NCBI GenBank assembly: GCA_949948985.1
Contig: CATLIG010000003.1
Location: 1 to 64,000, forward strand
DNA from: an uncultured Clostridia bacterium
GTDB lineage: Bacteria > Bacillota > Clostridia > Lachnospirales > CAG-274
Length of the DNA: 64,000 nt
Direction: 5' to 3'
The notes under the pieces were generated by a model that saw only the letters and a program-made list of their open reading frames with translations, made no database searches and had not been told where the DNA came from. This document shows positions 1 through 64,000 of this stretch, piece by piece (the stretch's first letter is position 1; each line of letters begins with the position of its first letter). The translations under genes were made by a program, and so were the position numbers.

Positions 1-75
1 TCACCTAATGAATATTACTTGTATATAACTACGGGAGTATATCCTTTGAGTGAAGTTATAAATGAGTCGAAATAA
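1..75 (+). CDS. 3' end of an unidentified gene (partial)
   Basis: An open frame enters from the left edge and ends at a TAA at 73-75, giving 24 residues ending in LSEVINESK. It is too short to identify. The next 600 bases are non-coding, which fits a gene end here, but the frame could also be chance. Confidence 0.4.
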   Translation, partial: SPNEYYLYITTGVYPLSEVINESK

Positions 76-683
76 TGTTCCCTATATCTAAATTTTAAAA
101 ATGTCCTTGACAAAGGGTACAGTTTATATACCCTGAACTTGTTCAATTTTAGTTGATTGACTATAAAGAAAAAAATATTTAATCAGACCTCTTTCCAAAT
201 TGCCGTGCAAATTCTGAAATATAGTTGCTAAAAAGCAACTAATGGTAATATGCAACAGTGGTATAACTCATACTATATCACAGCAAGGTGAAAATTTCAA
301 GTATAAATATTTTATTTACAGCAGTTCACTATAAAAGAATTTATTATTAAAATTTTGGTGTATTTATATGGGAATATTGACTTATCATCTGAATTTAAGT
401 ATAATTTACAGTAAAAGAGTAAAGTGGTTAATGTAAATATTTATAAAATATTATTTAAGTTTGATGAATTATTTTGTTGTTCTGCTGTAATTTGATTTTT
501 AAAAAATCGACAGTTCTTTTCTTTAAAGAAAAGAACAAGGCGGGGAAAGCGCTTTCCCCGCCAATATTTCATAACTTTAATATGAAAAAACAAGATTGTT
601 GCACCCGCCGCACGTCGATTGACAACACCGTTCAATATTAATATCATTAAAGGAAACGCAAAATATTAAGGAGTGAAACATAT
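76..683. other. Non-coding gap with palindromes and a repeat remnant
   Basis: No convincing gene. The gap holds a degenerate end of repeat family 1 (about 135-165, ending AGTTGATTGACTATA), an AT-rich stretch, two adjacent perfect 24-bp palindromes (513-536 and 539-562) and the leader of the luxE-like gene, whose ribosome site AAGGAG lies near 669-674. Confidence 0.5.
513..562. terminator. Twin perfect palindromes
   Basis: Two perfect 24-bp palindromes lie two bases apart. The first is AT-rich, with arms GTTCTTTTCTTT. The second is GC-rich, with arms GGCGGGGAAAGC. As RNA they would form strong hairpins. No T-run follows on the plus strand, so a terminator role is uncertain; a protein-binding or RNA-processing site is possible. 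Confidence 0.4.
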
Positions 684-1754
684 ATGGACAGGTTATGGGA
701 AAGTTCACCCTTTTCAATGAATAAGCAGGAAAAAAGTGAATTTTATTCTGAAAAACTAGCTGAATTGACCCAAAAACACAGTCAAGGCTGTATTTTATAC
801 AAAAGATTTTTGGAAAATTTAAAATTTTCTTTAAACAAAGTATACGCCCCTGAAGAATATCCTTTTATTCCTGTAAGATTGTTTAAAGATTATGAATTGC
901 TAAGCGTTGACAAAAGTGAAATAATAAAAACAATGACATCATCGGGAACAACAGGTCAGCAGGTTTCTAAAATTTTTCTTGACAGAAAAACTTCCGCTAA
1001 TCAGACAAAAGCTCTTATAAAAATAACTTCTGAGTTTTTAGGAAAATCAAGACTTCCTATGCTTATTATCGACAGTAAAAAAACTGTTTCCGACAGGCGG
1101 CTTTTTTCAGCCAGAGGCGCGGGTATCCTTGGATTTTCAATGCTGGGACACAACTTAACCTATGCCCTTGATGAAAATATGGAACTTAATACTGAAACTG
1201 TAGGAAATTTCCTTGACAAGCATAAAGGTGAAAAAATTTTCTTATTTGGATTCACATATATGATATGGGCTCATTTTTATAAAAAGCTTGCCTGTTTAAA
1301 CGAAAAATTTGACTTGTCAAATGGTATTTTACTTCACGGCGGCGGTTTTAAAAAATTACAGGACGAGGCTGTGGACAATGAAACTTATAAATCAGAGCTT
1401 AAACGTGTATGCGGAATTGAAAAAGTATATAATTATTACGGTATGGTGGAACAAACAGGTTCTATATTTATGGAATGCGAACACGGAAGGCTTCACGCAT
1501 CGAATTTTTCCGATATTTTTATAAGAAACCCTAAAGATTTTTCTATCTGCGAAAAAGGTGAAAAAGGACTTATACAGCTTGTTTCGGTTTTGCCTGAAAG
1601 CTATCCTGGAACAAGCATACTTACCGAGGATATAGGCGAAATAACAGGGTGGGACGACTGCCCCTGCGGAAGATACGGAAAAACGTTTAAAATATACGGC
1701 AGAATAAAAAAAGCGGAGGCAAGGGGGTGCAGCGATACTTATGAGCGTAAATAA
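684..1754 (+). CDS. LuxE-like acyl-protein synthetase
   Basis: A 356-residue protein of the LuxE family (acyl-protein synthetase, ANL superfamily). LuxE activates a fatty acid as acyl-AMP and transfers it to a cysteine before reduction by LuxC. The adenylate loop TSSGTTG is near residues 84-90, and a Cys-rich CPCG lies near the C-terminus. The ATG follows AAGGAG by a normal spacing. It overlaps the luxC-like gene by 14 bases, so the two are translationally coupled, as expected for an acyl-reductase complex. No luciferase genes (luxAB) are present, so light production is not implied. The true substrate is unknown; the downstream acyl carrier protein suggests a carrier-bound acyl group. Confidence 0.85.
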   Translation: MDRLWESSPFSMNKQEKSEFYSEKLAELTQKHSQGCILYKRFLENLKFSLNKVYAPEEYPFIPVRLFKDYELLSVDKSEIIKTMTSSGTTGQQVSKIFLDRKTSANQTKALIKITSEFLGKSRLPMLIIDSKKTVSDRRLFSARGAGILGFSMLGHNLTYALDENMELNTETVGNFLDKHKGEKIFLFGFTYMIWAHFYKKLACLNEKFDLSNGILLHGGGFKKLQDEAVDNETYKSELKRVCGIEKVYNYYGMVEQTGSIFMECEHGRLHASNFSDIFIRNPKDFSICEKGEKGLIQLVSVLPESYPGTSILTEDIGEITGWDDCPCGRYGKTFKIYGRIKKAEARGCSDTYERK

Positions 1755-2928
1755 AGTAGAAATTATACTGGGTTTAGATGAACCAAAAGCTTATATTTCG
1801 GAAGTATACAGCGATGAGGTATGCCGTTTTTCTGACGATTTATCAAAATGGCTGAGAAAAAACAAAGACGCCTGTGCTTTTCCTGACATTATGGCTGTAG
1901 CTTTTTGGCTTAGAAAAGGAAATATTGAAAAAATGAAAAAAGAGTTTTACGACGGTAAAATACATATGGGCAGAGGTCTTATATTTCATATTACTCCGTC
2001 CAATGTTCCTGTAAATTTTATTTTTTCTTATTTTTTCGGTCTTTTGTCGGGTAATTCAAATATTGTACGTATTCCGTCAAAAAAATTTCCTCAGACTGAT
2101 ATTTTATGTAAAGCTGTTAAAGAGGTTTTACAAAATGATGATTATACAAATATAAGAGATAATACGATGTTTATCACCTATGAAAGAGATAAGGAAATAA
2201 ATGATTATTATTCACATATATGCGACGGAAGAATTATATGGGGCGGAGATGGTACAATAAACACAATTCGTAAATCTGAAATAAAGCCGAAAGCCGTAGA
2301 GGTTGTATTCGCTGACAGGTATTCTTTTGGCGTGATACAAAGCGAAAAAATATTATCTATGACAGAAAAAGAAATATTAAATCTTGCCCGTGGATTTTAT
2401 AATGATACTTACATTATGGACCAAAATGCCTGCTCTACGCCTCATTGTATTTTCTGGCTTGGAAACAAGGCAAAAGAAGCGTCTGAAATTTTTTGGAACG
2501 TCGTAAAGAAAGAAGAGGAAAAATATACTTTTGAGGCTATAAAAGCCGTTGATAAATATACGGATTTATGCCATACCGCTATGGAACGGACAGATATAGA
2601 GGAAATAAAAATATATGGAAATTTTCTTTATGTTGTGCGCCTTTTCGGAGTTCCTGACGATATGGAGGCTTTACGGGGAAAATACGGAATGTTTTTTGAG
2701 TGCGGTATAAAATCTTTAAACGATATTTCAAATTCAATTACAGAAAAAAGCCAGACGATGATTTATTATGGAATTGATGAAAATATATTAAGGGATTTTA
2801 TAACAAAAAGTTGTTTAAAGGGTATTGACAGAATTGTGCCTTTCGGAAACGCTTTGGATATTGGTGTGTTATGGGACGGATATGATATTATACGCTCATT
2901 GTCAAGAGTTGTTGACATACGGAAGTAA
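1741..2928 (+). CDS. LuxC-like acyl-CoA/acyl-ACP reductase
   Basis: A 395-residue protein of the LuxC family (aldehyde-dehydrogenase fold). It would use NADPH to reduce an activated acyl group to an aldehyde. The probable catalytic cysteine is C231 in the motif DQNACSTPH, which matches the nucleophile context in LuxC. The ATG at 1741 lies inside the end of the luxE-like gene, with a G-rich ribosome site near 1723-1728. Family LuxC proteins are longer (about 480 residues), so this is a compact version; the N-terminus looks shortened but the catalytic core is intact. A 77-bp palindromic repeat follows it. Confidence 0.85.
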   Translation: MSVNKVEIILGLDEPKAYISEVYSDEVCRFSDDLSKWLRKNKDACAFPDIMAVAFWLRKGNIEKMKKEFYDGKIHMGRGLIFHITPSNVPVNFIFSYFFGLLSGNSNIVRIPSKKFPQTDILCKAVKEVLQNDDYTNIRDNTMFITYERDKEINDYYSHICDGRIIWGGDGTINTIRKSEIKPKAVEVVFADRYSFGVIQSEKILSMTEKEILNLARGFYNDTYIMDQNACSTPHCIFWLGNKAKEASEIFWNVVKKEEEKYTFEAIKAVDKYTDLCHTAMERTDIEEIKIYGNFLYVVRLFGVPDDMEALRGKYGMFFECGIKSLNDISNSITEKSQTMIYYGIDENILRDFITKSCLKGIDRIVPFGNALDIGVLWDGYDIIRSLSRVVDIRK

Positions 2929-2974
2929 TTATTTTATTGTTTCACACTGGAAATTTCGCGAATTTCTGTAGTTT

Positions 2975-3051
2975 TATAGTCAATCAACTTGAAAATGAGC
3001 AAAATAATTTTCCTCCATCAAACTTGTTTATTTTTAAGTTGATTGACTATA
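2975..3051. repeat. Family 1 palindromic repeat, short form
   Basis: A 77-bp element bounded by TATAGTCAATCAACTT and its inverse, lacking the central part of full-length copies. It lies between the luxC-like gene and the acyl ligase gene. Confidence 0.8.
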
Positions 3052-3090
3052 AATGTATCTTTTAATATTTACGCGAGGAGGTTATAAAAG

Positions 3091-4509
3091 ATGAGTTTTT
3101 ACCATGACTTGGACCGATATAAAGATTATACGGCGGTTGTTGATGAAACGGGAATTTCACTTACATACGGGGATATGAAAAAATTCGCTGAAAGTGTAGG
3201 TAAGATTGTACCAAAAAGAAGTCTTGTCTTTCTTTACTGTGAAAACAGAGCGGGAAGCGTACTGAGTTATATTTCCTGTTTGTACAACTCGGTGGTTGTT
3301 CTGCTTTTAAGCGATTCTATAGAGGACGGGTTAAACAAAGAACTTTTAAATATTTATACTCCTTCATATTTATTTGTTCCAAAGGAAAGTAAAATAGAAT
3401 TTGAGGGATATTTAACGATTTATGAGGAATATAGATACTGTCTGATGAAATCGGAAAAAAAATATGACATACCTTTATACAATGACCTTGCCTTGCTTTT
3501 AACAACATCGGGGAGTACGGGAAGTCCAAAGCTTGTAAGACAAAGTTATGAGAATATACAATCAAACGCTTTAGCTATAGCGGAATATTTAGAACTTGAC
3601 AAAACCGAAAGGGCAATTACATCTCTTCCTATGAATTATACTTACGGTCTTTCAATTATAAACAGTCATTTTGAAGCCGGAGCGGCGGTGTATATGACTA
3701 CAAAAGGTATTTTACAGAAAGAGTTCTGGGAATTTTTCAAGGACAATAATATTACTTCTTTCGGAGGAGTGCCTTATACTTATGAGATGCTTAAAAGACT
3801 GAGATTTTTTAATATGGATTTGCCTTCGCTTAAAACAATGACGCAGGCAGGAGGAAAGCTTTCTCCGGAGCTCCACAGACAGTTTGCCGAATATGCTTTG
3901 GAAAAAGGAAAAAGATTTATAGTTATGTATGGTCAGACAGAGGCGACTGCCAGAATGTCATATCTTCCTTATGAAAAATCTCTTGAAAAATACGGAAGTA
4001 TGGGAATTGCTATTCCCGGAGGAAGATTTGAGCTTATTGACGCGGATAACAATGTGATAAATTCTACCGATATAGTCGGGGAGCTTGTTTATTATGGTAA
4101 AAATGTGACCTTGGGATACGCTGAAAACAGAGGGGATTTAATAAAGGGCGATGAACGGTCAGGAAGGCTTGTCACCGGAGATATAGCAAAAATGGATTCA
4201 GACGGATACTATTATATTGTGGGAAGAAAAAAAAGATTTCTTAAAATATTTGGAAACAGGGTTAATTTAGATGAATGTGAAAGACTTATAAAGAAAGAAT
4301 TTACAAATATGGAATGTGCCTGCGGCGGTAAAGACGACAAGCTATATATTTATATAACAGACGATAATGAAAAAGACAGTATAATAAAATTTATTTCAAA
4401 CAAAACAGGTATTCACCCAAGCGCTTTCAGAATTATAAAAATTGACCAAATCTCAAAAAATGATTCAGGTAAAATTTTATATAATGAACTTTCGGGTCAA
4501 GCAACTTGA
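3091..4509 (+). CDS. AMP-forming acyl ligase (ANL superfamily)
   Basis: A 472-residue adenylate-forming enzyme that probably activates a carboxylic acid and loads it on CoA or on the nearby acyl carrier protein. Visible motifs: the phosphate loop TTSGSTGSPK near residues 137-146, YGQTEAT in the middle, TGD plus the GRKKRFLKIFGNRVNLDE hinge, and the late catalytic lysine K461 in NDSGKI. All key residues are present. The start is set by GAGGAGG just upstream. The protein is slightly short compared with acyl-CoA synthetases (about 500-550), nearer to ligases of carrier-protein pathways. The 3' end touches a degenerate family 1 repeat. The substrate cannot be read from the sequence. Confidence 0.85.
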   Translation: MSFYHDLDRYKDYTAVVDETGISLTYGDMKKFAESVGKIVPKRSLVFLYCENRAGSVLSYISCLYNSVVVLLLSDSIEDGLNKELLNIYTPSYLFVPKESKIEFEGYLTIYEEYRYCLMKSEKKYDIPLYNDLALLLTTSGSTGSPKLVRQSYENIQSNALAIAEYLELDKTERAITSLPMNYTYGLSIINSHFEAGAAVYMTTKGILQKEFWEFFKDNNITSFGGVPYTYEMLKRLRFFNMDLPSLKTMTQAGGKLSPELHRQFAEYALEKGKRFIVMYGQTEATARMSYLPYEKSLEKYGSMGIAIPGGRFELIDADNNVINSTDIVGELVYYGKNVTLGYAENRGDLIKGDERSGRLVTGDIAKMDSDGYYYIVGRKKRFLKIFGNRVNLDECERLIKKEFTNMECACGGKDDKLYIYITDDNEKDSIIKFISNKTGIHPSAFRIIKIDQISKNDSGKILYNELSGQAT

Positions 4510-4579
4510 AAATGAGTAAAAGGAGGCATAATAAAATTTATTTCCGCTGAACTTGTTTATTTTTAAATTGTTTGACTAC
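4502..4579. repeat. Family 1 palindromic repeat, degenerate short form
   Basis: The left end CAACTTGAAAATGAG and right end TTTTTAAATTGTTTGACTA are recognisable but diverged. The element starts inside the last codons of the acyl ligase gene and includes its stop, so the insertion may have supplied the gene's 3' end. Confidence 0.6.
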
Positions 4580-4610
4580 AAAGTATTTTTTATGATTAGG
4601 AGGAAAGAAA

Positions 4611-5357
4611 ATGCTTCTTAAAGGCAAAACTGCTATTGTTACAGGCTCTAACAGAGGAATTGGAAAAGCTATACTTATAAAATTCGCTCAAAACGGCGCT
4701 GATATATTTGCTCATGCCAGAAAAAAAACCGATGATTTTGAAAACGAATGCGGAAGTATTTCCGAAAAGTACGGCGTCAAGGTTATACCCTTTTATTTTG
4801 AGGCGTCTGACAGTGAGGAAATAAAAGAAGCCGCTAAAAGTATATCCAAAATAAAAAAAGACATAGATATTCTTGTAAATAATATTGGAACTGTCAATTC
4901 TATAAGATTATTTCAAATGACAAAAATGCAGGAAATAAAAGACGAGTTTGAAATAAATTTTTTCGCTCAGATAGAATTTACTCAATATATTTCCAGATTT
5001 ATGATAAGAAATAAAAAAGGCAGTATCGTAAACATTTCTTCAGTAGCGGGGATTGACGGAAATACGGGAGTACTTCCATATGTATCAAGCAAAGCGGCTA
5101 TGATAGGAGCGACAAAAAGACTTGCTATAGAACTTGGAAGCTCAAATATAAGAGTTAATTCTGTAGCTCCGGGACTTACGGACACGGATATGGGAAATCA
5201 GATGAAAGAAGAACTTGAAAAAGAGGTTTATGACCGCCTTATATTTAAAAGAAAAGCAAGACCTGAGGAAATAGCAGACGCTGTTTTGTTTTTAGCCTCT
5301 GATATGTCAGCTTTTATTACAGGACAGGTATTAAGGGTAGACGGCGGAATGTCATAA
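4611..5357 (+). CDS. SDR-family oxidoreductase (FabG-like)
   Basis: A 248-residue classical short-chain dehydrogenase. It has the cofactor loop TGSNRGIG (residues 11-18), the NNIG motif, a serine in the VNISSVAG strand, and the catalytic Y157 and K161. The C-terminal VLRVDGGMS is typical of 3-oxoacyl-ACP reductase relatives. It most likely reduces a ketone with NAD(P)H. In this cluster the ketone could come from the transketolase-type step or from an acyl-ACP. AGGAGG precedes the ATG. A full-length family 1 repeat separates it from the transketolase gene. Confidence 0.85.
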   Translation: MLLKGKTAIVTGSNRGIGKAILIKFAQNGADIFAHARKKTDDFENECGSISEKYGVKVIPFYFEASDSEEIKEAAKSISKIKKDIDILVNNIGTVNSIRLFQMTKMQEIKDEFEINFFAQIEFTQYISRFMIRNKKGSIVNISSVAGIDGNTGVLPYVSSKAAMIGATKRLAIELGSSNIRVNSVAPGLTDTDMGNQMKEELEKEVYDRLIFKRKARPEEIADAVLFLASDMSAFITGQVLRVDGGMS

Positions 5358-5382
5358 TTAATAGATTTTTCTGCAAACTATG

Positions 5383-5546
5383 TATAGTCAATCAACTTAA
5401 AAATAAGTAAGTTCGGCGACTAAAAATCCTTTTTGCCGTATTGCCGTCGGTCGGCATAGGCAGTCGGCTATGCTCTCCCTCCGACGCCTTGCAAAAATAA
5501 TTTTTAGATAGCCTCCTTTTTCTCATTTTCAAGTTGATTGACTATA
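5383..5546. repeat. Family 1 palindromic repeat, full length
   Basis: A 164-bp element from TATAGTCAATCAACTT to its inverse. The centre holds CGGCATAGGCAGTCGGCTATG, itself an imperfect inverted repeat. It has no coding capacity and looks like a miniature inverted-repeat (MITE-type) element. Confidence 0.85.
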
Positions 5547-5680
5547 ATTACAGCAATTCTATAAAAAGAGTAAAACGTTTTTTCTGCCTTGCCGGAATTG
5601 CTGTAAGGTCTGGAAAGAGGTTTGCTCAACAGTTTTTTTGGATACTTTTTAAAGTTTAAAGAGAGGAGAAAGCGTTTATT

Positions 5681-7651
5681 ATGAAAAAATCAGTCAATGT
5701 ACCTTTTGAACAGCCGGACAAAGGGGCGGGCGGGGACTGTAATATTAATCATATATTACAGTCATGCGGGACTCTTGCCGGCAATATACGTGAGGACGCT
5801 CTTTTAATGGCATTTTGTGCGGGAGCCGGAGCGGCTCACTTAGGAGGAGGTCTGTCGCATATTGACATTCTTTCCGTACTGTACGGCACTGTAATGAAAC
5901 ATAATTCCGATAATCCCGAATGGGATGAAAGAGATCGTTTTATTTTAAGCAAGGGTCATGGTGTATTAGGATATTACGGGGCTCTTTGTGAAACAGGGTA
6001 TATACCACGAGAGGAATTATTTGGGTTTGAGAAAAGCGGAAGCGATTTGCTAGGACACCCTGTTAAAAATTTAAAAAAGGGTATCGAGGCTACAACGGGA
6101 AGTCTTGGACAAGGATTATCTCTTGGTATAGGAATGGCTTTGGGCTTAAAAGAACAGGGAAAAAGCTCAAAGGTATATGTTCTTCTTGGTGACGGAGAGT
6201 GCAATGAGGGTTCTGTATGGGAGGCTTTTATGTCGGCTTCTCAATATAAAATGGACAACATAACAGCGATTATTGACAGAAATCATTTTCAGCTTGGCGG
6301 GGATACGAAAGACGTTATGGACGTAGGCAATATTTCTGATAAAATACGGGCTTTTGGCTGGGAAGTAAGAGAGGTTGACGGACATAATATAAAAGAGGTA
6401 TACGAGGCTTTTAAAAAACCGCGTGAGGAAGATAAACCTTTAGCTATAGTGGCTGATACCGTTAAAGGGTACGGGTTTTCTTTCTGTGAGGGGAACAATG
6501 CTTATCATCATGCTGTTGTTACAAAAGATTTGTATGAAACAGGTATGAGAGAGCTTGGAAAAGAATGTGACCCTGACTCTATAAGAAAAAAGGCTGAGGA
6601 ATGGAAAGAAAATCATTCCGCATATTTAAAAAAATACAAGTCCCATATTAAAAAAAGCCAAATCGAAAACAAAATAACTGTTACAAAACAGCTTGCGAGA
6701 AGATGGTCAATGGTTGGGCAAAGGGCGGCTTTCGGGCTTGCAGTTATGGAGATTGCGCCCGATAATCCAAAGCTTAAAGTTCTTACGGCTGATGTGTCAA
6801 GCTCAGCGGGACTTGAAAGATTAAAAAAAACATATCCTGACAAATTTCTTGACGCAGGTATAGCGGAGCAAAATATGATGGGAATAGCGTCGGGATACAG
6901 TCAGACGGGATATGATGTTATTACGGCGACTTTCGCCCCTTTTCAGAGTATGAGATGTCTTGAGCAGATTCGTGTAAATATGGGGTATATGGGCAGTAAA
7001 GTTATTATGGTGGGGCTTGCGGGAGGTCTTGTACTTGGAACACTTGGAAATACTCACTGCTGTTTTGAGGATATAGGTGTTTTAAGGTCAATCCCTAATA
7101 TCGCTGTAATTTCCCCCGCTGACTCCTGTGAGGTCGGAAAAGCTTTAGAGGCGGCTCTTAAAACAGATATGTCCGTATATATCAGGCTTTTGGGAGGCAG
7201 TGGCTGTCCTGTTATTTATACAGAGGATTACAATTTTGAAATCGGAAAAGCTGTGATTATAAAAGGCGATTTAGAAAAAGAAAATAACGATGTTGTTTTA
7301 ATAGCGTCGGGGACAATGGTAAACGAGTCTGTCAAAGCTTTTGAACTTCTGGCGGAGAAAGGCATTTCATCGGTAGTTGTGAATATGCACACCATTAAAC
7401 CTATAGACAAAGATACTATACTTAAAGCTGTCGGCAATTCCAAGGTTATTGTTACTGTTGAGGAGCATAATAAATATGGTGGATTGTCAACAGCGGTTTC
7501 AGAGGTACTTGTTGAAAACGGTGGTTTTTCAAAATTTATTTCTATAGGACTGCCTGATGAATACGGCTGCGGCGGAGATTATAAAGATTTGCTTGAATTA
7601 TATGGATTGACAGGCGGCAGTATAGCTGATAAGGTAATTGAAAATTTATAA
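5681..7651 (+). CDS. Transketolase-family enzyme (N and C halves fused)
   Basis: A 656-residue thiamin diphosphate enzyme with both transketolase halves in one chain. The N-terminal half has the diphosphate-binding GDGECNEGSVWEA near residue 170 and a GHG motif near 93. The C-terminal pyrimidine and transketolase-C parts run from about residue 340 and include AGIAEQNMMGIASG, where the conserved glutamate sits. Transketolases move a two-carbon ketol unit to an aldehyde. Its place between an SDR gene and an acyl carrier protein gene, 18 bases from the latter, suggests a pathway role with the LuxC-derived aldehyde rather than the pentose phosphate cycle; that is inference. AGGAGA precedes the start. 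Confidence 0.85.
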   Translation: MKKSVNVPFEQPDKGAGGDCNINHILQSCGTLAGNIREDALLMAFCAGAGAAHLGGGLSHIDILSVLYGTVMKHNSDNPEWDERDRFILSKGHGVLGYYGALCETGYIPREELFGFEKSGSDLLGHPVKNLKKGIEATTGSLGQGLSLGIGMALGLKEQGKSSKVYVLLGDGECNEGSVWEAFMSASQYKMDNITAIIDRNHFQLGGDTKDVMDVGNISDKIRAFGWEVREVDGHNIKEVYEAFKKPREEDKPLAIVADTVKGYGFSFCEGNNAYHHAVVTKDLYETGMRELGKECDPDSIRKKAEEWKENHSAYLKKYKSHIKKSQIENKITVTKQLARRWSMVGQRAAFGLAVMEIAPDNPKLKVLTADVSSSAGLERLKKTYPDKFLDAGIAEQNMMGIASGYSQTGYDVITATFAPFQSMRCLEQIRVNMGYMGSKVIMVGLAGGLVLGTLGNTHCCFEDIGVLRSIPNIAVISPADSCEVGKALEAALKTDMSVYIRLLGGSGCPVIYTEDYNFEIGKAVIIKGDLEKENNDVVLIASGTMVNESVKAFELLAEKGISSVVVNMHTIKPIDKDTILKAVGNSKVIVTVEEHNKYGGLSTAVSEVLVENGGFSKFISIGLPDEYGCGGDYKDLLELYGLTGGSIADKVIENL

Positions 7652-7668
7652 TTTGGAGGTTTTATTTT

Positions 7669-7908
7669 ATGACAAATTTGGATAAATATAAACAGGCTTT
7701 TATAAACGGTCTTGAAATATCAGAAAGTGAGGTAAACTCACAATTAGAGTATCAAGGAGTTAAAAATTGGGACTCTGTGGGACATATGACTCTTATCGCT
7801 GAATTGGAGGACGCTTTTGATATTATATTTGAGGCGGATGATATTATAAATTTTAGTTCTTATGATAAGGGTATTGAAATTTTAAAGAAATATAATATTG
7901 AGTTCTGA
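7669..7908 (+). CDS. Acyl carrier protein
   Basis: A 79-residue phosphopantetheine-binding protein. S36 in WDSVGHM is the expected attachment serine. The helix after it (LIAELEDAFDI) is the usual partner-recognition helix. It follows the transketolase gene by 17 bases with a good GGAGG site, so it is in the same transcript. It probably carries the acyl substrate of the LuxE/LuxC/ligase set. It differs from fatty-acid AcpP, which has DSLD(S/T)VE, and so looks like a dedicated carrier. Confidence 0.9.
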   Translation: MTNLDKYKQAFINGLEISESEVNSQLEYQGVKNWDSVGHMTLIAELEDAFDIIFEADDIINFSSYDKGIEILKKYNIEF

Positions 7909-7914
7909 TAAAAA

Positions 7915-7992
7915 ACAGACCTGTTCAAAATCAATGTTACTGTGTGACAAAAAATTTGTCACACAGTTTACAAGGTTATTGAACAGGTCTGT
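7915..7992. terminator. Family 2 palindrome acting as a two-way terminator
   Basis: Arms ACAGACCTGTTCAA and TTGAACAGGTCTGT are flanked by A and T runs, and an inner hairpin forms around GTGTGACAAA. It sits between the convergent ACP and PL9 genes and fits a bidirectional intrinsic terminator. It is also a short member of repeat family 2. Confidence 0.75.
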
Positions 7993-7995
7993 TTT

Positions 7996-9468
7996 TTAAA
8001 ACAAAGTATCAAATAATTTTGTTTCTGTCGTTTTATTGTTAAAAGCGTTTTCAATTATATCTTTTGACGTTTTACGTATTATTTCTTCGTGTGACGAGCC
8101 GTCAGTCACAGATACGCTGATATTATCCGCTCCGGCTTTCGGCAGGTCATCATTTTCGGTTCCGTCAAAGCCTTGTATGTTTTCCCATTTGTATGCCGTA
8201 TAGTCCAAAAGATGGTAATTTATTTTGTTGCCGAAAGAAATACAGTTTTCAGCGAATAAAGAAGCTCCTGAATTGTTTTTGTCAAAACCATATTTCTCGT
8301 GGTCAAAAGCTATACAGTTTTTCGTATATCTAAGGGAATTAGGCTGTGTGAATTTACTTCCAAATTTAAATCCGTTGGGATTTCCTCCCCAGTTTTCCAC
8401 AAATTCACTTATTGTAAATTCGCCTTTTGATGTTGGTATTTTTACGGAACCGAAAATATTGTCAAGCTCTTTACAATAATTCTCAAAAGACGCCGATAAG
8501 GTACATATGGTTTTATCTTTATAGGCTTTTACAAAATCATTATATACTCCTTCGGGGGAGATTGCTTTTAATCTTCTTATAAAAGGAAGATTTTCGTCAA
8601 GTGAAACACCGCTTATATAGTCGGTATAACCTATAGCGTTTTTAGCTGTTCCGTTGTTCCAGCACATACAATTTTCATAGTCGTTTCTATATGTCCAGTA
8701 TCCGCCTACAGCCTGAAATTCCTCACTTAAATCTTTTAGTTCTTTATCAAAGCTGTCCCAAGCGTCATCGCTGTTTTCCCACGCATAACAGTCTTTAAAA
8801 ACATTTCTGTTTTCTAAAATCTCAAAAAGGTCGGTGGTTTTTGACGGCCCGGCGCCAAGTTTTATGGCAAATCCGTCAGCGTTTCCTCCCAATGTGAACA
8901 CATCGCAGTTTCTATAGCTGTATACACTCTTTATTATACTTCCTCTGGCGCCTCCTGTTATTTGAAGTCCGCTGTCGTTGTTATAGCGCAGAATACAGTT
9001 TGTGACTTTATTATTAAGAGCTTTCGTTCCTTTTATAAGAATTCCGTTGTCGTGGCCTTTTTCAATTATAAGGTTTTTAACTTCATTATCAGGACCGCTT
9101 ATTCTTACGGCAACGTCTTTATCGGAGGATTTTCCTTTTACTATATCATTTTCACCTTTCATATTCTCAAAATTAAGAACGGGGAGTTTTCCGTCTTCTG
9201 ACGGTACACCTATAAGAGATTGATTTGAACCGGAAAGCTGTATTCCGTCTTTCATTTCAATGGAATTCATTATGTAAATTTTTTCATCTTTGTTATTTAT
9301 CGCTTCAGATAATTCGTCATATGTAGTAACCGCTGTGCCGTCGGAAACTGAGAAATTCTGCTCATATACATTTGGAGAGGATATATTGTCAGCAAAAGCG
9401 GACATGGTATACGTACCTGAGCAAATGGAAATAAGTGTTAAAAGTGCGAGAGCTTTCTTATATTTCAT
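7996..9468 (-). CDS. Secreted pectate lyase, family PL9
   Basis: A 490-residue exported enzyme that cleaves polygalacturonate by beta-elimination. The signal peptide is MKYKKALALLTLISICSGTY and onward, ending near SAFA. A right-handed parallel beta-helix follows, with the PL9 pattern NADGFAIKLGAG and, further on, CYAWENSDDAWDSFD, which carries the calcium and catalytic region seen in PL9 enzymes. The start is placed at 9468 because GGAGG lies just upstream; an earlier in-frame ATG at 9510 has no such site. A sigma-A promoter is visible at 9603-9631. It belongs to the pectin regulon by content; no regulator gene is adjacent. Confidence 0.9.
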   Translation of the reverse strand: MKYKKALALLTLISICSGTYTMSAFADNISSPNVYEQNFSVSDGTAVTTYDELSEAINNKDEKIYIMNSIEMKDGIQLSGSNQSLIGVPSEDGKLPVLNFENMKGENDIVKGKSSDKDVAVRISGPDNEVKNLIIEKGHDNGILIKGTKALNNKVTNCILRYNNDSGLQITGGARGSIIKSVYSYRNCDVFTLGGNADGFAIKLGAGPSKTTDLFEILENRNVFKDCYAWENSDDAWDSFDKELKDLSEEFQAVGGYWTYRNDYENCMCWNNGTAKNAIGYTDYISGVSLDENLPFIRRLKAISPEGVYNDFVKAYKDKTICTLSASFENYCKELDNIFGSVKIPTSKGEFTISEFVENWGGNPNGFKFGSKFTQPNSLRYTKNCIAFDHEKYGFDKNNSGASLFAENCISFGNKINYHLLDYTAYKWENIQGFDGTENDDLPKAGADNISVSVTDGSSHEEIIRKTSKDIIENAFNNKTTETKLFDTLF

Positions 9469-9602
9469 AAAATTAACCTCCTTTAAATTATGGAAAAGTA
9501 TAAAATTCATATGCCATACCGATTATATTTAATATATAATAGTCTTTATAAACAGCGGCATACATTTGTTTTTCGGAATATTTGTATAATTTATATAATT
9601 TT

Positions 9603-9631
9603 ATTTTAATTGATATTTTACTTATTGTCAA
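9603..9631 (-). promoter_or_regulatory. Sigma-A promoter of the PL9 gene
   Basis: On the minus strand TTGACA (9626-9631) and TAAAAT (9603-9608) are spaced by exactly 17 bases, about 140 bases before the PL9 start. Confidence 0.65.
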
Positions 9632-9644
9632 TATACAGACTTAT

Positions 9645-9808
9645 TATAGTCAATCAACTTAAAAATAAGTAAGTTAGGCGGCTAAAAATCCTTTTTCCAG
9701 TGTTGCCGTCGGTCGGCATAGGCAGTCGGCTATGCTCTCCCTCCGCCGCCTTGCAAAAATAATTTTTAACTCGCCTCCTTTTTCTCATTTTCAAGTTGAT
9801 TGACTATA
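9645..9808. repeat. Family 1 palindromic repeat, full length
   Basis: A 164-bp copy with intact ends, nearly identical to the copy at 5383 across the centre. It lies between the divergent PL9 and CE12 genes, just outside both promoters. Confidence 0.85.
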
Positions 9809-9895
9809 AACATCTTTAGAAATTTTACAGCAATTTCAAGTTTTGAAAGATATCTGACTATAAAGTGGCATTATGTATTTTATTGTAATTGGTAC

Positions 9896-9924
9896 TTGAA
9901 ATTAAAAATATATGGATGTATAAT
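9896..9924 (+). promoter_or_regulatory. Sigma-A promoter of the CE12 gene
   Basis: TTGAAA at 9896-9901 and TATAAT at 9919-9924 with a 17-base spacer. This implies a leader of about 250 bases before the CE12 start. Confidence 0.65.
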
Positions 9925-9971
9925 ATTATTGTAAATACTATATAAGGAAAGTCTGATTAATTTGTAATAAA

Positions 9972-10094
9972 TCGTGTTTTTATGTTATACATTAACTAAC
10001 ACGAACAAACCTCTTTTTTTAATTTTCAGGAATAGTAAACTATTCCTGAAAAGAAATAAAGGAAACTCTGATTTATCAGAGTTTCCTTATTTCT
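9972..10094 (+). promoter_or_regulatory. Structured leader of the CE12 gene: three hairpins
   Basis: Hairpin 1 pairs TCGTGTT (9972) with AACACGA (9998) and is followed closely by a T-run (10014-10020). Hairpin 2 pairs CAGGAATAGT (10027) with ACTATTCCTG (10039). Hairpin 3 is a stem of about 20 bp (10052-10094) around CTCTGATTTATCAGAG. A transcript from the promoter at 9896 would contain all three. They may attenuate or stabilise the message; no known riboswitch class was recognised. Confidence 0.5.
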
Positions 10095-10180
10095 CTTTAT
10101 TTTATAAGATTTACTATGAGTTAAATCAAGTTCCGAAATGTATTTATATTTATAAATTTTTAAAGTTAGGAGGGTTTTTT

Positions 10181-13100
10181 TTGAAATTTAAAAAAATGTT
10201 AGCGGCAATGACATCATTTATAATGACGGTTTCCGCAATGCCGACGGCAGGCGTTTTTGCCGATAATATGGTTTTGGCGGCAGATGCGGAGGTAAACGCT
10301 GAAATTTCAGGGGATAATACTGTTGTTAGTTTAAACGGTGTTGAAAACGGCACTATTATTGCTGTGAAATACGACAAAGGAAAGTTTGCTGATATGAGAA
10401 TGGCAGATGTGACAGGAAACAGTGTAACTATAAATAATTTTAAAGCGGATTCCGTTTTTGTATGGGATTCTCTTGATGGTATGAAACCTATGGTAAATAA
10501 TGTGTCTGTAAAGAAACAAGGTTTTGAGGCGGATTTTACAAAAATGTCCGCGGTACCAGTATACAGCAAAGAAAGCGGTCAGGGATTTGTGACTGTATCC
10601 GGAGCCATTATGCCGTCAGGATATGAAAGAAAGGTTGCAGGTTCGGACAAAATAAACATTTCAGAAAACGGAGCGGAAATAACAGAGAACGGAAGCGGAG
10701 CTTATCTTAAAGCGCTGCCAAGCGGCGCAAGTATTGGAAGCGACGATGACGACCACAATTATGGCGGTCTTATTTACAGATTTGACACAGGCGCTCCGGG
10801 AGCTTATCATATTGAGGTTGAGGCGGCAGGTACTTCCGCAGATACATCAATAGCTCCCACAGGTATGGAAGCGGGCAGACTTACAGGTACTTCAGCGTGG
10901 GATGTTGCGGGGCTTGTAAACAGAGAAACCTCTGCTAAATGGGAAGCTTCCAAATGGTCATATGATTTTGCGACAGGCGAGGATTTTATTGAGATTGAGA
11001 TTGAGCCTAAAGCTATGGCGGCGGCTGATAAACCTCAGACGGTAGGTGTGAAATCAATCAAAATTACTCCTATTGATGTAAACGCAAAAGGAGATAAGCC
11101 TACTATACATATTCTGGGAGATTCTACTCAAAAGACATATACATTCTTATCAAGTATAAGTTCTTGGGGCCAGACTCTTACAGATTATTTTGACCATGAC
11201 AAAGTAAATGTCGTGAATTACTCAACAGGCGGACGAGCAATGAAAGCCAATTATTTTGAGGGAAGATTTGACGACGTTTTACTTAGAGGAAAAGCGGGAG
11301 ATTATGTGTTTATACATTCCGCTCATAATGATGAAACGGGTGTATCAGCTAAAAACAATAACAAACCTGCCCGTTTTGTAAGAGGATGTCAATATGGTAC
11401 TTTAGCGGAAAACGATGATTTATACAACAAATGGCTTGATATGTATGTTTCCGCTGTAAAGGCAAGAGGTATGACTCCTGTACTTGTTACGGCTATGCCA
11501 AGAACCGGAAACGGAAGATATTCTGAAAGCTCAAGCAAGCCTAACGGATTTAACCCTGATTCTCCGAAAAATTTAAGAGAAAAAGCGAAGAGTGACAGCG
11601 AGGTAGGTCTTGTAGAACTTTACAGCGGCGCTAAAGCGTATATCGACAAGCTCGACGCTGAGGAAATAAACGGTATTTACAATAGTGTTGAGGCGGGAGA
11701 AAGTCCGTCAAATGAAAAAGACAGTACCGCTAACGGAAATAAAGGAGATGGCACTCATTACCGTGAGTCCGCATCAAGACAGTGGTGCCGTATCATGCTT
11801 CAGGATATGTACGACCAGTCTGTAGCTAATACTGATACTTATACGGATAAAAATATTATGACTGCTCTTGTGGAATATATGAAAGAAGACGTAAAAAAGG
11901 CGGCTCAGACTAAAGATTGGTCTAAGGTATTCCCTGAATGCGCTTTAGACGTAAGCGCTGTGGATATTGTTCCGGGAGCTGAAAAACAGGCTAAAGACAA
12001 TTATTACTACAGAGTTGTAATTGAAAAAATGCTTCAGTTAGGCGCTATGAAAAAAGACGCTGACAATAACTTTAAGCCTAATTCAATAATTACTGTAGGT
12101 GAATTTGCCAGAGGTGTGGAAAAAGTGTTAGGTCTTGGGGCCGATTCTCTTACAAGCTATACAAAGACAAAAGCGGAACTTGATGCTTTGGGCGCCGTTG
12201 AAATTCCTGACGGTGATAAAGGAACAACGTCAGCCGCTGTATCTGAGGTAAAAATAGCAGATGATAAAAACGCCGATTTGGCTGCCGGTGAGTTTACTGT
12301 AACCGTTAAACAAAACGAAGGCGGAAAAGTTACAATTTTTAACGAGTCTAAGTTTAAAACGGCTACCGCTGATGTGGAAACAGGAGTTACAGATGGTAAG
12401 GTTATTGCCGACAATGACTACTTTACATTTACAGCTCCCAGTACGCTGAGGGGCAGTGGTAATGACAGCGGTGGAAAATTTAGTGAAAACTCCGCAATAA
12501 CCGGAAATTATTTTGAAACAAGAGTATCAGGTTCAAATGATAGATTTTTTGCTCTGTATGCCGCAAAGGAAACAGGAAAGGTAACAGCTTATATGCGCAG
12601 TGGAGATAACAAAGAATTTTGTTGTGAAAACCTGAATGACAGTAGTAAAATTGTTAAAAAATATCCTACAGACGATGGATCGGCAGGCTCTGGCGCTAAT
12701 GTTTATAAAGCTCTTGAATTTGATGTTGTAAAAGGTGAAACTTATAAGCTTTATACCAGCGGAGGTACAGGAAGATTATTCGGCGTAAGCTTTGCTTCCG
12801 AGCCTGAAAGCAGCGACAGTTCTCTTTTAGTGTCGGCAGGAGAAAAAGTAAGGGTTTTAGTACAAAAAAGCGGTGTGGAATGGCTTCTTGACGGTATTTA
12901 TGTAGACAATGTGAAAGTATCGTCAGAAGAAAGCTATTCTGTAACTATAAGCAAAGACAGCGTGATAGAGGCTAAATTTATTGAAAATCCCGAACCTAAA
13001 CTTGTGGAAACTACAATTATAGCAAGCGATGCTCCTTTGACCCGTGAGGCTATGGGCGCTGTGCTTTATGACGCTTATCTCCTTAAATTCAATAAAAAAG

Positions 13101-13528
13101 AGAACGGCGAATGGAATAAACCATCTTATATGGTTAAGGGAAATTATGAAACTGACGACCCCAATATTGTGGGAACAGGAAGCTCATATTATCCTTTAAG
13201 AGACTGGTCTACTCTTAAAGATTTAAATAATCTTCACGATGGACTTTACGGAAAAGTAAAAGAGGCGTATAACCTAGGTCTTATGAGAACAGACACAAAT
13301 GTTGTAAGAAATCAGGTTTCAAACGGTTCTGATAAGATAGAAGGCAAAATGGAAGTTACAAGAGCAAAAGCGGCTAAAACTCTTAACTTTATGTTTGTTC
13401 TTGGTCAGGACAGCAAAACTGAAAGCCAGGTTCTTCCTGAAGGCAATCTTGCCGTGACTACAGGCACTATAGCTGTTCCTAATGAAAACGCTTCGGCTGT
13501 GCCGGTTGTTGTTGGCAATGGTAATTAA
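10181..13528 (+). CDS. Rhamnogalacturonan acetylesterase (CE12) with C-terminal SLH-like regions
   Basis: An 1115-residue exported protein. The start is a TTG at 10181 with AGGAGG seven bases upstream, giving a signal peptide (LKFKKMLAAMTSFIMTVSAM, cut near VFA). The SGNH hydrolase core begins near residue 313 with GDST. It continues with STGGRAM, HSAHND and DGTHYRE, which supply the catalytic serine, oxyanion residues and histidine of CE12. It would remove acetyl groups from rhamnogalacturonan so that lyases can act. Beyond the core, segments near residues 610-665 (EKMLQLGAMKKD) and 950-1090 (LTREAMGAVLYDAY) look like S-layer homology repeats, suggesting surface attachment; these are diverged. 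An intervening jelly-roll-like region may bind carbohydrate. Confidence 0.85.
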   Translation: MKFKKMLAAMTSFIMTVSAMPTAGVFADNMVLAADAEVNAEISGDNTVVSLNGVENGTIIAVKYDKGKFADMRMADVTGNSVTINNFKADSVFVWDSLDGMKPMVNNVSVKKQGFEADFTKMSAVPVYSKESGQGFVTVSGAIMPSGYERKVAGSDKINISENGAEITENGSGAYLKALPSGASIGSDDDDHNYGGLIYRFDTGAPGAYHIEVEAAGTSADTSIAPTGMEAGRLTGTSAWDVAGLVNRETSAKWEASKWSYDFATGEDFIEIEIEPKAMAAADKPQTVGVKSIKITPIDVNAKGDKPTIHILGDSTQKTYTFLSSISSWGQTLTDYFDHDKVNVVNYSTGGRAMKANYFEGRFDDVLLRGKAGDYVFIHSAHNDETGVSAKNNNKPARFVRGCQYGTLAENDDLYNKWLDMYVSAVKARGMTPVLVTAMPRTGNGRYSESSSKPNGFNPDSPKNLREKAKSDSEVGLVELYSGAKAYIDKLDAEEINGIYNSVEAGESPSNEKDSTANGNKGDGTHYRESASRQWCRIMLQDMYDQSVANTDTYTDKNIMTALVEYMKEDVKKAAQTKDWSKVFPECALDVSAVDIVPGAEKQAKDNYYYRVVIEKMLQLGAMKKDADNNFKPNSIITVGEFARGVEKVLGLGADSLTSYTKTKAELDALGAVEIPDGDKGTTSAAVSEVKIADDKNADLAAGEFTVTVKQNEGGKVTIFNESKFKTATADVETGVTDGKVIADNDYFTFTAPSTLRGSGNDSGGKFSENSAITGNYFETRVSGSNDRFFALYAAKETGKVTAYMRSGDNKEFCCENLNDSSKIVKKYPTDDGSAGSGANVYKALEFDVVKGETYKLYTSGGTGRLFGVSFASEPESSDSSLLVSAGEKVRVLVQKSGVEWLLDGIYVDNVKVSSEESYSVTISKDSVIEAKFIENPEPKLVETTIIASDAPLTREAMGAVLYDAYLLKFNKKENGEWNKPSYMVKGNYETDDPNIVGTGSSYYPLRDWSTLKDLNNLHDGLYGKVKEAYNLGLMRTDTNVVRNQVSNGSDKIEGKMEVTRAKAAKTLNFMFVLGQDSKTESQVLPEGNLAVTTGTIAVPNENASAVPVVVGNGN

Positions 13529-13582
13529 TATTAACCGGTATATTAAAAAATTAGATTAAAGTTTACTAAAATCACACACATA

Positions 13583-13623
13583 GGAAAATCCCTTACGTAT
13601 AAACGTGAGGGGTTTTCTTTTGT
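13583..13623 (+). terminator. Terminator after the CE12 gene
   Basis: A hairpin pairing GAAAATCCCTTACG with CGTGAGGGGTTTTC, followed by TTTT, about 60 bases after the CE12 stop. Confidence 0.75.
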
Positions 13624-13645
13624 CTTGGCTGTATACCGGAATTGT

Positions 13646-13808
13646 TATAGTCAATCAACTTGAAAATGAGAAAAAGGAGGCGAGCTAAAAATTATTTTTG
13701 CAAGGCGGCAAAGGTGAGCATAGCCGACTGCCTATGCCGACAGACGGCAACGCGGCAAAAAGGATTTTTAACCGCCGAACTTACTTATTTTTGAGTTGAT
13801 TGACCATA
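13646..13808. repeat. Family 1 palindromic repeat, full length, opposite orientation
   Basis: A 163-bp copy whose interior is the reverse of the copies at 5383 and 9645. The right end has one change (GACCATA). It is located between the CE12 and chemoreceptor genes. Confidence 0.85.
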
Positions 13809-13954
13809 TAAAGTTTTGAAAGAAGCTTGCTTTATGAATAGCAGGTCTATTCAATTTTTGTTGAAGTTTTACTATTGTTTTGTAATTATGTTTTGGATAT
13901 AATATATATGTGACAAATTTTGTGATGTTATTTTTTATATAGGAGGAAAGCTGA

Positions 13955-15931
13955 ATGCAAAATAATAATACTAAAAAAAGCATCAAAGGAAAAATAATAG
14001 GCTATACAACGGTTGTTATTGTTTTGATTATAGTAGTATCTGCTCTTATTATGACATTTTCAATGAGTTATTTGACGGATACTATTCTTTTGGATACTCT
14101 TCAGCCTATGGTAAAGGAGTCAGCGAAAACAGTTGAAAGCAACATACATATATTAGCCGACAGAATGATGAGTATAGCGGAGGATAGACGTTTTACAGAT
14201 GAAAGTACGGAATATGAGAAAAACTGCCGTGAAGTGATTAGAGATGCTCAGGAAATTTATGAATTTTACGCTATAGGATTATATGATAAAAACGGAAAAA
14301 TTTTTGTAGGCGAGGGAGATGTTTTAAACGATATAAGCTCTGAAAAAATATTTGACTATCTTAAAGAAACGGATAATCTGTCTGTGGGAGAATCAACTGT
14401 TTTTAACGATAATCTTGGTATTACGATGGGTATGCCTGTAAAAATAAACAAAGAAACGGCATTTTATTTAGTCGGCGTGTATAAATACGACGCTCTTAAC
14501 GATGTTCTTATAAATATAAATATAGGTCAGTCTGGTCATGCTGTCATTGTTGATAATGCAGGCGTAATTGTGGGATATAAAAATCAGGAAACTGTAAAGT
14601 CACTTAAAAACATATTTGAAAACTGTTCTGATTCTGAAAAAGAAGTATATAATCGCATAATAAAAAATGAAACAGGCTCGGCACAGGCTATTGTAAATGA
14701 CGAGAGTACTTTTCTTGCATTTGCTCCAATTAGAGGAACTCACTGGTCACTTTTTATCAGAATGCCTCAGAAAGATTATTCTTATATGACATATAAGGCG
14801 GTAGCGATTGTTATTATATTTGCTGTAATTATGACTGTAATAGCTTTATTGAGTATATATAAGCTGTCAAAATCAATTTCGATTTCTGTAAATAAAGCCA
14901 CAAAAAGAATTGTTGGACTTGCAGAGGGAGATTTAAAAACAGAGGTTGAGATTGTAAACTCAAAAGACGAAATGGAGTTACTTACATCATCTCTGCGTTC
15001 TACGGTCTTGGGAATGAATTATTATATGTCTGAAATAAAAAGAGTGCTTTCGGATATTTCATCGGGAAACCTTGATGTAAATATTACAGGTGAATATAAA
15101 GGGGATTTTATTGTGGTAAAAAATTCTCTTTCACACATTGCCGATTCATTAAACAATACAATGCAAATGATAAAAGAGCTTACGGGAAGATTGTTTGAAA
15201 CAGCCGATAACCTTGACAGCGAGTTTGAAAGACTACATATCGTATCAATAAAGCAGAACGATTCGGCGGAAAAGCTTGTGGAAGAGGTAGTAGCTGTTAC
15301 ACAGAATATCGAAAGTGTTTCTGAAAGTTCTGAAAACACAAAAGAGAGAGTAGCTGAAATTACCGAAAAAATAAAAAGAAACAGCAACTGTATGAATCTC
15401 CTTTCAAACGCTATGGACGATATAAGTAAAAATGCCGAAAGTATTACAAGTATAAGCAAAGCTATCGGAGATATTGCTTTTCAAACTGAAATTTTATCTT
15501 TAAACGCTTCTGTTGAGGCGGCAAGAGCAGGCGAATACGGAAAAGGTTTTTCGGTTGTTGCGGAAGAGGTGAAAAAACTCGCTTCTCAAAGTACAGAGGC
15601 GGCAAAATACAGTACCGATATGATTAATGAAATTTATAAGACTATTTCAAACGGCGTTGAGCTTATGAAAGAAGCTGTTGTTTCTTTGGAGGAAATTTCA
15701 AGTCTTTCAAAGGTGATTGAGGATACTACGGAGGATTTGGATGAAAATGTAAACACTCAAAAAAATTCTCTTGAAAATATAGCTGACAATATAGAAAGTA
15801 TTTCTCAAATTGCTGATGAAAACCTTAGAAATTCAGAAGCTGCCAAAAAATTCAGTACTCAGATTTCAAATGAGGCAAATCAGCTTTATAATGTTATTAA
15901 TAAATTTAATCTGAAAGGGGACGGAAAGTAA
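13955..15931 (+). CDS. Methyl-accepting chemotaxis protein with Cache-type sensor
   Basis: A 658-residue transmembrane receptor. TM1 is near residues 12-35 and an extracellular sensor of about 240 residues follows. The sensor contains [14 protein letters not shown] and [14 protein letters not shown], typical of Cache domains that bind small ligands. TM2 is near 283-303, then a HAMP linker, then a cytoplasmic signalling coiled coil. The coil tip contains [30 protein letters not shown], the site that contacts CheA/CheW. AGGAGG precedes the ATG. It overlaps the next gene by one base. The neighbouring pectin genes suggest a sugar or uronate ligand, but this is not shown by the sequence. Confidence 0.9.
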
Positions 15932-16389
15932 TGAAAAAGGCATTTTTATTTGGATATATTATTATTTTATGTTTTTTCGCATCCGGCTGCTCAGATGAAA
16001 AAACACTGAAAGACGGATATTATACGGCTGAAATGGAAAATTATTCTTTTGGCTGGAAGGAATTTGTTACGATAACTGTTAAAAATAATAAAATTGAGGC
16101 TGTTGAGTATAACGCGAGAAACTCAAGCGGTTTTATAAAAAGCTGGGATAACGCTTATATGAGAAATATGAACGGCATTTCGGGAACATATCCCAACAAA
16201 TATACAAGGGAATATGCAAATCAGTTGTTTGAGAAACAGAATTATGAAAGCATTGATACAATAAGCGGAGCGACAAGTTCGGGAGAGAATTTTAAACTTT
16301 TGGCTAAAGCGGTTACTGAACAAGCTCAAAAAGGTGATTCAAGCGTTATATATGTACAGGGAAAAAATTTTGAGGAAGAAGGAGAATAA
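15931..16389 (+). CDS. FMN-binding lipoprotein
   Basis: A 152-residue lipoprotein: hydrophobic leader, then the lipobox ASGC (Cys near residue 20), then an FMN_bind domain. SGATSS near residue 111 matches the motif where a flavin transferase (ApbE) attaches FMN covalently to threonine. Such proteins take part in extracytoplasmic electron transfer in Firmicutes. The ATG overlaps the stop of the chemoreceptor gene (TAATG), so the two are translationally coupled, an uncommon pairing that may mean a redox-linked sensing role. No ApbE gene is in the window. Confidence 0.8.
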   Translation: MKKAFLFGYIIILCFFASGCSDEKTLKDGYYTAEMENYSFGWKEFVTITVKNNKIEAVEYNARNSSGFIKSWDNAYMRNMNGISGTYPNKYTREYANQLFEKQNYESIDTISGATSSGENFKLLAKAVTEQAQKGDSSVIYVQGKNFEEEGE

Positions 16390-16392
16390 TAG

Positions 16393-16470
16393 GTTTAGTC
16401 AGATAACTTGAAGGTGAGCAAAAGCAAACAGTATGAAAATTATTTTTTTCAAGGTGTGTATGGTGTTTCG
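16393..16470. repeat. Degenerate family 1 repeat, left part
   Basis: TAGTCAGATAACTTGAAGGTGAG resembles the family 1 left end, and the following AAATTATTTTTTTCAAGG resembles its inner part. The right end is missing. Confidence 0.4.
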
Positions 16471-16505
16471 TAGTTTTATTTTCATATATGCCCTGTTTGT
16501 AATTA

Positions 16506-16534
16506 TTGACAAAAATATTTGTATATAATAAAAT
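16506..16534 (+). promoter_or_regulatory. Sigma-A promoter before the ankyrin-GH43 gene
   Basis: TTGACA at 16506-16511 and TAAAAT at 16529-16534, with a 17-base spacer, about 40 bases before the start codon. Confidence 0.6.
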
Positions 16535-16573
16535 AAAACTATAATAATTTACAAGAAGGAAGTGCGGTTGTTT

Positions 16574-18502
16574 ATGAAAGAAATACAAAAGGCAATTTTA
16601 TCTGAAAATCTCGGACGTATAGAAGAAATTCTGAAAGAAGAACCAAAAATTATTAATGAAACTGACGAAAATGGTATTCTTATGGCATTTTTGGCTGCAA
16701 AAACGGGTAATCTGGAAATTGTGAAGTACATAGCGGAATACTCAATGGCGAGTATGAATATTGTTGATAAGGACAATAAAAATATACTTCATTACGGCGC
16801 TATGTCAAAAAGCACAGATGTATGCAGATATTTAGTGGAAAAAATCGGTATGTCTCCTACGGCAGGGGATAATAATCTACTTACACCTTATGAGATGGCT
16901 GTTAATGATAATAATACAGAACTTGTGGAGTATTTTAAAAGCGTTGTTGGCTGTGATATTGAAAATATGTATCATAATCCTATACGTACCGGTTTTTATC
17001 CGGACCCGTCTATTGTCAGAGTCGGAACGGATTATTATATGGTAAATTCATCATTTATATATTTTCCGTGTATTCCTATTTCTCATTCTACAGACCTTGT
17101 AAACTGGCATATTATAGGATATGCCATAACAAATCCCGAATGGGCGAATATAGATAAACTTGAGGGGGGAAGAGGATACTGGGCGCCTGATATTTCTTAT
17201 TATGAGGGAAAATTCTACATTACCGCCACTTACAGAATGAATGACGATGGGACAGTCTACAGAAAACAAATTGTTGTAAGCTCTGAAAAACCTGAGGGAC
17301 CTTACAGCAAACCGGCGATTATTGACGAGGATGGTATCGACCCGTCTATTTTTACAGATGACGACGGAAGAAGATATATGCTTTTAAACAGAGGAGCGAG
17401 AATTTTTGAATTGGATAAAAATGCCGAAAAACAGATTTCAGAGGCTCAGATGATTTATTACGGCGATAATAAAAGAGCTCCGGAAGGCCCTCATATACTG
17501 AAAAAAGACGGTTATTATTATTTATTTCAGGCAGAGGGAGGAACAGGAATAGGTCATAGAATATCTGTAGCAAGAAGCAAAGAGCTTAAAGGAAATTATG
17601 AGCCTTGCCCTTATAACCCTATAATGCGGCAGATGGATGAAAATTCCATAATTCAGAGGTGTGGTCATGGAAAGCCTGTTATGACACAAAACGGACAGTG
17701 GTATATGGTTTATTTATGCGGAAGAAAGATTACAGGCAAAAACGGAGAGCCATGCAGCATACTTGGAAGAGAAACCGCTCTTGACCCTATTACATGGACG
17801 GCGGACGGCTGGCCTATAGTAAATAATTTAAAAGGACCATCATATCTTCAGAAAAAACCCGATTTGCCTGAAACCATATGGGAAGAAAATAACAGAACGG
17901 ATTTCTCCGCAAAGGATTTATTCAGTATATGGACATTTTCAAGAACTCCGGAGAACGACGGATATAAAATTAAAGACGGCAGGCTGTTGCTAAAGGGTTC
18001 TGTGAATGATATGGATTCAATGCTTTCTAAAAATATTCTGTTAAGACGTCAGACAGCGTTCTGCTTTATTGCGGAGTGTGAGATGAAAGTTCCGAAACTT
18101 GATAAAGGTCAGGATGTAGGAATTACCTGTTATTATGATGAAAATACATATTTGAAATTCGCTGTATTTTGTGAGGAGAGCGGAAGTCTTATTATTCGTG
18201 TTCTTGAAAAAATAGGCGATAATGTAATAAAGCACAGTTCAGTTCCTGTAAAAGAAAAAGACAGTGTTTATTTTAAGGTTGTTACAAGAGGCATAAAAAG
18301 AACATTTTATGCAAGTTTTGACGGAAAAAATTATGACGAGATTTTACAGCTTGACAATGTATATTATTTATGTGACGAGGGGCTTAAAAAGGGTAAAAGG
18401 TTTACCGGAGCTATGGTAGGAATGTACGCTTATTCAGGTGAAAAAGGCAATAGTGAGCCTTTGTTTGCTGAATTTGTGTCTTTTAAATATATTAATGATT
18501 AA
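16574..18502 (+). CDS. Ankyrin-repeat / GH43 glycosidase fusion (intracellular)
   Basis: A protein of about 642 residues with two unlike parts. Residues 1-130 are ankyrin repeats (GNLEIVKYIAEYS, NILHYGAMSKSTDVCRYLVEK, TPYEMAVNDNNTELVEYFK). From about 140 a GH43 five-blade propeller follows: YPDPSIV (catalytic base aspartate), IDPSIFTDDDG (second aspartate) and EGPHILKKDGYYY (acid glutamate). From about 440 a beta-sandwich like the xylosidase C-terminal domain completes it. GH43 enzymes of this layout release xylose or arabinose from oligosaccharides. No signal peptide is present, so it acts in the cytoplasm. AAGGAAG at 16556-16562 serves ATG 16574; a TTG at 16568 is an alternative. The ankyrin fusion is unusual. 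Confidence 0.85.
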   Translation: MKEIQKAILSENLGRIEEILKEEPKIINETDENGILMAFLAAKTGNLEIVKYIAEYSMASMNIVDKDNKNILHYGAMSKSTDVCRYLVEKIGMSPTAGDNNLLTPYEMAVNDNNTELVEYFKSVVGCDIENMYHNPIRTGFYPDPSIVRVGTDYYMVNSSFIYFPCIPISHSTDLVNWHIIGYAITNPEWANIDKLEGGRGYWAPDISYYEGKFYITATYRMNDDGTVYRKQIVVSSEKPEGPYSKPAIIDEDGIDPSIFTDDDGRRYMLLNRGARIFELDKNAEKQISEAQMIYYGDNKRAPEGPHILKKDGYYYLFQAEGGTGIGHRISVARSKELKGNYEPCPYNPIMRQMDENSIIQRCGHGKPVMTQNGQWYMVYLCGRKITGKNGEPCSILGRETALDPITWTADGWPIVNNLKGPSYLQKKPDLPETIWEENNRTDFSAKDLFSIWTFSRTPENDGYKIKDGRLLLKGSVNDMDSMLSKNILLRRQTAFCFIAECEMKVPKLDKGQDVGITCYYDENTYLKFAVFCEESGSLIIRVLEKIGDNVIKHSSVPVKEKDSVYFKVVTRGIKRTFYASFDGKNYDEILQLDNVYYLCDEGLKKGKRFTGAMVGMYAYSGEKGNSEPLFAEFVSFKYIND

Positions 18503-18525
18503 GTGTTTATAAAATTTTTTACAAC

Positions 18526-18686
18526 AGACCTGTTCGATAATCTTAGTGATGACGTCTGACAAGAAATTTTTTCGTCAGATAAAACTTAATTTTTGCAGTG
18601 ATTTTCCAAGTATTTTAAAAAAATTAAGTAAAGTACGCCAGAAAAATAGCTGTCAGGCGGTATTGCCGAGATTATCGAACAGGTCT
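18526..18686. repeat. Family 2 palindromic repeat, full length
   Basis: A 161-bp element from AGACCTGTTC to GAACAGGTCT. Its interior matches, in reverse orientation, the copy at 61636-61796 (shared AAAACTTAATTTTTGCAGT and AAGTATTT). It lies between the GH43 and FGGY kinase genes and may also end transcription. Confidence 0.8.
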
Positions 18687-18759
18687 GGTACGTTTGAAAA
18701 TTGAGTATATGTAAAAAACAGCGATTATAGAAATTTTTAGGATTTTTAGAGCAAATCAA

Positions 18760-18833
18760 GAACCAATAAAAGAATTTTCTGACATATCAGGTTTATTAAA
18801 TTAAAGCTTTATTGTTTATTTTTTTATTGGTTC
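18760..18833. repeat. Family 3 inverted repeat
   Basis: Arms GAACCAATAAAAGAAT and TTTTATTGGTTC enclose about 45 AT-rich bases directly before the ribosome site of the FGGY kinase gene. Similar sequences occur at 38802-38820 and 49262-49328. Confidence 0.55.
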
Positions 18834-18850
18834 AATATAGGAGATATATT

Positions 18851-20446
18851 ATGAATATAAAGGATAAAATTAAAAGCGGGAATATTTATCTTGGAATTGA
18901 ATTTGGTTCAACAAGAATAAAATCTGTTTTAAATGATGAAAACAATATTGTTATCGCTTCAGGCAGTTATGAGTGGGAAAATAAACTTGAAAATGGAATA
19001 TGGACATACAGTATTGACGAAATTGAAAAAGGACTTAAAGAATGTTATCACAGTTTATATGTCAATGTGAAAGAAAAATATGATGAGATTCTGACTGATA
19101 TAGACGGTATCGGAATAAGCGGAATGATGCACGGTTATATGGCCTTTGATAAAAACGGAAAGCTTTTGACTCCTTTCAGAACATGGAGAAACTCTATCAC
19201 AGAGGAAGCGTCAGTGAAGCTTACGGAAGAATTTGACTTTAATATTCCCCAGAGATGGAGTATCGCTCATTTGTATCAGGCTGTTATTAATAATGAGGAA
19301 CATATTAAAAATATTGATTATATTACAACTCTTGCCGGATATGTTCATTGGAAATTAACAGGTAAAAAGGTTATTGGTATAGGCGAGGCGTCAGGAATGT
19401 TTCCTATTGATTCAAAGACTAAGAAGTATAATAAGTCTATGATTGATAAATTTGACAAATTAACAGAAAATTATGGCTTAAAATGGAAGGTCGAAGATAT
19501 TCTTCCTGAAATTTTAACAGCTGGAGAACAGGCAGGTACTCTTACAAAAGATGGCGTGGATTTTTTGGATAAAGAAAAAAAACTTAAAGAGGGAATAAGT
19601 TTTTGTCCTCCGGAGGGAGATGCCGGAACAGGTATGGTTGCTACAAACAGTATTGCAGTAAGGACAGGCAATGTTTCCGCGGGTACTTCTGTTTTCGCTA
19701 TGGTGGTTCTTGAAAAAGAACTGTCAAAGGTATACCCAGAGATTGATATTGTAACTACTCCTGAAGGTGACAATGTTGCTATGGTTCACTGTAACAACTG
19801 TACATCTGATTTAAACGCATGGGTAAATTTTTTAGGCGAGTTTTTGGAAATGTGCAGCGTATCAAAAAATAAAAGCGATTTATTTGATATTTTATACAAG
19901 AAGGCTCTTGAGGGGAAAAAAGATTGCGGAGGTCTTATGTCGTATAATTATCTGTCAGGTGAAAATATAACGGGATTAAGTGAGGGCAGACCTATGTTTT
20001 TCCGTTCTCCCAAAGCGGAACTTAGAGTTTCGGATTTTATGAGAACACTGCTGTATTCTTCTTTAAGTACATTGAAAATAGGTATGGATATTCTTTTTAA
20101 AGAAGAAAATGTTAATGTTGACAAGATTTATGGCCATGGGGGGCTTTTTAAAACTGAAAAAGTCGGGCAGAAGTTTTTAGCGGCGGCTTTAAATGTTCCC
20201 GTGACTCTTATGGAAACGGCGGGAGAGGGAGGCGCATGGGGCATCGCTGTATTGGCGTCTTATATGAAAAACAAAGAGAAAAATGAAAGTCTTAAAGATT
20301 ACCTTAACAATAAAGTTTTTAACGGAGAGGGCGGAGTGACGGTCATACCGGATAAAGATGATGTAAAAGGATTTGATATGTTTGCTATGAATTACAGAAA
20401 ATGTATTGAAGTGGAAAAATATGCGGTAAAATTTATGGACGTTTAA
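18851..20446 (+). CDS. FGGY-family sugar kinase, probably L-ribulokinase or related pentulose kinase
   Basis: A 531-residue ATP-dependent sugar kinase. LGIEFGSTRIKSVL (residues 14-27) is the N-terminal ATP/phosphate strand-turn. GISGMMHGYMAF and the C-terminal GHGGLFKTEKVGQKFLAAAL are FGGY signatures. The overall pattern reminds me of the AraB type found in Bacteroides, which phosphorylates L-ribulose; a D-xylulose specificity cannot be excluded. The start at 18851 is supported by AGGAGA; an upstream ATG at 18812 lies in the family 3 repeat and has no site. Next to the intracellular GH43, it fits metabolism of arabinose or xylose from pectin side chains. It is 11 bases from the next gene, so it is probably co-transcribed with that chemoreceptor. 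Confidence 0.8.
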   Translation: MNIKDKIKSGNIYLGIEFGSTRIKSVLNDENNIVIASGSYEWENKLENGIWTYSIDEIEKGLKECYHSLYVNVKEKYDEILTDIDGIGISGMMHGYMAFDKNGKLLTPFRTWRNSITEEASVKLTEEFDFNIPQRWSIAHLYQAVINNEEHIKNIDYITTLAGYVHWKLTGKKVIGIGEASGMFPIDSKTKKYNKSMIDKFDKLTENYGLKWKVEDILPEILTAGEQAGTLTKDGVDFLDKEKKLKEGISFCPPEGDAGTGMVATNSIAVRTGNVSAGTSVFAMVVLEKELSKVYPEIDIVTTPEGDNVAMVHCNNCTSDLNAWVNFLGEFLEMCSVSKNKSDLFDILYKKALEGKKDCGGLMSYNYLSGENITGLSEGRPMFFRSPKAELRVSDFMRTLLYSSLSTLKIGMDILFKEENVNVDKIYGHGGLFKTEKVGQKFLAAALNVPVTLMETAGEGGAWGIAVLASYMKNKEKNESLKDYLNNKVFNGEGGVTVIPDKDDVKGFDMFAMNYRKCIEVEKYAVKFMDV

Positions 20447-20457
20447 AGGAGACAGGA

Positions 20458-22521
20458 ATGAAAAAATTCAGTAATAAAAGTATTGGCAAAAATTTTATCG
20501 TAAATATGGTTATTATTATTCTTTGTCTTATTACAGCAATAAGTTTTGTTACATACATTACTTTTATAAATTTTTATGATACGAAGATTGTTGAGGAAAA
20601 CAATAAGACGGCAGGGTTTATTTACAATACGGTTGAAAAGTTTGTGGAGGGGGCATATAACGTATCCTGCGAGCTTGCGGTAAATTCAGATGTTATTACA
20701 ATGGAAAATAAAAAACAAAACAAGGTATTTGCCGAATGCAAGGAAAGAAACGAGTATATTGAGCTTATATATGCGCAGGGAACAGATGGAATGCAGACGG
20801 GAAGGTCTCACGGAGAGCTTAGTGACAGAAGCAACCGCTGGTGGTTTAAAGATATTATGAATAATCCCAGAAATTTTGTTTCAAAATCATATTATTCCGT
20901 TTCAACAAAAATGCCATGTACATCGGTATTTTTGCCGATTAATAATGAGAATGGCGATATGATGGGAGTTCTGGGAGTAGACATTAAACTTGAGTACATA
21001 CAAAATCTTATTGAGAATTTTTCAGACAGTGAGAACGGCAATTATTCTTTTATAATTGACGGAGAAGGAAACATAGTTGCCCATCCCGAAAATAAATATA
21101 TGGAAGAATTTTATAATTTTAAAAATCTTACAAAGCAAGTTCCTAAAAAAGATTTAAACGGTGAAAGTTTTGTTGATAAAAACGGCGATGTTATTACAGA
21201 AGAGATGTCTTTTGAAATTTCAGATGAGTATAAAAAGGCCGTATTAGATGTTCTTTCAGGTTCTACAGGAAGTACAGAGTCACAGTTTGAGGGAAAGGAC
21301 TATTATATAAGCTATACGTCTATACCTATGAAAGGAGATTCGGCTTCATGGGCGGTTATTACGATGCAGGATAAAAGCGTAGCGTTATCTGTCGCTTATA
21401 AAGTGATTTTCAATGTTATTTTAATCAGTATTGTTATAATTATTATTGCTACGATATTTATCGGAATGCTTACCAAAAATGTTACTGCTCCTATTAAAAT
21501 TATGGCGAAAGCCATGGAAAGAATGAAAGAAGGTAATTTCAAAAACGGTGTAAACTACAGCAGTCAGAATGAAATAGGTGTTTTGGCGGACTCTTTTAAT
21601 TCTTTTGTTGAAAATATAAACAATATTATCAGTGATATTGACTATGTTCTCAATGAAATTTCAAAAGGTAATATATCAGCTGAGCCAAAGGTGGAGTATA
21701 AAGGCGATTTTGAATCAATTAAAATTGTTCTTCTTAAAATATCAGAATTTTTGAATACAACTATATATCGCATTAATATTTCATCGGACAGTGTTCTGAC
21801 AGGTTCAGAAAATGTTTTTAAGACTTCGGAAACATTAGAAGAAGGCGTTCTTATGCAGGCTGATTCCATTAAAAGGCTTTCGGATATAATAAATAAACTT
21901 TCTTCTAAAATACAATATATTGATAAAAGCGCAAAAACTGCAAAAGACAGGGTTGAATCAGTGTATGAGGAAATAAACAAATGTGATGAGCAACTTAAAA
22001 ATGTTGCCAAAACTATGCGTTATACTATGAAAAGTACAACTCAGCTTAAAAATATTATAAACGCTGTCAATAATGTTTCGTCTCAGACAAATCTCCTTTC
22101 AGTAAACGCGTCTGTTGAGGCGGCAAGGATTGGAAGCGCCGGTTCGGGATTTTCAGTTCTTGCTAAGGATATTAAACAGCTTTCAGAAAAAAGCGCTAAA
22201 GAAACAAAAAATTCTGAGGCTTTTATTAAAGAAACCATTAATGCAATTAAAAAAGGTACGGAAACTATTGAGGAAACTGAAAAATATCTTATTCATGTTG
22301 TTGATAACGCAAAAAATATGGCGGACGCTATCAAAGACATATCTGTTATATCTGATGAGGAAGTTGAATTTATAAACATATTAAGTGAGAATGTAGATAA
22401 AATATCAAGTGTTATTCATTCAAATACGGAAGCTTCGACCAAAAGCGCATCAGCGGCAAAAGAACTTTCAAAACAGGCTGAAAAGCTTAAATCTGTTGTA
22501 AGGACATTTAAGTTTAAATAG
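20458..22521 (+). CDS. Methyl-accepting chemotaxis protein with double Cache sensor
   Basis: A 687-residue receptor. TM1 is near residues 15-38 and a long extracellular dCache sensor follows, with RSNRWWFKDIM and GVLGVDIKLEYIQNLI, typical of the ligand-binding repeat. TM2 is near 320-342, then HAMP (MAKAMERMKEGNF) and a signalling domain with tip [29 protein letters not shown]. The tip differs somewhat from the usual one (IGSAGSGF in place of AGE.GKGF), so coupling to the Che complex may be altered. GGAGACAGG precedes the ATG. The close link to the sugar kinase gene suggests sensing of pentoses or related sugars; this is inference. Confidence 0.9.
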   Translation: MKKFSNKSIGKNFIVNMVIIILCLITAISFVTYITFINFYDTKIVEENNKTAGFIYNTVEKFVEGAYNVSCELAVNSDVITMENKKQNKVFAECKERNEYIELIYAQGTDGMQTGRSHGELSDRSNRWWFKDIMNNPRNFVSKSYYSVSTKMPCTSVFLPINNENGDMMGVLGVDIKLEYIQNLIENFSDSENGNYSFIIDGEGNIVAHPENKYMEEFYNFKNLTKQVPKKDLNGESFVDKNGDVITEEMSFEISDEYKKAVLDVLSGSTGSTESQFEGKDYYISYTSIPMKGDSASWAVITMQDKSVALSVAYKVIFNVILISIVIIIIATIFIGMLTKNVTAPIKIMAKAMERMKEGNFKNGVNYSSQNEIGVLADSFNSFVENINNIISDIDYVLNEISKGNISAEPKVEYKGDFESIKIVLLKISEFLNTTIYRINISSDSVLTGSENVFKTSETLEEGVLMQADSIKRLSDIINKLSSKIQYIDKSAKTAKDRVESVYEEINKCDEQLKNVAKTMRYTMKSTTQLKNIINAVNNVSSQTNLLSVNASVEAARIGSAGSGFSVLAKDIKQLSEKSAKETKNSEAFIKETINAIKKGTETIEETEKYLIHVVDNAKNMADAIKDISVISDEEVEFINILSENVDKISSVIHSNTEASTKSASAAKELSKQAEKLKSVVRTFKFK

Positions 22522-22547
22522 GAGTACAGACTTTCAAACGAATATTT

Positions 22548-22599
22548 AGGAAACGCTGTTTTAGGTGTAAAAGTTTAAGGCTGCATATCAGCGTTTCCT
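22548..22599 (+). terminator. Hairpin after the second chemoreceptor gene
   Basis: AGGAAACGCTG pairs with CAGCGTTTCCT around a 30-base loop. There is no T-run directly after it, so termination is only probable. Confidence 0.5.
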
Positions 22600-22753
22600 G
22601 AAAGAAAAACTGTTTATTAAAGAATTTTTCATACAGGATTTTAATGTATATTGACGATTTAAAAATCAATGAAAAAATTTAATGTTAAAACTTTATTAGA
22701 TTTTTCCTAAAAATTTACAGTAATTTTGTGGCTTTGAAAGAAATCTAATTATT

Positions 22754-23117
22754 TTAATCAGTTTGATTAAAATAAGACGATAATTTTCCAATAGCTTTTT
22801 TTTCTATTCTTGATACATAACTTCGGCTTATCCCTAAAATCTTAGCTACTTCACGTTGAGTTATTTCTTTATTATTTTTTATGCCATAGCGCATCTCTAT
22901 TACTTCACGTTCTCTTTTATCAAGGTGTTTTATTTGTTCTATTAATTTTTTATATCGGAGTTTTTGCTCTACTTGTTCATCTATGGGAATGGAATCATCT
23001 GCGACTTTATCCTGTAGGGTTATTTCGTTGCCGTCTTTGTCTATGCCTACAGTGTCCTGAAGATACAGGTCGTTCGCGTATTTTTTTCCTGAACGGAGTG
23101 TCATAAGTATTTCATTT
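22754..23117 (-). CDS. sigK: sigK, C-terminal part (split by the skin element)
   Basis: The 3' portion of the gene for the late mother-cell sigma factor. It encodes NEILMTLRSGKKYAND, then conserved region 4 with the helix-turn-helix EITQREVAKILGISRSYVSRIEKKAI, which contacts the -35 element. It has no own ribosome site; the first ATG at 23104 lies inside the conserved core. It matches Bacillus subtilis SpoIIIC, the downstream sigK half, in position and sequence. After recombination at the CATTT core (23113-23117) it joins the N-terminal part at 30691-31030 in frame. It is not a decayed gene: region 4 is intact. Confidence 0.93.
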
Positions 23118-23154
23118 GCTATGATGTTATGGATTACACATTGAAGGATTTCTG

Positions 23155-23179
23155 TTCATTTTCAAGTTGATTGACTATA
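23155..23179. repeat. Single family 1 repeat end inside the skin element
   Basis: CATTTTCAAGTTGATTGACTATA matches the right end of family 1, with no partner end nearby. It lies 40 bases inside the left boundary of the skin element. Confidence 0.6.
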
Positions 23180-23218
23180 GAGGATATTCCGTTATTTTTT
23201 GTTTTCGGAATACCCTCT
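23180..23218 (-). terminator. Hairpin after the BclB-like gene
   Basis: GAGGATATTCCG pairs with CGGAATACCCTC around a T-rich loop, directly downstream of the collagen gene on the minus strand. It would limit readthrough from the cargo into the sigK C-part. Confidence 0.55.
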
Positions 23219-23225
23219 GTTAACA

Positions 23226-25106
23226 TTAGTTAATTGTTAAACCTGCGCTTGCATATCCGGCAACTGTATTGATTAAAGTTAATCCGCTTGCTGTAGCAGA
23301 AAATACAAGCATAAGTCTTGTTTGAGCTGTAACAGGAATATTAAGTCCTGAAAGTGAGCCGTTCAGTAATGTTCCTATAGCCACTACTCCTGAAAGTGAT
23401 GGTGTCAGATTAATCAGAGTTCCGGCAATAGGAGAAAATACATTATTCGGTGTTGTAGATTGATATATTTGTGCGTTTATTGTTGCAGTAGAGCCAATTA
23501 ATGATAATGCTACCGTAGTGCTGAAAAATGCACTGAATGAGGTAATAACACCATTTCTTGGCAACTGAAATGCAAAGTTTGTAAGAGTTCCGCTTGCATT
23601 AGTAATATTTATTGTTGTGCCAAGTACAGTAAGTCCTTGTGCGCTGCTTCCGAATCCTACAAATGCAGGAAGACCGGCAAGACCGCCTGCAATAGTAGTC
23701 AGTGCAACTGGCAGACCTGAAGCAAATGGAATAATAGAGCCTGTACCAGCTATACCAGTAGGTCCGGTAGGTCCAGTAGGTCCAGTAGGTCCGGTAGCAC
23801 CAGTAGGTCCAGTAGGTCCGGTAGCACCAGTAGGTCCGGTAGGTCCGGTAGCACCGGTAGCACCAGTAGCGCCGTCAGCACCAGTAGCACCGGTAGCGCC
23901 GTCAGCACCGGTAGGTCCAGTAGGTCCGGTAGCACCGGTAGCACCAGTAGCACCGTCAGCACCAGTAGCACCAGTAGCGCCGTCAGCACCAGTAGGTCCG
24001 GTAGCGCCGTCAGCACCAGTAGCACCGTCAGCGCCAGTGGGTCCGGTAGCGCCGTCAGCACCAGTAGCACCAGTAGCACCGGTAGCGCCGTCAGCACCAG
24101 TAGCACCGGTAGCGCCGTCAGCACCAGTAGGTCCGGTAGCGCCGTCAGCACCAGTAGCACCAGTAGGTCCAGTAGGTCCGGTAGCGCCGTCAGTGCCAGT
24201 AGGTCCGGTAGCACCGTCAGCACCAGTAGCACCGGTAGCACCAGTAGCACCAGTAGCGCCGTCAGCACCAGTAGCACCAGTAGCGCCGTCAGCACCAGTA
24301 GCACCAGTAGCGCCGTCAGCACCAGTAGCACCAGTAGCACCGGTAGGTCCAGTAGGTCCGGTAGCGCCGTCAGCACCAGTAGCACCGATAGTGCCGTCAG
24401 CACCAATAGGTCCAGTAGCGCCAGTAGGTCCAGTAGCGCCAGTAGGTCCAGTAGCGCCAGTAGGTCCAGTGGCGCCGTCAGAGCCAGTAGGTCCAGTAGG
24501 TCCAGTATCTCCTTGACATCCTTTAGGTCCTTGGATTCCGATAGGACCTGTAACACCTTGAATTCCTTGAGGACCGGTTACTCCTTGAGGACCCATAGGA
24601 CCAGCACTTCCAGTAGGCCCAGGTATGCCCTGAATACCTCTGGGACCTATAGGACCAATGTCACCTTGAGGTCCGGTAGGACCTACAGGACCAGGAATAC
24701 CCTGAGGACCCATAGGTCCGGGAACGCCTTGTGGTCCTTCACAGCCAGGATCGCCTTTTGGGCCGATGTCTCCGCGAATGCCCTGAATACCTGGTATACC
24801 TTGAGGTCCGGCATATCCTCTGGGACCTTCCAATCCTCTAGGGCCTGTATTTCCGGTAGGACCTACAGGACCGGTATTACCTCTAGGACCTCTTGCGCCC
24901 GGTTCACCAGGAATTCCACGTGGTCCCTGGGGGCCTTGAGGACCTCGGTCACCTTTAGGACCAGGACAACCAGTATCACCTTTTATACCTTGAGGTCCCG
25001 GAGGTCCCTGTTCACATTTAGGACTTTCCGGACATGGTTCACAGCAAGAATTAATACATTTATCACAATGATTTCTTGTATAATTATATGCATTATATTG
25101 ATTCAT
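23226..25106 (-). CDS. Collagen-like exosporium protein with BclB-type C-terminal domain
   Basis: A protein of about 626 residues. A Cys-rich N-terminus (residues 1-35, [12 protein letters not shown]) precedes about 420 residues of Gly-X-Y repeats: first varied GPQG/GPRG units, then monotonous [13 protein letters not shown]. The C-terminal 175 residues begin [18 protein letters not shown] and match the BclB C-terminal domain of exosporium glycoproteins, which drives trimer formation. The threonines in the repeats are typical O-glycan sites, and a glycosyltransferase gene lies upstream. The protein would form hair-like filaments on the spore surface, made in the mother cell. A sequence CATATAATA at 25180-25188 resembles a sigma-E/K -10 box. 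The ATG at 25106 follows AAAGGT by 10 bases. Confidence 0.9.
23748..24500. repeat. 9-bp-period collagen repeat tract
   Basis: A dense array of 9- and 18-bp near-repeats coding for GPT/GAT/GAD triplets. Such tracts expand and contract by slippage. The opposite strand is also open in long frames, which is a by-product of the repeat. Confidence 0.85.
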
Positions 25107-25556
25107 AAATAACACAACCTTTGTTTTAATTTATAGAAGATGTCCTGCTGAATTATCATCAAAATATCTTCTATAATGTTATTATATGAATATTTTATAT
25201 ATTTGCTACATATAATAATATTTTATCTATAGTGAAACAATAAAAGAATGAACAGGTAAATTTCAATAAACCCAATGTATAAAGGAATTTCTTTAGTTCT
25301 CCTAGGAAACCAGCAAATTGACAGATAAGTGCAGATTTTGCTGGTAGGCGAAATTAAATTTTTGTCGTAATACCCACGATGGTATTTCAAGAAAATTTAA
25401 TAAAGCATATCGGAAAAAGATGTGCTTAGTTGGCATTTTCTATGTTTCAGAGGAGGTCTTTTGCTGGTTTGCTAAAGGTTTTGCGAATTGCTGTAAAAAT
25501 GATTTTTTAAGATTATTACTATTATTATAACAATTCTGTAATTGCTATAAATACAG
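25107..25556. other. Gap between the BclB-like gene and the glycosyltransferase gene
   Basis: No gene seen. It holds the leader of the BclB-like gene with a hairpin (ATAGAAGAT near 25165 pairing with ATCTTCTAT near 25135), the -10-like CATATAATA (minus strand, 25180-25188), an inverted repeat CCAGCAAA/TTTGCTGG at 25310-25344 and an AT-rich hairpin around 25353-25402. The last two look like degenerate miniature elements. Confidence 0.45.
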
Positions 25557-26624
25557 TTATAGATGTTCAAAGTAATGCTTATTATAAAGGTATGCTTTGG
25601 AATATGGTTTACAAATTCCTGCTTTTTCATTATATTCTTCTGCTTTTTTGTGGTTGCCCATTCTATCATAACATACACATAGCTGCATAAATGGTATATA
25701 ATCATAGCAATCAGGAAGAATAAATCCTTGGGACATTGGATTCCTGTGACTTTTTAATGCGGTTTCATACCAATAAACTGCGTTTTTATAATCTTTTCGT
25801 TCCAAAAAATGTTTTCCAATATCGCAGCATAATTCCGCTCTTGGAATATCAAAGCTTAAGCTTCGCAGTAAAGTTAAAAGGGCTGAATTTTCATTACCTA
25901 ACTGATAATAGCAGTTTGCGCAAATAGAACATGCTTCTATTTTATTTTCAAGCCAGCCGTCAGGAGATTCTAAAAATTTTTCAAATACAGAAACAGCGTC
26001 TTTATATAAATGATGATAGTACAGTTCACGTCCATAATAATATTGTTGTCGCGGTTCTAAAATTTTTCCTTTGGAAATTAGTTTTTTATAGATATTTAAA
26101 TTTCTATCAGAATTGCCAATTCCTTCTTTTCTGTGACATATTGCAATATCGGAATGAACTATTTTTCCGTAAGGAGGTATTACTTCATGAACCTCTCCTA
26201 TCCAACGGTATTTGGGAATATTTTTAATCCATCGTTCTCTAAAATATGAAAAGGAAGGATTTCCTGCTTCATCAAATGCTGTATTGTATTTCATCATTAC
26301 AATATCTGTATCAAGCGTTAAAGATTGTTTTAAATTTATAAATTTATTTTTTTCTGATGCCTCAAGTACATCATCAGCGTCTAACCACATACAGTAATCT
26401 TTGGTTGCTTTAGAAAATGAATAATTTCTGGCAGCAGAAAAGTCATCTGTCCATATATAGGAATAAATATTTGAAGTATATTCTGCTGCTATTTCTTTAG
26501 TATGATCGGTTGAACCTGTATCTACAATAATGATTTCATCTACGAGAGATGTTATACTATTAAGGCATCTTGAGATAACTTTTTCTTCATTTTTAAGAAT
26601 CATACATAAACTAATTGTTACCAT
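25557..26624 (-). CDS. GT2 family glycosyltransferase with C-terminal TPR-like helices
   Basis: A 355-residue cytosolic enzyme. The GT-A fold starts at once: ISLCMILKNEEKVISRCL, then IIIVDTGSTDHT, then the metal-binding WLDADD motif near residue 80. From about 210 to the end are TPR-like helices (NKIEACSICANCYYQLGN, CYDRMGNHKKAEEYNEKAG), as in SunS-type protein glycosyltransferases. It would transfer a sugar to protein, and the threonine-rich collagen protein encoded next door is the obvious substrate; this pairing is known for spore-surface glycoproteins of clostridia but is inferred here. AAAGGAGA precedes the ATG. It is probably transcribed with the second collagen gene by readthrough. Confidence 0.85.
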   Translation of the reverse strand: MVTISLCMILKNEEKVISRCLNSITSLVDEIIIVDTGSTDHTKEIAAEYTSNIYSYIWTDDFSAARNYSFSKATKDYCMWLDADDVLEASEKNKFINLKQSLTLDTDIVMMKYNTAFDEAGNPSFSYFRERWIKNIPKYRWIGEVHEVIPPYGKIVHSDIAICHRKEGIGNSDRNLNIYKKLISKGKILEPRQQYYYGRELYYHHLYKDAVSVFEKFLESPDGWLENKIEACSICANCYYQLGNENSALLTLLRSLSFDIPRAELCCDIGKHFLERKDYKNAVYWYETALKSHRNPMSQGFILPDCYDYIPFMQLCVCYDRMGNHKKAEEYNEKAGICKPYSKAYLYNKHYFEHL

Positions 26625-26655
26625 ATATAATTAGTCTCCTTTCATATCTGTTAAT

Positions 26656-26761
26656 AGACTTCTTTCGAAACTTCACACTTGCACAGACATTGCCCCACAA
26701 AAATATTTATAGCAATATTTTTTGTTGGATTGACGTAATTTCTTAGTTTCAAAAGAAGTCT
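26656..26761. repeat. Inverted repeat between the collagen-like gene and the glycosyltransferase gene
   Basis: Arms AGACTTCTTTCGAAACT and AGTTTCAAAAGAAGTCT enclose a second hairpin (AATATTTATAGCAATATTTTT). It could cut transcription between the two genes. Single arms of the same sequence occur near 22734-22746 and 63394-63410, so it is another small repeat family. Confidence 0.6.
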
Positions 26762-26763
26762 AA

Positions 26764-27456
26764 TTATCTGCATAATTTCAGAATGTTTATATTTACGGTA
26801 ATATGAGAGGCAGATTCTGAACAATTCCACTTAAATAATATAGGAGCGGAATCTGATATATCAATAATAAAATTTCTTGAAATGTTGAGATAATCATTTC
26901 GTTTTTTTGATACGGCATATCCAGCATAGCATGACTGTTCACAGCCATTGAAAACAGGTGTGAGTTTGACAAATCCGGGATTTTTTATTTTCGCTGAAAT
27001 AAAAAAATAGATTGAATAATATCCTTGCTGTAAAGTAAGAGAGTGATTATTATATGGATAAATATTTCCTGTTATATCGGGAACTGTCGTTTTAAGAGGC
27101 AGGCTGGCATTTTCAGGCAGAGAAAGTTCTTGTTCGGCAAATGCTGAAAAAATACTGTCTTGTGAGTATCCCGGTTCTCCCTTAGGACCGCGTAATCCTT
27201 GTTCACCTCTTGGTCCCTGAGGACCGGTTACGCCTTGAGGTCCCTGAGGACCAGTTACACCCTGAGGCCCTTGTTCACCGCGTTCTCCGGGATAACCCTG
27301 AGGCCCTTGCTTGCCTCTTGGTCCCATTATTCCCGGTTCATAGGATATGTCTTCAATTTTTATAGTTTCCGAATTATTGTATATTTTTGGTGTAGTATTT
27401 GAGTAGTTTAACTTATTTTTGGGATGTAAGATTCCGTGTGTTGAACAATAATTCAA
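26764..27456 (-). CDS. Short collagen-like protein with globular C-terminal domain
   Basis: A 230-residue protein. It has about 40 residues of unknown N-terminus, then roughly 18 Gly-X-Y triplets (residues 44-97, such as [13 protein letters not shown]), then a 130-residue beta-rich globular region ([23 protein letters not shown]). This is the layout of BclA-type spore filament proteins, whose TNF/C1q-like tips trimerise. The tip here is not clearly one of the known families. The start is a TTG at 27456 with GAGGTG seven bases before it. A close match to a sigma-K/E promoter lies at 27513-27540, which fits mother-cell expression. Confidence 0.8.
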
Positions 27457-27512
27457 TTGATATCACCTCGTTATTAATATATAGTATTGGATTATAATAT
27501 ACTTTATTATAA

Positions 27513-27540
27513 TATTGTATGTAAATGCAACAGGAAGTGT
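27513..27540 (-). promoter_or_regulatory. Sigma-K/sigma-E type promoter of the short collagen-like gene
   Basis: On the minus strand ACA is followed 17 bases later by CATACAATA, which matches the sigma-K -10 consensus CATANNNTA and also the sigma-E form CATACAAT. It lies about 57 bases before the TTG start. Confidence 0.6.
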
Positions 27541-27691
27541 TATAGTATGTACTGAATTAAGTTTATATGTATTTAAATTATAGCAATTCACAAAATTTTT
27601 AGCGGGAAACAATAGATCTGTTCTAAAACACCGTGGCAGCGTTTGACAAAAGATTTATTTTATTGTTTTGCGTTAAAAATATGCGTGTTGC

Positions 27692-27883
27692 TATAATAAC
27701 GTGAGTTCGATGAAAATTTATGATTAATGGAACTTTTTTCTATCGCAAAAAGGTTCCAAACCTATAAAAATGCTCTTGAAGCATTAAAAACTTTGAGGTT
27801 TCACCTCAAACCCCACAAACTTTTGTACGAAATTACGTTTCGTTGATTTTGTTGTTATTTTTCATCGAACTCACATTATAATA
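27692..27883. other. Highly structured non-coding element with inverted outer arms
   Basis: Outer arms share GTGAGTTCGATGAAAA (27701-27716) and its inverse (27859-27874). Inside are at least four small stems: GGAAC/GTTCC near 27730-27762, AATGCTC/GAAGCATT near 27770-27785, TTGAGGT/ACCTCAA near 27793-27810, and ACGAAAT/GTTTCGT near 27826-27844. This is the layout of a multi-branched RNA or a miniature transposable element. The right arm runs into the leader of the 57-residue ORF. Confidence 0.55.
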
Positions 27884-27898
27884 AGGTGGTGATTATCT

Positions 27899-28072
27899 AT
27901 GTACAATATTTTTTATGAAAATCCGGAACAAATGGAGAATATAGAATCTAGATTGGCTAAGTTCAGGGCAAAAATTGTTATAAGAAATATTGATTATTTA
28001 GGGTTAAACAACTCTCAAATTGAAGCAATTTTAAAAAATAATGCTGTTTTCAGAGATGTAAGAGAACATTAA
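27899..28072 (+). CDS. Small protein of 57 residues; candidate recombination factor
   Basis: ATG at 27899 with a strong AAGGTGGTGAT site. The sequence begins MYNIFYENPEQMENIESR and ends FRDVREH; it is charged, mostly helical by composition and has no signal or membrane segment. I do not recognise a family. It lies in the skin element, same strand as and upstream of the recombinase gene. In Clostridioides difficile a small skin-encoded protein directs excision, so such a role here is plausible but unproven. Confidence 0.6.
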   Translation: MYNIFYENPEQMENIESRLAKFRAKIVIRNIDYLGLNNSQIEAILKNNAVFRDVREH

Positions 28073-28094
28073 AATTTTTAATCAGTTTTTGATT

Positions 28095-28186
28095 TATAGT
28101 CAAATAATTTGAAAATGAGTAAAAGCAGGCGAAATAAAATTTATTTTTGCAGCTGAACTTGTCTATTTTTAAATTGATTGACTATA
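28095..28186. repeat. Family 1 palindromic repeat, short form
   Basis: A 92-bp copy with diverged left end (TATAGTCAAATAATTT) and intact right end (TTGATTGACTATA), inside the skin element between the two tiny ORFs. Confidence 0.7.
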
Positions 28187-28227
28187 TAAGTAAGGGCTGA
28201 CAAATTATAAACAGGAGGTTTGATTTT

Positions 28228-28380
28228 ATGAAAAATGACCGCTTTTGCGCTTGTTTTAGTCTTGACTTCTATGCTTTTGTGGATATAATGACAAGAGCGG
28301 TTGTTGTGGTATTTTGCCGTTTTTGGGCATTTACACATTTTAAAATTAAGACTCGACAAATTATAAACAGGGAGGTTTAA
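28228..28380 (+). CDS. Possible 50-residue ORF in the recombinase leader
   Basis: ATG at 28228 with AGGAGGT upstream; stop TAA at 28378-28380, four bases before the recombinase start. The product (begins MKNDRFCACFSLDF) is aromatic and Cys-rich with a short hydrophobic stretch (AVVVVFCRFWAF). The ribosome region before it (GACAAATTATAAACAGGAGG) is repeated almost exactly before the recombinase ATG, so this ORF lies between two direct copies of a translation start. It may be a leader peptide controlling the recombinase, or an artefact of the duplication. Confidence 0.4.
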   Translation: MKNDRFCACFSLDFYAFVDIMTRAVVVVFCRFWAFTHFKIKTRQIINREV

Positions 28381-28383
28381 ATT

Positions 28384-30582
28384 ATGGAAGATGAAAGAAA
28401 AATAGCTGTTTATGCACGAAAATCAAAACTTACAGAAACAGGAAAAAGTATAGATAATCAGATTGCGAAATGCAAAGCCTATGCGTTTCTGAAATTTGAC
28501 GCTGCGGACGATGATATTATAATATACCACGACGATGGAAAATCAGGTTTTTATTCCGACAGACCAGCTTATCTGCAAATGTTAAAAGATATTGAACAAG
28601 GTAAAATAAAAGCTGTCATATGCTATAAATTTGACAGAATATCAAGGAGAACAATAGACCTTTTAAACCTTGTGGAGAGGTTAAAAGCAAAAAAAATAGC
28701 TTTTGTATCCTGCTCCGATGATATTGACACAAGCTCTAAGACCGGTAAAATTCTTATGTCACTGCTTGCGGCGATTGCCGAATTTGAACGGGATATAATA
28801 GCTGAAAGAATTTCAGATAATTTATATGAGCTTGCAAAAGAGGGCAGATGGCTCGGCGGTACAACACCGACAGGTTTTTATTCAAAGAAAGAAGTTATAC
28901 AGCTTCACGGAAGAAAATCAACTGTAAACCACCTTGAAATTATCCCGAAAGAACTTATAACAGTAAAAAAAATATTTGATGTATTTCTTGAAAAACATTC
29001 TATTCAAAGTGTTGTAAGATATACAAGGCAAAATAATATATTAACTAAAACAGGAAAGAAACATACAAGAGTAAGTATCAAAAATATTCTCGCAAATCCT
29101 GTTTACGCCATAGCTGATAAAGATATTTACAATTATTACACAGAGATCAGTATTAAGCTGTACGCTGAAAAAGAGGATTTTAACGGTATAAACGGCTTAA
29201 TGGTCTACAACAAAACAGAACAGCTAAAGGAATTGAAAGACGACAGTTACGCTTTAAATCCTAAATATATTCATAAAAGGACAATGAAAAAGTGCGAAGA
29301 ATGGGTTATATCAGTAGGAAAGCACAAAGGTATAATTCAAGGTCGTGATTGGATTATGGTACAGGAAATTCTGACAGAAAACAAAAGCAGTTATTCAAGA
29401 CCAAATACGAAGACAGAATCTCTGTTATCAGGTTTGATTGCCTGCCCTGTATGCGGTAAAAATCTTTATACACACAAGGAGAGTAATCGCTTTGAGGAAA
29501 ACGGAGAACCAAGATTTTTGTACAAATGCTCGTCAAGAAAAGAAGAATCGGCGGCTTGTACTTATAAACCAATAAGAGGAAATTTGCTTGACAAATTTAT
29601 ACTTGATACTGTATGTAAAATCGGAAACCCTAATTCAGATGAATATTATAAGGCTCTTGAAAATGAAATAAAGCGTAGCAGTTTTGACGTATTAAAAGAG
29701 GAAATGGAAAATCTTAAAACTTCAATCAAAAGACTAAAAACAGATATAGATGCACAAACTCAAAATTTGCGTTTTGCTACTTATACTACAAGAAGTTTTA
29801 TATTATCTGATATTGAAAAAATGTCACAAGACCTAAAAACGGCTGAAAGTCAACTTAAAGTTCTTGAAGAAAACAAAAGTAATAACGTAACTACTATTGA
29901 CGGACTTAATAAGGCAAGAGAGCTTATAAACTCCTTTGAAAGTCTTATTGATGTTATGACTTACGAGGAAAAGCTGGAGCTTGTACGGCTTGTCATAGCT
30001 AAAGTATATGTAGTGAACAAAGATTATATTACAGATACAGATGGAAATCCTGTTGCTAATGACGAGGTACATATATTTTTAAAAGGTTCGCCTGATGAAG
30101 ATTATACGAAGTTCTTTAGGAAAAATAACCCTATAAAACAGAATATCGAAAATGTAGAAGCTCAATCCCTCAACGGGGTTGAGTTTTTATTTTGCAAAAA
30201 TAACGATAATATACTGATTCCATTGATTCATATTATTGTTCCGACTAAGGAGTTATCAGAAAATCCTACTGTTGGTGAAAAGATTAGATTTTATCGCTTT
30301 AAACAGAATTTGACACAAGAAGAATTAGCTGATATACTCAATATTAACAGAATTACAATGATAAAATATGAAAATAACAGCCTCTTCCTATCTTTAGAGG
30401 CATTAGAACTTATTGCTAAAGAGTTTAAAATTCCAGCTATATTTCTTTATGACGATTATATTTCTTTTATTAATTATCCATATTCAAAACGAATAAAAGA
30501 AATAAGAAATAGAAAAAAATTAACAATAAATCAGTTTGCTGAAATATTAAATATAAATAGGCATACAGTTGGAAAATGGTAA
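28384..30582 (+). CDS. Large serine recombinase (SpoIVCA-like) with C-terminal XRE-type HTH
   Basis: A 732-residue recombinase. The resolvase domain starts at IAVYARKSK, where S14 is the catalytic serine; CYKFDRISRR and LLAAIAEFERDIIAERI complete the active site and the long helix. A recombinase domain and zinc ribbon follow (CPVCGK near 357 and a CSSRK..AACTY pair), then a coiled coil (about 430-500). Residues 625-732 hold a Cro/C1-type helix-turn-helix (TVGEKIRFYRFKQNLTQEEL) and the start of a second (IKEIRNRKKLTINQFAEIL). The second ends at a TAA just after HTVGKW, though the frame continues for 20 codons in typical HTH sequence. Its job is to excise the element and rebuild sigK. The XRE tail is not known from SpoIVCA and may regulate timing. 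Confidence 0.92.
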   Translation: MEDERKIAVYARKSKLTETGKSIDNQIAKCKAYAFLKFDAADDDIIIYHDDGKSGFYSDRPAYLQMLKDIEQGKIKAVICYKFDRISRRTIDLLNLVERLKAKKIAFVSCSDDIDTSSKTGKILMSLLAAIAEFERDIIAERISDNLYELAKEGRWLGGTTPTGFYSKKEVIQLHGRKSTVNHLEIIPKELITVKKIFDVFLEKHSIQSVVRYTRQNNILTKTGKKHTRVSIKNILANPVYAIADKDIYNYYTEISIKLYAEKEDFNGINGLMVYNKTEQLKELKDDSYALNPKYIHKRTMKKCEEWVISVGKHKGIIQGRDWIMVQEILTENKSSYSRPNTKTESLLSGLIACPVCGKNLYTHKESNRFEENGEPRFLYKCSSRKEESAACTYKPIRGNLLDKFILDTVCKIGNPNSDEYYKALENEIKRSSFDVLKEEMENLKTSIKRLKTDIDAQTQNLRFATYTTRSFILSDIEKMSQDLKTAESQLKVLEENKSNNVTTIDGLNKARELINSFESLIDVMTYEEKLELVRLVIAKVYVVNKDYITDTDGNPVANDEVHIFLKGSPDEDYTKFFRKNNPIKQNIENVEAQSLNGVEFLFCKNNDNILIPLIHIIVPTKELSENPTVGEKIRFYRFKQNLTQEELADILNINRITMIKYENNSLFLSLEALELIAKEFKIPAIFLYDDYISFINYPYSKRIKEIRNRKKLTINQFAEILNINRHTVGKW

Positions 30583-30645
30583 AGGGAAGAGCAGATTGTG
30601 TCAAGAGAGAGTTATAATAAATTAAAAGAACTTAATTTACTATAA
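30583..30645 (+). other. Cut-off end of the second HTH of the recombinase
   Basis: Directly after the TAA at 30580-30582 the same frame reads 20 more codons (begins REEQIVSRESYNKL) to the next TAA. The sense fits the missing end of an XRE domain, so the stop looks like a recent nonsense change. Confidence 0.6.
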
Positions 30646-30690
30646 AATGGCACGTTATACACAACATTTGTGTAATTCAGGTAAACATAG

Positions 30691-31030
30691 CATTTTCAAT
30701 ACAACGTGCCGCGTAAGTTGCTAGACGGGTACCTTTATTGTTTTTAAAAGTCATTACAGCCTTAATAAGTCCGATTGTTCCGACAGATATTAGGTCTTCG
30801 CTGTCCTTACTGTAATTAGGATATTTTTTTACAATATGGGCGACAAGGCGGAGGTTTCGCTCAACAAGGACGCATTTTGCTTCTTCCTTTTCTTCATCAT
30901 TTCCATTGTGAAATTGTGAAATCCATTTTTGTTCTTCTTTTTGAGAGAGTGGGGCAGGGAAAGAATCTCCTGTTGATATTTGAGAAAAAATGAAAAAACT
31001 GTTGACAAATCCCAGAATTTCAAAAATCAC
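30691..31030 (-). CDS. sigK: sigK, N-terminal part (split by the skin element)
   Basis: The 5' portion of the sigma-K gene. The GTG at 31030 has GGAGGT six bases upstream and is preferred to the ATG at 31090, which has no site. A hydrophobic N-terminus (IFEILGFVNSFFIF) aligns with the pro-sequence of B. subtilis pro-sigma-K, so membrane processing is possible. Then come PLSQKEEQKW, the region 2 core NLRLVAHIVKKYPN, and DLISVGTIGLIKAV with YAARCIEN, which bind core polymerase and the -10 element. Unrecombined, the frame runs to a TGA at 30677-30679, giving a short protein without region 4 that cannot bind -35 elements. Confidence 0.93.
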
Positions 31031-31120
31031 ACAAGCACCTCCAATACGATTGTCATATATAATATTCAGAAAATAGGGTTGTGTGTGCAAGTACTATAAA
31101 AAAAGGATTAGTTATCGTGA

Positions 31121-31153
31121 AAAAAGACTTTCGGTTTAACCGAAAGTCTTTTT
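31121..31153. terminator. Two-way terminator between sigK and the PL1 gene
   Basis: AAAAAGACTTTCGG pairs with CCGAAAGTCTTTTT around TTTAA. It ends transcription of the PL1 gene on the minus strand and insulates sigK. Confidence 0.85.
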
Positions 31154-31167
31154 GTAATCAGAATATT

Positions 31168-34100
31168 TTATTCTATGGTAATTGCATAAATCAGAGCTGC
31201 TTTTACAGCAGTAGAAATATAATAACTTCCATCCTCATCTATAGTATAGTCAAGTTTTTGCGGATCGCCTGTACTGTTGGTAAAATCTTTTGTTATGGAA
31301 GTAAAGTCAGTCGCTTTTGTAAGCAATACCTGACCGGCGGCATCATTTCCCGCAGGTCTGACATAAATAGTTACTTTATTTCCTGCTTTAAGGGTTAAGC
31401 CAAGGGCATTTTTAGTAGGAGCTTTTTTATTTGTAATAAAGTTATTATTGTTTGTGTTAACTTTGTAGCCTTTTGCAAGATGTAAATTATCAATATCAAA
31501 AGATTTATCGGTTTTAATATCATTTATTGCCCAAATAGAAAGTCCGTTTATGTTATATTCTTTGCCGCCTTCGCTTTCTTTTACGACACCGGCATAAGCT
31601 TCATCGGAAAAGTTATAAACGATAGCGGAGCCTGAAGGAGTGTCGTCGCCCGGATTGTCAGGAGTGTTGTCACTGGTGGATTCCGATGGCTTTTCCGAAG
31701 GTTTGTCACTGGTGGATTCCGATGGCTTTTCTGAAGGTTTGTCACTGGTGGATTCCGATGGCTTTTCCGGAACACCCTCAACCCAGTCTTTTCCGTCAGG
31801 GAATTTAAAGCTTGAGTTAAGACATTTTGCCAATACCAAGGAAGCGTCAGCCGCTGTTATATGTTTATCTCCGTCTACATCAGCTAAAGCTGTTATAAAA
31901 GTAACATTGTCTTTTTTCAAAAGTTCGTCTTTATTTAAGATATATTCTAAAATAAGAGAAGCGTCATTTGCTTTAATATAATAATCTCCGCTTACGTCAC
32001 CCCAGCGAATAACTTTATCAGGGTCAACAGGATTGGGGTCAACAGGATTGGGGTCAACTGGGTCAGAAGGGTCAGGCTTAGGAGCCACAGGACCTTCGGG
32101 TCCGTCTGTTGATTTTGGAGAGGACGGTACAGACGGGCTTATAGCGGGGGATGGTTCAACTTTAGTATAGCTGAATCCGTCTGTGTTGTCATATACAGGT
32201 TCGTCAGGTACGTCAGCATCACCGTAAACAACTCCAAGGAATTTTATATTTATACCGTTATTGCCCGAATAAACATAATAAGTTCCGGCTGAGGGCAATG
32301 CGACAACACTGTTTGAAAGAGGAGTATTAAATTCAGTGCCTGTAAGAATTGTTCCGTTTTCGTCCTCAACTTTGAGAAGCCTGTTTGGTGCTGATGATGA
32401 GTTTGAGTCGGCTGTTACATACAAAAGTCCTTTATCTGTTGTTGTAAATTTAACGGCTCTGTTTGTTTTGCTTCCAGTACCATAAGTCATTACACCTTTG
32501 CCTTTACCTTTGTCTAATTTGACAGGATCAGTTTTGCCATCGGTTGCGGGAATAATAGTAAATTCTTTAATATTTGTTTCAGTAGTTACAGAAGTATCGC
32601 CGCTGAAATCAGATGGTTCTAATTTAAGATCATAAGCTGTACCCTCAGGGGCTGAACCTGACGCAAGGTTTTTAGGGTCGCCGGCAGTTATTTTAGATGT
32701 ATCTGTCTGGTCTGGAAGATTAAGGCTGTTAAGTTTAGCTACTGGGTCGTATGGATTTTTATATCCGTCAATTCCTGTAAGTGAAGAAGGAGTTCCGGAC
32801 GCTATTGTTGTAACAGTACCGCCTACGGAAACAAGTTTTGTTGAGTAGCTTTCGATAGCATCTCTGAGACCCTGGATAACTTCGGAATTTGTATCTTCCA
32901 CAGAGTTATCAAATTCCCATGTAAAATCACCATGATTTAAACGTCCGGCGTTTGATATTACATAAGTAGGAACGTTATTTGCGGCTAAAGGAGTATAGCT
33001 GTACATTTTGCTGTCTGTATCAAAATTTGAGTATTTGGCATTGTTGCTGTTTGCTTTCGCTACATAAGTATCTGGAACCTGTTCATCTTTGGTTTTAGCG
33101 CAATAAGCGTCTTCACCTGTGATAAATGAGTATTTTCCTGTCATAATATTGCCGTATTCTTTAATATATCCGCCATTTTCTGAAGAAAATGTACCTTTGC
33201 CGTCATTCATATCGCTTCCTTGCAAAGAAGTAAGCATAGGGTATTTTGCGCTTCTGAAGTAATTATTTTCAACGAACGCTGACGCTCCTGTTGTGGCGCC
33301 GGCGCCATATTTTGAATTTCCGTCATAGTAGTTGTTATATATGTGTACAGTGCCGCCTCTCATTCTGGGGTGGCGGGAATCGGAATGGTCAAACCAGTTA
33401 TTGGAATAGGTTACGCGATAATCGGTATAAGAATCATTTTTCATACCGCAAAGAGATGTTTTTCCGCAGTCCCAAATATGGTTTTCATCAAATGTCGCCC
33501 ATGTTGAAGCTTCTTTAATGTCGAGAGTACCATCGCCTTTTACCTGGTCTGACGCACTGCCTTTTTGTCCATAGAAGATATCAAGATTATGCATCCATAG
33601 ATTACAGTTATCAGTATCCATAGATACAGAGTCATCCATACAATTCATTATAGCGAAGTTGCGAAATTCAACATTTCCCACGCCTCTGAGCAAAAAACCG
33701 AATCCTCTTATTGTAGCATCGTTTCCAATACCTTCAAGGGTAAAATTAATATTTGTATATCCTTTTCCTTTAATCTGAAGACCTTCCGCTGATGAGCCGA
33801 ATGAATCCATGTCCGCCGCATTGATTGTTCCTATGATACGAATATCAATCGGAGGCTGGGTATAGCCTTTTTCAAGAGCGGTTATAATAGCCTGTAAACC
33901 TGTGAAAGTTCCTATTGTGCCTTTATTGTCTATTGCAAGGTTCGCTGTAACGGTTTTTGCCGTATCTTTAGTAACATATAAGACGATAGCGTTATCTTTC
34001 AGAGTACCATCGTCATTATAAGCGCCGGAACCTGTTTTAAATGTAGACTGGTCAGAGAAAGCAAAACCTGTACGGTTGTATGCCCTTACATCAATTCCTT

Positions 34101-34494
34101 TTTGTTCAGACCAAGCGATTTCTACGCTGTCTTTGTCAAGGGTACTTATTTTAAGGTCGTATTCTCCGGCGGCAAGACCTACGGCGTCAGCTCTCCAGTA
34201 AGTAGGATATTGTCTTATAAGAGGGTCGTCTATTTTTTTGTAGGCGCTTTTATCTTCTGATGATTTTTTTACGTAGACCTCATATTTAGCCGCCCCTGCA
34301 ACAGGAAGCCATTCAGCAAAAACAGATTCTTTCCAGCCTCCGGCTTTTACTTCCATTTTATAAACATTGGCAAGGGATATAGTTTCATCAGATACAGTTG
34401 TATTTTCTTCCGCTAATACCGAATAGGTAAAAGAAGAGAAAATCATAGCCGTTGAAAGAGCTGTGGCTATAAAACGTTTAAAATTAATTTTCAT
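31168..34494 (-). CDS. Secreted pectate lyase (PL1) with dockerin and C-terminal binding module
   Basis: A 1108-residue exported enzyme. A signal peptide (MKINFKRFIATALSTAMIFS, cut near VLA) is followed by a fibronectin-III-like region (about 40-140). The PL1 beta-helix (about 160-560) carries WFDHSDSRHPRMRGG, whose arginines and aspartates are the PL1 active site. A linker and a beta-rich region follow. Near 830-900 is a type I dockerin with two calcium loops (GDVSGDYYIKANDASLIL and DVDGDKHITAADASLVL). Then come PSESTSDKPSEK repeats and a C-terminal module of about 150 residues, probably carbohydrate-binding. It cleaves homogalacturonan. The dockerin implies docking to a scaffoldin cohesin, none of which is in the window. 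AAAGGAGG precedes ATG 34494; an earlier start at 34563 is unsupported. Confidence 0.9.
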   Translation of the reverse strand: MKINFKRFIATALSTAMIFSSFTYSVLAEENTTVSDETISLANVYKMEVKAGGWKESVFAEWLPVAGAAKYEVYVKKSSEDKSAYKKIDDPLIRQYPTYWRADAVGLAAGEYDLKISTLDKDSVEIAWSEQKGIDVRAYNRTGFAFSDQSTFKTGSGAYNDDGTLKDNAIVLYVTKDTAKTVTANLAIDNKGTIGTFTGLQAIITALEKGYTQPPIDIRIIGTINAADMDSFGSSAEGLQIKGKGYTNINFTLEGIGNDATIRGFGFLLRGVGNVEFRNFAIMNCMDDSVSMDTDNCNLWMHNLDIFYGQKGSASDQVKGDGTLDIKEASTWATFDENHIWDCGKTSLCGMKNDSYTDYRVTYSNNWFDHSDSRHPRMRGGTVHIYNNYYDGNSKYGAGATTGASAFVENNYFRSAKYPMLTSLQGSDMNDGKGTFSSENGGYIKEYGNIMTGKYSFITGEDAYCAKTKDEQVPDTYVAKANSNNAKYSNFDTDSKMYSYTPLAANNVPTYVISNAGRLNHGDFTWEFDNSVEDTNSEVIQGLRDAIESYSTKLVSVGGTVTTIASGTPSSLTGIDGYKNPYDPVAKLNSLNLPDQTDTSKITAGDPKNLASGSAPEGTAYDLKLEPSDFSGDTSVTTETNIKEFTIIPATDGKTDPVKLDKGKGKGVMTYGTGSKTNRAVKFTTTDKGLLYVTADSNSSSAPNRLLKVEDENGTILTGTEFNTPLSNSVVALPSAGTYYVYSGNNGINIKFLGVVYGDADVPDEPVYDNTDGFSYTKVEPSPAISPSVPSSPKSTDGPEGPVAPKPDPSDPVDPNPVDPNPVDPDKVIRWGDVSGDYYIKANDASLILEYILNKDELLKKDNVTFITALADVDGDKHITAADASLVLAKCLNSSFKFPDGKDWVEGVPEKPSESTSDKPSEKPSESTSDKPSEKPSESTSDNTPDNPGDDTPSGSAIVYNFSDEAYAGVVKESEGGKEYNINGLSIWAINDIKTDKSFDIDNLHLAKGYKVNTNNNNFITNKKAPTKNALGLTLKAGNKVTIYVRPAGNDAAGQVLLTKATDFTSITKDFTNSTGDPQKLDYTIDEDGSYYISTAVKAALIYAITIE
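31667..31770. repeat. 36-bp tandem repeat in the PL1 linker
   Basis: Three near-identical 36-bp units encode the S/P/K-rich linker. The copies differ at one or two bases, so the array is young and likely variable in number. Confidence 0.8.
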
Positions 34495-34914
34495 TTTAAT
34501 TCCTCCTTTTATTATTTTTGTATAATGTTGACCATTAGGTTTACAAAGTAAAACAAAAATCATTACAGTAATTCCATGGTTTTTAAGGTATTGCTGTAAA
34601 TCATAATAGTGAATAATAAATCAATTTTGACAAATAACTGACTTATTATAATAACAACATAACAACAAGTATATTTTTATTATATTATGTATTGTTCAAT
34701 AAGTCAATAAATTAAGGTAATAAAAAAAATTTTTGTATATGTTGTACAAATCAAGAAAAAATTTTGACAGTTATAGACAATTTAAAATTTTTTATTAAGA
34801 AATTATAAAAAAAATACATAAAAAATAAAACATAGACAATATTATTTTTGTTAAAAATAACGTCTATGTTTTAAAATACATATAAAATTAATACTTTTGT
34901 AAAAAAACTTGTAT
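34495..34914. other. AT-rich gap upstream of the PL1 gene
   Basis: No gene or clear repeat. It must hold the promoter of the PL1 gene (minus strand), but no consensus -35/-10 pair stands out. There is no clear terminator for the pseudaminic operon. Confidence 0.4.
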
Positions 34915-35904
34915 TTATTGTATTATACATTTTTTAATAATTATCTGTGCGATAAGGCTGACTCCGTTTTTGTTTACTATTTGTTTTTCGGTTTCGGAAA
35001 TTTGTTTTCTTTTTTCGAAATCGGCCATTAATGAATTGAAAAGGAATAAAAAATCTTGAGGGATTATATCCTCTTCTTTTCCGGCATAAATAAATAAACC
35101 GTTATTCTCGCCGAATTTCATCGGAGCGTTTTGATTTTCGGCTATGGACAGAGATATTTGCGGAACTCCTAAAGAAGCGATTTCATGGGTAGTTCCTCCG
35201 TTTGCCGTTACCGCTAAATCGCATTTTGAAATCAGCTCAGCCATTTTCGGATTCATATGAAGAATTATATTTTTATTGGAAACGGTAAGATTTTTAAGAT
35301 TAGATTTACCTGTTTCTGAAAAGCTGTTTCCAACAGCGACATTAAATGTATAAGGGCAATCCTTTAAAATATTAAGTATTTTTACAGAAGTGTTTTTTGG
35401 ATCCGTGCCGCCCATTGTAATTAAAACATTTTCGGCTTTTTCTTTTACAGCCGTAGGAGATGCGTTTTGAAACTCACTGCGGAGAAGAGCGTATTTCGTT
35501 CCTAAAAGAATTTCACATTCTTTAGGGGTATTGTAAATTAAGTTTTCCGCCATAAAGCATTTATTTATTATTATATCGCAGTCATAATAGCTAAGGCAGT
35601 GCAAATCATCAATATATATGAGCCTGCCGTATTTTTTTCTTAATTCCGAAAGCCTGATTTCGGTCATATCATAGCTGTCAGCAAGCAAAATATCCGCGTC
35701 TATGCCATCCTCCTCATAATATACGTCATATCCTCTTTTTTTTAGTTCATTTACACCTGCCGCATACTCTTTTGAGCTTTTGCTTATGTATACGATGTTA
35801 AATAGATTTTTAACTGCCTCGGCGATTACAAGTGTTCTCATTATATGACCCATACCAAGTAAAAATGAACCAGAACACATTATAGCCATTGTTTTTTTAC
35901 TCAT
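34915..35904 (-). CDS. pseG: PseG-like UDP-sugar hydrolase (pseudaminic acid pathway)
   Basis: A 329-residue protein of the GT-B-like PseG/MurG fold. PseG removes UDP from a diacetamido-trideoxy-altrose to free the sugar used by PseI. GMGHIMR near residues 17-23 is the signature containing the catalytic histidine. VLITMGGTDP and ANGGTTHEIASLGVP form the nucleotide-binding C-terminal half. The start overlaps the stop of the cytidylyltransferase gene (TAATG). It is the last gene of the operon. The assignment to the pseudaminic rather than the legionaminic route rests mainly on the neighbour PseI-like gene. Confidence 0.85.
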   Translation of the reverse strand: MSKKTMAIMCSGSFLLGMGHIMRTLVIAEAVKNLFNIVYISKSSKEYAAGVNELKKRGYDVYYEEDGIDADILLADSYDMTEIRLSELRKKYGRLIYIDDLHCLSYYDCDIIINKCFMAENLIYNTPKECEILLGTKYALLRSEFQNASPTAVKEKAENVLITMGGTDPKNTSVKILNILKDCPYTFNVAVGNSFSETGKSNLKNLTVSNKNIILHMNPKMAELISKCDLAVTANGGTTHEIASLGVPQISLSIAENQNAPMKFGENNGLFIYAGKEEDIIPQDFLFLFNSLMADFEKRKQISETEKQIVNKNGVSLIAQIIIKKCIIQ

Positions 35905-36611
35905 TAAACCAATCCCTTTTCTTTAAGGAGATTATATTTTATTTCAGCCGTTTCCCAATCATCGGCGGTATCTATATCCTGCACTTCCAAATCAGAAAGA
36001 ATTATAGGAACAACTTTTTCTAGGTCAACTCCTTTTTTTTCAATAAATTCTTTTATATTGTAAAAATAAAACTGTCCGGCATCATGGTAGAGTGGTTCTA
36101 AATCCTGAGACCTTTTTGAATAGTTTTCGGGCCACTTATATGTTATTGTGTTATCCTCGCCGATTATAAAACCTCTTTGAGGAGGATAAGAAAATTTTAC
36201 AACAGGAACAACAGAAGAGGCCTTGTTGTTGATTAAAGTATCAAGCCCGAGTTTTAACTTTTTCGTTGTGATAAACGGAGCCGTAGGATATAAGCAACAG
36301 GCATAGTCAAATGTTTTTCCCGTTTTCTCATAGCAGCCGAATACCTCTAATAATACATCGGCGGTTGTGGCAAAGTCGCCGGAGGTTTTTTCACTTCGCA
36401 TAAAGGGAACGTTTGCTCCGGCTTTTTTAGCTGTATAGGCAATCTCTTCGCTGTCTGTAGATACCATAACCTCGTCAAAAATACCGCTGTTTAAAGCTGC
36501 TTTTACAGAATAATTTATTATAGGCTCACCGCAGAAGTTTTTTATGTTTTTATTGGGTATTCTCTTACTTCCGCCGCGGGCAGTTATTATAGCTATTGTT
36601 TTACCGTTCAT
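35904..36611 (-). CDS. pseF: CMP-pseudaminic/N-acylneuraminate cytidylyltransferase
   Basis: A 235-residue enzyme that activates a nonulosonic acid with CTP. The N-terminal ITARGGSKRIPNKNIK holds the CTP loop; DEVMVSTDSEEIA and CCLYPTAPFIT are NeuA/PseF signatures. AGGAGG precedes the ATG. It overlaps the PseG gene by one base and follows the synthase gene by 74 bases. The product would be CMP-pseudaminic acid for transfer to a surface protein or glycan. Confidence 0.88.
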   Translation of the reverse strand: MNGKTIAIITARGGSKRIPNKNIKNFCGEPIINYSVKAALNSGIFDEVMVSTDSEEIAYTAKKAGANVPFMRSEKTSGDFATTADVLLEVFGCYEKTGKTFDYACCLYPTAPFITTKKLKLGLDTLINNKASSVVPVVKFSYPPQRGFIIGEDNTITYKWPENYSKRSQDLEPLYHDAGQFYFYNIKEFIEKKGVDLEKVVPIILSDLEVQDIDTADDWETAEIKYNLLKEKGLV

Positions 36612-36685
36612 TTTTTACCTCCTTATTAATTACCTTTTCGATAACACTTGCAATACCGTCTGACAGGTGTTTTCACGATATGATT

Positions 36686-37738
36686 TTATCGAACCATATT
36701 CCAGCTTAAAGGCGTTCCTTTTTCGTAATTGGACGCGGCTGTTTTTCCTAGGATTTCCTCATAATACATTGTATGAAGTCCTCCGCCGGGTCTTATTGAG
36801 CGGACGTTTTCCTCTGTATAAATGTCTCCTTTTTTTACATCGTGTACAATATATAATGAACGTGAACTGCCTCTTGCTGCCTCCTGTTTTTCAGTTAATG
36901 TATAAGTCGCTTTTCCAAGAGCTTTTTCAAGATTCCTTATTTGAAAAACCATTTGTTTAAATTCTTCCGCCTCCATTGAAAAAGCGGAGTCCACACCGCC
37001 GTCAGAGCGTTTAAGAGTAAAGTGTTTTTCTATTATTTTAGCTCCGAGAGCAACCGCACCCAAGGCTACCTCTGAACCGGGGGAATGGTCTGAAAGACCT
37101 GTTATACATTCAAAGGTTTCTTTCATATTAGGTATTAATCTAAGGTTCATATCCTCGTAAGGAGAGGGATAGGCAGAGGTACATTTTAATAAAGCGACAT
37201 TCTCATTGTTTTCTTCTTTGCAGGTTTTAAGAGCCCGTTCTATATCCTCCAGATGAGCCATACCTGTTGAGATTATTATAGGTTTTTTAGTTTTAGCGGC
37301 TTTCCTTATAAGAGGAATATCGTTAATTTCATAGGACGCTATTTTTATAGCCGGCATATTGATTTTTTCCATAAAATCCACCGCTGTTTTATCAAATGGT
37401 GATGAAAAGCAATCAAGACCTATTTTTTCGGCGTGTTCTTTTAAATCTTTTTGCCATTCCCACGGAGTATACGCTTTCTTATAAAGAGAATACAGGTTTT
37501 TTTCATTTTCCCATAAACCTTTTCCAAGAGAAAAGGCTGGTTTGTTACAGTCTATTGTGATTGTATCGGCAGTATATGTCTGTAATTTTACCGCGTCGGC
37601 GCCGGATTCTTTAACGGCGTCTATTATTTTTAAAGCCCTGTTAAAATCCCCGTTATGATTTCCTGACATTTCAGCGATTATATATACAGAGGAATTCTCT
37701 GAAATCATTTTATTTCCTATGTTAAAAGATTTATTCAT
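36686..37738 (-). CDS. pseI: Pseudaminic acid synthase (NeuB family)
   Basis: A 350-residue synthase that condenses the free sugar with phosphoenolpyruvate. The TIM barrel starts VYIIAEMSGNHNG. GKGLWENEKNLYSLYKKAYTPWEW is the PseI-type substrate segment, and ISTGMAH, ITGLSDHSPG and EKHFTLKRSDGGVDSAFS are family motifs. A C-terminal SAF domain (about 290-350) closes the site. The start at 37738 follows AAGGAGG; 37 upstream codons in frame have no site. The window lacks PseB, PseC and PseH, so those steps must be encoded elsewhere. Confidence 0.9.
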   Translation of the reverse strand: MNKSFNIGNKMISENSSVYIIAEMSGNHNGDFNRALKIIDAVKESGADAVKLQTYTADTITIDCNKPAFSLGKGLWENEKNLYSLYKKAYTPWEWQKDLKEHAEKIGLDCFSSPFDKTAVDFMEKINMPAIKIASYEINDIPLIRKAAKTKKPIIISTGMAHLEDIERALKTCKEENNENVALLKCTSAYPSPYEDMNLRLIPNMKETFECITGLSDHSPGSEVALGAVALGAKIIEKHFTLKRSDGGVDSAFSMEAEEFKQMVFQIRNLEKALGKATYTLTEKQEAARGSSRSLYIVHDVKKGDIYTEENVRSIRPGGGLHTMYYEEILGKTAASNYEKGTPLSWNMVR

Positions 37739-37817
37739 TTTTACCTCCTTGTAATTAAACAATAAAATTGTGGAACATTGTCCCATACTCTGCAAGAACG
37801 TGAAACATAGTTTAATT

Positions 37818-38750
37818 CTATTGTATTTTATTTTCAATAATACTGTCAAGAAAACTACTGATGTTTATATTTAATTTATTAAGAGTTCTTATGACGATAC
37901 TCTGAGGGGTAAAACCCGGTATAGTGTTTACTTCTATAAAATAGACCTGTTCATCTTTTACTATAAAATCAACACAGCAAAAACCATCGCATTCAAATAT
38001 TTTAAAAACTTTTTCGGCTATGTCTTTAATCATTTTCCTTATGAATTCAGGTAATGTTGAAAATTCCAGTTTTGCTGATGTATCAATATATTTAGCGTTA
38101 TAGTCGTAGAATTTCCTGTCTGTCGATATATCAATAACAGGAAGAACATCGAGAGCATTTTTTTTCTGAACAATTACGCAGGTTACTTCTCTGCCTGATA
38201 TAAATTTTTCTATTATAACATCATCGCTGTAGTTTTTAATTATATCTTTTACAGCATTTTTTACTTCTTCTATATCTTCAGCAAGAAAAACACCGATACT
38301 TCCGCCTCCGTTGTTTGGTTTTACAATAACGGGAAAACCAAGCTCTTTTATTTTTTCTTCATAATCTATTATGTTATGTTCTTTTTTTATAAAAACATCA
38401 TCACATACAGGTACTCCGTTATTTTTAAGGACTGTTTTGCACATATTCTTATTCATACAAACAGAGCCGGAAAGAACTTTATTTCCAACAGAGGGAATGT
38501 CAAGACAATTAATAAGTCCCGCAACGGAGCCGTCTTCGCCGTATCCTCCGTGAAGAAGATTGAAAATAAGGTCGGGGGAGAATTCTAAAATATCTTTTAC
38601 CCATTGTATATCTTTTTTTTCAGGTATGGTTATTGATTTTACATTATATTTTTGTGTGTCTATGTGTTTTAAAACTTCTTTGGCGGATTGAAGTGATATT
38701 TCACGCTCGGAAGAGCTTCCGCCTGATAAAACCACAATTCTTGGTTTCAT
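37818..38750 (-). CDS. ddl: D-alanine--D-alanine ligase
   Basis: A 310-residue ATP-grasp ligase that makes the D-Ala-D-Ala end of peptidoglycan precursors. SGGSSSEREISL is the N-terminal signature, HGGYGEDG follows, VIVKPNNGGGSIGV is the ATP-binding loop, and EVNTIPGFTPQS is the C-terminal metal and substrate site. AAGGTGG precedes the ATG. It sits in the minus-strand operon before the pseudaminic genes, an uncommon partner; whether it is the only Ddl of the organism cannot be told. Confidence 0.9.
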   Translation of the reverse strand: MKPRIVVLSGGSSSEREISLQSAKEVLKHIDTQKYNVKSITIPEKKDIQWVKDILEFSPDLIFNLLHGGYGEDGSVAGLINCLDIPSVGNKVLSGSVCMNKNMCKTVLKNNGVPVCDDVFIKKEHNIIDYEEKIKELGFPVIVKPNNGGGSIGVFLAEDIEEVKNAVKDIIKNYSDDVIIEKFISGREVTCVIVQKKNALDVLPVIDISTDRKFYDYNAKYIDTSAKLEFSTLPEFIRKMIKDIAEKVFKIFECDGFCCVDFIVKDEQVYFIEVNTIPGFTPQSIVIRTLNKLNINISSFLDSIIENKIQ

Positions 38751-38817
38751 TTTACCACCTTCCGTTTATATGTTTACAGCAATTCGCAAAATTTTTAGTG
38801 CGAACCAATAAAAGAAT

Positions 38818-39750
38818 TTAAAAAACATTTTTTAAAAGTTCCGCTGACTTTTCCGGAAGAACAGAATTTATATAACATCCTGTAGAAAACTCAAAACCGG
38901 CTATATTTCCTATCCTTGGAATAATCTGAATATAAAAATGCATATATTTATCAAAGTCACATTTATTATAGAGAGGAGATGGAGAATTGTAAAAACATAT
39001 ATTATATGATATCCCATCAATAAGGGTACAAAGACGTTTTACACAATTTCGTATTAGTTTTCCCATGGAATATAGCATTTCGTTATTAAAATATACAATA
39101 TTGCAAATATGCTCTTTAGGTATTATGTACATTTCATAGGGGAATTTGGCATCTTCAGGCACATATGCCATAAAATACTCATTTTCATCAATTATTTGAT
39201 TTTTGAGCGTTTTTTTCAGATTACAGAAATAGCAGGTTCCGTTTTCTCTATAATAATTTTCCAGAATATTTTTTGTCAATTCATATTTGGGAGGAAAAAC
39301 AGACAGAGAAGCAATTTGCCAGTGAGAGTGGGATTGGCTTGCTCCTGCGTTGATTCCCTCGTTTTTAAATACTTGTACGTAAAAAATATTTTTATCGTTT
39401 TGAAGTACCTCTACACGGCTTTTAATAGCTTTGATGACTTCTCCTATATGACTGTCCGTATATTCATATAATCTCTCATCGTGTTTATCGGTGTCTATTA
39501 CAACATCGTGTATACCATAATGAGTCAGGTCGTTTTTTGACACGAAAGGATATTTATTAGGTATGATTCTTATTTTTTTATCTTTGGTTAAAAAAACTTC
39601 TTTTGGGGTCATATAGCTGTTTTCAGGGCAAAATGGGCAGGACTCCACAGGGGTTTTCGAAACGGGAGCTTTTTTGAAATTCTGCGGTCTTTTTGCCCGT
39701 TCTTCCGCAAAAAATATGAGTTCTCCTGTCAAAAAACATTGTCTTACCAT
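38818..39750 (-). CDS. GalT-like nucleotidylyltransferase (HIT superfamily)
   Basis: A 310-residue relative of galactose-1-phosphate uridylyltransferase. CPFCPEN (zinc ligands) is near residue 38. GINAGASQSHSHWQI holds the HxHxQ motif, whose histidine carries the uridyl group. A second zinc-type pair is CYFCNLKK. YMHFYIQIIPR is in the C-terminal half. It may convert galactose-1-phosphate, abundant in pectin side chains, or transfer adenylyl groups as some relatives do. GAGGTG precedes the ATG. First gene of the operon ending with pseG. Confidence 0.8.
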   Translation of the reverse strand: MVRQCFLTGELIFFAEERAKRPQNFKKAPVSKTPVESCPFCPENSYMTPKEVFLTKDKKIRIIPNKYPFVSKNDLTHYGIHDVVIDTDKHDERLYEYTDSHIGEVIKAIKSRVEVLQNDKNIFYVQVFKNEGINAGASQSHSHWQIASLSVFPPKYELTKNILENYYRENGTCYFCNLKKTLKNQIIDENEYFMAYVPEDAKFPYEMYIIPKEHICNIVYFNNEMLYSMGKLIRNCVKRLCTLIDGISYNICFYNSPSPLYNKCDFDKYMHFYIQIIPRIGNIAGFEFSTGCYINSVLPEKSAELLKNVF

Positions 39751-39805
39751 TTTTCAATTCACCTCTTTATTTAAACTGTTTTACAGGTTTTTTACAGCGA
39801 TTCGT

Positions 39806-39903
39806 CAGTCGGCATAGAACTGTGCTAAGTTTTCTTTCATCTGCCTTGTAAAAATAATTTTTATCTCGCCTCCTTTTATCCATTTTCAAGTTGATTGACT
39901 ATA
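39806..39903. repeat. Family 1 repeat, right part
   Basis: CTGCCTTGTAAAAATAATTTTTATCTCGCC through AAGTTGATTGACTATA matches the right 60-90 bases of full-length copies, with a diverged centre. The left end is missing. It lies between the GalT-like and solute-binding protein genes. Confidence 0.65.
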
Positions 39904-39933
39904 ATTTATATAAGCTGAGTGTTGAAAAAAATT

Positions 39934-41562
39934 TTATTGCTGATTGTCACTTATATACCATTTGTGTATATCGTTGTATATATTATCTATAGTAGGGTTT
40001 TTCTCGCCGTGTATGTTTTCATTTGTGAGTATAGCGGAATATTTGAAACATATGCCTGTACAGGGAATTTCCCTGTCTATAAATTTTTGAAGTTCCTCAT
40101 AAGCGGTTTTAAAAGCTTCATCTCCCGATGCTGTTTCTGTTTTTGTTAAAAGCTCGTCCATCTGAGCGCTTGAGTAATTGCATACGTTTATTCCGGAGGA
40201 CATTGCCTGACTTGATAAGAATGGTTTTAGTTCTCCAAGGTTTGAAAGTTTTATTCCTCCTATAAATAAATCAAAATTATCTGATTTAAGAAGGTTTTGA
40301 TATACATCAAACGGCTGTTTGTTTACAGAGCAGTCAAAACCTATTTGATTAAGCTTATCCGAAATTATTGACGCAGCCTCGCACCTTGATTTATTTTCAT
40401 AGTTTACAAGTATTGATATTTTAAGATTGTTTTTTGTATATCCTTTTTTCTCTATTATGTTTGCCGCGTTTTTGATACTATATTTTTTGCTTATGGAATC
40501 TTCTGAATAAAACCACATATTTGGGTTTATTGGTATACGGCTTGTTATTCCGTGGTTAAGGTAAACGTTTTTTGTTATTTCGCCAGAAGGAACAGCCTGT
40601 GAAATTGCCTGACGCACAGAAATATCCGCAAGCAAAGGTTTTTTAAAGTTGTATCCAAGAAACTCAAAATTATTTGTGTCATATTCTTTTATATTTATTT
40701 TTTTGTTTGCGCTGTATTTTCCCCATTCGCTTATATCTGACTGTATAACGTCTGTTACAGCCTGTTCAAAAGCGTAAAGGTCTGTCTGACGGTCTTCTGT
40801 TATTATAACGGATATCTTATCTATATAGGGACTGCCGTTTATACCTTCACATTTTTCAAGAATAAGTTCGTTTGCCTGTCTGTATGACGAAAATTTAAAA
40901 CATCCGTTTCCCATAGGTTTCATACTGACATCACTGTTTATATCTGTTTTATTGGCATAATATGACGATGAAATAACAGGAAAACAAAAGTTGTATATAC
41001 TGTAATAATAAGGTGACGATAACTTTATTGTAATAGTATCACCGTTTTCTGTGTAGGACGAAACGTTTTTAAGAGCGTCTTTGTATATACTTTTATCTCC
41101 AAGTGATTTTATTGTGTCAAGAGAAAATATTACATCTTTTGTTGTTATGTCGGTTCCATCGTGCCATTTAAGTCCGCTTTTTATTTTGATTGTAAGTATA
41201 TCATTTGTAAATACGTAGCTTTCGGCGATATTTGGAACTACCTTTCCGGTATTATCTTTTTTGAAAAGAGGCTCGAACATTATTTTTAAAACTTTATCCA
41301 CAGTTACGTCTTCATTCACAAGAGGGTTTAATGTCTTTGGTATACGCATAGACATTTTAAGTGTGCCTCCATAACGGGGAGATGCATTTTGGCGGGAGGC
41401 TGAGTCTTCTGAGTTTATACTGTCTGTATTATCAGTAATTTCTGTAGGATTTTCATATGTGATATCTGTAACTTGTATAAGTGTATTTTCTTCGGTATTG
41501 TCTGTACATCCGAATAGAAAAAGCGCCGATAGGGCTATTACAATATAATGAAATTTTTTCAT
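39934..41562 (-). CDS. Peptide/oligosaccharide ABC transporter solute-binding lipoprotein (SBP_bac_5)
   Basis: A 542-residue lipoprotein: MKKFHYIVIALSALFLFGC gives a lipobox with Cys near residue 19. A Ser/Thr/Asn/Glu-rich tether follows, then family 5 solute-binding sequence (GTLKMSMRIPKTLNPLVNEDVTVDKV, KWHDGTDITTKDVIFSLD). These proteins bind peptides, nickel complexes or oligosaccharides. No permease or ATPase genes are adjacent, so it is an orphan binding protein here. GGAGG precedes the ATG. Confidence 0.85.
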   Translation of the reverse strand: MKKFHYIVIALSALFLFGCTDNTEENTLIQVTDITYENPTEITDNTDSINSEDSASRQNASPRYGGTLKMSMRIPKTLNPLVNEDVTVDKVLKIMFEPLFKKDNTGKVVPNIAESYVFTNDILTIKIKSGLKWHDGTDITTKDVIFSLDTIKSLGDKSIYKDALKNVSSYTENGDTITIKLSSPYYYSIYNFCFPVISSSYYANKTDINSDVSMKPMGNGCFKFSSYRQANELILEKCEGINGSPYIDKISVIITEDRQTDLYAFEQAVTDVIQSDISEWGKYSANKKINIKEYDTNNFEFLGYNFKKPLLADISVRQAISQAVPSGEITKNVYLNHGITSRIPINPNMWFYSEDSISKKYSIKNAANIIEKKGYTKNNLKISILVNYENKSRCEAASIISDKLNQIGFDCSVNKQPFDVYQNLLKSDNFDLFIGGIKLSNLGELKPFLSSQAMSSGINVCNYSSAQMDELLTKTETASGDEAFKTAYEELQKFIDREIPCTGICFKYSAILTNENIHGEKNPTIDNIYNDIHKWYISDNQQ

Positions 41563-41652
41563 AATAACCTCCGTGATTTTGTCGGTATGGCAAAAGCGTG
41601 ATTATAGCTTTTGCCGCGTTTAACTTGAAATTTTTTTAAATTTAAAGTGTTG

Positions 41653-42234
41653 CTATTTTTTTTGAATAAAAGGCAGTTTTAAAATATATTTATAAAATTT
41701 TTCAGCGGCGTTTACTTTTTTTACATAATCCTCGGTTTCTTTAAACGGTATTCTGGAGAGGGTTTTTCCATCCTTGGAATATTCCTCATCGGAAAGCCAT
41801 TTAGCTATGTTTCCTGTACCGGCATTATACGCCGCCAGCATAAGAGTTCTATTGTTATCATATTTTTCTTTAAGCCATGAAATATATCGGCAGCCTATAT
41901 GAATATTAAGTTCAGGGTCGTATATTTTCTCATAGTCGTAATTTTCTATGGGTTCTTTTGAGTTTATCCAATCCGCTGTGCTTTGCATAAGCTGCATAAG
42001 ACCTTTAGCGCCTTTTTTTGAGGTTTCGTTTTTATCAAAGCCACTTTCAGTGTTTATTACAGCGCAGACAAGCGCAGGAGAAAGATTATATTTTTCCGAA
42101 TATTTATTTATTAAGTTTATATATTTTACGGGATAAAAATATAATACAAAACCCATGACCAAAAGGATTATAATAATAAAAGCGATAAATGCTTTTACAT
42201 ATGGAAAATGTCTTTTTTCCTGAGCGTTTTTCAT
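41653..42234 (-). CDS. Lytic transglycosylase, SLT family
   Basis: A protein of about 193 residues. One N-terminal membrane helix (FIAFIIIILLVMGFVLYF) anchors it; then the Slt70-type domain follows with VCAVINTESGFDKN, where the glutamate in NTES is the catalytic acid, and GLMQLMQSTADW, then LAAYNAGTGNIAKWL. It cleaves peptidoglycan glycan strands outside the membrane. The ATG at 42234 (eight bases from AGGGAG) is preferred to the one at 42240, which is too close. It probably shares a transcript with coaE, 64 bases upstream. Confidence 0.88.
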   Translation of the reverse strand: MKNAQEKRHFPYVKAFIAFIIIILLVMGFVLYFYPVKYINLINKYSEKYNLSPALVCAVINTESGFDKNETSKKGAKGLMQLMQSTADWINSKEPIENYDYEKIYDPELNIHIGCRYISWLKEKYDNNRTLMLAAYNAGTGNIAKWLSDEEYSKDGKTLSRIPFKETEDYVKKVNAAEKFYKYILKLPFIQKK

Positions 42235-42304
42235 TAACATATCTCCCTTTATTGTGAAAACATTATTTTGATTTTTTTATTATCAATAAAATTGCTGTAG
42301 GCTT

Positions 42305-42904
42305 TTAAAATTCAAAAGTCAGTTTTTCAAGGACTGCTTTTTTAAGCTCTGAAACGGAAATATTATTGTTTTCTATTACAATATCCGCGTAAGGAACTAA
42401 TTTTTCCTGTGGGGTTTGACTGTTAAGCCTTTTTTTCGCGTAATCTGTTTTTATATTATCTCTTTTTATTATTCTGTCAAGGCGGATTTTTTCATCAGCA
42501 CAAACTACCCATACTTCATTTGAAACAGAGTTTAACCCTGATTCTATAAGAAGAGGAGCGTCAATAACTATAAATTTATAACTGTCGGTTTTTTTAGATA
42601 TTGAGTCTATTTCATCAGAAATTTTTCTCAAAATATATTTTAAGTTTATCTCGTTTAAAGTGTTTAATTTTTTACTGTCTGAAAAAACAATGTTTCCAAG
42701 TTTTTTTCTGTCTATCTGTCCATCGGAAGAAAGTATTTCCTTTCCAAAAGCTTCTTTTATTTCATTATATGCGGGAGTTTCTTTTTTTATATTTTCATGA
42801 GCTATTTTATCAGCGTCTATTACATACCCGCCGTTTTCGGCGAAAATCTGAGAAACGGTGCTTTTTCCGCTTCCTGAGTTTCCTGTAAGACCTATTATTT
42901 TCAT
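42305..42904 (-). CDS. coaE: Dephospho-CoA kinase
   Basis: A 199-residue enzyme for the last step of CoA synthesis. The P-loop GLTGNSGSGKST is at residues 5-16; DADKIAHE and VIDAPLLIESGL are family signatures, and the lid region holds CADEKIRLDRIIKRD. GGAGA precedes the ATG. It follows polA, a frequent arrangement in Firmicutes, though two repeat fragments lie between them here. Confidence 0.92.
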   Translation of the reverse strand: MKIIGLTGNSGSGKSTVSQIFAENGGYVIDADKIAHENIKKETPAYNEIKEAFGKEILSSDGQIDRKKLGNIVFSDSKKLNTLNEINLKYILRKISDEIDSISKKTDSYKFIVIDAPLLIESGLNSVSNEVWVVCADEKIRLDRIIKRDNIKTDYAKKRLNSQTPQEKLVPYADIVIENNNISVSELKKAVLEKLTFEF

Positions 42905-42930
42905 ATATAAATTCTCCGTTTTGCTTTTTT

Positions 42931-43024
42931 TAAGTTGATTGACTGTAGTTGTTTTATTAGACCTGTTCTAAATCTACGCAATATTTCTTGTCAATCGTTA
43001 TCACTCAGGTTATTGAACAGGTCT
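42931..43024. repeat. Family 1 end followed by a short family 2 element
   Basis: TAAGTTGATTGACTGTA at 42931-42947 is a lone family 1 end. Family 2 ends AGACCTGTTC (42959) and GAACAGGTCT (43015-43024) enclose a 66-bp short copy. Together they fill the polA-coaE gap. Confidence 0.65.
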
Positions 43025-43046
43025 GTTGCTGTAATAACAGATATAT

Positions 43047-45707
43047 TTATTTTACCTCATACCAATCGTTTCCTGTATGAACATCAACTTCTAATGGAAC
43101 TCTTAGAGAAACGGCATTTTCCATTTCCTCTTTCAGCAGTTTCTTTACAACGTCCTTTTCATCTTCATATGTTTCTATTAAAAGCTCATCATGAACTTGA
43201 AGTATAAGCCGTGACGCTAAATTTTCACGTTTTATACGCTCATAGACTTTTAACATAGCTATTTTTATTATATCCGCGGCTGTCCCTTGTATGGGCATAT
43301 TCATAGCTACTCTTTCGCCAAATGACCTCTGCATAAAATTTGAAGAGGAAAGTTCAGGGATATTTCTTTTTCTTCCATAAAGGGTTTTAGCGAAGCCTTG
43401 GTTTTTAGCGTCGGAAACGGTGTTGTCAAGATATGATTTTATACTGGGGTATTTCTTGAAGTAATTCTCAATATATGAGTCGGCTTCTTTTTTAGTTATT
43501 TTTAAATCCTGACTTAAACTAAAGCCGCTAATTCCATAAATTATTCCGAAATTTACCGCTTTAGCGCTGCTTCTCTGAAAATCCGTGACTTCATCAAAAG
43601 GAATCCCAAAAACCTGTGACGCGGTGGTTCTATGAATATCAGCGCCGTTTTTAAAGGCATTTATTAATGTTTCGTCATTTGATATATGTGCGAGAATACG
43701 AAGTTCAATCTGAGAATAATCCCCGTCTGTGAATATAAAACCGTCTTCCGGAATGAAAACTTTTCTTAGTTTTTTTCCTTCTTCTATTTTTATAGGAATA
43801 TTCTGAAGATTTGGCTCTGTACTGCTTATCCGCCCCGTAGCGGTTATAGCCTGATTAAATGTGGAATATATCCGTCCCGTATTATCATCAATTACATTTA
43901 AAAGACCGTCAGCGTATGTGGATTTTAATTTTGTGTAAGTTCTGTATGAAAGAACACGGTCTACTATAGGTTCTCCTTTTAATTTCTCAAGTATATCGGC
44001 AGATGTTGACCAGCCTGTTTTTGTTTTTTTGCCGCCTTTATACCCAAGTTTTTCAAATAAAATAACTCCAAGCTGTTTAGGAGAGTTTATATTAAATTCC
44101 TCGCCAGCGAGGCTGTATATTTCTTTTGTCAAAGCGTCTGTTTTTTCTAAAAGAGTATCACGATATATTTCAAGCTTTTTTTTATCAGCTTTCATTCCGT
44201 AAAGTTCCATATCCGCTAAAACATATATAAGGGGAAGTTCTATTTCATAATAAAGATATTCCTGTTTGTTTTCTTTAATTTTGGTATCCATAATATTTTT
44301 AGCGCGAAAAGATATATCCGATGTAAGACATACAAAATTTAAAAATTCGGAAGTCGGAAGTGAAGCTATTTTTTTCTTGCTTTTGCCTTTGCCCAATATT
44401 TCTTCTTCAGAGCTGTAATTCTCATTTAAAAATTCATCGGCTATGTCGTTGTAATTATAGGAGTCTTTTGTGGAATCAAGTATATATCCGGCGAGCATTG
44501 TGTCGAATACTAAATTTTTAAGTTTTATATTATGTTTTGCCAAAATAAGAATGTCTTTTTTAGCGTCATGTGAAATTTTTGGATTTTCCCCCATAAAAAA
44601 ATCTTTGGCATATTTGAATAGTTCATTTTCTGACAAATCATCGCTTATGGAAATAAAAGTTCCTCTGTCATCACTGTATGAAAATGATATTCCTATAATT
44701 TCATATGGCTCTGTAAGTTCTTGAACTATGTGATACGAATATTCAATCCATGGGTTTATATCTATGAAAAACTGACGCGCGTCGGTTTTTTTTGTTATAA
44801 TGTTATAAACGGCAGTATTTGAGGGATTGGAGGATTTTACTTTATCAAATCTATAATACATACTTTTAAATTCGAGCCGGTGAATAATTGGATATACGTC
44901 AGCATTAAATATATCTGACACAACTGTATCATCAATATTAAAATCTATGCCGGCTGATGTTGTTATAGTGACAAGTTCTTTGCTTAAAAGAGCTTGTTCT
45001 TTATACGCGAGCAAATTTTCGGAAGCTTTTTTCGGTTTTATATCAGCATAATTTTCTATAGCGTTTTCCACTGTTTTATATTGCTGAATAATTTTTACCG
45101 CTGTTTTTTCTCCTATGCCCGGTACTCCCGGAACATTATCGGAAGAATCCCCCATTAAGGCTTTTACTTCTATAAATTCAGAAGGAGTTACACCATAGCG
45201 GTCATATACATCTTTAGCGAAATAATCCTCTATTTCTGTTTTTCCGCCTTTTGTTTTTGGAATACGTATTCTTATTGTATTGGTGGCAATCTGCAGAAGG
45301 TCACGGTCTCCGGAAACAATTACAGGAATAAAACCATGCTCTTCGGAAGTTTTTGCTATTGTACCTAAAATATCATCGGCCTCAAAGCCTTCTTTTTCAT
45401 ATATTTTTATGTTCATTTTATTTAGAATTTCTTTAAGAATTGGCATTTGAGAAGCAAGTTCATCAGGCATACCTTTTCTTGTGCCTTTGTATTCGGAATA
45501 TTTTTTATGTCGGAATGTGGGCGCTTTTAAATCAAAAGCAACTGCTATATATTTAGGGTTTTCCTCATCAATAAGTTTAAAGAGTATATTTAAAAAACCG
45601 TATACGGCATTTGTAAATTCACCATTTTTATTTGTAAGGAGAGGAACTCCGTAAAATGCTCTGTTTATTATACTGTTTCCGTCTATTATAAGAATTTTAT
45701 CGGACAT
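43047..45707 (-). CDS. polA: DNA polymerase I
   Basis: An 886-residue polymerase for repair and Okazaki-fragment processing. The 5'-nuclease domain (1-290) has LLIDGNS-type start (ILIDGNSIINRAF), VSGDRDLLQI and LMGDSSDNVPGVPGIGEKTA. The middle domain (about 300-470) lacks the acidic DxE pair of the proofreading site (it reads FFIDINPWIEY), so 3'-5' exonuclease is probably inactive, as in B. subtilis PolI. The polymerase domain has DYSQIELRILAH, the O-helix RSSAKAVNFGIIYG and VHDELLIE. GGAGG precedes the ATG. Confidence 0.95.
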   Translation of the reverse strand: MSDKILIIDGNSIINRAFYGVPLLTNKNGEFTNAVYGFLNILFKLIDEENPKYIAVAFDLKAPTFRHKKYSEYKGTRKGMPDELASQMPILKEILNKMNIKIYEKEGFEADDILGTIAKTSEEHGFIPVIVSGDRDLLQIATNTIRIRIPKTKGGKTEIEDYFAKDVYDRYGVTPSEFIEVKALMGDSSDNVPGVPGIGEKTAVKIIQQYKTVENAIENYADIKPKKASENLLAYKEQALLSKELVTITTSAGIDFNIDDTVVSDIFNADVYPIIHRLEFKSMYYRFDKVKSSNPSNTAVYNIITKKTDARQFFIDINPWIEYSYHIVQELTEPYEIIGISFSYSDDRGTFISISDDLSENELFKYAKDFFMGENPKISHDAKKDILILAKHNIKLKNLVFDTMLAGYILDSTKDSYNYNDIADEFLNENYSSEEEILGKGKSKKKIASLPTSEFLNFVCLTSDISFRAKNIMDTKIKENKQEYLYYEIELPLIYVLADMELYGMKADKKKLEIYRDTLLEKTDALTKEIYSLAGEEFNINSPKQLGVILFEKLGYKGGKKTKTGWSTSADILEKLKGEPIVDRVLSYRTYTKLKSTYADGLLNVIDDNTGRIYSTFNQAITATGRISSTEPNLQNIPIKIEEGKKLRKVFIPEDGFIFTDGDYSQIELRILAHISNDETLINAFKNGADIHRTTASQVFGIPFDEVTDFQRSSAKAVNFGIIYGISGFSLSQDLKITKKEADSYIENYFKKYPSIKSYLDNTVSDAKNQGFAKTLYGRKRNIPELSSSNFMQRSFGERVAMNMPIQGTAADIIKIAMLKVYERIKRENLASRLILQVHDELLIETYEDEKDVVKKLLKEEMENAVSLRVPLEVDVHTGNDWYEVK

Positions 45708-45888
45708 GGTTTTAACCTCCGTAATTGCTGTAAATTATTCTGTATTTCCCTTACTTAATATATTAACCTAATTTTGAGAATAAATAAAGACTTTTTATGA
45801 TATTGTTTAAAAAATTTTAATTTTGGTGTTGGGTTAGAATAATACAGAGAATTAAATTTATTTTTTATGGAAAAAATTAAAAAAAGTG

Positions 45889-45917
45889 TTGACAAGCTTA
45901 ATTTTATGTGCTAGAAT
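45889..45917 (+). promoter_or_regulatory. Sigma-A promoter of the tRNA group
   Basis: TTGACA at 45889-45894 and TAGAAT at 45912-45917 with a 17-base spacer, 22 bases before tRNA-Phe. Confidence 0.8.
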
Positions 45918-45938
45918 TATATTTGTTGTTAGCGATGT

Positions 45939-46011
<73 letters not shown>

Positions 46012-46023
46012 TCCTGACAGTTT

Positions 46024-46096
46024 GGGTCACTAGCTCAGTTGGTAGAGCACTGGACTTTTAATCCAGGTGTCTCGGGTTCGAACCCCGAGTGACTCA
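46024..46096 (+). tRNA. tRNA-Lys (TTT)
   Basis: A 73-base cloverleaf. Acceptor GGGTCAC pairs with GTGACTC (one G-U), anticodon loop CTTTTAA gives TTT, and TTCGAAC is the T-loop. CCA is not encoded. Confidence 0.95.
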
Positions 46097-46123
46097 TTTT
46101 TACAGAAAAATGTAAAAAAAGTA

Positions 46124-46152
46124 TTGACATTATTTTTTTTCTGTGATATAAT
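46124..46152 (+). promoter_or_regulatory. Second sigma-A promoter inside the tRNA group
   Basis: A perfect TTGACA (46124-46129) and TATAAT (46147-46152), 17 bases apart, between tRNA-Lys and tRNA-Val, so the group has two transcription units. Confidence 0.85.
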
Positions 46153-46194
46153 GAATTTTGTAATCGTTAAAGAATATGTAAAGATGATTTTTAT

Positions 46195-46267
46195 GGGAGC
46201 ATAGCTCAGCTGGGAGAGCATCTGCCTTACAAGCAGAGGGTCATAGGTTCGAGCCCTATTGTTCCCA
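46195..46267 (+). tRNA. tRNA-Val (TAC)
   Basis: A 73-base cloverleaf. Acceptor GGGAGCA pairs with TGTTCCC (one G-U), and the anticodon loop CTTACAA gives TAC. CCA is not encoded. Confidence 0.95.
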
Positions 46268-46274
46268 TATTTAT

Positions 46275-46348
46275 GGCGGGATAGCTCAGTTGGCTAGAGC
46301 ATTCGGTTCATACCCGAAGTGTCGGCGGTTCGAATCCGTTTCCCGCTA
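46275..46348 (+). tRNA. tRNA-Met (CAT), elongator type
   Basis: A 74-base cloverleaf with anticodon CAT. The anticodon stem TTCGG/CCGAA lacks the three G-C pairs of initiator tRNA, so it is elongator Met; an Ile tRNA with modified CAT is the alternative. Confidence 0.9.
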
Positions 46349-46377
46349 TACTTATTCTTTGCATAAAACATCAGAGA

Positions 46378-46420
46378 AGCGACTTTATTTTGATTATGTC
46401 AAAATGAGGTCGTTTTTTTG
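46378..46420 (+). terminator. Terminator of the tRNA group
   Basis: GCGACTTTATTTTGA pairs with TCAAAATGAGGTCG and is followed by seven T residues. Confidence 0.8.
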
Positions 46421-46449
46421 TGTAAAAAAATAAAAATAGTTTCAAGAGA

Positions 46450-46490
46450 AAAAGAACCGTTGACTATAATTATCAACGGTTCTTTTTTTA
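46450..46490. terminator. Terminator of the PL1 gene (two-way)
   Basis: AAAAGAACCGTTGA pairs with TCAACGGTTCTTTT, with A and T runs on both sides. It serves the minus-strand pectate lyase gene. Confidence 0.85.
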
Positions 46491-46524
46491 TATATTAAAT
46501 TACAAAAATGAGAGAGCGGAACAA

Positions 46525-49119
46525 TTATTTATTGTTTCTGTTATATTTCCATGCGTTTAATGTTAAATCTGTTTGTTCTGTATTTTTTGCGGCAGAACCA
46601 TCAATATTAACTGTTGATGTTGATGGTTTTGTTTCGTCAATTTTTTCAGGAACAGGAGCTACAGTTGTAGTTAATGTTGAAGAAGCTGTTTTTTCACCTT
46701 TTGAAACTTTTCCTGTTATTGAAATGTTTGAGAATTTAGCTGTATTTACGTTTACAAGTTTATTTTTAACTTTATTTGCTTCAGCCGCAACACCAATGTA
46801 TACGGTATTGTTCATTTCAGCTGTTTTTTCGCCTACTTCTGTCCATTTTTCTCCATCAGGTGAGCAGTATGCTGTAAATTTATCGTCATTTCTCACAAGA
46901 CGAAGGTAATATCCTTTATATTCGCTTAATTCTTTGAAAGCTATATCTCTTACAAGAGGAATATCTGTTTTCTTAGCGCCGTCAAGAGAGTCGAGGTTTT
47001 CATCAAGTTTTGAGAAAGATGCTCCTTTTTTATTACGTCCTGCAAGATATACAGAGAAAGCGTTTCTGTAATAAGTTGTTTCTTTTCCTGTATCAGGGTT
47101 TTTCTCTTTCCATTCGTAAGCCTTTGTAGCTGATAATCCTAAAGCGATTGTAGCAGCGTCCGGTTTTAAATCATTTCTTACCATAATTCCGGAGAAAGCG
47201 TGGTTATCTACCAATGTAGCGTAGTCAAGTTTGACTATTATCTCACCGTTTCCGCTGAGTTTTTTATAAGCGTACTGGCAAGTGTCGTTTGCGTCAATAA
47301 GTTTTCCGGAGCCTTTTACTGTTATTTTATCGTCTGAATATACAGTTGTGCTTCCTGTTGTTTCAACTTTTCCGATATCTACAGCACCCCACTGTGAATT
47401 TTCCATTGTTATATCGTTTATATGGATTGCTACGGCGTTTGACTGAGTCTGATTTCCTTTTTTATCATAAGCTTTTGCTGAAATATAGTAAGTTCCTTCT
47501 TCAAGAGATGAAGTTTTGTAAGTGTATGGAGCTTCTGTAGCTTCACCTACGATTTCTTTTCCGTTAAAGAATTGAACTTTTGCTATTCCGTCAGCGTCTG
47601 ATACTTCGGCTGTTACTGTAACGGTTTCTCCTTTTGTAAACATTTGATTGTTTGTAAGAGATGTTATTTCAACCGATGGATTTTCAGGAGCGTAATCCAT
47701 ATCCACAAGTGAGTTCATATAGTTTTCTATATTTGTATATCCGCTGTTGTCTTTAGCGAGTTCTTTTGAGTCGTCAGGATTTGTAGGGTCAAGACCGTTA
47801 GCAAGTTCCCACTCGTCAGCGATACCATCTTTATCTTTATCAAAGTCGTCTGGACGGGTAATAACATCTCTTACAGGATATCCGCCGACCTCATCATCAA
47901 GATTTGCGTATCTTCCCGTATCTGTTTTTACCTGATTTATAATTCTAGCGTCAAGAGCGTCACGTCTTGGATAAGTAGCGCCGGCTTTGGCGAGAACTTC
48001 TGGATAAGCCTCTTTAGCGCTTGTTGTTTTCAAATTTTCAGGTTTTGTACCTTCCATTTTAAATTCTGTTCTTGATATTTCCGTTGAAGGAGCGTTTGAG
48101 TCTGACACATAAACACCTTTTGAGTTATCTTTTGAAAGAGCCTCGTTACCTTCAACATAGTTTCCGCTTACATAGAAGAATCCTGGTTTGTTCTTTTCGC
48201 CCGCGTCTATTATTCTTTCTCTTACTGAATCACGTGTTCCCTGACCCGGTTTTATGTAGTTGTTCATATAATTTGTACGGGAACGTCCGCCGCCGTAAAT
48301 TGTATTATAACCCCAGTTGTAAAGAACGTTGTTCCTTATGTCCGTGAGAGCGATATGGTCATTGTCATCCGCTTCTGGAGTACCTCCGCCTATACGGGGA
48401 TTTCTTGATGTATGGTTAGCCACAAGATTATGATGATATGTGGTGTTCACACCGCCCCAAATAGCGCCGTAGCCGTGACGACCTTTGGTATGTCCGGACA
48501 TTGTAAGACTTTCCGCGATAATACTCCACTGAACGGTTGAGTCTTCCATTCTGTAAAGTGACATTGTTTCATCTGTTGACCAGCTTGTTGACAAATGGTC
48601 GAACATCATATTTTTCATACTTCTTCCCCAAATAGCGTCCATTGAGTCGCCTTTATGTACGTTTACAGCACCTGGGCGGAAACGCATATATCTGATTATC
48701 ACATTTTGGGAATCGCTTAAATTTGTTTCAAAACCATAAACCGTAACACCATCTCCGGGAGCGGTCTGTCCGGCTATTGTAAGATTTTTCTTTTTTGTTA
48801 TTAAAAGTTTGTCTTTAAGAACAATTGTACCCGAAACATTAAATACGATTGTACGGTTATCCTTGCTGACAGCGTCACGGAATGAACCTGGAATAGGGTC
48901 TTCGCCCTCGCCGTAGTCTTCTAAAGTAGTAACGATATAAACTTCCTGACCACGACCGCCGGAAGCGTATTTTCCGCCGCCCTCAGCTCCGGGAAACGCT
49001 GGAATCTGCGCGACAGCAGTGTCATCAGACTTATCAGAGGTATTATCAGCCGCAAAAGCAGGGACGCAGGATGCCGCCATTATACATGACATAAACAAGG
49101 CTGCAAGTTTTTTCTTCAT
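46525..49119 (-). CDS. Secreted pectate lyase (PL1) with Ig-like and C-terminal sandwich modules
   Basis: An 864-residue exported enzyme. The signal peptide (MKKKLAALFMSCIMAASCV) ends at AFA. The PL1 beta-helix begins IPAFPGAEGGGKYASGGRG and includes IIRYMRFRPG, MMFDHLSTSWSTDE and HTSRNPRIGG, which hold the calcium aspartates and the catalytic arginine. A calcium-loop-like DFDKDKDGIADEWE follows near 430. A bacterial Ig-like module (about 480-570) and a C-terminal concanavalin-like sandwich (about 600-810) probably bind pectin. A Thr/Pro/Ser-rich tail ends the chain. There is no dockerin or anchor, so it is likely freely secreted. AAAGGAGA precedes the ATG. Confidence 0.9.
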   Translation of the reverse strand: MKKKLAALFMSCIMAASCVPAFAADNTSDKSDDTAVAQIPAFPGAEGGGKYASGGRGQEVYIVTTLEDYGEGEDPIPGSFRDAVSKDNRTIVFNVSGTIVLKDKLLITKKKNLTIAGQTAPGDGVTVYGFETNLSDSQNVIIRYMRFRPGAVNVHKGDSMDAIWGRSMKNMMFDHLSTSWSTDETMSLYRMEDSTVQWSIIAESLTMSGHTKGRHGYGAIWGGVNTTYHHNLVANHTSRNPRIGGGTPEADDNDHIALTDIRNNVLYNWGYNTIYGGGRSRTNYMNNYIKPGQGTRDSVRERIIDAGEKNKPGFFYVSGNYVEGNEALSKDNSKGVYVSDSNAPSTEISRTEFKMEGTKPENLKTTSAKEAYPEVLAKAGATYPRRDALDARIINQVKTDTGRYANLDDEVGGYPVRDVITRPDDFDKDKDGIADEWELANGLDPTNPDDSKELAKDNSGYTNIENYMNSLVDMDYAPENPSVEITSLTNNQMFTKGETVTVTAEVSDADGIAKVQFFNGKEIVGEATEAPYTYKTSSLEEGTYYISAKAYDKKGNQTQSNAVAIHINDITMENSQWGAVDIGKVETTGSTTVYSDDKITVKGSGKLIDANDTCQYAYKKLSGNGEIIVKLDYATLVDNHAFSGIMVRNDLKPDAATIALGLSATKAYEWKEKNPDTGKETTYYRNAFSVYLAGRNKKGASFSKLDENLDSLDGAKKTDIPLVRDIAFKELSEYKGYYLRLVRNDDKFTAYCSPDGEKWTEVGEKTAEMNNTVYIGVAAEANKVKNKLVNVNTAKFSNISITGKVSKGEKTASSTLTTTVAPVPEKIDETKPSTSTVNIDGSAAKNTEQTDLTLNAWKYNRNNK

Positions 49120-49764
49120 AAAATCATATCTCCTTTATGTATAAATTTCCGCTGGTCTTAAAAACCACGGATTGATTTCAGAATAGTTGACAGTACATAA
49201 CGAACAAGCCGCATTGTAAATTAATTATTAATTTATATGTAATCCGTAAGACTTTTAGTACGAACTATAAAAGAATTTCTCATATCATCAGGTTTTTAAA
49301 ATCTGTATGTGTATTCTTTTATTGGTTTGATATAGTTGTATGTACATCTGAATGACATAAGTATAACATTTTTATTTTTTCTTTGCAATAGAATAATTTA
49401 AAAATTATAACTTCGCACACAATATTGTTAGATTTATACGATTTCTAAAGATAAAAATAGTGCATATTGCATAATGTACGTACAGGATTATAAAAATCAA
49501 AGATTTAAGCGGTATAATGCGTAACTGTTCCGCTTTTTATATATAAATTATTATACATCAGCCGTAAAATAAAATCAATATAATTTTTTGAAAGGCAGTT
49601 TAAAGGTGGATTTATTAGAATTTTTTCAAAATGTTCTTATATTGTTGACAGATTTATTATAAATTGCTATAATTATTATAGTAAAGTGTTTTATTTTTGG
49701 GGAATTTTCAGTAAAACAGCTTTACTGAGTCTAAAAAATAAATAATTAAAAAGGAGGAAAAATA
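49120..49764. other. Divergent intergenic region between the PL1 and CE8 genes
   Basis: No gene. It contains a family 3 inverted repeat (49262-49328, arms GAACTATAAAAGAATTT and TTCTTTTATTGGTTT), AT-rich sequence, and the CE8 promoter at 49645-49673. The shared control of two pectinases would sit here, but no operator palindrome was recognised with confidence. Confidence 0.5.
49645..49673 (+). promoter_or_regulatory. Consensus sigma-A promoter of the CE8 gene
   Basis: A perfect TTGACA and a perfect TATAAT with a 17-base spacer. The start would be near 49680, leaving a leader of about 85 bases. Confidence 0.85.
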
Positions 49765-52700
49765 ATGCAAAAAATGAAAACAGGTTTTTTTGACAGAGTC
49801 ATAGCTTTTGTGCTTTCACTGGCTATGGTTATGTCATTCGGCGCAGTTTCTGTATTTGCCGATGCTCCTATTACTCATGGTAAATGGGAAATCGTAAATG
49901 AGGGAACAACTTCAGGTGTCGCTACACTTAAAGAAGACGGAGTAAATTTTAAATATTACAGTAAGACTACCGAGCTTACTACGCAAAGTACAGGAATAAT
50001 AGGTGATGTTACATCGTATATAATTCAGTCTAAAAGTACTAACGGCGGTCAAACAGGCGGTATTGTAGACAGAAATAAAAGTTATGCCGAGTATGTGGCT
50101 ACAGAAAACGGTACTGTTACATTTTATATCGGTAACGCCGCTACTAAATTATCATGTGTCAGCCGTATAAAAACAGATGCCGGCGCTGATGACAAAGACG
50201 AGACTCTTGGAACATTTTATCCCGGAGCTGATGGAGGAGAGCAGGAACCTCAGCTTCAGATTATCCAAGGTAAGGATTACTGTACAGTAAAAGCTGACGT
50301 AGAGGCGGGATATACATATTTCCTTACTGTAACAGGCTCAAAAATGAAACTGTACGACCTTGTACAATTTATGGCGTCAGGTTCAATTAAAGGGACAATA
50401 ACAGTTCCGGAAGGAATTACGGATTATGGTATTAAATTTGTGGAAAAATCTACAGGTGCGGAAGTAGTGCCTACTATAGACAAAGCAACTAATACTTATA
50501 CATCTCCCATTAAGTCGGGCGTTACATATGATATTGTAATTACAGGAGATGCCGCAAGCAAATGTATTGTTGACGGAGACAGCACATTTACAACTACAGG
50601 CGGGGAGAATACAGTGAATATTGCTTTGAAAACAGCCGATATAGCTGTTGTAAGCGGTTCTCTTACAGGTATTGCCGATGGATATAACTTGGAAGACCTT
50701 AAAATGGTATTTGAACCTACAAACAAAAATTTTGTTACAGTTATTCCTACTTTAGATAAGACGGCGAAGACATATTCCGCAAGTCTTTTGGCTAATGAGA
50801 AATATACTTTAGTATGTACAGGCGCATGTGATTATGATGTGGAAAAAATTGAGGACACAGCTTATGCTTCCGCTACAACAAAGGATATAGCATTTACAGC
50901 TAAAGCTCTATATGACGTGTCAGGAAATTTTGTTACATCGGATAACGGAGCCGTTAAAGTTGAAACTGTTGTTTTTGAGAATATGGCGGATAAATACAAA
51001 TATAATGGTACGGTTGCCGACGGAAAATTCACAGGAAAGCTTAGAACAGGCGATTATAAAGTAACAACAGAAGTTGATAAAAATGAGGACGGCAGCGGAG
51101 ATTATATCTCAGCTACTTATATTCAGGTAAAAGACGCTAATGCAAGCAAGGACATTTATTTTGTACCTAAAACAGCTCCAAAGGTGGCTTATGCGAAAGA
51201 TATTTATGTAGATAAAGATGGAGTATCAGACGCTACTCATTATACATCTCTTAAAGACGCTATTGCAGCTGTAAACAATATGGACCCTCAGCCTACAAGC
51301 GAAGCTGAGAGAATTACTATCCATATCGCTCCCGGATTATACAGGGCTCAGCATATACTTACAGCTCCTTATGTGTCTTTAGTAAACACTGACCCTGAAA
51401 AAGAGGTTAAACTTACATGGTATTACGGTATCGGCTACAGGTACTACAGCTGCGGTCCTGACGGATTTTACAACGAGCTTAGCGCAAAAGATAAATTCCT
51501 TAAAAACAATCAACATCCTGACGGGGTTTCCTCTGATGTTCAGAGATGGGGCGGCGCGTTCTATGTAAAAAATACAGCGCATGATTTTTACGCTGAAAAT
51601 ATTGTCTTTGAAAACTCATTTAACAAATATATGACAGACGAGGAAATCGAGGACGGTGTTGTGCCAAGAGATCAAGGCGCGTCTACAAAGGCTGTAAGAA
51701 CAAAGGATACAGACGTATGGTCAAAAGACAAAGCTGCTATAGAAAGAGCGGCGGCTATTTTAGCTCAAGCTGACAATCTTGAGTTTTACAAATGTAAATT
51801 CTTGTCAAATCAGGATACACTTTACACTCATCCGGGAAATGATATGTATTTTAAAGATTGTTATATCGAGGGTATGACAGACTATATCTTTGGAGACGGT
51901 CAGCTTATTTTTGACAAATGCGAGCTTAATTTCTGCGGATATTCAGATAGTACCACAGGCGGAGAAATTACGGCTATGAAAAATGACAACAATAAAAAAG
52001 GCGTAATTTTCAACGAATGTAAAATAACAGCTAATGAAGACCCAAATATTAAAGTAGGCGTAGGCGGATACGGTCGTATGTGGGGAAATGATCCTACAAA
52101 ACCAAGAGCTCCTATGATTATACAATTTATAAATACAACTATCCAAAAAGATGGACTTATATCAGCTAATGGCTGGTCAGGAATGACATCAGCTCCGGCG
52201 GATAATTTCTTATATGAATATAATAATAAACTTACTGACGGAACAGCAATAAAAACCAAAAACGCTACAAAACAGCTTACAGACGAGGAAATTAAAGCGA
52301 TAGATACAGCTAAGTTCTTTGACCAAGGAGATGCTATATGGACTCCTAAGAATTACGCTGATTTCAAAATTAAAACAGCTGATGAACTTGGCGAAGGTCC
52401 TGTTAATCCTGACGACCCTAAACCACCGGTAACTAGCAGACCTCTTGGCGACTTTAACGGTGACGGAAACGTTAATGTTGCGGATGCTTCAGACATTTTG
52501 AAATATGTACTTGGAGAAAAAGACGGTGTGAGCAAAGAACAGGTTGACGCCGGAGAAGTAAGCGGAGATTATAGAATTACAGCGGCTGACGCTGCTCAAA
52601 TACTCGCTAAAGTACTTAATCCCGATTTTGAGTTTTCAAGAAAATACGCATATCCAAATCCTGAAATGCAGGAACCTGACAGTACTGAAAAACCTAGCGA

Positions 52701-53502
52701 GTCAGAATCTATGGGTGCTGAATCCTCAGAAATAGTTACGCAGCCTGTAGAAAGTGAATCGGAGAGCGAGAGCGATAGTGAACAGGCTACAGATTCGGCT
52801 CCGAGCGGAGATGTATCTTTTAATGATGAGGATACTTTCAACGACTATCTTGCTGAAGACCACGTTGATGCTAAGATAAATTTAAATCATACAGAAAATA
52901 TAAACGGAAACGATACAGCAAAAATTTATATTGGAAATAAAGCTGTGGCAAAACGCTTTGCTCAACCGGCTACAAGCGGAAAATGGGAATTTAACGCTGA
53001 TTTCTTATCAAGCGATTCTGCCGCTTTAAAAGACGGAAGAAGTTTTAGAATTTATTTTGAAAGTGTAGCTCAAGAGGGTTATAATGACAAGACATCGGAA
53101 GGTATTGTAACAGGAGCGGCAAGTTATATTACATTGTGGGACGCATCAAAAATATTCTATCATCTTACAGATGTTGGCAATAACTTTTTCTGCGTAAAAA
53201 CTGATACTACCGGATATAATGACAAAACAGGAGCTAACGCTGAAAATTTAGGTACTATAGAGTTAAATAAATGGTATCATATTTCTGTAATTGTTGACCT
53301 TGACGCTAAAACAGCGACAACAGCTATTTATAAACATGGTACAGACGGAGAATGGGCTCCTGATACAGCTTGGACTACTCCTATTTCTGAAGAGAAAACA
53401 ACAGCTCTTATAAAAGACGCGGCTATCGCTCAGGTAAGGCTTGTAAGAACAGTGGGCGGAGAAGTTTATTTTGACAACGTTTCTTTCAAAAAAGCTAACT
53501 AA
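49765..53502 (+). CDS. Secreted pectin methylesterase (CE8) with dockerin and C-terminal module
   Basis: A 1245-residue exported enzyme that removes methyl esters from homogalacturonan so that pectate lyases can cut. The signal peptide ends near VFA (residue 32). Residues 35-470 are several beta-sandwich repeats of unknown role. The CE8 beta-helix (about 475-880) begins DIYVDKDG and has QDTLYTH (from residue 683) and DYIFGDGQLIFDKC (from 706), which carry the catalytic aspartates. A type I dockerin is at about 895-955 (GDFNGDGNVNVADASDILKYVL, then GDYRITAADAAQILAKVL). A Ser/Glu-rich linker and a C-terminal laminin-like module (about 1030-1245) complete it. AAGGAGG precedes the ATG. Confidence 0.92.
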   Translation: MQKMKTGFFDRVIAFVLSLAMVMSFGAVSVFADAPITHGKWEIVNEGTTSGVATLKEDGVNFKYYSKTTELTTQSTGIIGDVTSYIIQSKSTNGGQTGGIVDRNKSYAEYVATENGTVTFYIGNAATKLSCVSRIKTDAGADDKDETLGTFYPGADGGEQEPQLQIIQGKDYCTVKADVEAGYTYFLTVTGSKMKLYDLVQFMASGSIKGTITVPEGITDYGIKFVEKSTGAEVVPTIDKATNTYTSPIKSGVTYDIVITGDAASKCIVDGDSTFTTTGGENTVNIALKTADIAVVSGSLTGIADGYNLEDLKMVFEPTNKNFVTVIPTLDKTAKTYSASLLANEKYTLVCTGACDYDVEKIEDTAYASATTKDIAFTAKALYDVSGNFVTSDNGAVKVETVVFENMADKYKYNGTVADGKFTGKLRTGDYKVTTEVDKNEDGSGDYISATYIQVKDANASKDIYFVPKTAPKVAYAKDIYVDKDGVSDATHYTSLKDAIAAVNNMDPQPTSEAERITIHIAPGLYRAQHILTAPYVSLVNTDPEKEVKLTWYYGIGYRYYSCGPDGFYNELSAKDKFLKNNQHPDGVSSDVQRWGGAFYVKNTAHDFYAENIVFENSFNKYMTDEEIEDGVVPRDQGASTKAVRTKDTDVWSKDKAAIERAAAILAQADNLEFYKCKFLSNQDTLYTHPGNDMYFKDCYIEGMTDYIFGDGQLIFDKCELNFCGYSDSTTGGEITAMKNDNNKKGVIFNECKITANEDPNIKVGVGGYGRMWGNDPTKPRAPMIIQFINTTIQKDGLISANGWSGMTSAPADNFLYEYNNKLTDGTAIKTKNATKQLTDEEIKAIDTAKFFDQGDAIWTPKNYADFKIKTADELGEGPVNPDDPKPPVTSRPLGDFNGDGNVNVADASDILKYVLGEKDGVSKEQVDAGEVSGDYRITAADAAQILAKVLNPDFEFSRKYAYPNPEMQEPDSTEKPSESESMGAESSEIVTQPVESESESESDSEQATDSAPSGDVSFNDEDTFNDYLAEDHVDAKINLNHTENINGNDTAKIYIGNKAVAKRFAQPATSGKWEFNADFLSSDSAALKDGRSFRIYFESVAQEGYNDKTSEGIVTGAASYITLWDASKIFYHLTDVGNNFFCVKTDTTGYNDKTGANAENLGTIELNKWYHISVIVDLDAKTATTAIYKHGTDGEWAPDTAWTTPISEEKTTALIKDAAIAQVRLVRTVGGEVYFDNVSFKKAN

Positions 53503-53557
53503 ACTATATGCAAAAAGAAAAGTGTTCGGATTTATTTTGGACACTCAGACTGTAGAC

Positions 53558-53595
53558 AAATGGGATTTAGGTAATTGCCTAAATCCCATTTTTTC
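53558..53595 (+). terminator. Terminator of the CE8 gene
   Basis: AAATGGGATTTAGG pairs with CCTAAATCCCATTT and is followed by T residues. Confidence 0.9.
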
Positions 53596-53905
53596 GTTCA
53601 GTATTTCAGCTTTAGCCGATACAGTAAAAATATTATTTTCATATTTGATATCAATATTAAAAGATGTCATTACAATTAAATAAACCTCAGTTTAATCCAA
53701 ACATTAAAAATAATACTTTTAATATTAATTTTTATGTGGTAAAATATATATGATACGCAAATAGCAAATTAATTTTTTATCTGCTTATGTATTATCATCA
53801 GAAATAATTATTTTTGTTTGGGGGTATTTAAACTATAAAACTTGTTATTATATTTTTTCAAAAAAGCTATAGGTTTATTTTATGTAAAAATGGAGTGGTG
53901 AATTT

Positions 53906-56194
53906 ATGTTAAAAAAAATAATATCTTGTTTTCTTGTGTTAATTATTTCTACCAACGCACCTGCTTTGATATTTGCCGATACTGTTTCAGACAGTGAAGT
54001 TATTAGACCAAAGCAAATGGAATATTTAACAAGAGGTGCTATAGGCGCTGTAATTGATGGAAATGTTTATTTAAGCTGGAGACTTCTTGGTACTGAACCT
54101 ATGGATACCAAATTTAACATTTATTGTAATGGAGAAAAAATTGTCAATAATCTGGATAATACAAATTATACTCATATAAGCGGAAATAAAAACAATAAAT
54201 ATCAGATTTCCGCTATAATTAACGGTGAGGAAACCGCTAAATCAGATTATGTCAATATACTTCAGGGTACAAAAGACGCTGATTTAAGCAAAGGAGAATT
54301 TGACTCTGTTCCTTACGCTTATTTTGACATACCCATAGAACCTCCCGCAGATGGTGATGATTATACATATAAAAATAATAATATGTCAAATCCTGTCTTT
54401 TCCGAACCAAGATTAGCTCTCGGCGGAGCAAACGATGCTTCTGTGGGCGATGGAGAATATGAGATTATCTTAAAATGGTATCCAAGCAACGCCCACGATA
54501 ACAGCGAGGACGGAAAAACAGGAAATACTTATATAGATGCTTATGAAATGGACGGAACTAAACTTTGGAGGATTGATTTAGGAAAAAATATACGTTCAGG
54601 CTCTCATTACACACAATATATAGTTTATGATTTCGACTGTGACGGAAAAGCTGAAATAGCTATGAAAACCGCTCCGGGTTCTATTGACGGAAAAGGCAAA
54701 TATGTTACGGACGCCGGAAATACAGATGCAATTAAAAATACCAATAATACAATATCTTATGTTAATTCAAGGGGAAGAATTTTGGAAGGACCTGAATATC
54801 TCACAATTTTTAATGGGAAAACAGGCCAAGCTATGCAAACAATAGATTATTATCCTGAAAGAGGAGATATAAATGAATGGGGCAAAAAAAATGATAACGG
54901 AAATCGTGTTGATAGGTTTTTAGCCGGAGTCGCTTATTTGGACGGCGTTCATCCAAGCCTTATTATGTGTCGTGGTTATTACGGAAGGTCTGTTGTAGTC
55001 GCTTATGACTGGAATGGAGATAATTTAATTAAAAAATGGGTTTTGGACTCAGGAACTGACTCAAAAAATGATTTTTACGGACAAGGAAACCACTCTTTAT
55101 CAGTAGCCGACCTTGATAACGACGGGTTTGATGAAATAATTTATGGTTCAGCCGCTGTAGACCATGATGGAAAACTTCTTCATTCAACTAAATGGGGACA
55201 CGGGGACGCACTCCACGTAAGTGATTTTAACAATGATGGAAAACAGGAAATTTTCAGCGTTCTTGAAGAAAAACCAAACTGGGGAGCGGCTTACCGTGAT
55301 GGTAAAACAGGCGAAGCGTTTTGGCATAACATAGCTAAAGGTGACACCGGCAGAGGTATTATGGTAAATGCCGGCAAAAATCATAATCCTTTGGTTTTTA
55401 CTTCATTTACTGACATTAATGATAACAAGACGTATTTCTTTGATGTTTCCGGAAAAGCTTTGCCAACATTAAAAAAAATAGAAAAAGCTGGTTTTGCCGT
55501 ATATTGGGACGGTGATTTATACAGAGAACTCTCTGACGGACTAATAATATCAAAAGTGAAAGATGATTATGGTATGATTAAAATATGGGATGCGGGAATA
55601 AACAATAATGTTGAGCCAAACAACAGTACAAAAAATGATATTTGTCTTCAGGCTGATTTATTTGGTGACTGGCGTGAGGAACTAATATTAAGGCACGCTG
55701 ATAATTCTGCTTTAAGAGTCTTTATTTCTTTAGCTCCCACAGATTATAAATTAACCACCCTTATGCACGACAGTCAATACAGATGTGCCATAGCTTGGCA
55801 AAACGTAGGTTATAATCAGCCTCCTCATCCAAGCTATTATATAGGACCCGATAAAAAAGATTACAAACAGCCTGATATTAAGACTACTCCTATAGCTCCA
55901 ATCAGTATTGAAAATTTAAACGCAAACAGCGAAAAAATTAATTTTGACAGTATTATAGAAAGTAAAACTAACATTGAAACCGCTGTTGTTTCAGCTTCAT
56001 TGTATAACTCTGACGGAACTTTGGTTGATTACAAAAATTCTGATACATCTTTTGAGATGAACAAATCCAAAACCATTAATTTTGAGCTTGATAAAAAAGG
56101 TTTTGAAAATCTTACTTTAAAAATATTTATTTGGGACAGTTTTGACAATATGAAACCAATTTTTGAAACATATTCTTACAATGTACCTTTATAG
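53906..56194 (+). CDS. Secreted rhamnogalacturonan lyase, family PL11
   Basis: A 762-residue exported enzyme that cleaves the rhamnogalacturonan I backbone. The signal peptide ends near IFA (residue 23). It begins PKQMEYLTRGAIGAV, then a small beta domain, then the eight-blade propeller with repeated calcium-binding DxDxDG-type loops (YDFDCDGKAEIAMKTAPG, VADLDNDGFDEIIYG, VSDFNNDGKQEIFSV, DLFGDWREELILR). Length and motif order match PL11. An extra C-terminal beta module of about 85 residues may help binding. GGAGTGG precedes the ATG. The stop codon lies in a family 1 repeat, so the last residues were shaped by the insertion or the repeat landed exactly at the gene end. Confidence 0.92.
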   Translation: MLKKIISCFLVLIISTNAPALIFADTVSDSEVIRPKQMEYLTRGAIGAVIDGNVYLSWRLLGTEPMDTKFNIYCNGEKIVNNLDNTNYTHISGNKNNKYQISAIINGEETAKSDYVNILQGTKDADLSKGEFDSVPYAYFDIPIEPPADGDDYTYKNNNMSNPVFSEPRLALGGANDASVGDGEYEIILKWYPSNAHDNSEDGKTGNTYIDAYEMDGTKLWRIDLGKNIRSGSHYTQYIVYDFDCDGKAEIAMKTAPGSIDGKGKYVTDAGNTDAIKNTNNTISYVNSRGRILEGPEYLTIFNGKTGQAMQTIDYYPERGDINEWGKKNDNGNRVDRFLAGVAYLDGVHPSLIMCRGYYGRSVVVAYDWNGDNLIKKWVLDSGTDSKNDFYGQGNHSLSVADLDNDGFDEIIYGSAAVDHDGKLLHSTKWGHGDALHVSDFNNDGKQEIFSVLEEKPNWGAAYRDGKTGEAFWHNIAKGDTGRGIMVNAGKNHNPLVFTSFTDINDNKTYFFDVSGKALPTLKKIEKAGFAVYWDGDLYRELSDGLIISKVKDDYGMIKIWDAGINNNVEPNNSTKNDICLQADLFGDWREELILRHADNSALRVFISLAPTDYKLTTLMHDSQYRCAIAWQNVGYNQPPHPSYYIGPDKKDYKQPDIKTTPIAPISIENLNANSEKINFDSIIESKTNIETAVVSASLYNSDGTLVDYKNSDTSFEMNKSKTINFELDKKGFENLTLKIFIWDSFDNMKPIFETYSYNVPL

Positions 56195-56266
56195 TCAATC
56201 AACTTAAAAATAAGTAAGTTATGCGGCTAAAAATCCTTTTTCTCATTTTCAAGTTGATTGACTATA
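56190..56266. repeat. Family 1 palindromic repeat, short form
   Basis: A 77-bp copy with intact ends and most of the centre missing. Its first bases TATAG supply the stop codon of the PL11 gene. Confidence 0.8.
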
Positions 56267-56280
56267 TAAAAATGAAAAAC

Positions 56281-56311
56281 AAAACCGTGGACAGTATCCC
56301 GCGGTTTTTTT
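56281..56311 (+). terminator. Terminator after the PL11 gene
   Basis: AAAACCGTGG pairs with the following CCGCGGTTTT and continues into T residues, just after the family 1 repeat. Confidence 0.7.
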
Positions 56312-56343
56312 AATTGATTTTTGCGTACTGTAAAAGTATATAA

Positions 56344-56372
56344 TTGACAAGATTTTTGTTTTGTTTTATAAT
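56344..56372 (+). promoter_or_regulatory. Sigma-A promoter of the GGDEF-EAL gene
   Basis: A perfect TTGACA (56344-56349) and TATAAT (56367-56372) with a 17-base spacer. The leader is about 160 bases; no c-di-GMP riboswitch pattern was recognised in it. Confidence 0.75.
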
Positions 56373-56538
56373 AACAACATAGGATAATGTTATCTAAGCG
56401 CCGAAATAAAAAGTTAAAATATGTGGACGAAAATATTGAGTATATGATGTTTTTTTGAAATATTTTTTTATTCAGACGTTATAATCTTTTTGATTGACAG
56501 ACAGGTAAAATGAAAAACAATACCGGAGGTGCGTTGTT

Positions 56539-58086
56539 TTGAAAACAAGGGATTGGGTTGTGCGAGTTTTTTTTGGTGTTGTAATATGGATAGGAGTTTT
56601 TTTCCTTACAAATATTGTAATAAGTTTTTTTAACGGAGGGAAAATATCTCTGATTAACAGGGATTATCAGATTAACGCGCTCGCCGCTTTGGCTGGTCTG
56701 TTTTTAAGTATTACAATTTTACTTATATTGAATCTGATAGGTATCAAGAAAAATGACAAAAGAATAATTTTTGAAATGGCTTATATTGATAAGGTCACAG
56801 GAATTGGAAATAAAAATAAATTTATTATTGACTCTATTGATATTTTATTAAAAAAAGAAAACAAATACGCGGCGGTCGTTCTTGAAATATGTAATTTTGA
56901 GGTAATAAACGAGCTTTTTGGGTTTGAGGAAGGAAACGCTATTTTGAAATATACCGCCAATATTATTAAAGAAAATGTTTTTGAGGACGAAGCATTTGCG
57001 AGAGCAAGCGCCGGAAAATTTAATCTTCTTATTAAATATGATGACGATGAGGGAGTTAAAACAAGGCTTGAAATGATTATGGATGATATATCCGAATACA
57101 AAAGAAATGATGAAAGCAATTCAAAGTGTTCGGTTTCAGCTTGCTGCGGTATTTATATTGTTAATGATGAGGATATTTATGAATCATACAGTGAAATGGA
57201 ATTTAATATTTCTCATATTATCGGAAGGGCGAAATTCGCTCTTTTGGAAGTGTCGGGAAAGTATATAAATCGCTGTGCTTTTTATAATGAGGAAATAAGA
57301 AGTCAGTTTATTTATGAAAGCGATATGGAATATGCTCTTAAAAATAATGAGTTTGTTGTTTATATACAGCCTAAATATGATATCAAAGACCATAAGCTTA
57401 CAGGCGGAGAGGCGCTTGTAAGGTGGAATCATCATGAAAAGGGTTTTCTTCCTCCAGATAAGTTTGTTCCTCTTTTTGAGAAAAACGGGTTTATTGTTGA
57501 CCTTGATATGTATGTTTTTGAAACTGTATGCAAAATGCAGAGAAGATGGATGGATATGGGTGTAGACCCTGTAAGAATATCGGTAAATCAGTCAAGAATG
57601 CACCTTTTTAAAAGGGACTATGTTGATACTTTAAAGGGGATACTTGACAAATACAATGTTCCGGCAGAACTTATTGAGCTTGAGATTACTGAAACAGTGG
57701 CTTTTGAAAGTATGGACGTTATTTCGGAAGTGCTTAAACGTCTGCATGATATTGGATTTAAAATTTCTATGGACGATTTTGGCTCCGGATATTCTTCATT
57801 GAATATGCTTAAAAATCTTAATGTGGACGTTCTTAAAATTGACAAGGGCTTTTTTGAGGAAACCTCCAATACTAAAAGAGGTCAGGATATTATTGAAAGT
57901 ATTATTGATATGGCATCAAAGCTTGGCATAGAAACTGTGGCGGAGGGAGTTGAAACTCTTGAACAGGTTGAACTTTTGCAAGGTAATGGCTGTGATGTTG
58001 CACAAGGGTATTTTTACGCTATGCCTATGCCTATAGATGAATATGAGGCAAAAGAGCTTATTGGTAAAAAAAATGATAATATATAG
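56539..58086 (+). CDS. c-di-GMP phosphodiesterase (degenerate GGDEF plus EAL)
   Basis: A 515-residue membrane protein. Two N-terminal helices (about 8-28 and 45-65) anchor it. The GGDEF domain (about 85-215) is degenerate: where the GGDEF loop is expected it reads ASAGKF, so it cannot make c-di-GMP and may only bind GTP. The EAL domain (about 260-505) is intact: GGEALVRW (E290), VNQSRMH, ELEITET, MDDFGSGYSSL, KIDKGF and ETVAEGVET. It should therefore hydrolyse c-di-GMP. The start is a TTG with GGAGGTG upstream. Target processes could be motility, adhesion or sporulation. Confidence 0.9.
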   Translation: MKTRDWVVRVFFGVVIWIGVFFLTNIVISFFNGGKISLINRDYQINALAALAGLFLSITILLILNLIGIKKNDKRIIFEMAYIDKVTGIGNKNKFIIDSIDILLKKENKYAAVVLEICNFEVINELFGFEEGNAILKYTANIIKENVFEDEAFARASAGKFNLLIKYDDDEGVKTRLEMIMDDISEYKRNDESNSKCSVSACCGIYIVNDEDIYESYSEMEFNISHIIGRAKFALLEVSGKYINRCAFYNEEIRSQFIYESDMEYALKNNEFVVYIQPKYDIKDHKLTGGEALVRWNHHEKGFLPPDKFVPLFEKNGFIVDLDMYVFETVCKMQRRWMDMGVDPVRISVNQSRMHLFKRDYVDTLKGILDKYNVPAELIELEITETVAFESMDVISEVLKRLHDIGFKISMDDFGSGYSSLNMLKNLNVDVLKIDKGFFEETSNTKRGQDIIESIIDMASKLGIETVAEGVETLEQVELLQGNGCDVAQGYFYAMPMPIDEYEAKELIGKKNDNI

Positions 58087-58248
58087 ATAAATTCAGTGAT
58101 TTCAGAAAATTTTAAAATGGAAATTTTGAAATAATAATTTTAAATTGTGAACAAAATATTAATATTATGAATTTTATATAAAAAAATCCTGCAAAAATAT
58201 TATAATTTTATATACTTGCATAAAGTTGTAAAATTTATAAAAAAACTA

Positions 58249-58343
58249 TTGATTTTTTAAAAATAAAGTTTTATACTTATTTTCAAGCAAAGACGCTGAC
58301 GATTAAATATATAATATGTATTTAATCGCCGGCGTCTTTTTTG
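58249..58343 (+). promoter_or_regulatory. Promoter followed by a leader terminator of the amt-glnB gene
   Basis: TTGATT (58249-58254) and TATACT (58272-58277) with 17 bases between form a promoter. Starting about ten bases on, a hairpin of about 20 bp (58289-58339) pairs AAAGACGC.GACGATTAAATA with TATTTAATCG.CGTCTTT and ends in T residues: a complete intrinsic terminator before the coding region. This is the layout of an attenuator. Confidence 0.65.
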
Positions 58344-58388
58344 TTTAATAAAATATTAATTTATATATTCTTTTAGGAGGGATTTATT

Positions 58389-60146
58389 ATGTTTACCTTT
58401 TTACTTGATGCCGCAAACGCCGAAGAATTGGCGAATGCTTTAAACTATAGTGACGGAGCCGTCGCGTCAATTGATATTTTATGGACGCTTTTGGGCGCTG
58501 CTTTAGTATTCTTTATGCAGGCAGGGTTTGCTATGGTTGAAACCGGTTTTACAAGAGCGAAAAATGCCGGTAATATTATTATGAAAAATCTTATGGATTT
58601 TGCTGTTGGTACGGTAGTGTTCTGGTTTATCGGCTATGGAATTATGTTTGGTTCTGACAGTTCAGTATTTGGAGGATTTCATCTATTTTTAGATGGGTTT
58701 ATTGAGGGCGATACAGTTGGAAATATAGAATTTACAAAAATTATTTTCCAAACGGTATTTTGCGCTACAGCTGCTACCATAGTTTCAGGCGCTATGGCTG
58801 AAAGAACAAAATTCAGTTCATATTTGATATACAGTTTAATTATAAGTCTTGTGATTTATCCTATATCAGGTCATTGGATATGGGGCGGAGGCTGGCTTGC
58901 GGAATTGGGATTTCATGATTTTGCCGGTTCTACAGCGGTACATATGGTAGGCGGTATAGCCGCTTTAATCGGAGCTAAAATTCTTGGTCCGCGTATCGGT
59001 AAATATGATAAAAACGGCAAACCTAAAGCTATACCGGGTCATAGCTTAACTTTAGGAGCGATGGGAGTATTTATATTATGGTTTTGCTGGTTTGGCTTTA
59101 ACGGCGGTTCTACTACAAGTATGACAGGCGAAAATGCGGGACTTGCAGGAAGTGTATTTATGACTACAAATCTTGCCGCTGCTGTCGCTACTGTTGTTAC
59201 TATGATTTTGACTTGGATTAAATATGGAAAGCCTGATGTTTCTATGACACTTAATGGTTCTCTGGCAGGGCTTGTGGCCATTACAGCCGGCTGTGACGTT
59301 GTTACTCCGTCAGGAGCTGCGATTATTGGAGCTATAGCAGGTGTAGCGGTTGTTGTTGGCATTGAGTTTATTGATAAAGTCCTTAAAATTGACGACCCTG
59401 TCGGAGCGGTAGGCGTGCATTGTGTAAACGGAGCTTTAGGTACTTTGCTTACAGGCTTGTTTGCGGCTGTTCCTGTAGGCGGTGACCAATCGCTTACAGG
59501 TGTGTTTTACGGTGGCGGCTTTACTTTCTTTGGTATTCAATGTCTTGGAGTTGTTTCTACAGCAATATGGGTTGCGGTTACTATGATAATAGTATTCCTT
59601 ATTATTAAACATACAGTTGGTCTCAGAGTTTCAGCTCACGAAGAGGTTGTTGGTCTTGATATTGAGGAACATGGTATTGAGTCAAGTTATGCCGATTTTA
59701 TGCCGACACGTACAGTTGTTGAGGATAACAGAAAAGAAATCGAGGTTCCTGTCCATATTATGCATGGTATAGCCAGTGATAAGGACAGTAAAATTACAAA
59801 TGTTGAAATTATTTGTAAAGAGGAAAGATTTGAAAAGCTTAAAGAACAGCTTGAGATAATAGGAGTTACGGGTATTACGGTGACAAAAGTTTCGGGGTGC
59901 GGTGTACAGAAAGGAAATACTAAATTTTACCGCGGCGTACCTATGGATATTACGTTGCTGCCTAAAATTAAGGTTGAGGTCGTTGTTTGTGAGGTGCCTG
60001 TAGAAAAAGTCGTTGAGGCGGCTAAAAAAGCTCTTTATACAGGAAATATCGGCGATGGAAAGATATTTGTTTATGGTGTTGAAAATGCTATTAAGGTCAG
60101 AACAGGTCAGGAAGGGTTTGAGGCTATGCAGGGAATGGAAGAATAA
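58389..60146 (+). CDS. Ammonium channel (Amt) fused to a PII regulatory domain
   Basis: A 585-residue protein. Residues 15-420 are the 11-helix Amt channel: FMQAGFAMVETGFTRAKN, HWIWGGGWL and DFAGSTAVHMVGG, with the pore histidines and selectivity residues of the family. From about 450 a PII (GlnB) domain follows: KITNVEIICKEERFEKL, a T-loop region FYRGVPMDITLLPKIKVEVV, and GNIGDGKIFVYGVENAIKVRTGQEG, the ATP/2-oxoglutarate-binding BC loop. PII normally blocks Amt when nitrogen is plentiful; here the regulator is tethered. AGGAGG precedes the ATG, and a leader terminator suggests attenuation. Confidence 0.92.
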   Translation: MFTFLLDAANAEELANALNYSDGAVASIDILWTLLGAALVFFMQAGFAMVETGFTRAKNAGNIIMKNLMDFAVGTVVFWFIGYGIMFGSDSSVFGGFHLFLDGFIEGDTVGNIEFTKIIFQTVFCATAATIVSGAMAERTKFSSYLIYSLIISLVIYPISGHWIWGGGWLAELGFHDFAGSTAVHMVGGIAALIGAKILGPRIGKYDKNGKPKAIPGHSLTLGAMGVFILWFCWFGFNGGSTTSMTGENAGLAGSVFMTTNLAAAVATVVTMILTWIKYGKPDVSMTLNGSLAGLVAITAGCDVVTPSGAAIIGAIAGVAVVVGIEFIDKVLKIDDPVGAVGVHCVNGALGTLLTGLFAAVPVGGDQSLTGVFYGGGFTFFGIQCLGVVSTAIWVAVTMIIVFLIIKHTVGLRVSAHEEVVGLDIEEHGIESSYADFMPTRTVVEDNRKEIEVPVHIMHGIASDKDSKITNVEIICKEERFEKLKEQLEIIGVTGITVTKVSGCGVQKGNTKFYRGVPMDITLLPKIKVEVVVCEVPVEKVVEAAKKALYTGNIGDGKIFVYGVENAIKVRTGQEGFEAMQGMEE

Positions 60147-60192
60147 TTTTTATCTCGCTTTCTTTTACTCATTTTCAAGTTGATTGACTATA
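60147..60192. repeat. Family 1 repeat, right part
   Basis: TTTTTATCTCGC through AAGTTGATTGACTATA directly after the amt-glnB stop, without a left end. Confidence 0.65.
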
Positions 60193-60240
60193 TGAAACAT
60201 AAATTCTTGAAATATCTTCTGTTTTATAATATAATTATTT

Positions 60241-60404
60241 TATAGTCAATCAACTTAAAAATAAGTAAGTTCTGCGGTTAAAAGTCCTTTTTGCCGTGTT
60301 GCCGTCGGTCGGCATAGACAGTCGGCTATGCTCTCCCGTCACTGCCTTGCAAAAATAATTTTTATCTCGCCTCCTTTTGCTCATTTTCAAGTTGATTGAC
60401 TATA
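60241..60404. repeat. Family 1 palindromic repeat, full length
   Basis: A 164-bp copy with intact ends. Its right edge lies six bases before the ribosome site of the SLOG gene, so that gene's promoter must be in the repeat or upstream of it. Confidence 0.85.
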
Positions 60405-60420
60405 AAACGGAGGTGTTTTT

Positions 60421-60888
60421 ATGAGCAGGGAAGAAAGGTGTACTTTTTTTGGACACAGAGATTTTGGAAAGCTTGAATATAGTGATTATATAGAAGAAAT
60501 ATTTGAGTATTTGATTTTGAATAAAGAAGTATCAGAATTTTTAAGCGGAGGTATGGGTAACTTTGACAGAATATGCGAGGGTATAGTGAGAAAGCTTAAA
60601 AAGAAATATTCTCACATAAAATTGAAGCTTGTACTTGCTTATTCGGAAGAAATATCTTTTAGAATTGTGAAAAGAGATATAGGGTTATATGATGAGATTG
60701 TTATTCCTAATCTTGGAAAGTCAGATTCTAAAGAGAATATTTACAGAAGAAATTTTTATATGGCAGATAACAGTGGTTTTTTAGTTTCCGGAGTATATAA
60801 AAAAGAGGGAGGAGCTGTAAAGGCAGTCGAACACGCCAGAGAAGACAAAAATGTACGTATTATTAATATTTTTAAAAAGAAAATATAA
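60421..60888 (+). CDS. SLOG-family protein (DUF1273-like), function unknown
   Basis: A 155-residue Rossmann-like protein. CTFFGHRDF near residue 7 and LSGGMGNFDRICE near residue 42 form the nucleotide/sugar-binding pocket of SLOG proteins. LKLVLAYSEE and GFLVSGVYKKEGGAVKAVEHA are in the rest of the fold. Similar proteins occur singly in many Firmicutes, and some SLOG relatives take part in nucleotide signalling. GGAGGTG precedes the ATG. No operon partner is seen. Confidence 0.8.
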   Translation: MSREERCTFFGHRDFGKLEYSDYIEEIFEYLILNKEVSEFLSGGMGNFDRICEGIVRKLKKKYSHIKLKLVLAYSEEISFRIVKRDIGLYDEIVIPNLGKSDSKENIYRRNFYMADNSGFLVSGVYKKEGGAVKAVEHAREDKNVRIINIFKKKI

Positions 60889-60905
60889 AATATGTAAGTA
60901 ATTGG

Positions 60906-60990
60906 AAAAATATTTTATTCAAAATTTTAGCGGAAGGCGTTTTGTTTTTTAAATGCCGAAAACGTTGAGAAATATTGAATAAAATATTTT
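60906..60990. repeat. Family 4 inverted repeat
   Basis: Arms AAAATATTTTATTCAA and TTGAATAAAATATTTT enclose a centre with GGCGTTTTGTTTTTTAAATGCC. A second copy lies at 63284-63370. Confidence 0.7.
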
Positions 60991-61145
60991 TTTCTCTTTT
61001 TTTCTAGAATTGCTGTAAACAGGTCTATTGAAATGGTTTATTTTTATAGGTTAAGGATATAATAGAACTGTTTGAAAAATCTAAGTGATAATGGTTAAGG
61101 GAATATTTAATAAGAAATATATATAAAGATTGTGTCTGTACGCAA

Positions 61146-61185
61146 AAAAGCGGTTTTTTAAAATTTATTTTAAAAAACCGCTTTT
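61146..61185. terminator. Two-way hairpin terminator
   Basis: AAAAGCGGTTTTTTAAAA pairs with TTTTAAAAAACCGCTTTT; it is a perfect stem with a four-base loop. Confidence 0.75.
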
Positions 61186-61341
61186 ACGGAAAATAATAAG
61201 GAGAAAAAGGAGAATATGTACATTTCACTTAAAAACAAGTTTATAAATAGGCGAAAACATATTTTTAAATGATAAATGTAAAAAACAACGTATATCAAGC
61301 ATTAAAATGCAAACACTAATATGTTTACATTAATATGTTAC
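61146..61341 (-). ncRNA. Candidate small RNA
   Basis: On the minus strand TTGACA (61371-61376) and TATTAT (61348-61353), 17 bases apart, start a transcript near 61341. A strong hairpin with T-run at 61146-61185 would end it, giving about 195 bases. The interval has no convincing minus-strand ORF. Direct repeats of TAATATG (61317-61338) just after the start may bind a regulator. Alternatively it encodes a micro-peptide of about 25 residues without a ribosome site. Confidence 0.4.
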
Positions 61342-61544
61342 ACAATTATAATAACATACGATACTATTTTTGTCAAGTATTAATAAATAATATTTGGCGC
61401 AAACTTTTAATTATAGTAAAACAATAAAATATTTGGGGAAACTTTGTGCATTATTTATAATAATAAACAAAGTTTCCATTAAAATCAAAAAGAATAATTT
61501 GTTTGAAGATGATACAGATTAATATAAAAAGTTTAATAGACAGT

Positions 61545-61633
61545 TATAGTCAGACAACTTAAAAATAAACAAGTTTGGCGGCTAAAAATCATTTTTATCT
61601 CTCTTTTGCTCATTTTCAAGTTGCCTAATTATA
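61545..61633. repeat. Family 1 repeat, short degenerate form
   Basis: An 89-bp copy with left end TATAGTCAGACAACTT and right end AAGTTGCCTAATTATA. It is the first of three abutting elements. Confidence 0.7.
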
Positions 61634-61635
61634 AT

Positions 61636-61796
61636 AGACCTGTTCAATAACCTCCGTAATGCCACTTGACAGAGATTTTTCCGCTATACTTTACTTAATT
61701 TTTTTGAAATACTTGGAAAGTTACTGCGAAAATTAAGTTTTGTCTGACAAAAAAATTTCTTGTCAATCGTAATCACTTAGGTTATTAAACAGGTCT
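61636..61796. repeat. Family 2 palindromic repeat, full length
   Basis: A 161-bp copy from AGACCTGTTC to AACAGGTCT; second of the three abutting elements and partner of the copy at 18526. Confidence 0.8.
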
Positions 61797-61959
61797 ATAG
61801 TTAATCAACTTGAAAATGAGAAAAAGGAGGCGAGCAAAAAATTATTTTTGCAATGCGGCGGAAAGAGCGCATAGCCGACTACCTATGCCGACCGACGGCA
61901 ACGCGGAAAAAAGGATTTTTAGCTACCGAACTTACTTATTTTTAAGTTGATTGACTATA
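61796..61959. repeat. Family 1 palindromic repeat, full length
   Basis: A 164-bp copy that begins with the last base of the preceding family 2 element. It ends 16 bases before the ribosome site of murA. Confidence 0.85.
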
Positions 61960-61985
61960 ATAATATTTTTTAAAGGAGCAGGAAC

Positions 61986-63245
61986 ATGGAAAAGTTTATA
62001 ATTGAAAAAAGCAGTCCTCTTAAAGGAGAAATTACTATTGACGGCGCTAAAAACGCTGTTTTGCCTATTATCGCTTCAACAATTCTTACCGGAGAAAAAT
62101 GCATTATTGAAAACGCGCCATTTTTAAAAGATGTTGAGATTATGCTTAAAATTCTTGAAGTACTTGGAGCTAAAACATCTTTTTGTGAAAAAGAAAAGAG
62201 GATTGCTATAGATTGCCGGAAAATTTCGAATGTTCCGCTTCCCTATGAGCTTGTAAAAAAATTAAGGGCATCATTTTTATTTGCCGGACCGCTGCTGTCA
62301 AGATTCGGTAAAGTTAATATACAAATGCCGGGAGGCTGTCCTATTGGAATACGACCGGTTGATTTGCATTTGAAAGGTTTTTCTATGCTTGGAGCTAAAA
62401 TAAAGCAGGAGCATGGTAACATTGAGATAATTTCACAAGGTGTAAAGGGTAATAATATTTATTTGGATTTTCCAAGCGTCGGGGCAACTGAAAATATTAT
62501 TATGGCGGCTGTATTGGCGGAAGGAGAAACAAATATATCAAACTGTTCTGTTGAGCCTGAAATAGTTGACCTAGCTGAATTCTTAAATAAAATGGGCGCT
62601 TATATTTACGGGGCAGGAACAGACAGCATTAAAATTATCGGAGTGCCGGAGGTTTACGGAGCTGTGCACAGTATTATTCCTGATAGAATAGAAGCAGGCA
62701 CTTTTATGATTGGAGCGGTTATTACAAAAGGAGATTTGATAATAAAAAATATTATATGCGACCATCTGAGACCTGTTATTGCAAAACTTAAAGATATGAA
62801 TGTGGATGTGGAAGAAAATGAAAACTCAATACGAGTACATTCTGAAAATGAACTTATAAATACAGATGTAAAAACATTGCCGTTTCCCGGTTTTCCTACG
62901 GATATGCAAGCTCAGTTTATGAGTCTTATGGCAGTTACTAAGGGTACAGGAATTATAAATGAAACTATTTTTGAAAACAGATTTATGCATGTGGGAGAGC
63001 TTAACAGAATGGGTGCTGATATTAAAGTGGAATCTAAGAGCGCTATTATAAAAGGAGTACCAAAACTTACAGGAACTCAGGTAAAAGCTACCGACCTCAG
63101 AGCAGGAGCGGCTCTTATATTATCGGCACTTGTTGCCGAGGGTGAAACAGAAATAAGCGACATATATCATATTGAACGGGGATATTGCAATATAGAGGAA
63201 AAAATAAGAAAGCTTGGTGGGAAAATAAAAAAGACAGAAGAATAG
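61986..63245 (+). CDS. murA: UDP-N-acetylglucosamine 1-carboxyvinyltransferase
   Basis: A 419-residue enzyme for the first committed step of peptidoglycan synthesis (transfer of enolpyruvyl to UDP-GlcNAc). It has GAKNAVLPIIA at the N-terminus, PGGCPIGIRPVDLH with the active-site cysteine C118, and FPGFPTDMQAQFM and DLRAGAALILSALVAEGE in the second lobe. C118 is the residue attacked by fosfomycin. AAGGAGC precedes the ATG. It is followed by spoIID, as in B. subtilis. All upstream sequence for 440 bases is repeats. Confidence 0.95.
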   Translation: MEKFIIEKSSPLKGEITIDGAKNAVLPIIASTILTGEKCIIENAPFLKDVEIMLKILEVLGAKTSFCEKEKRIAIDCRKISNVPLPYELVKKLRASFLFAGPLLSRFGKVNIQMPGGCPIGIRPVDLHLKGFSMLGAKIKQEHGNIEIISQGVKGNNIYLDFPSVGATENIIMAAVLAEGETNISNCSVEPEIVDLAEFLNKMGAYIYGAGTDSIKIIGVPEVYGAVHSIIPDRIEAGTFMIGAVITKGDLIIKNIICDHLRPVIAKLKDMNVDVEENENSIRVHSENELINTDVKTLPFPGFPTDMQAQFMSLMAVTKGTGIINETIFENRFMHVGELNRMGADIKVESKSAIIKGVPKLTGTQVKATDLRAGAALILSALVAEGETEISDIYHIERGYCNIEEKIRKLGGKIKKTEE

Positions 63246-63283
63246 ACTTATTTCGAAACTACAAAATTACATCAATTCAATAA

Positions 63284-63370
63284 AAAAGTATTTTATTCAA
63301 TGTTTCATCAAAAGGTGTTTTGCTTTTTAAATACCAAAAGCGTTAAGAAACATTGAATGAAATATTTTTT
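63284..63370. repeat. Family 4 inverted repeat, second copy
   Basis: Arms GTATTTTATTCAATGTTTC and GAAACATTGAATGAAATAT with centre GGTGTTTTGCTTTTTAAATACC, between murA and spoIID. Confidence 0.7.
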
Positions 63371-63520
63371 CTGACGATAACTATATCAGTGTAAAGCTTC
63401 GAAAGAAGTCTGACAGGTAATTAACTAACTTATAGTGAACCAACAAATTTTGCTGGCTGATGCAGATTAAAGGTTTTACAAAATATATTTTAGGCATAGA
63501 ATTTACAAGGGGTGATTTTT

Positions 63521-64000
63521 ATGCTTAAAATTTTAAAAAGCAAAGTTTTTGTGAAAACCGGTATATTTTCCATATATTTGATTTTTACTTCCGTTTTACT
63601 TCCTTATATTATAACAGAAGTATTTTTTAACGATTATAATACTGTAGTTTTGCAAAATTATTATATAAATCAAAAGGAAAAAGATGATACAGAGGATTTA
63701 AATAGTTTTACGGAAGAAAAAAATATGGGAGATTTATTAATAAAGGAAGAAAATCCCCAAATGGAATCGTATATAATAGGTGTAGTGGCAGCGGAAATGC
63801 CTGTTTCTTTTCACAAGGAGGCTCTTAAAGCTCAGGCTGTCGCCGCAAGAACATACGCTTATAGACAGGTTGGAAATGGTGAGATTAATCCTGAGAATAT
63901 TGGACAGGCTTTTATTACTGTCGATGAGATGAAAAAAAATTGGGGAAGTAATTTTGAAAGCAACTTTAAAAAAGTTTCAGACGCTGTAAATAAAACAAAA
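63521..64000 (+). CDS. spoIID: Stage II sporulation protein D (5' part)
   Basis: The first 160 residues of SpoIID, cut by the window edge. One membrane helix (FSIYLIFTSVLLPYIIT) anchors it; the SpoIID/LytB domain begins YIIGVVAAEMPVSFHKEALKAQAVAARTYA. SpoIID is a peptidoglycan lytic transglycosylase that drives engulfment of the forespore; the glutamate in VAAEMP is the catalytic residue. GGGGTG precedes the ATG. Its presence after murA supports a sporulating ancestry. Confidence 0.9.
   Translation, partial: MLKILKSKVFVKTGIFSIYLIFTSVLLPYIITEVFFNDYNTVVLQNYYINQKEKDDTEDLNSFTEEKNMGDLLIKEENPQMESYIIGVVAAEMPVSFHKEALKAQAVAARTYAYRQVGNGEINPENIGQAFITVDEMKKNWGSNFESNFKKVSDAVNKTK

Follow-up and report, generated by a model that had tools for sequence, protein, structure and literature searches.

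Genes for LuxE and LuxC have been described in two groups of glycosylation islands. The Group II flagellin islands of mesophilic Aeromonas carry genes for an acyl carrier protein (ACP), a 3-oxoacyl-ACP reductase, an AMP-dependent synthetase, LuxE and LuxC between pse genes, with LuxE/LuxC-bearing islands found in ~97 Aeromonas strains (PMC7874193), and the flagellin-glycosylation islands of about 70–80 Enterobacteriaceae strains encode an ACP, LuxE, LuxC, CaiC-type ligases and FabG (PMC4875605). Both studies suggested a 'liposugar'; neither reports what the Lux genes do.

The locus that we analysed, located in a 64-kb window (the whole stretch of DNA under study, corresponding to the first 64 kb of its contig), is a transketolase (TK)-bearing variant of the LuxE/LuxC/ACP cassette of flagellin and surface-glycan clusters. 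As in the Aeromonas and Enterobacteriaceae islands (PMC7874193, PMC4875605), genes for an ACP, a FabG-like SDR, an AMP-ligase, LuxE and LuxC are clustered. Unlike those islands, for which no TK has been reported, the set includes a TK of a dedicated clade, and while pse or other sugar genes are adjacent in the islands, the pse genes of the window lie ~27 kb from the cassette and no glycosyltransferase adjoins it on the side covered by the contig. We found nothing relevant in the open-access literature on LuxE/LuxC or acyl-protein synthetases linked to transketolase, and a 2026 paper on Clostridium pseudaminic acid makes no mention of Lux genes or transketolase. The original prediction that the set belongs to no described pathway is thus correct in part: the five-gene core is already known from the islands (PMC4875605, PMC7874193), while the branch with the altered TK appears to be undescribed.

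Gene content of the locus

All six ORFs are confirmed and lie on the + strand, and their profile matches agree with the gene families originally named for this co-oriented set; the upstream side of the cassette (before position 684) is cut by the contig end. The first gene (684–1754) encodes a 356-aa LuxE-like acyl-protein synthetase (PF04443, E=3e-49) with the acyl-acceptor cysteine, C349, in an RGCSDT motif near the C-terminus, and is followed by the gene for a 395-aa LuxC-like acyl reductase (1741–2928; PF05893, E=4e-26) with Cys231 in a QNACS motif; both cysteines are invariant across 20 relatives. The AMP-forming acyl ligase (3091–4509, 472 aa; AMP-binding PF00501, E=2e-42) keeps the C-terminal lysine motif SKNDSGKI and is probably the enzyme that charges the ACP with an acid. 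Downstream are a 248-aa FabG-like SDR (4611–5357; PF13561, E=1e-55), a 656-aa fused TK with transketolase N, Pyr and C domains (5681–7651; 492.7 bits against NCBIfam NF004559, cut-off 488) and a 79-aa ACP with the phosphopantetheine motif WDSVGHM (7669–7908). The ACP is divergent, matching one NCBIfam ACP model weakly and below the cut-off (E=3e-5); the DS motif is present in 76/76 cassette ACPs checked.

The LuxE and LuxC ORFs overlap by 14 bases, the TK and ACP genes are 17 bases apart and the remaining intergenic gaps are 101–323 bases, so that, judging by the gene layout, it is plausible that the cassette is read as a single transcript. The two largest gaps (162 and 323 bases) contain copies of a genome-wide inverted-repeat element that lies outside the pathway, at 2975–3051 (luxC–ligase gap) and 5383–5546 (SDR–TK gap). 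These MITE-like elements (~77 and ~164 bp, arms TATAGTCAATCAACTT) are sited between genes; further copies in the window are found at 9645–9808, 56190–56266, 60241–60404 and 61796–61959. The window has 19 arms where none would be expected and the whole genome has 273, and one of the elements has a strong predicted fold (z −7.7).

Homologues of LuxE and LuxC in the LuxCDE fatty acid reductase complex of luminous bacteria (7xc6), including the acyl-relay cysteines, are recognisable in the window (LuxE profile versus chain E, E=2e-30; LuxC profile versus chain A, E=1e-13). Compared with the luminescence LuxC (477 aa), the window LuxC lacks ~60 N-terminal residues, and both window proteins score far under the NCBIfam cut-offs for the luminescence equivalogs. 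A genome-wide search for the bacterial luciferase family PF00296 gave no match, while 10/14 control genomes do match, in line with the earlier statement that the locus does not serve bioluminescence; LuxD (PF02273) has no match in the genome, and the control genomes are likewise without any match.

Recurrence of the cassette across bacteria

Searching 295 genomes of the same order for LuxC yielded strong matches in 16. In nearly all of these LuxE adjoins LuxC, the ligase and ACP are usually near, and many also have the SDR and a split TK (TKN/TKC). Among plasmids, the set was found with TK in Rhizobium and lacking it in Ponticoccus. Scanning GTDB genomes for LuxE returned at least 583 confirmed relatives, the best 80 of which belong to Bacillota, Bacteroidota, Spirochaetota, Synergistota, Planctomycetota, Pseudomonadota, Melainabacteria and further groups. 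The original prediction had proposed a search for the same genes in other genomes as a check; this recurrence of the set across many phyla shows that the cassette is not a chance arrangement.

We then counted genes at 96 loci picked by LuxE similarity, and the counts therefore describe close relatives of the window LuxE, not all LuxE proteins. Within 8.5 kb of LuxE, the ligase is present at 88/96 loci, a separate LuxC at 84/96, ACP at 68/96 and SDR at 63/96. TK is found within this distance at 40/96 loci (~1.6 expected by chance, by a rough estimate) and at 43 once hidden or farther ORFs are included. LuxC, be it separate or as a LuxE-LuxC fusion, is nearly always present. Fusion ORFs of 755–859 aa are found in ten loci from several phyla (L053, L056, L060, L068, L086, L087, L088, L097, L103 and L128), which fits an acyl relay between the two proteins. 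The commonest gene order is SDR-TKN-TKC-ACP-ligase-LuxE-LuxC, with the SDR directly preceding TKN in 35/47 cases, and the window SDR groups among the TK-adjacent SDRs of other cassettes.

In the closest congener, G270 (LuxE 86% identical), the order is LuxE-LuxC-ligase-GNAT with no adjoining TK, SDR or ACP, on a contig that begins just upstream and in a genome that is 78% complete. Contig 14 of G270 carries a second LuxE/LuxC/TK cassette (L036) beside a gene for a hybrid sensor kinase/response regulator; this contig reads as an inverted duplicate, which is probably an assembly artefact.

TK, IlvB-like enzymes and DmpG-type aldolases are each able to join a carbon unit to an aldehyde, and all three are found in the cassettes. 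An IlvB-like ThDP enzyme is present at 12/96 LuxE loci, often with NeuB, KAS III, FabZ and a metallo-hydrolase, and only one of these 12 also has a TK (Fisher p=0.013, not corrected for shared ancestry); this sole exception, L042, is a locus at which LuxE/LuxC occur twice, with a partial ORF at the edge. At the TK position, locus L085 has an acetaldehyde dehydrogenase and a DmpG-type pyruvate aldolase (DmpF/DmpG; L085:4652–6576), and it is at this locus that the window SDR has its closest relative (71%). The presence of alternative aldehyde-using carboligases fits LuxC as the supplier of an aldehyde. The combination of NeuB, an IlvB-like ThDP enzyme and an SDR seen in IlvB-type LuxE cassettes is also that of the Shewanella oneidensis sfm operon, although this five-gene operon, as described, has neither LuxE/LuxC nor TK (PMC3765264).

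The cassette transketolase and its acceptor pocket

In a maximum-likelihood tree, 44/45 cassette TKs from several phyla fall into one clade (100/100), apart from 16 housekeeping TKs (100/100) and from most other split TKs; the window TK is a fused member of this clade, with split enzymes as its nearest relatives. The genome encodes a separate TK (C2:66649–68343) that groups with the housekeeping TKs, and the window TK is thus neither the sole TK of the genome nor its housekeeping enzyme. Taken together, the clade, the residues described below and the second TK led us to reject the idea that a housekeeping TK lies at this position by chance. With this second TK and the widely conserved linkage, the conditions under which the original prediction would have failed do not apply.

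The closest solved sequence to each half of the window TK is the split-chain TK of Carboxydothermus hydrogenoformans (6yaj/6yak). While the latter keeps THAG...GEDG, the window TK has LAGG...GTLG, in a single fused chain. The acceptor loop of the window TK (LAGGLVLGTLGNTH) aligns gap-free with those of the solved Carboxydothermus (THAGLTVGEDGASH) and human (SHCGVSIGEDGPSQ) enzymes. The ThDP-binding and catalytic residues E411, H26, H66, H261, H473 and N185 (E. coli numbering throughout) are all present in the window TK; all 45 cassette TKs likewise retain E411, H26, H66, H261 and R520, and all but one retain H473.

In TKs, H461 binds the substrate phosphate and D469 the C2-hydroxyl of the acceptor. 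Both residues are kept in 16/16 housekeeping TKs and in 0/45 cassette TKs, the window TK having Ala at the H461 position and Leu at the D469 position. Of the 45 cassette TKs, 23 have Leu, Phe or Tyr in place of S385; the window TK retains both S385 and R358. In a second sample, drawn from the same order, the double loss of H461 and D469 was found in 11/11 TKs from LuxC-bearing genomes and in 0/18 TKs from genomes without LuxC. There are exceptions to this association: at least two genomes have double-loss TKs outside LuxE loci (L204, L206).

E. coli TK was evolved via D469T, R520Q and S385Y from phosphorylated to aliphatic and then aromatic aldehydes (PMC5073344). Like the evolved S385Y/D469T/R520Q enzyme, the cassette TKs replace D469, and several have an aromatic residue at S385; nature has changed the TK pocket at positions that enzyme engineers altered. 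Unlike the evolved enzyme, the cassette TKs are natural, have also lost H461 (45/45) and keep R520. As judged by these residues, the acceptor specificity of the cassette TKs may have shifted from sugar phosphates to non-sugar aldehydes, although the window TK may still use sugar phosphates, given that R358 and S385 are retained and that R520 is kept throughout the 45. The cassette-specific clade and the remodelled pocket lend support to the chemistry originally predicted for the locus, that is, acid activation, formation of an aldehyde and ketol transfer. If this is true, the cassettes are a natural source of TKs for aliphatic or aromatic aldehydes.

We also considered whether the cassette TK simply belongs with other specialised split TKs, and rejected this, as those sampled in LuxC-free genomes keep H461 or D469. 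In some of them only D469 is replaced (ATHAG..GQAG/GHAG) or only H461 (GAYAG..YDG) (loci L185, L186, L188, L190, L192, L194, L200; L189, L191), and these possibly constitute further specificity classes.

Glycan context, proposed route and alternatives

The window encodes PseG, PseF and PseI, proteins of CMP-pseudaminic acid synthesis that provide context and are not part of the cassette (34915–37849, − strand; each above its curated cut-off). Another contig of the same genome groups PseB, a PseC-like aminotransferase and a Maf-like transferase, and a second Maf-like gene and four flagellin genes are found elsewhere. This combination of pse, Maf-like and flagellin genes makes it probable that the source organism glycosylates its flagellin with a pseudaminic-acid derivative. 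In the relative G185, the cassette directly adjoins PseB-like, cytidylyltransferase and Maf-like genes. Recurrent neighbours of TK-bearing cassettes encode DegT aminotransferases, GT2 glycosyltransferases, thioesterases, hexapeptide and GNAT acetyltransferases, methyltransferases and KAS III.

With a rough probability of 55%, we propose that the cassette makes a glycan decoration by the following route. LuxE would activate a carboxylic acid and hand the acyl group to LuxC, which would reduce it to a non-sugar aldehyde, likely of short or medium chain length or aromatic. The cassette TK would then transfer a two-carbon ketol unit to this aldehyde, with a sugar as donor, yielding a 1,3-dihydroxy-2-ketone, and the SDR would reduce the ketone newly formed by TK. 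The ligase and ACP would supply an activated acyl group that either enters the route at its beginning or is passed to an amino sugar, their role relative to LuxE being ambiguous since both activate acids. Decoration of a flagellar or surface glycan of the source organism would be the most likely fate of the product. Counting against this proposal are the ~27 kb between the cassette and the pse genes, the double-loss TKs outside LuxE loci, and the congener G270, whose LuxE-LuxC-ligase set has no TK, SDR or ACP beside it. The identity of the aldehyde, the order of the steps, the donor, the product and its attachment to a glycan are all what we infer: the LuxE/LuxC, SDR and ligase/ACP steps would follow from knowledge of the families and from context, and it is only the change in the TK pocket, as read from the alignment, that would bear directly on specificity.

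Such a route would explain the role of the Lux genes in glycan islands, for which the TK-bearing version offers concrete chemistry, with an acid-derived aldehyde as the TK acceptor, and would suggest that gut and environmental bacteria have surface-glycan groups not recognised so far. A broader generalisation falls, in our estimate, just short of an even bet: that the cassette TKs are a natural cross-phylum subfamily re-tuned to add ketol units onto non-sugar aldehydes made by LuxE/LuxC, within a modular lengthening route for glycan decorations, the C–C bond-forming slot of which can be filled by TK, by an IlvB-like enzyme with NeuB or by a pyruvate aldolase.

It is also conceivable, if on balance unlikely, that two functions are combined at the locus, with the five-gene core making a glycan acyl group and the TK separately making an unusual sugar or sugar phosphate. 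The absence of TK from about half of the LuxE cassettes implies that the core can work alone, as the G270 set without an adjoining TK also illustrates, and the retention of R520, and often of R358, in cassette TKs as well as the double-loss TKs found outside LuxE loci are in keeping with a separate activity. What speaks against such a division is the position of the TK inside the cassette, adjoining the SDR, ACP, ligase or LuxE, together with the tracking of the double loss with LuxC presence within the order (11/11 versus 0/18) and the occurrence of other aldehyde carboligases where TK is absent.

The original prediction favoured a long-chain dihydroxyketone, triol or lipid-like headgroup made from fatty acids, which we consider doubtful, more so than a division into two functions. 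The acids that LuxE and LuxC handle in luminescence are indeed long-chain (C14), alkyl chains would be accommodated by hydrophobic residues at positions D469 and S385, and the 'liposugar' of the island studies is of the same kind (PMC7874193, PMC4875605). However, the window LuxC lacks ~60 residues at its N-terminus relative to the luminescence enzyme, and most genes that neighbour the cassette in relatives concern amino sugars and glycans, among them glycosyltransferase and acetyltransferase genes; a long-chain lipid product has no specific support. Furthermore, among LuxE loci with KAS III, only two, both from Planctomycetota, also have a KAS I/II-like gene; that KAS III mostly occurs without KAS I/II may indicate short acyl chains in some of the cassettes, though not directly in that of the window, and suggests at most one elongation cycle in the KAS III-bearing ones. 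Least probable of all, and by our estimate a long shot, is the release of a small molecule, such as an alpha-hydroxyketone signal, in place of a glycan group: TK acting on a simple aldehyde would yield an alpha-hydroxyketone, and a G270 cassette adjoins the hybrid sensor kinase/response regulator gene, but this link was seen once only, on the contig with the apparent inverted duplication, and no sensor or exporter recurs among the common neighbour families.

The flagellin of A. piscicola AH-3 is reported to carry a linking sugar of 376.14 Da and a 102 Da moiety. By arithmetic these masses would fit a C4 dihydroxyacyl group; we set this speculative assignment aside, with no TK reported in the AH-3 island. 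A search of the open-access literature for dihydroxybutanoyl substituents returned nothing relevant.

Several other genes of the window deserve mention. The pse genes are part of a segment on the − strand (34915–38750) in which PseG, PseF and PseI are followed by a D-Ala-D-Ala-ligase-like ATP-grasp gene that overlaps pseI; this ligase may act on the sugar and not in cell-wall synthesis. A GT2 glycosyltransferase with TPR repeats (25557–26624) is encoded between two genes for collagen-repeat proteins (23226–25115 and 26764–27456, both − strand), and a single ORF at 16562–18502 (+) combines N-terminal ankyrin repeats with a GH43 glycosidase.
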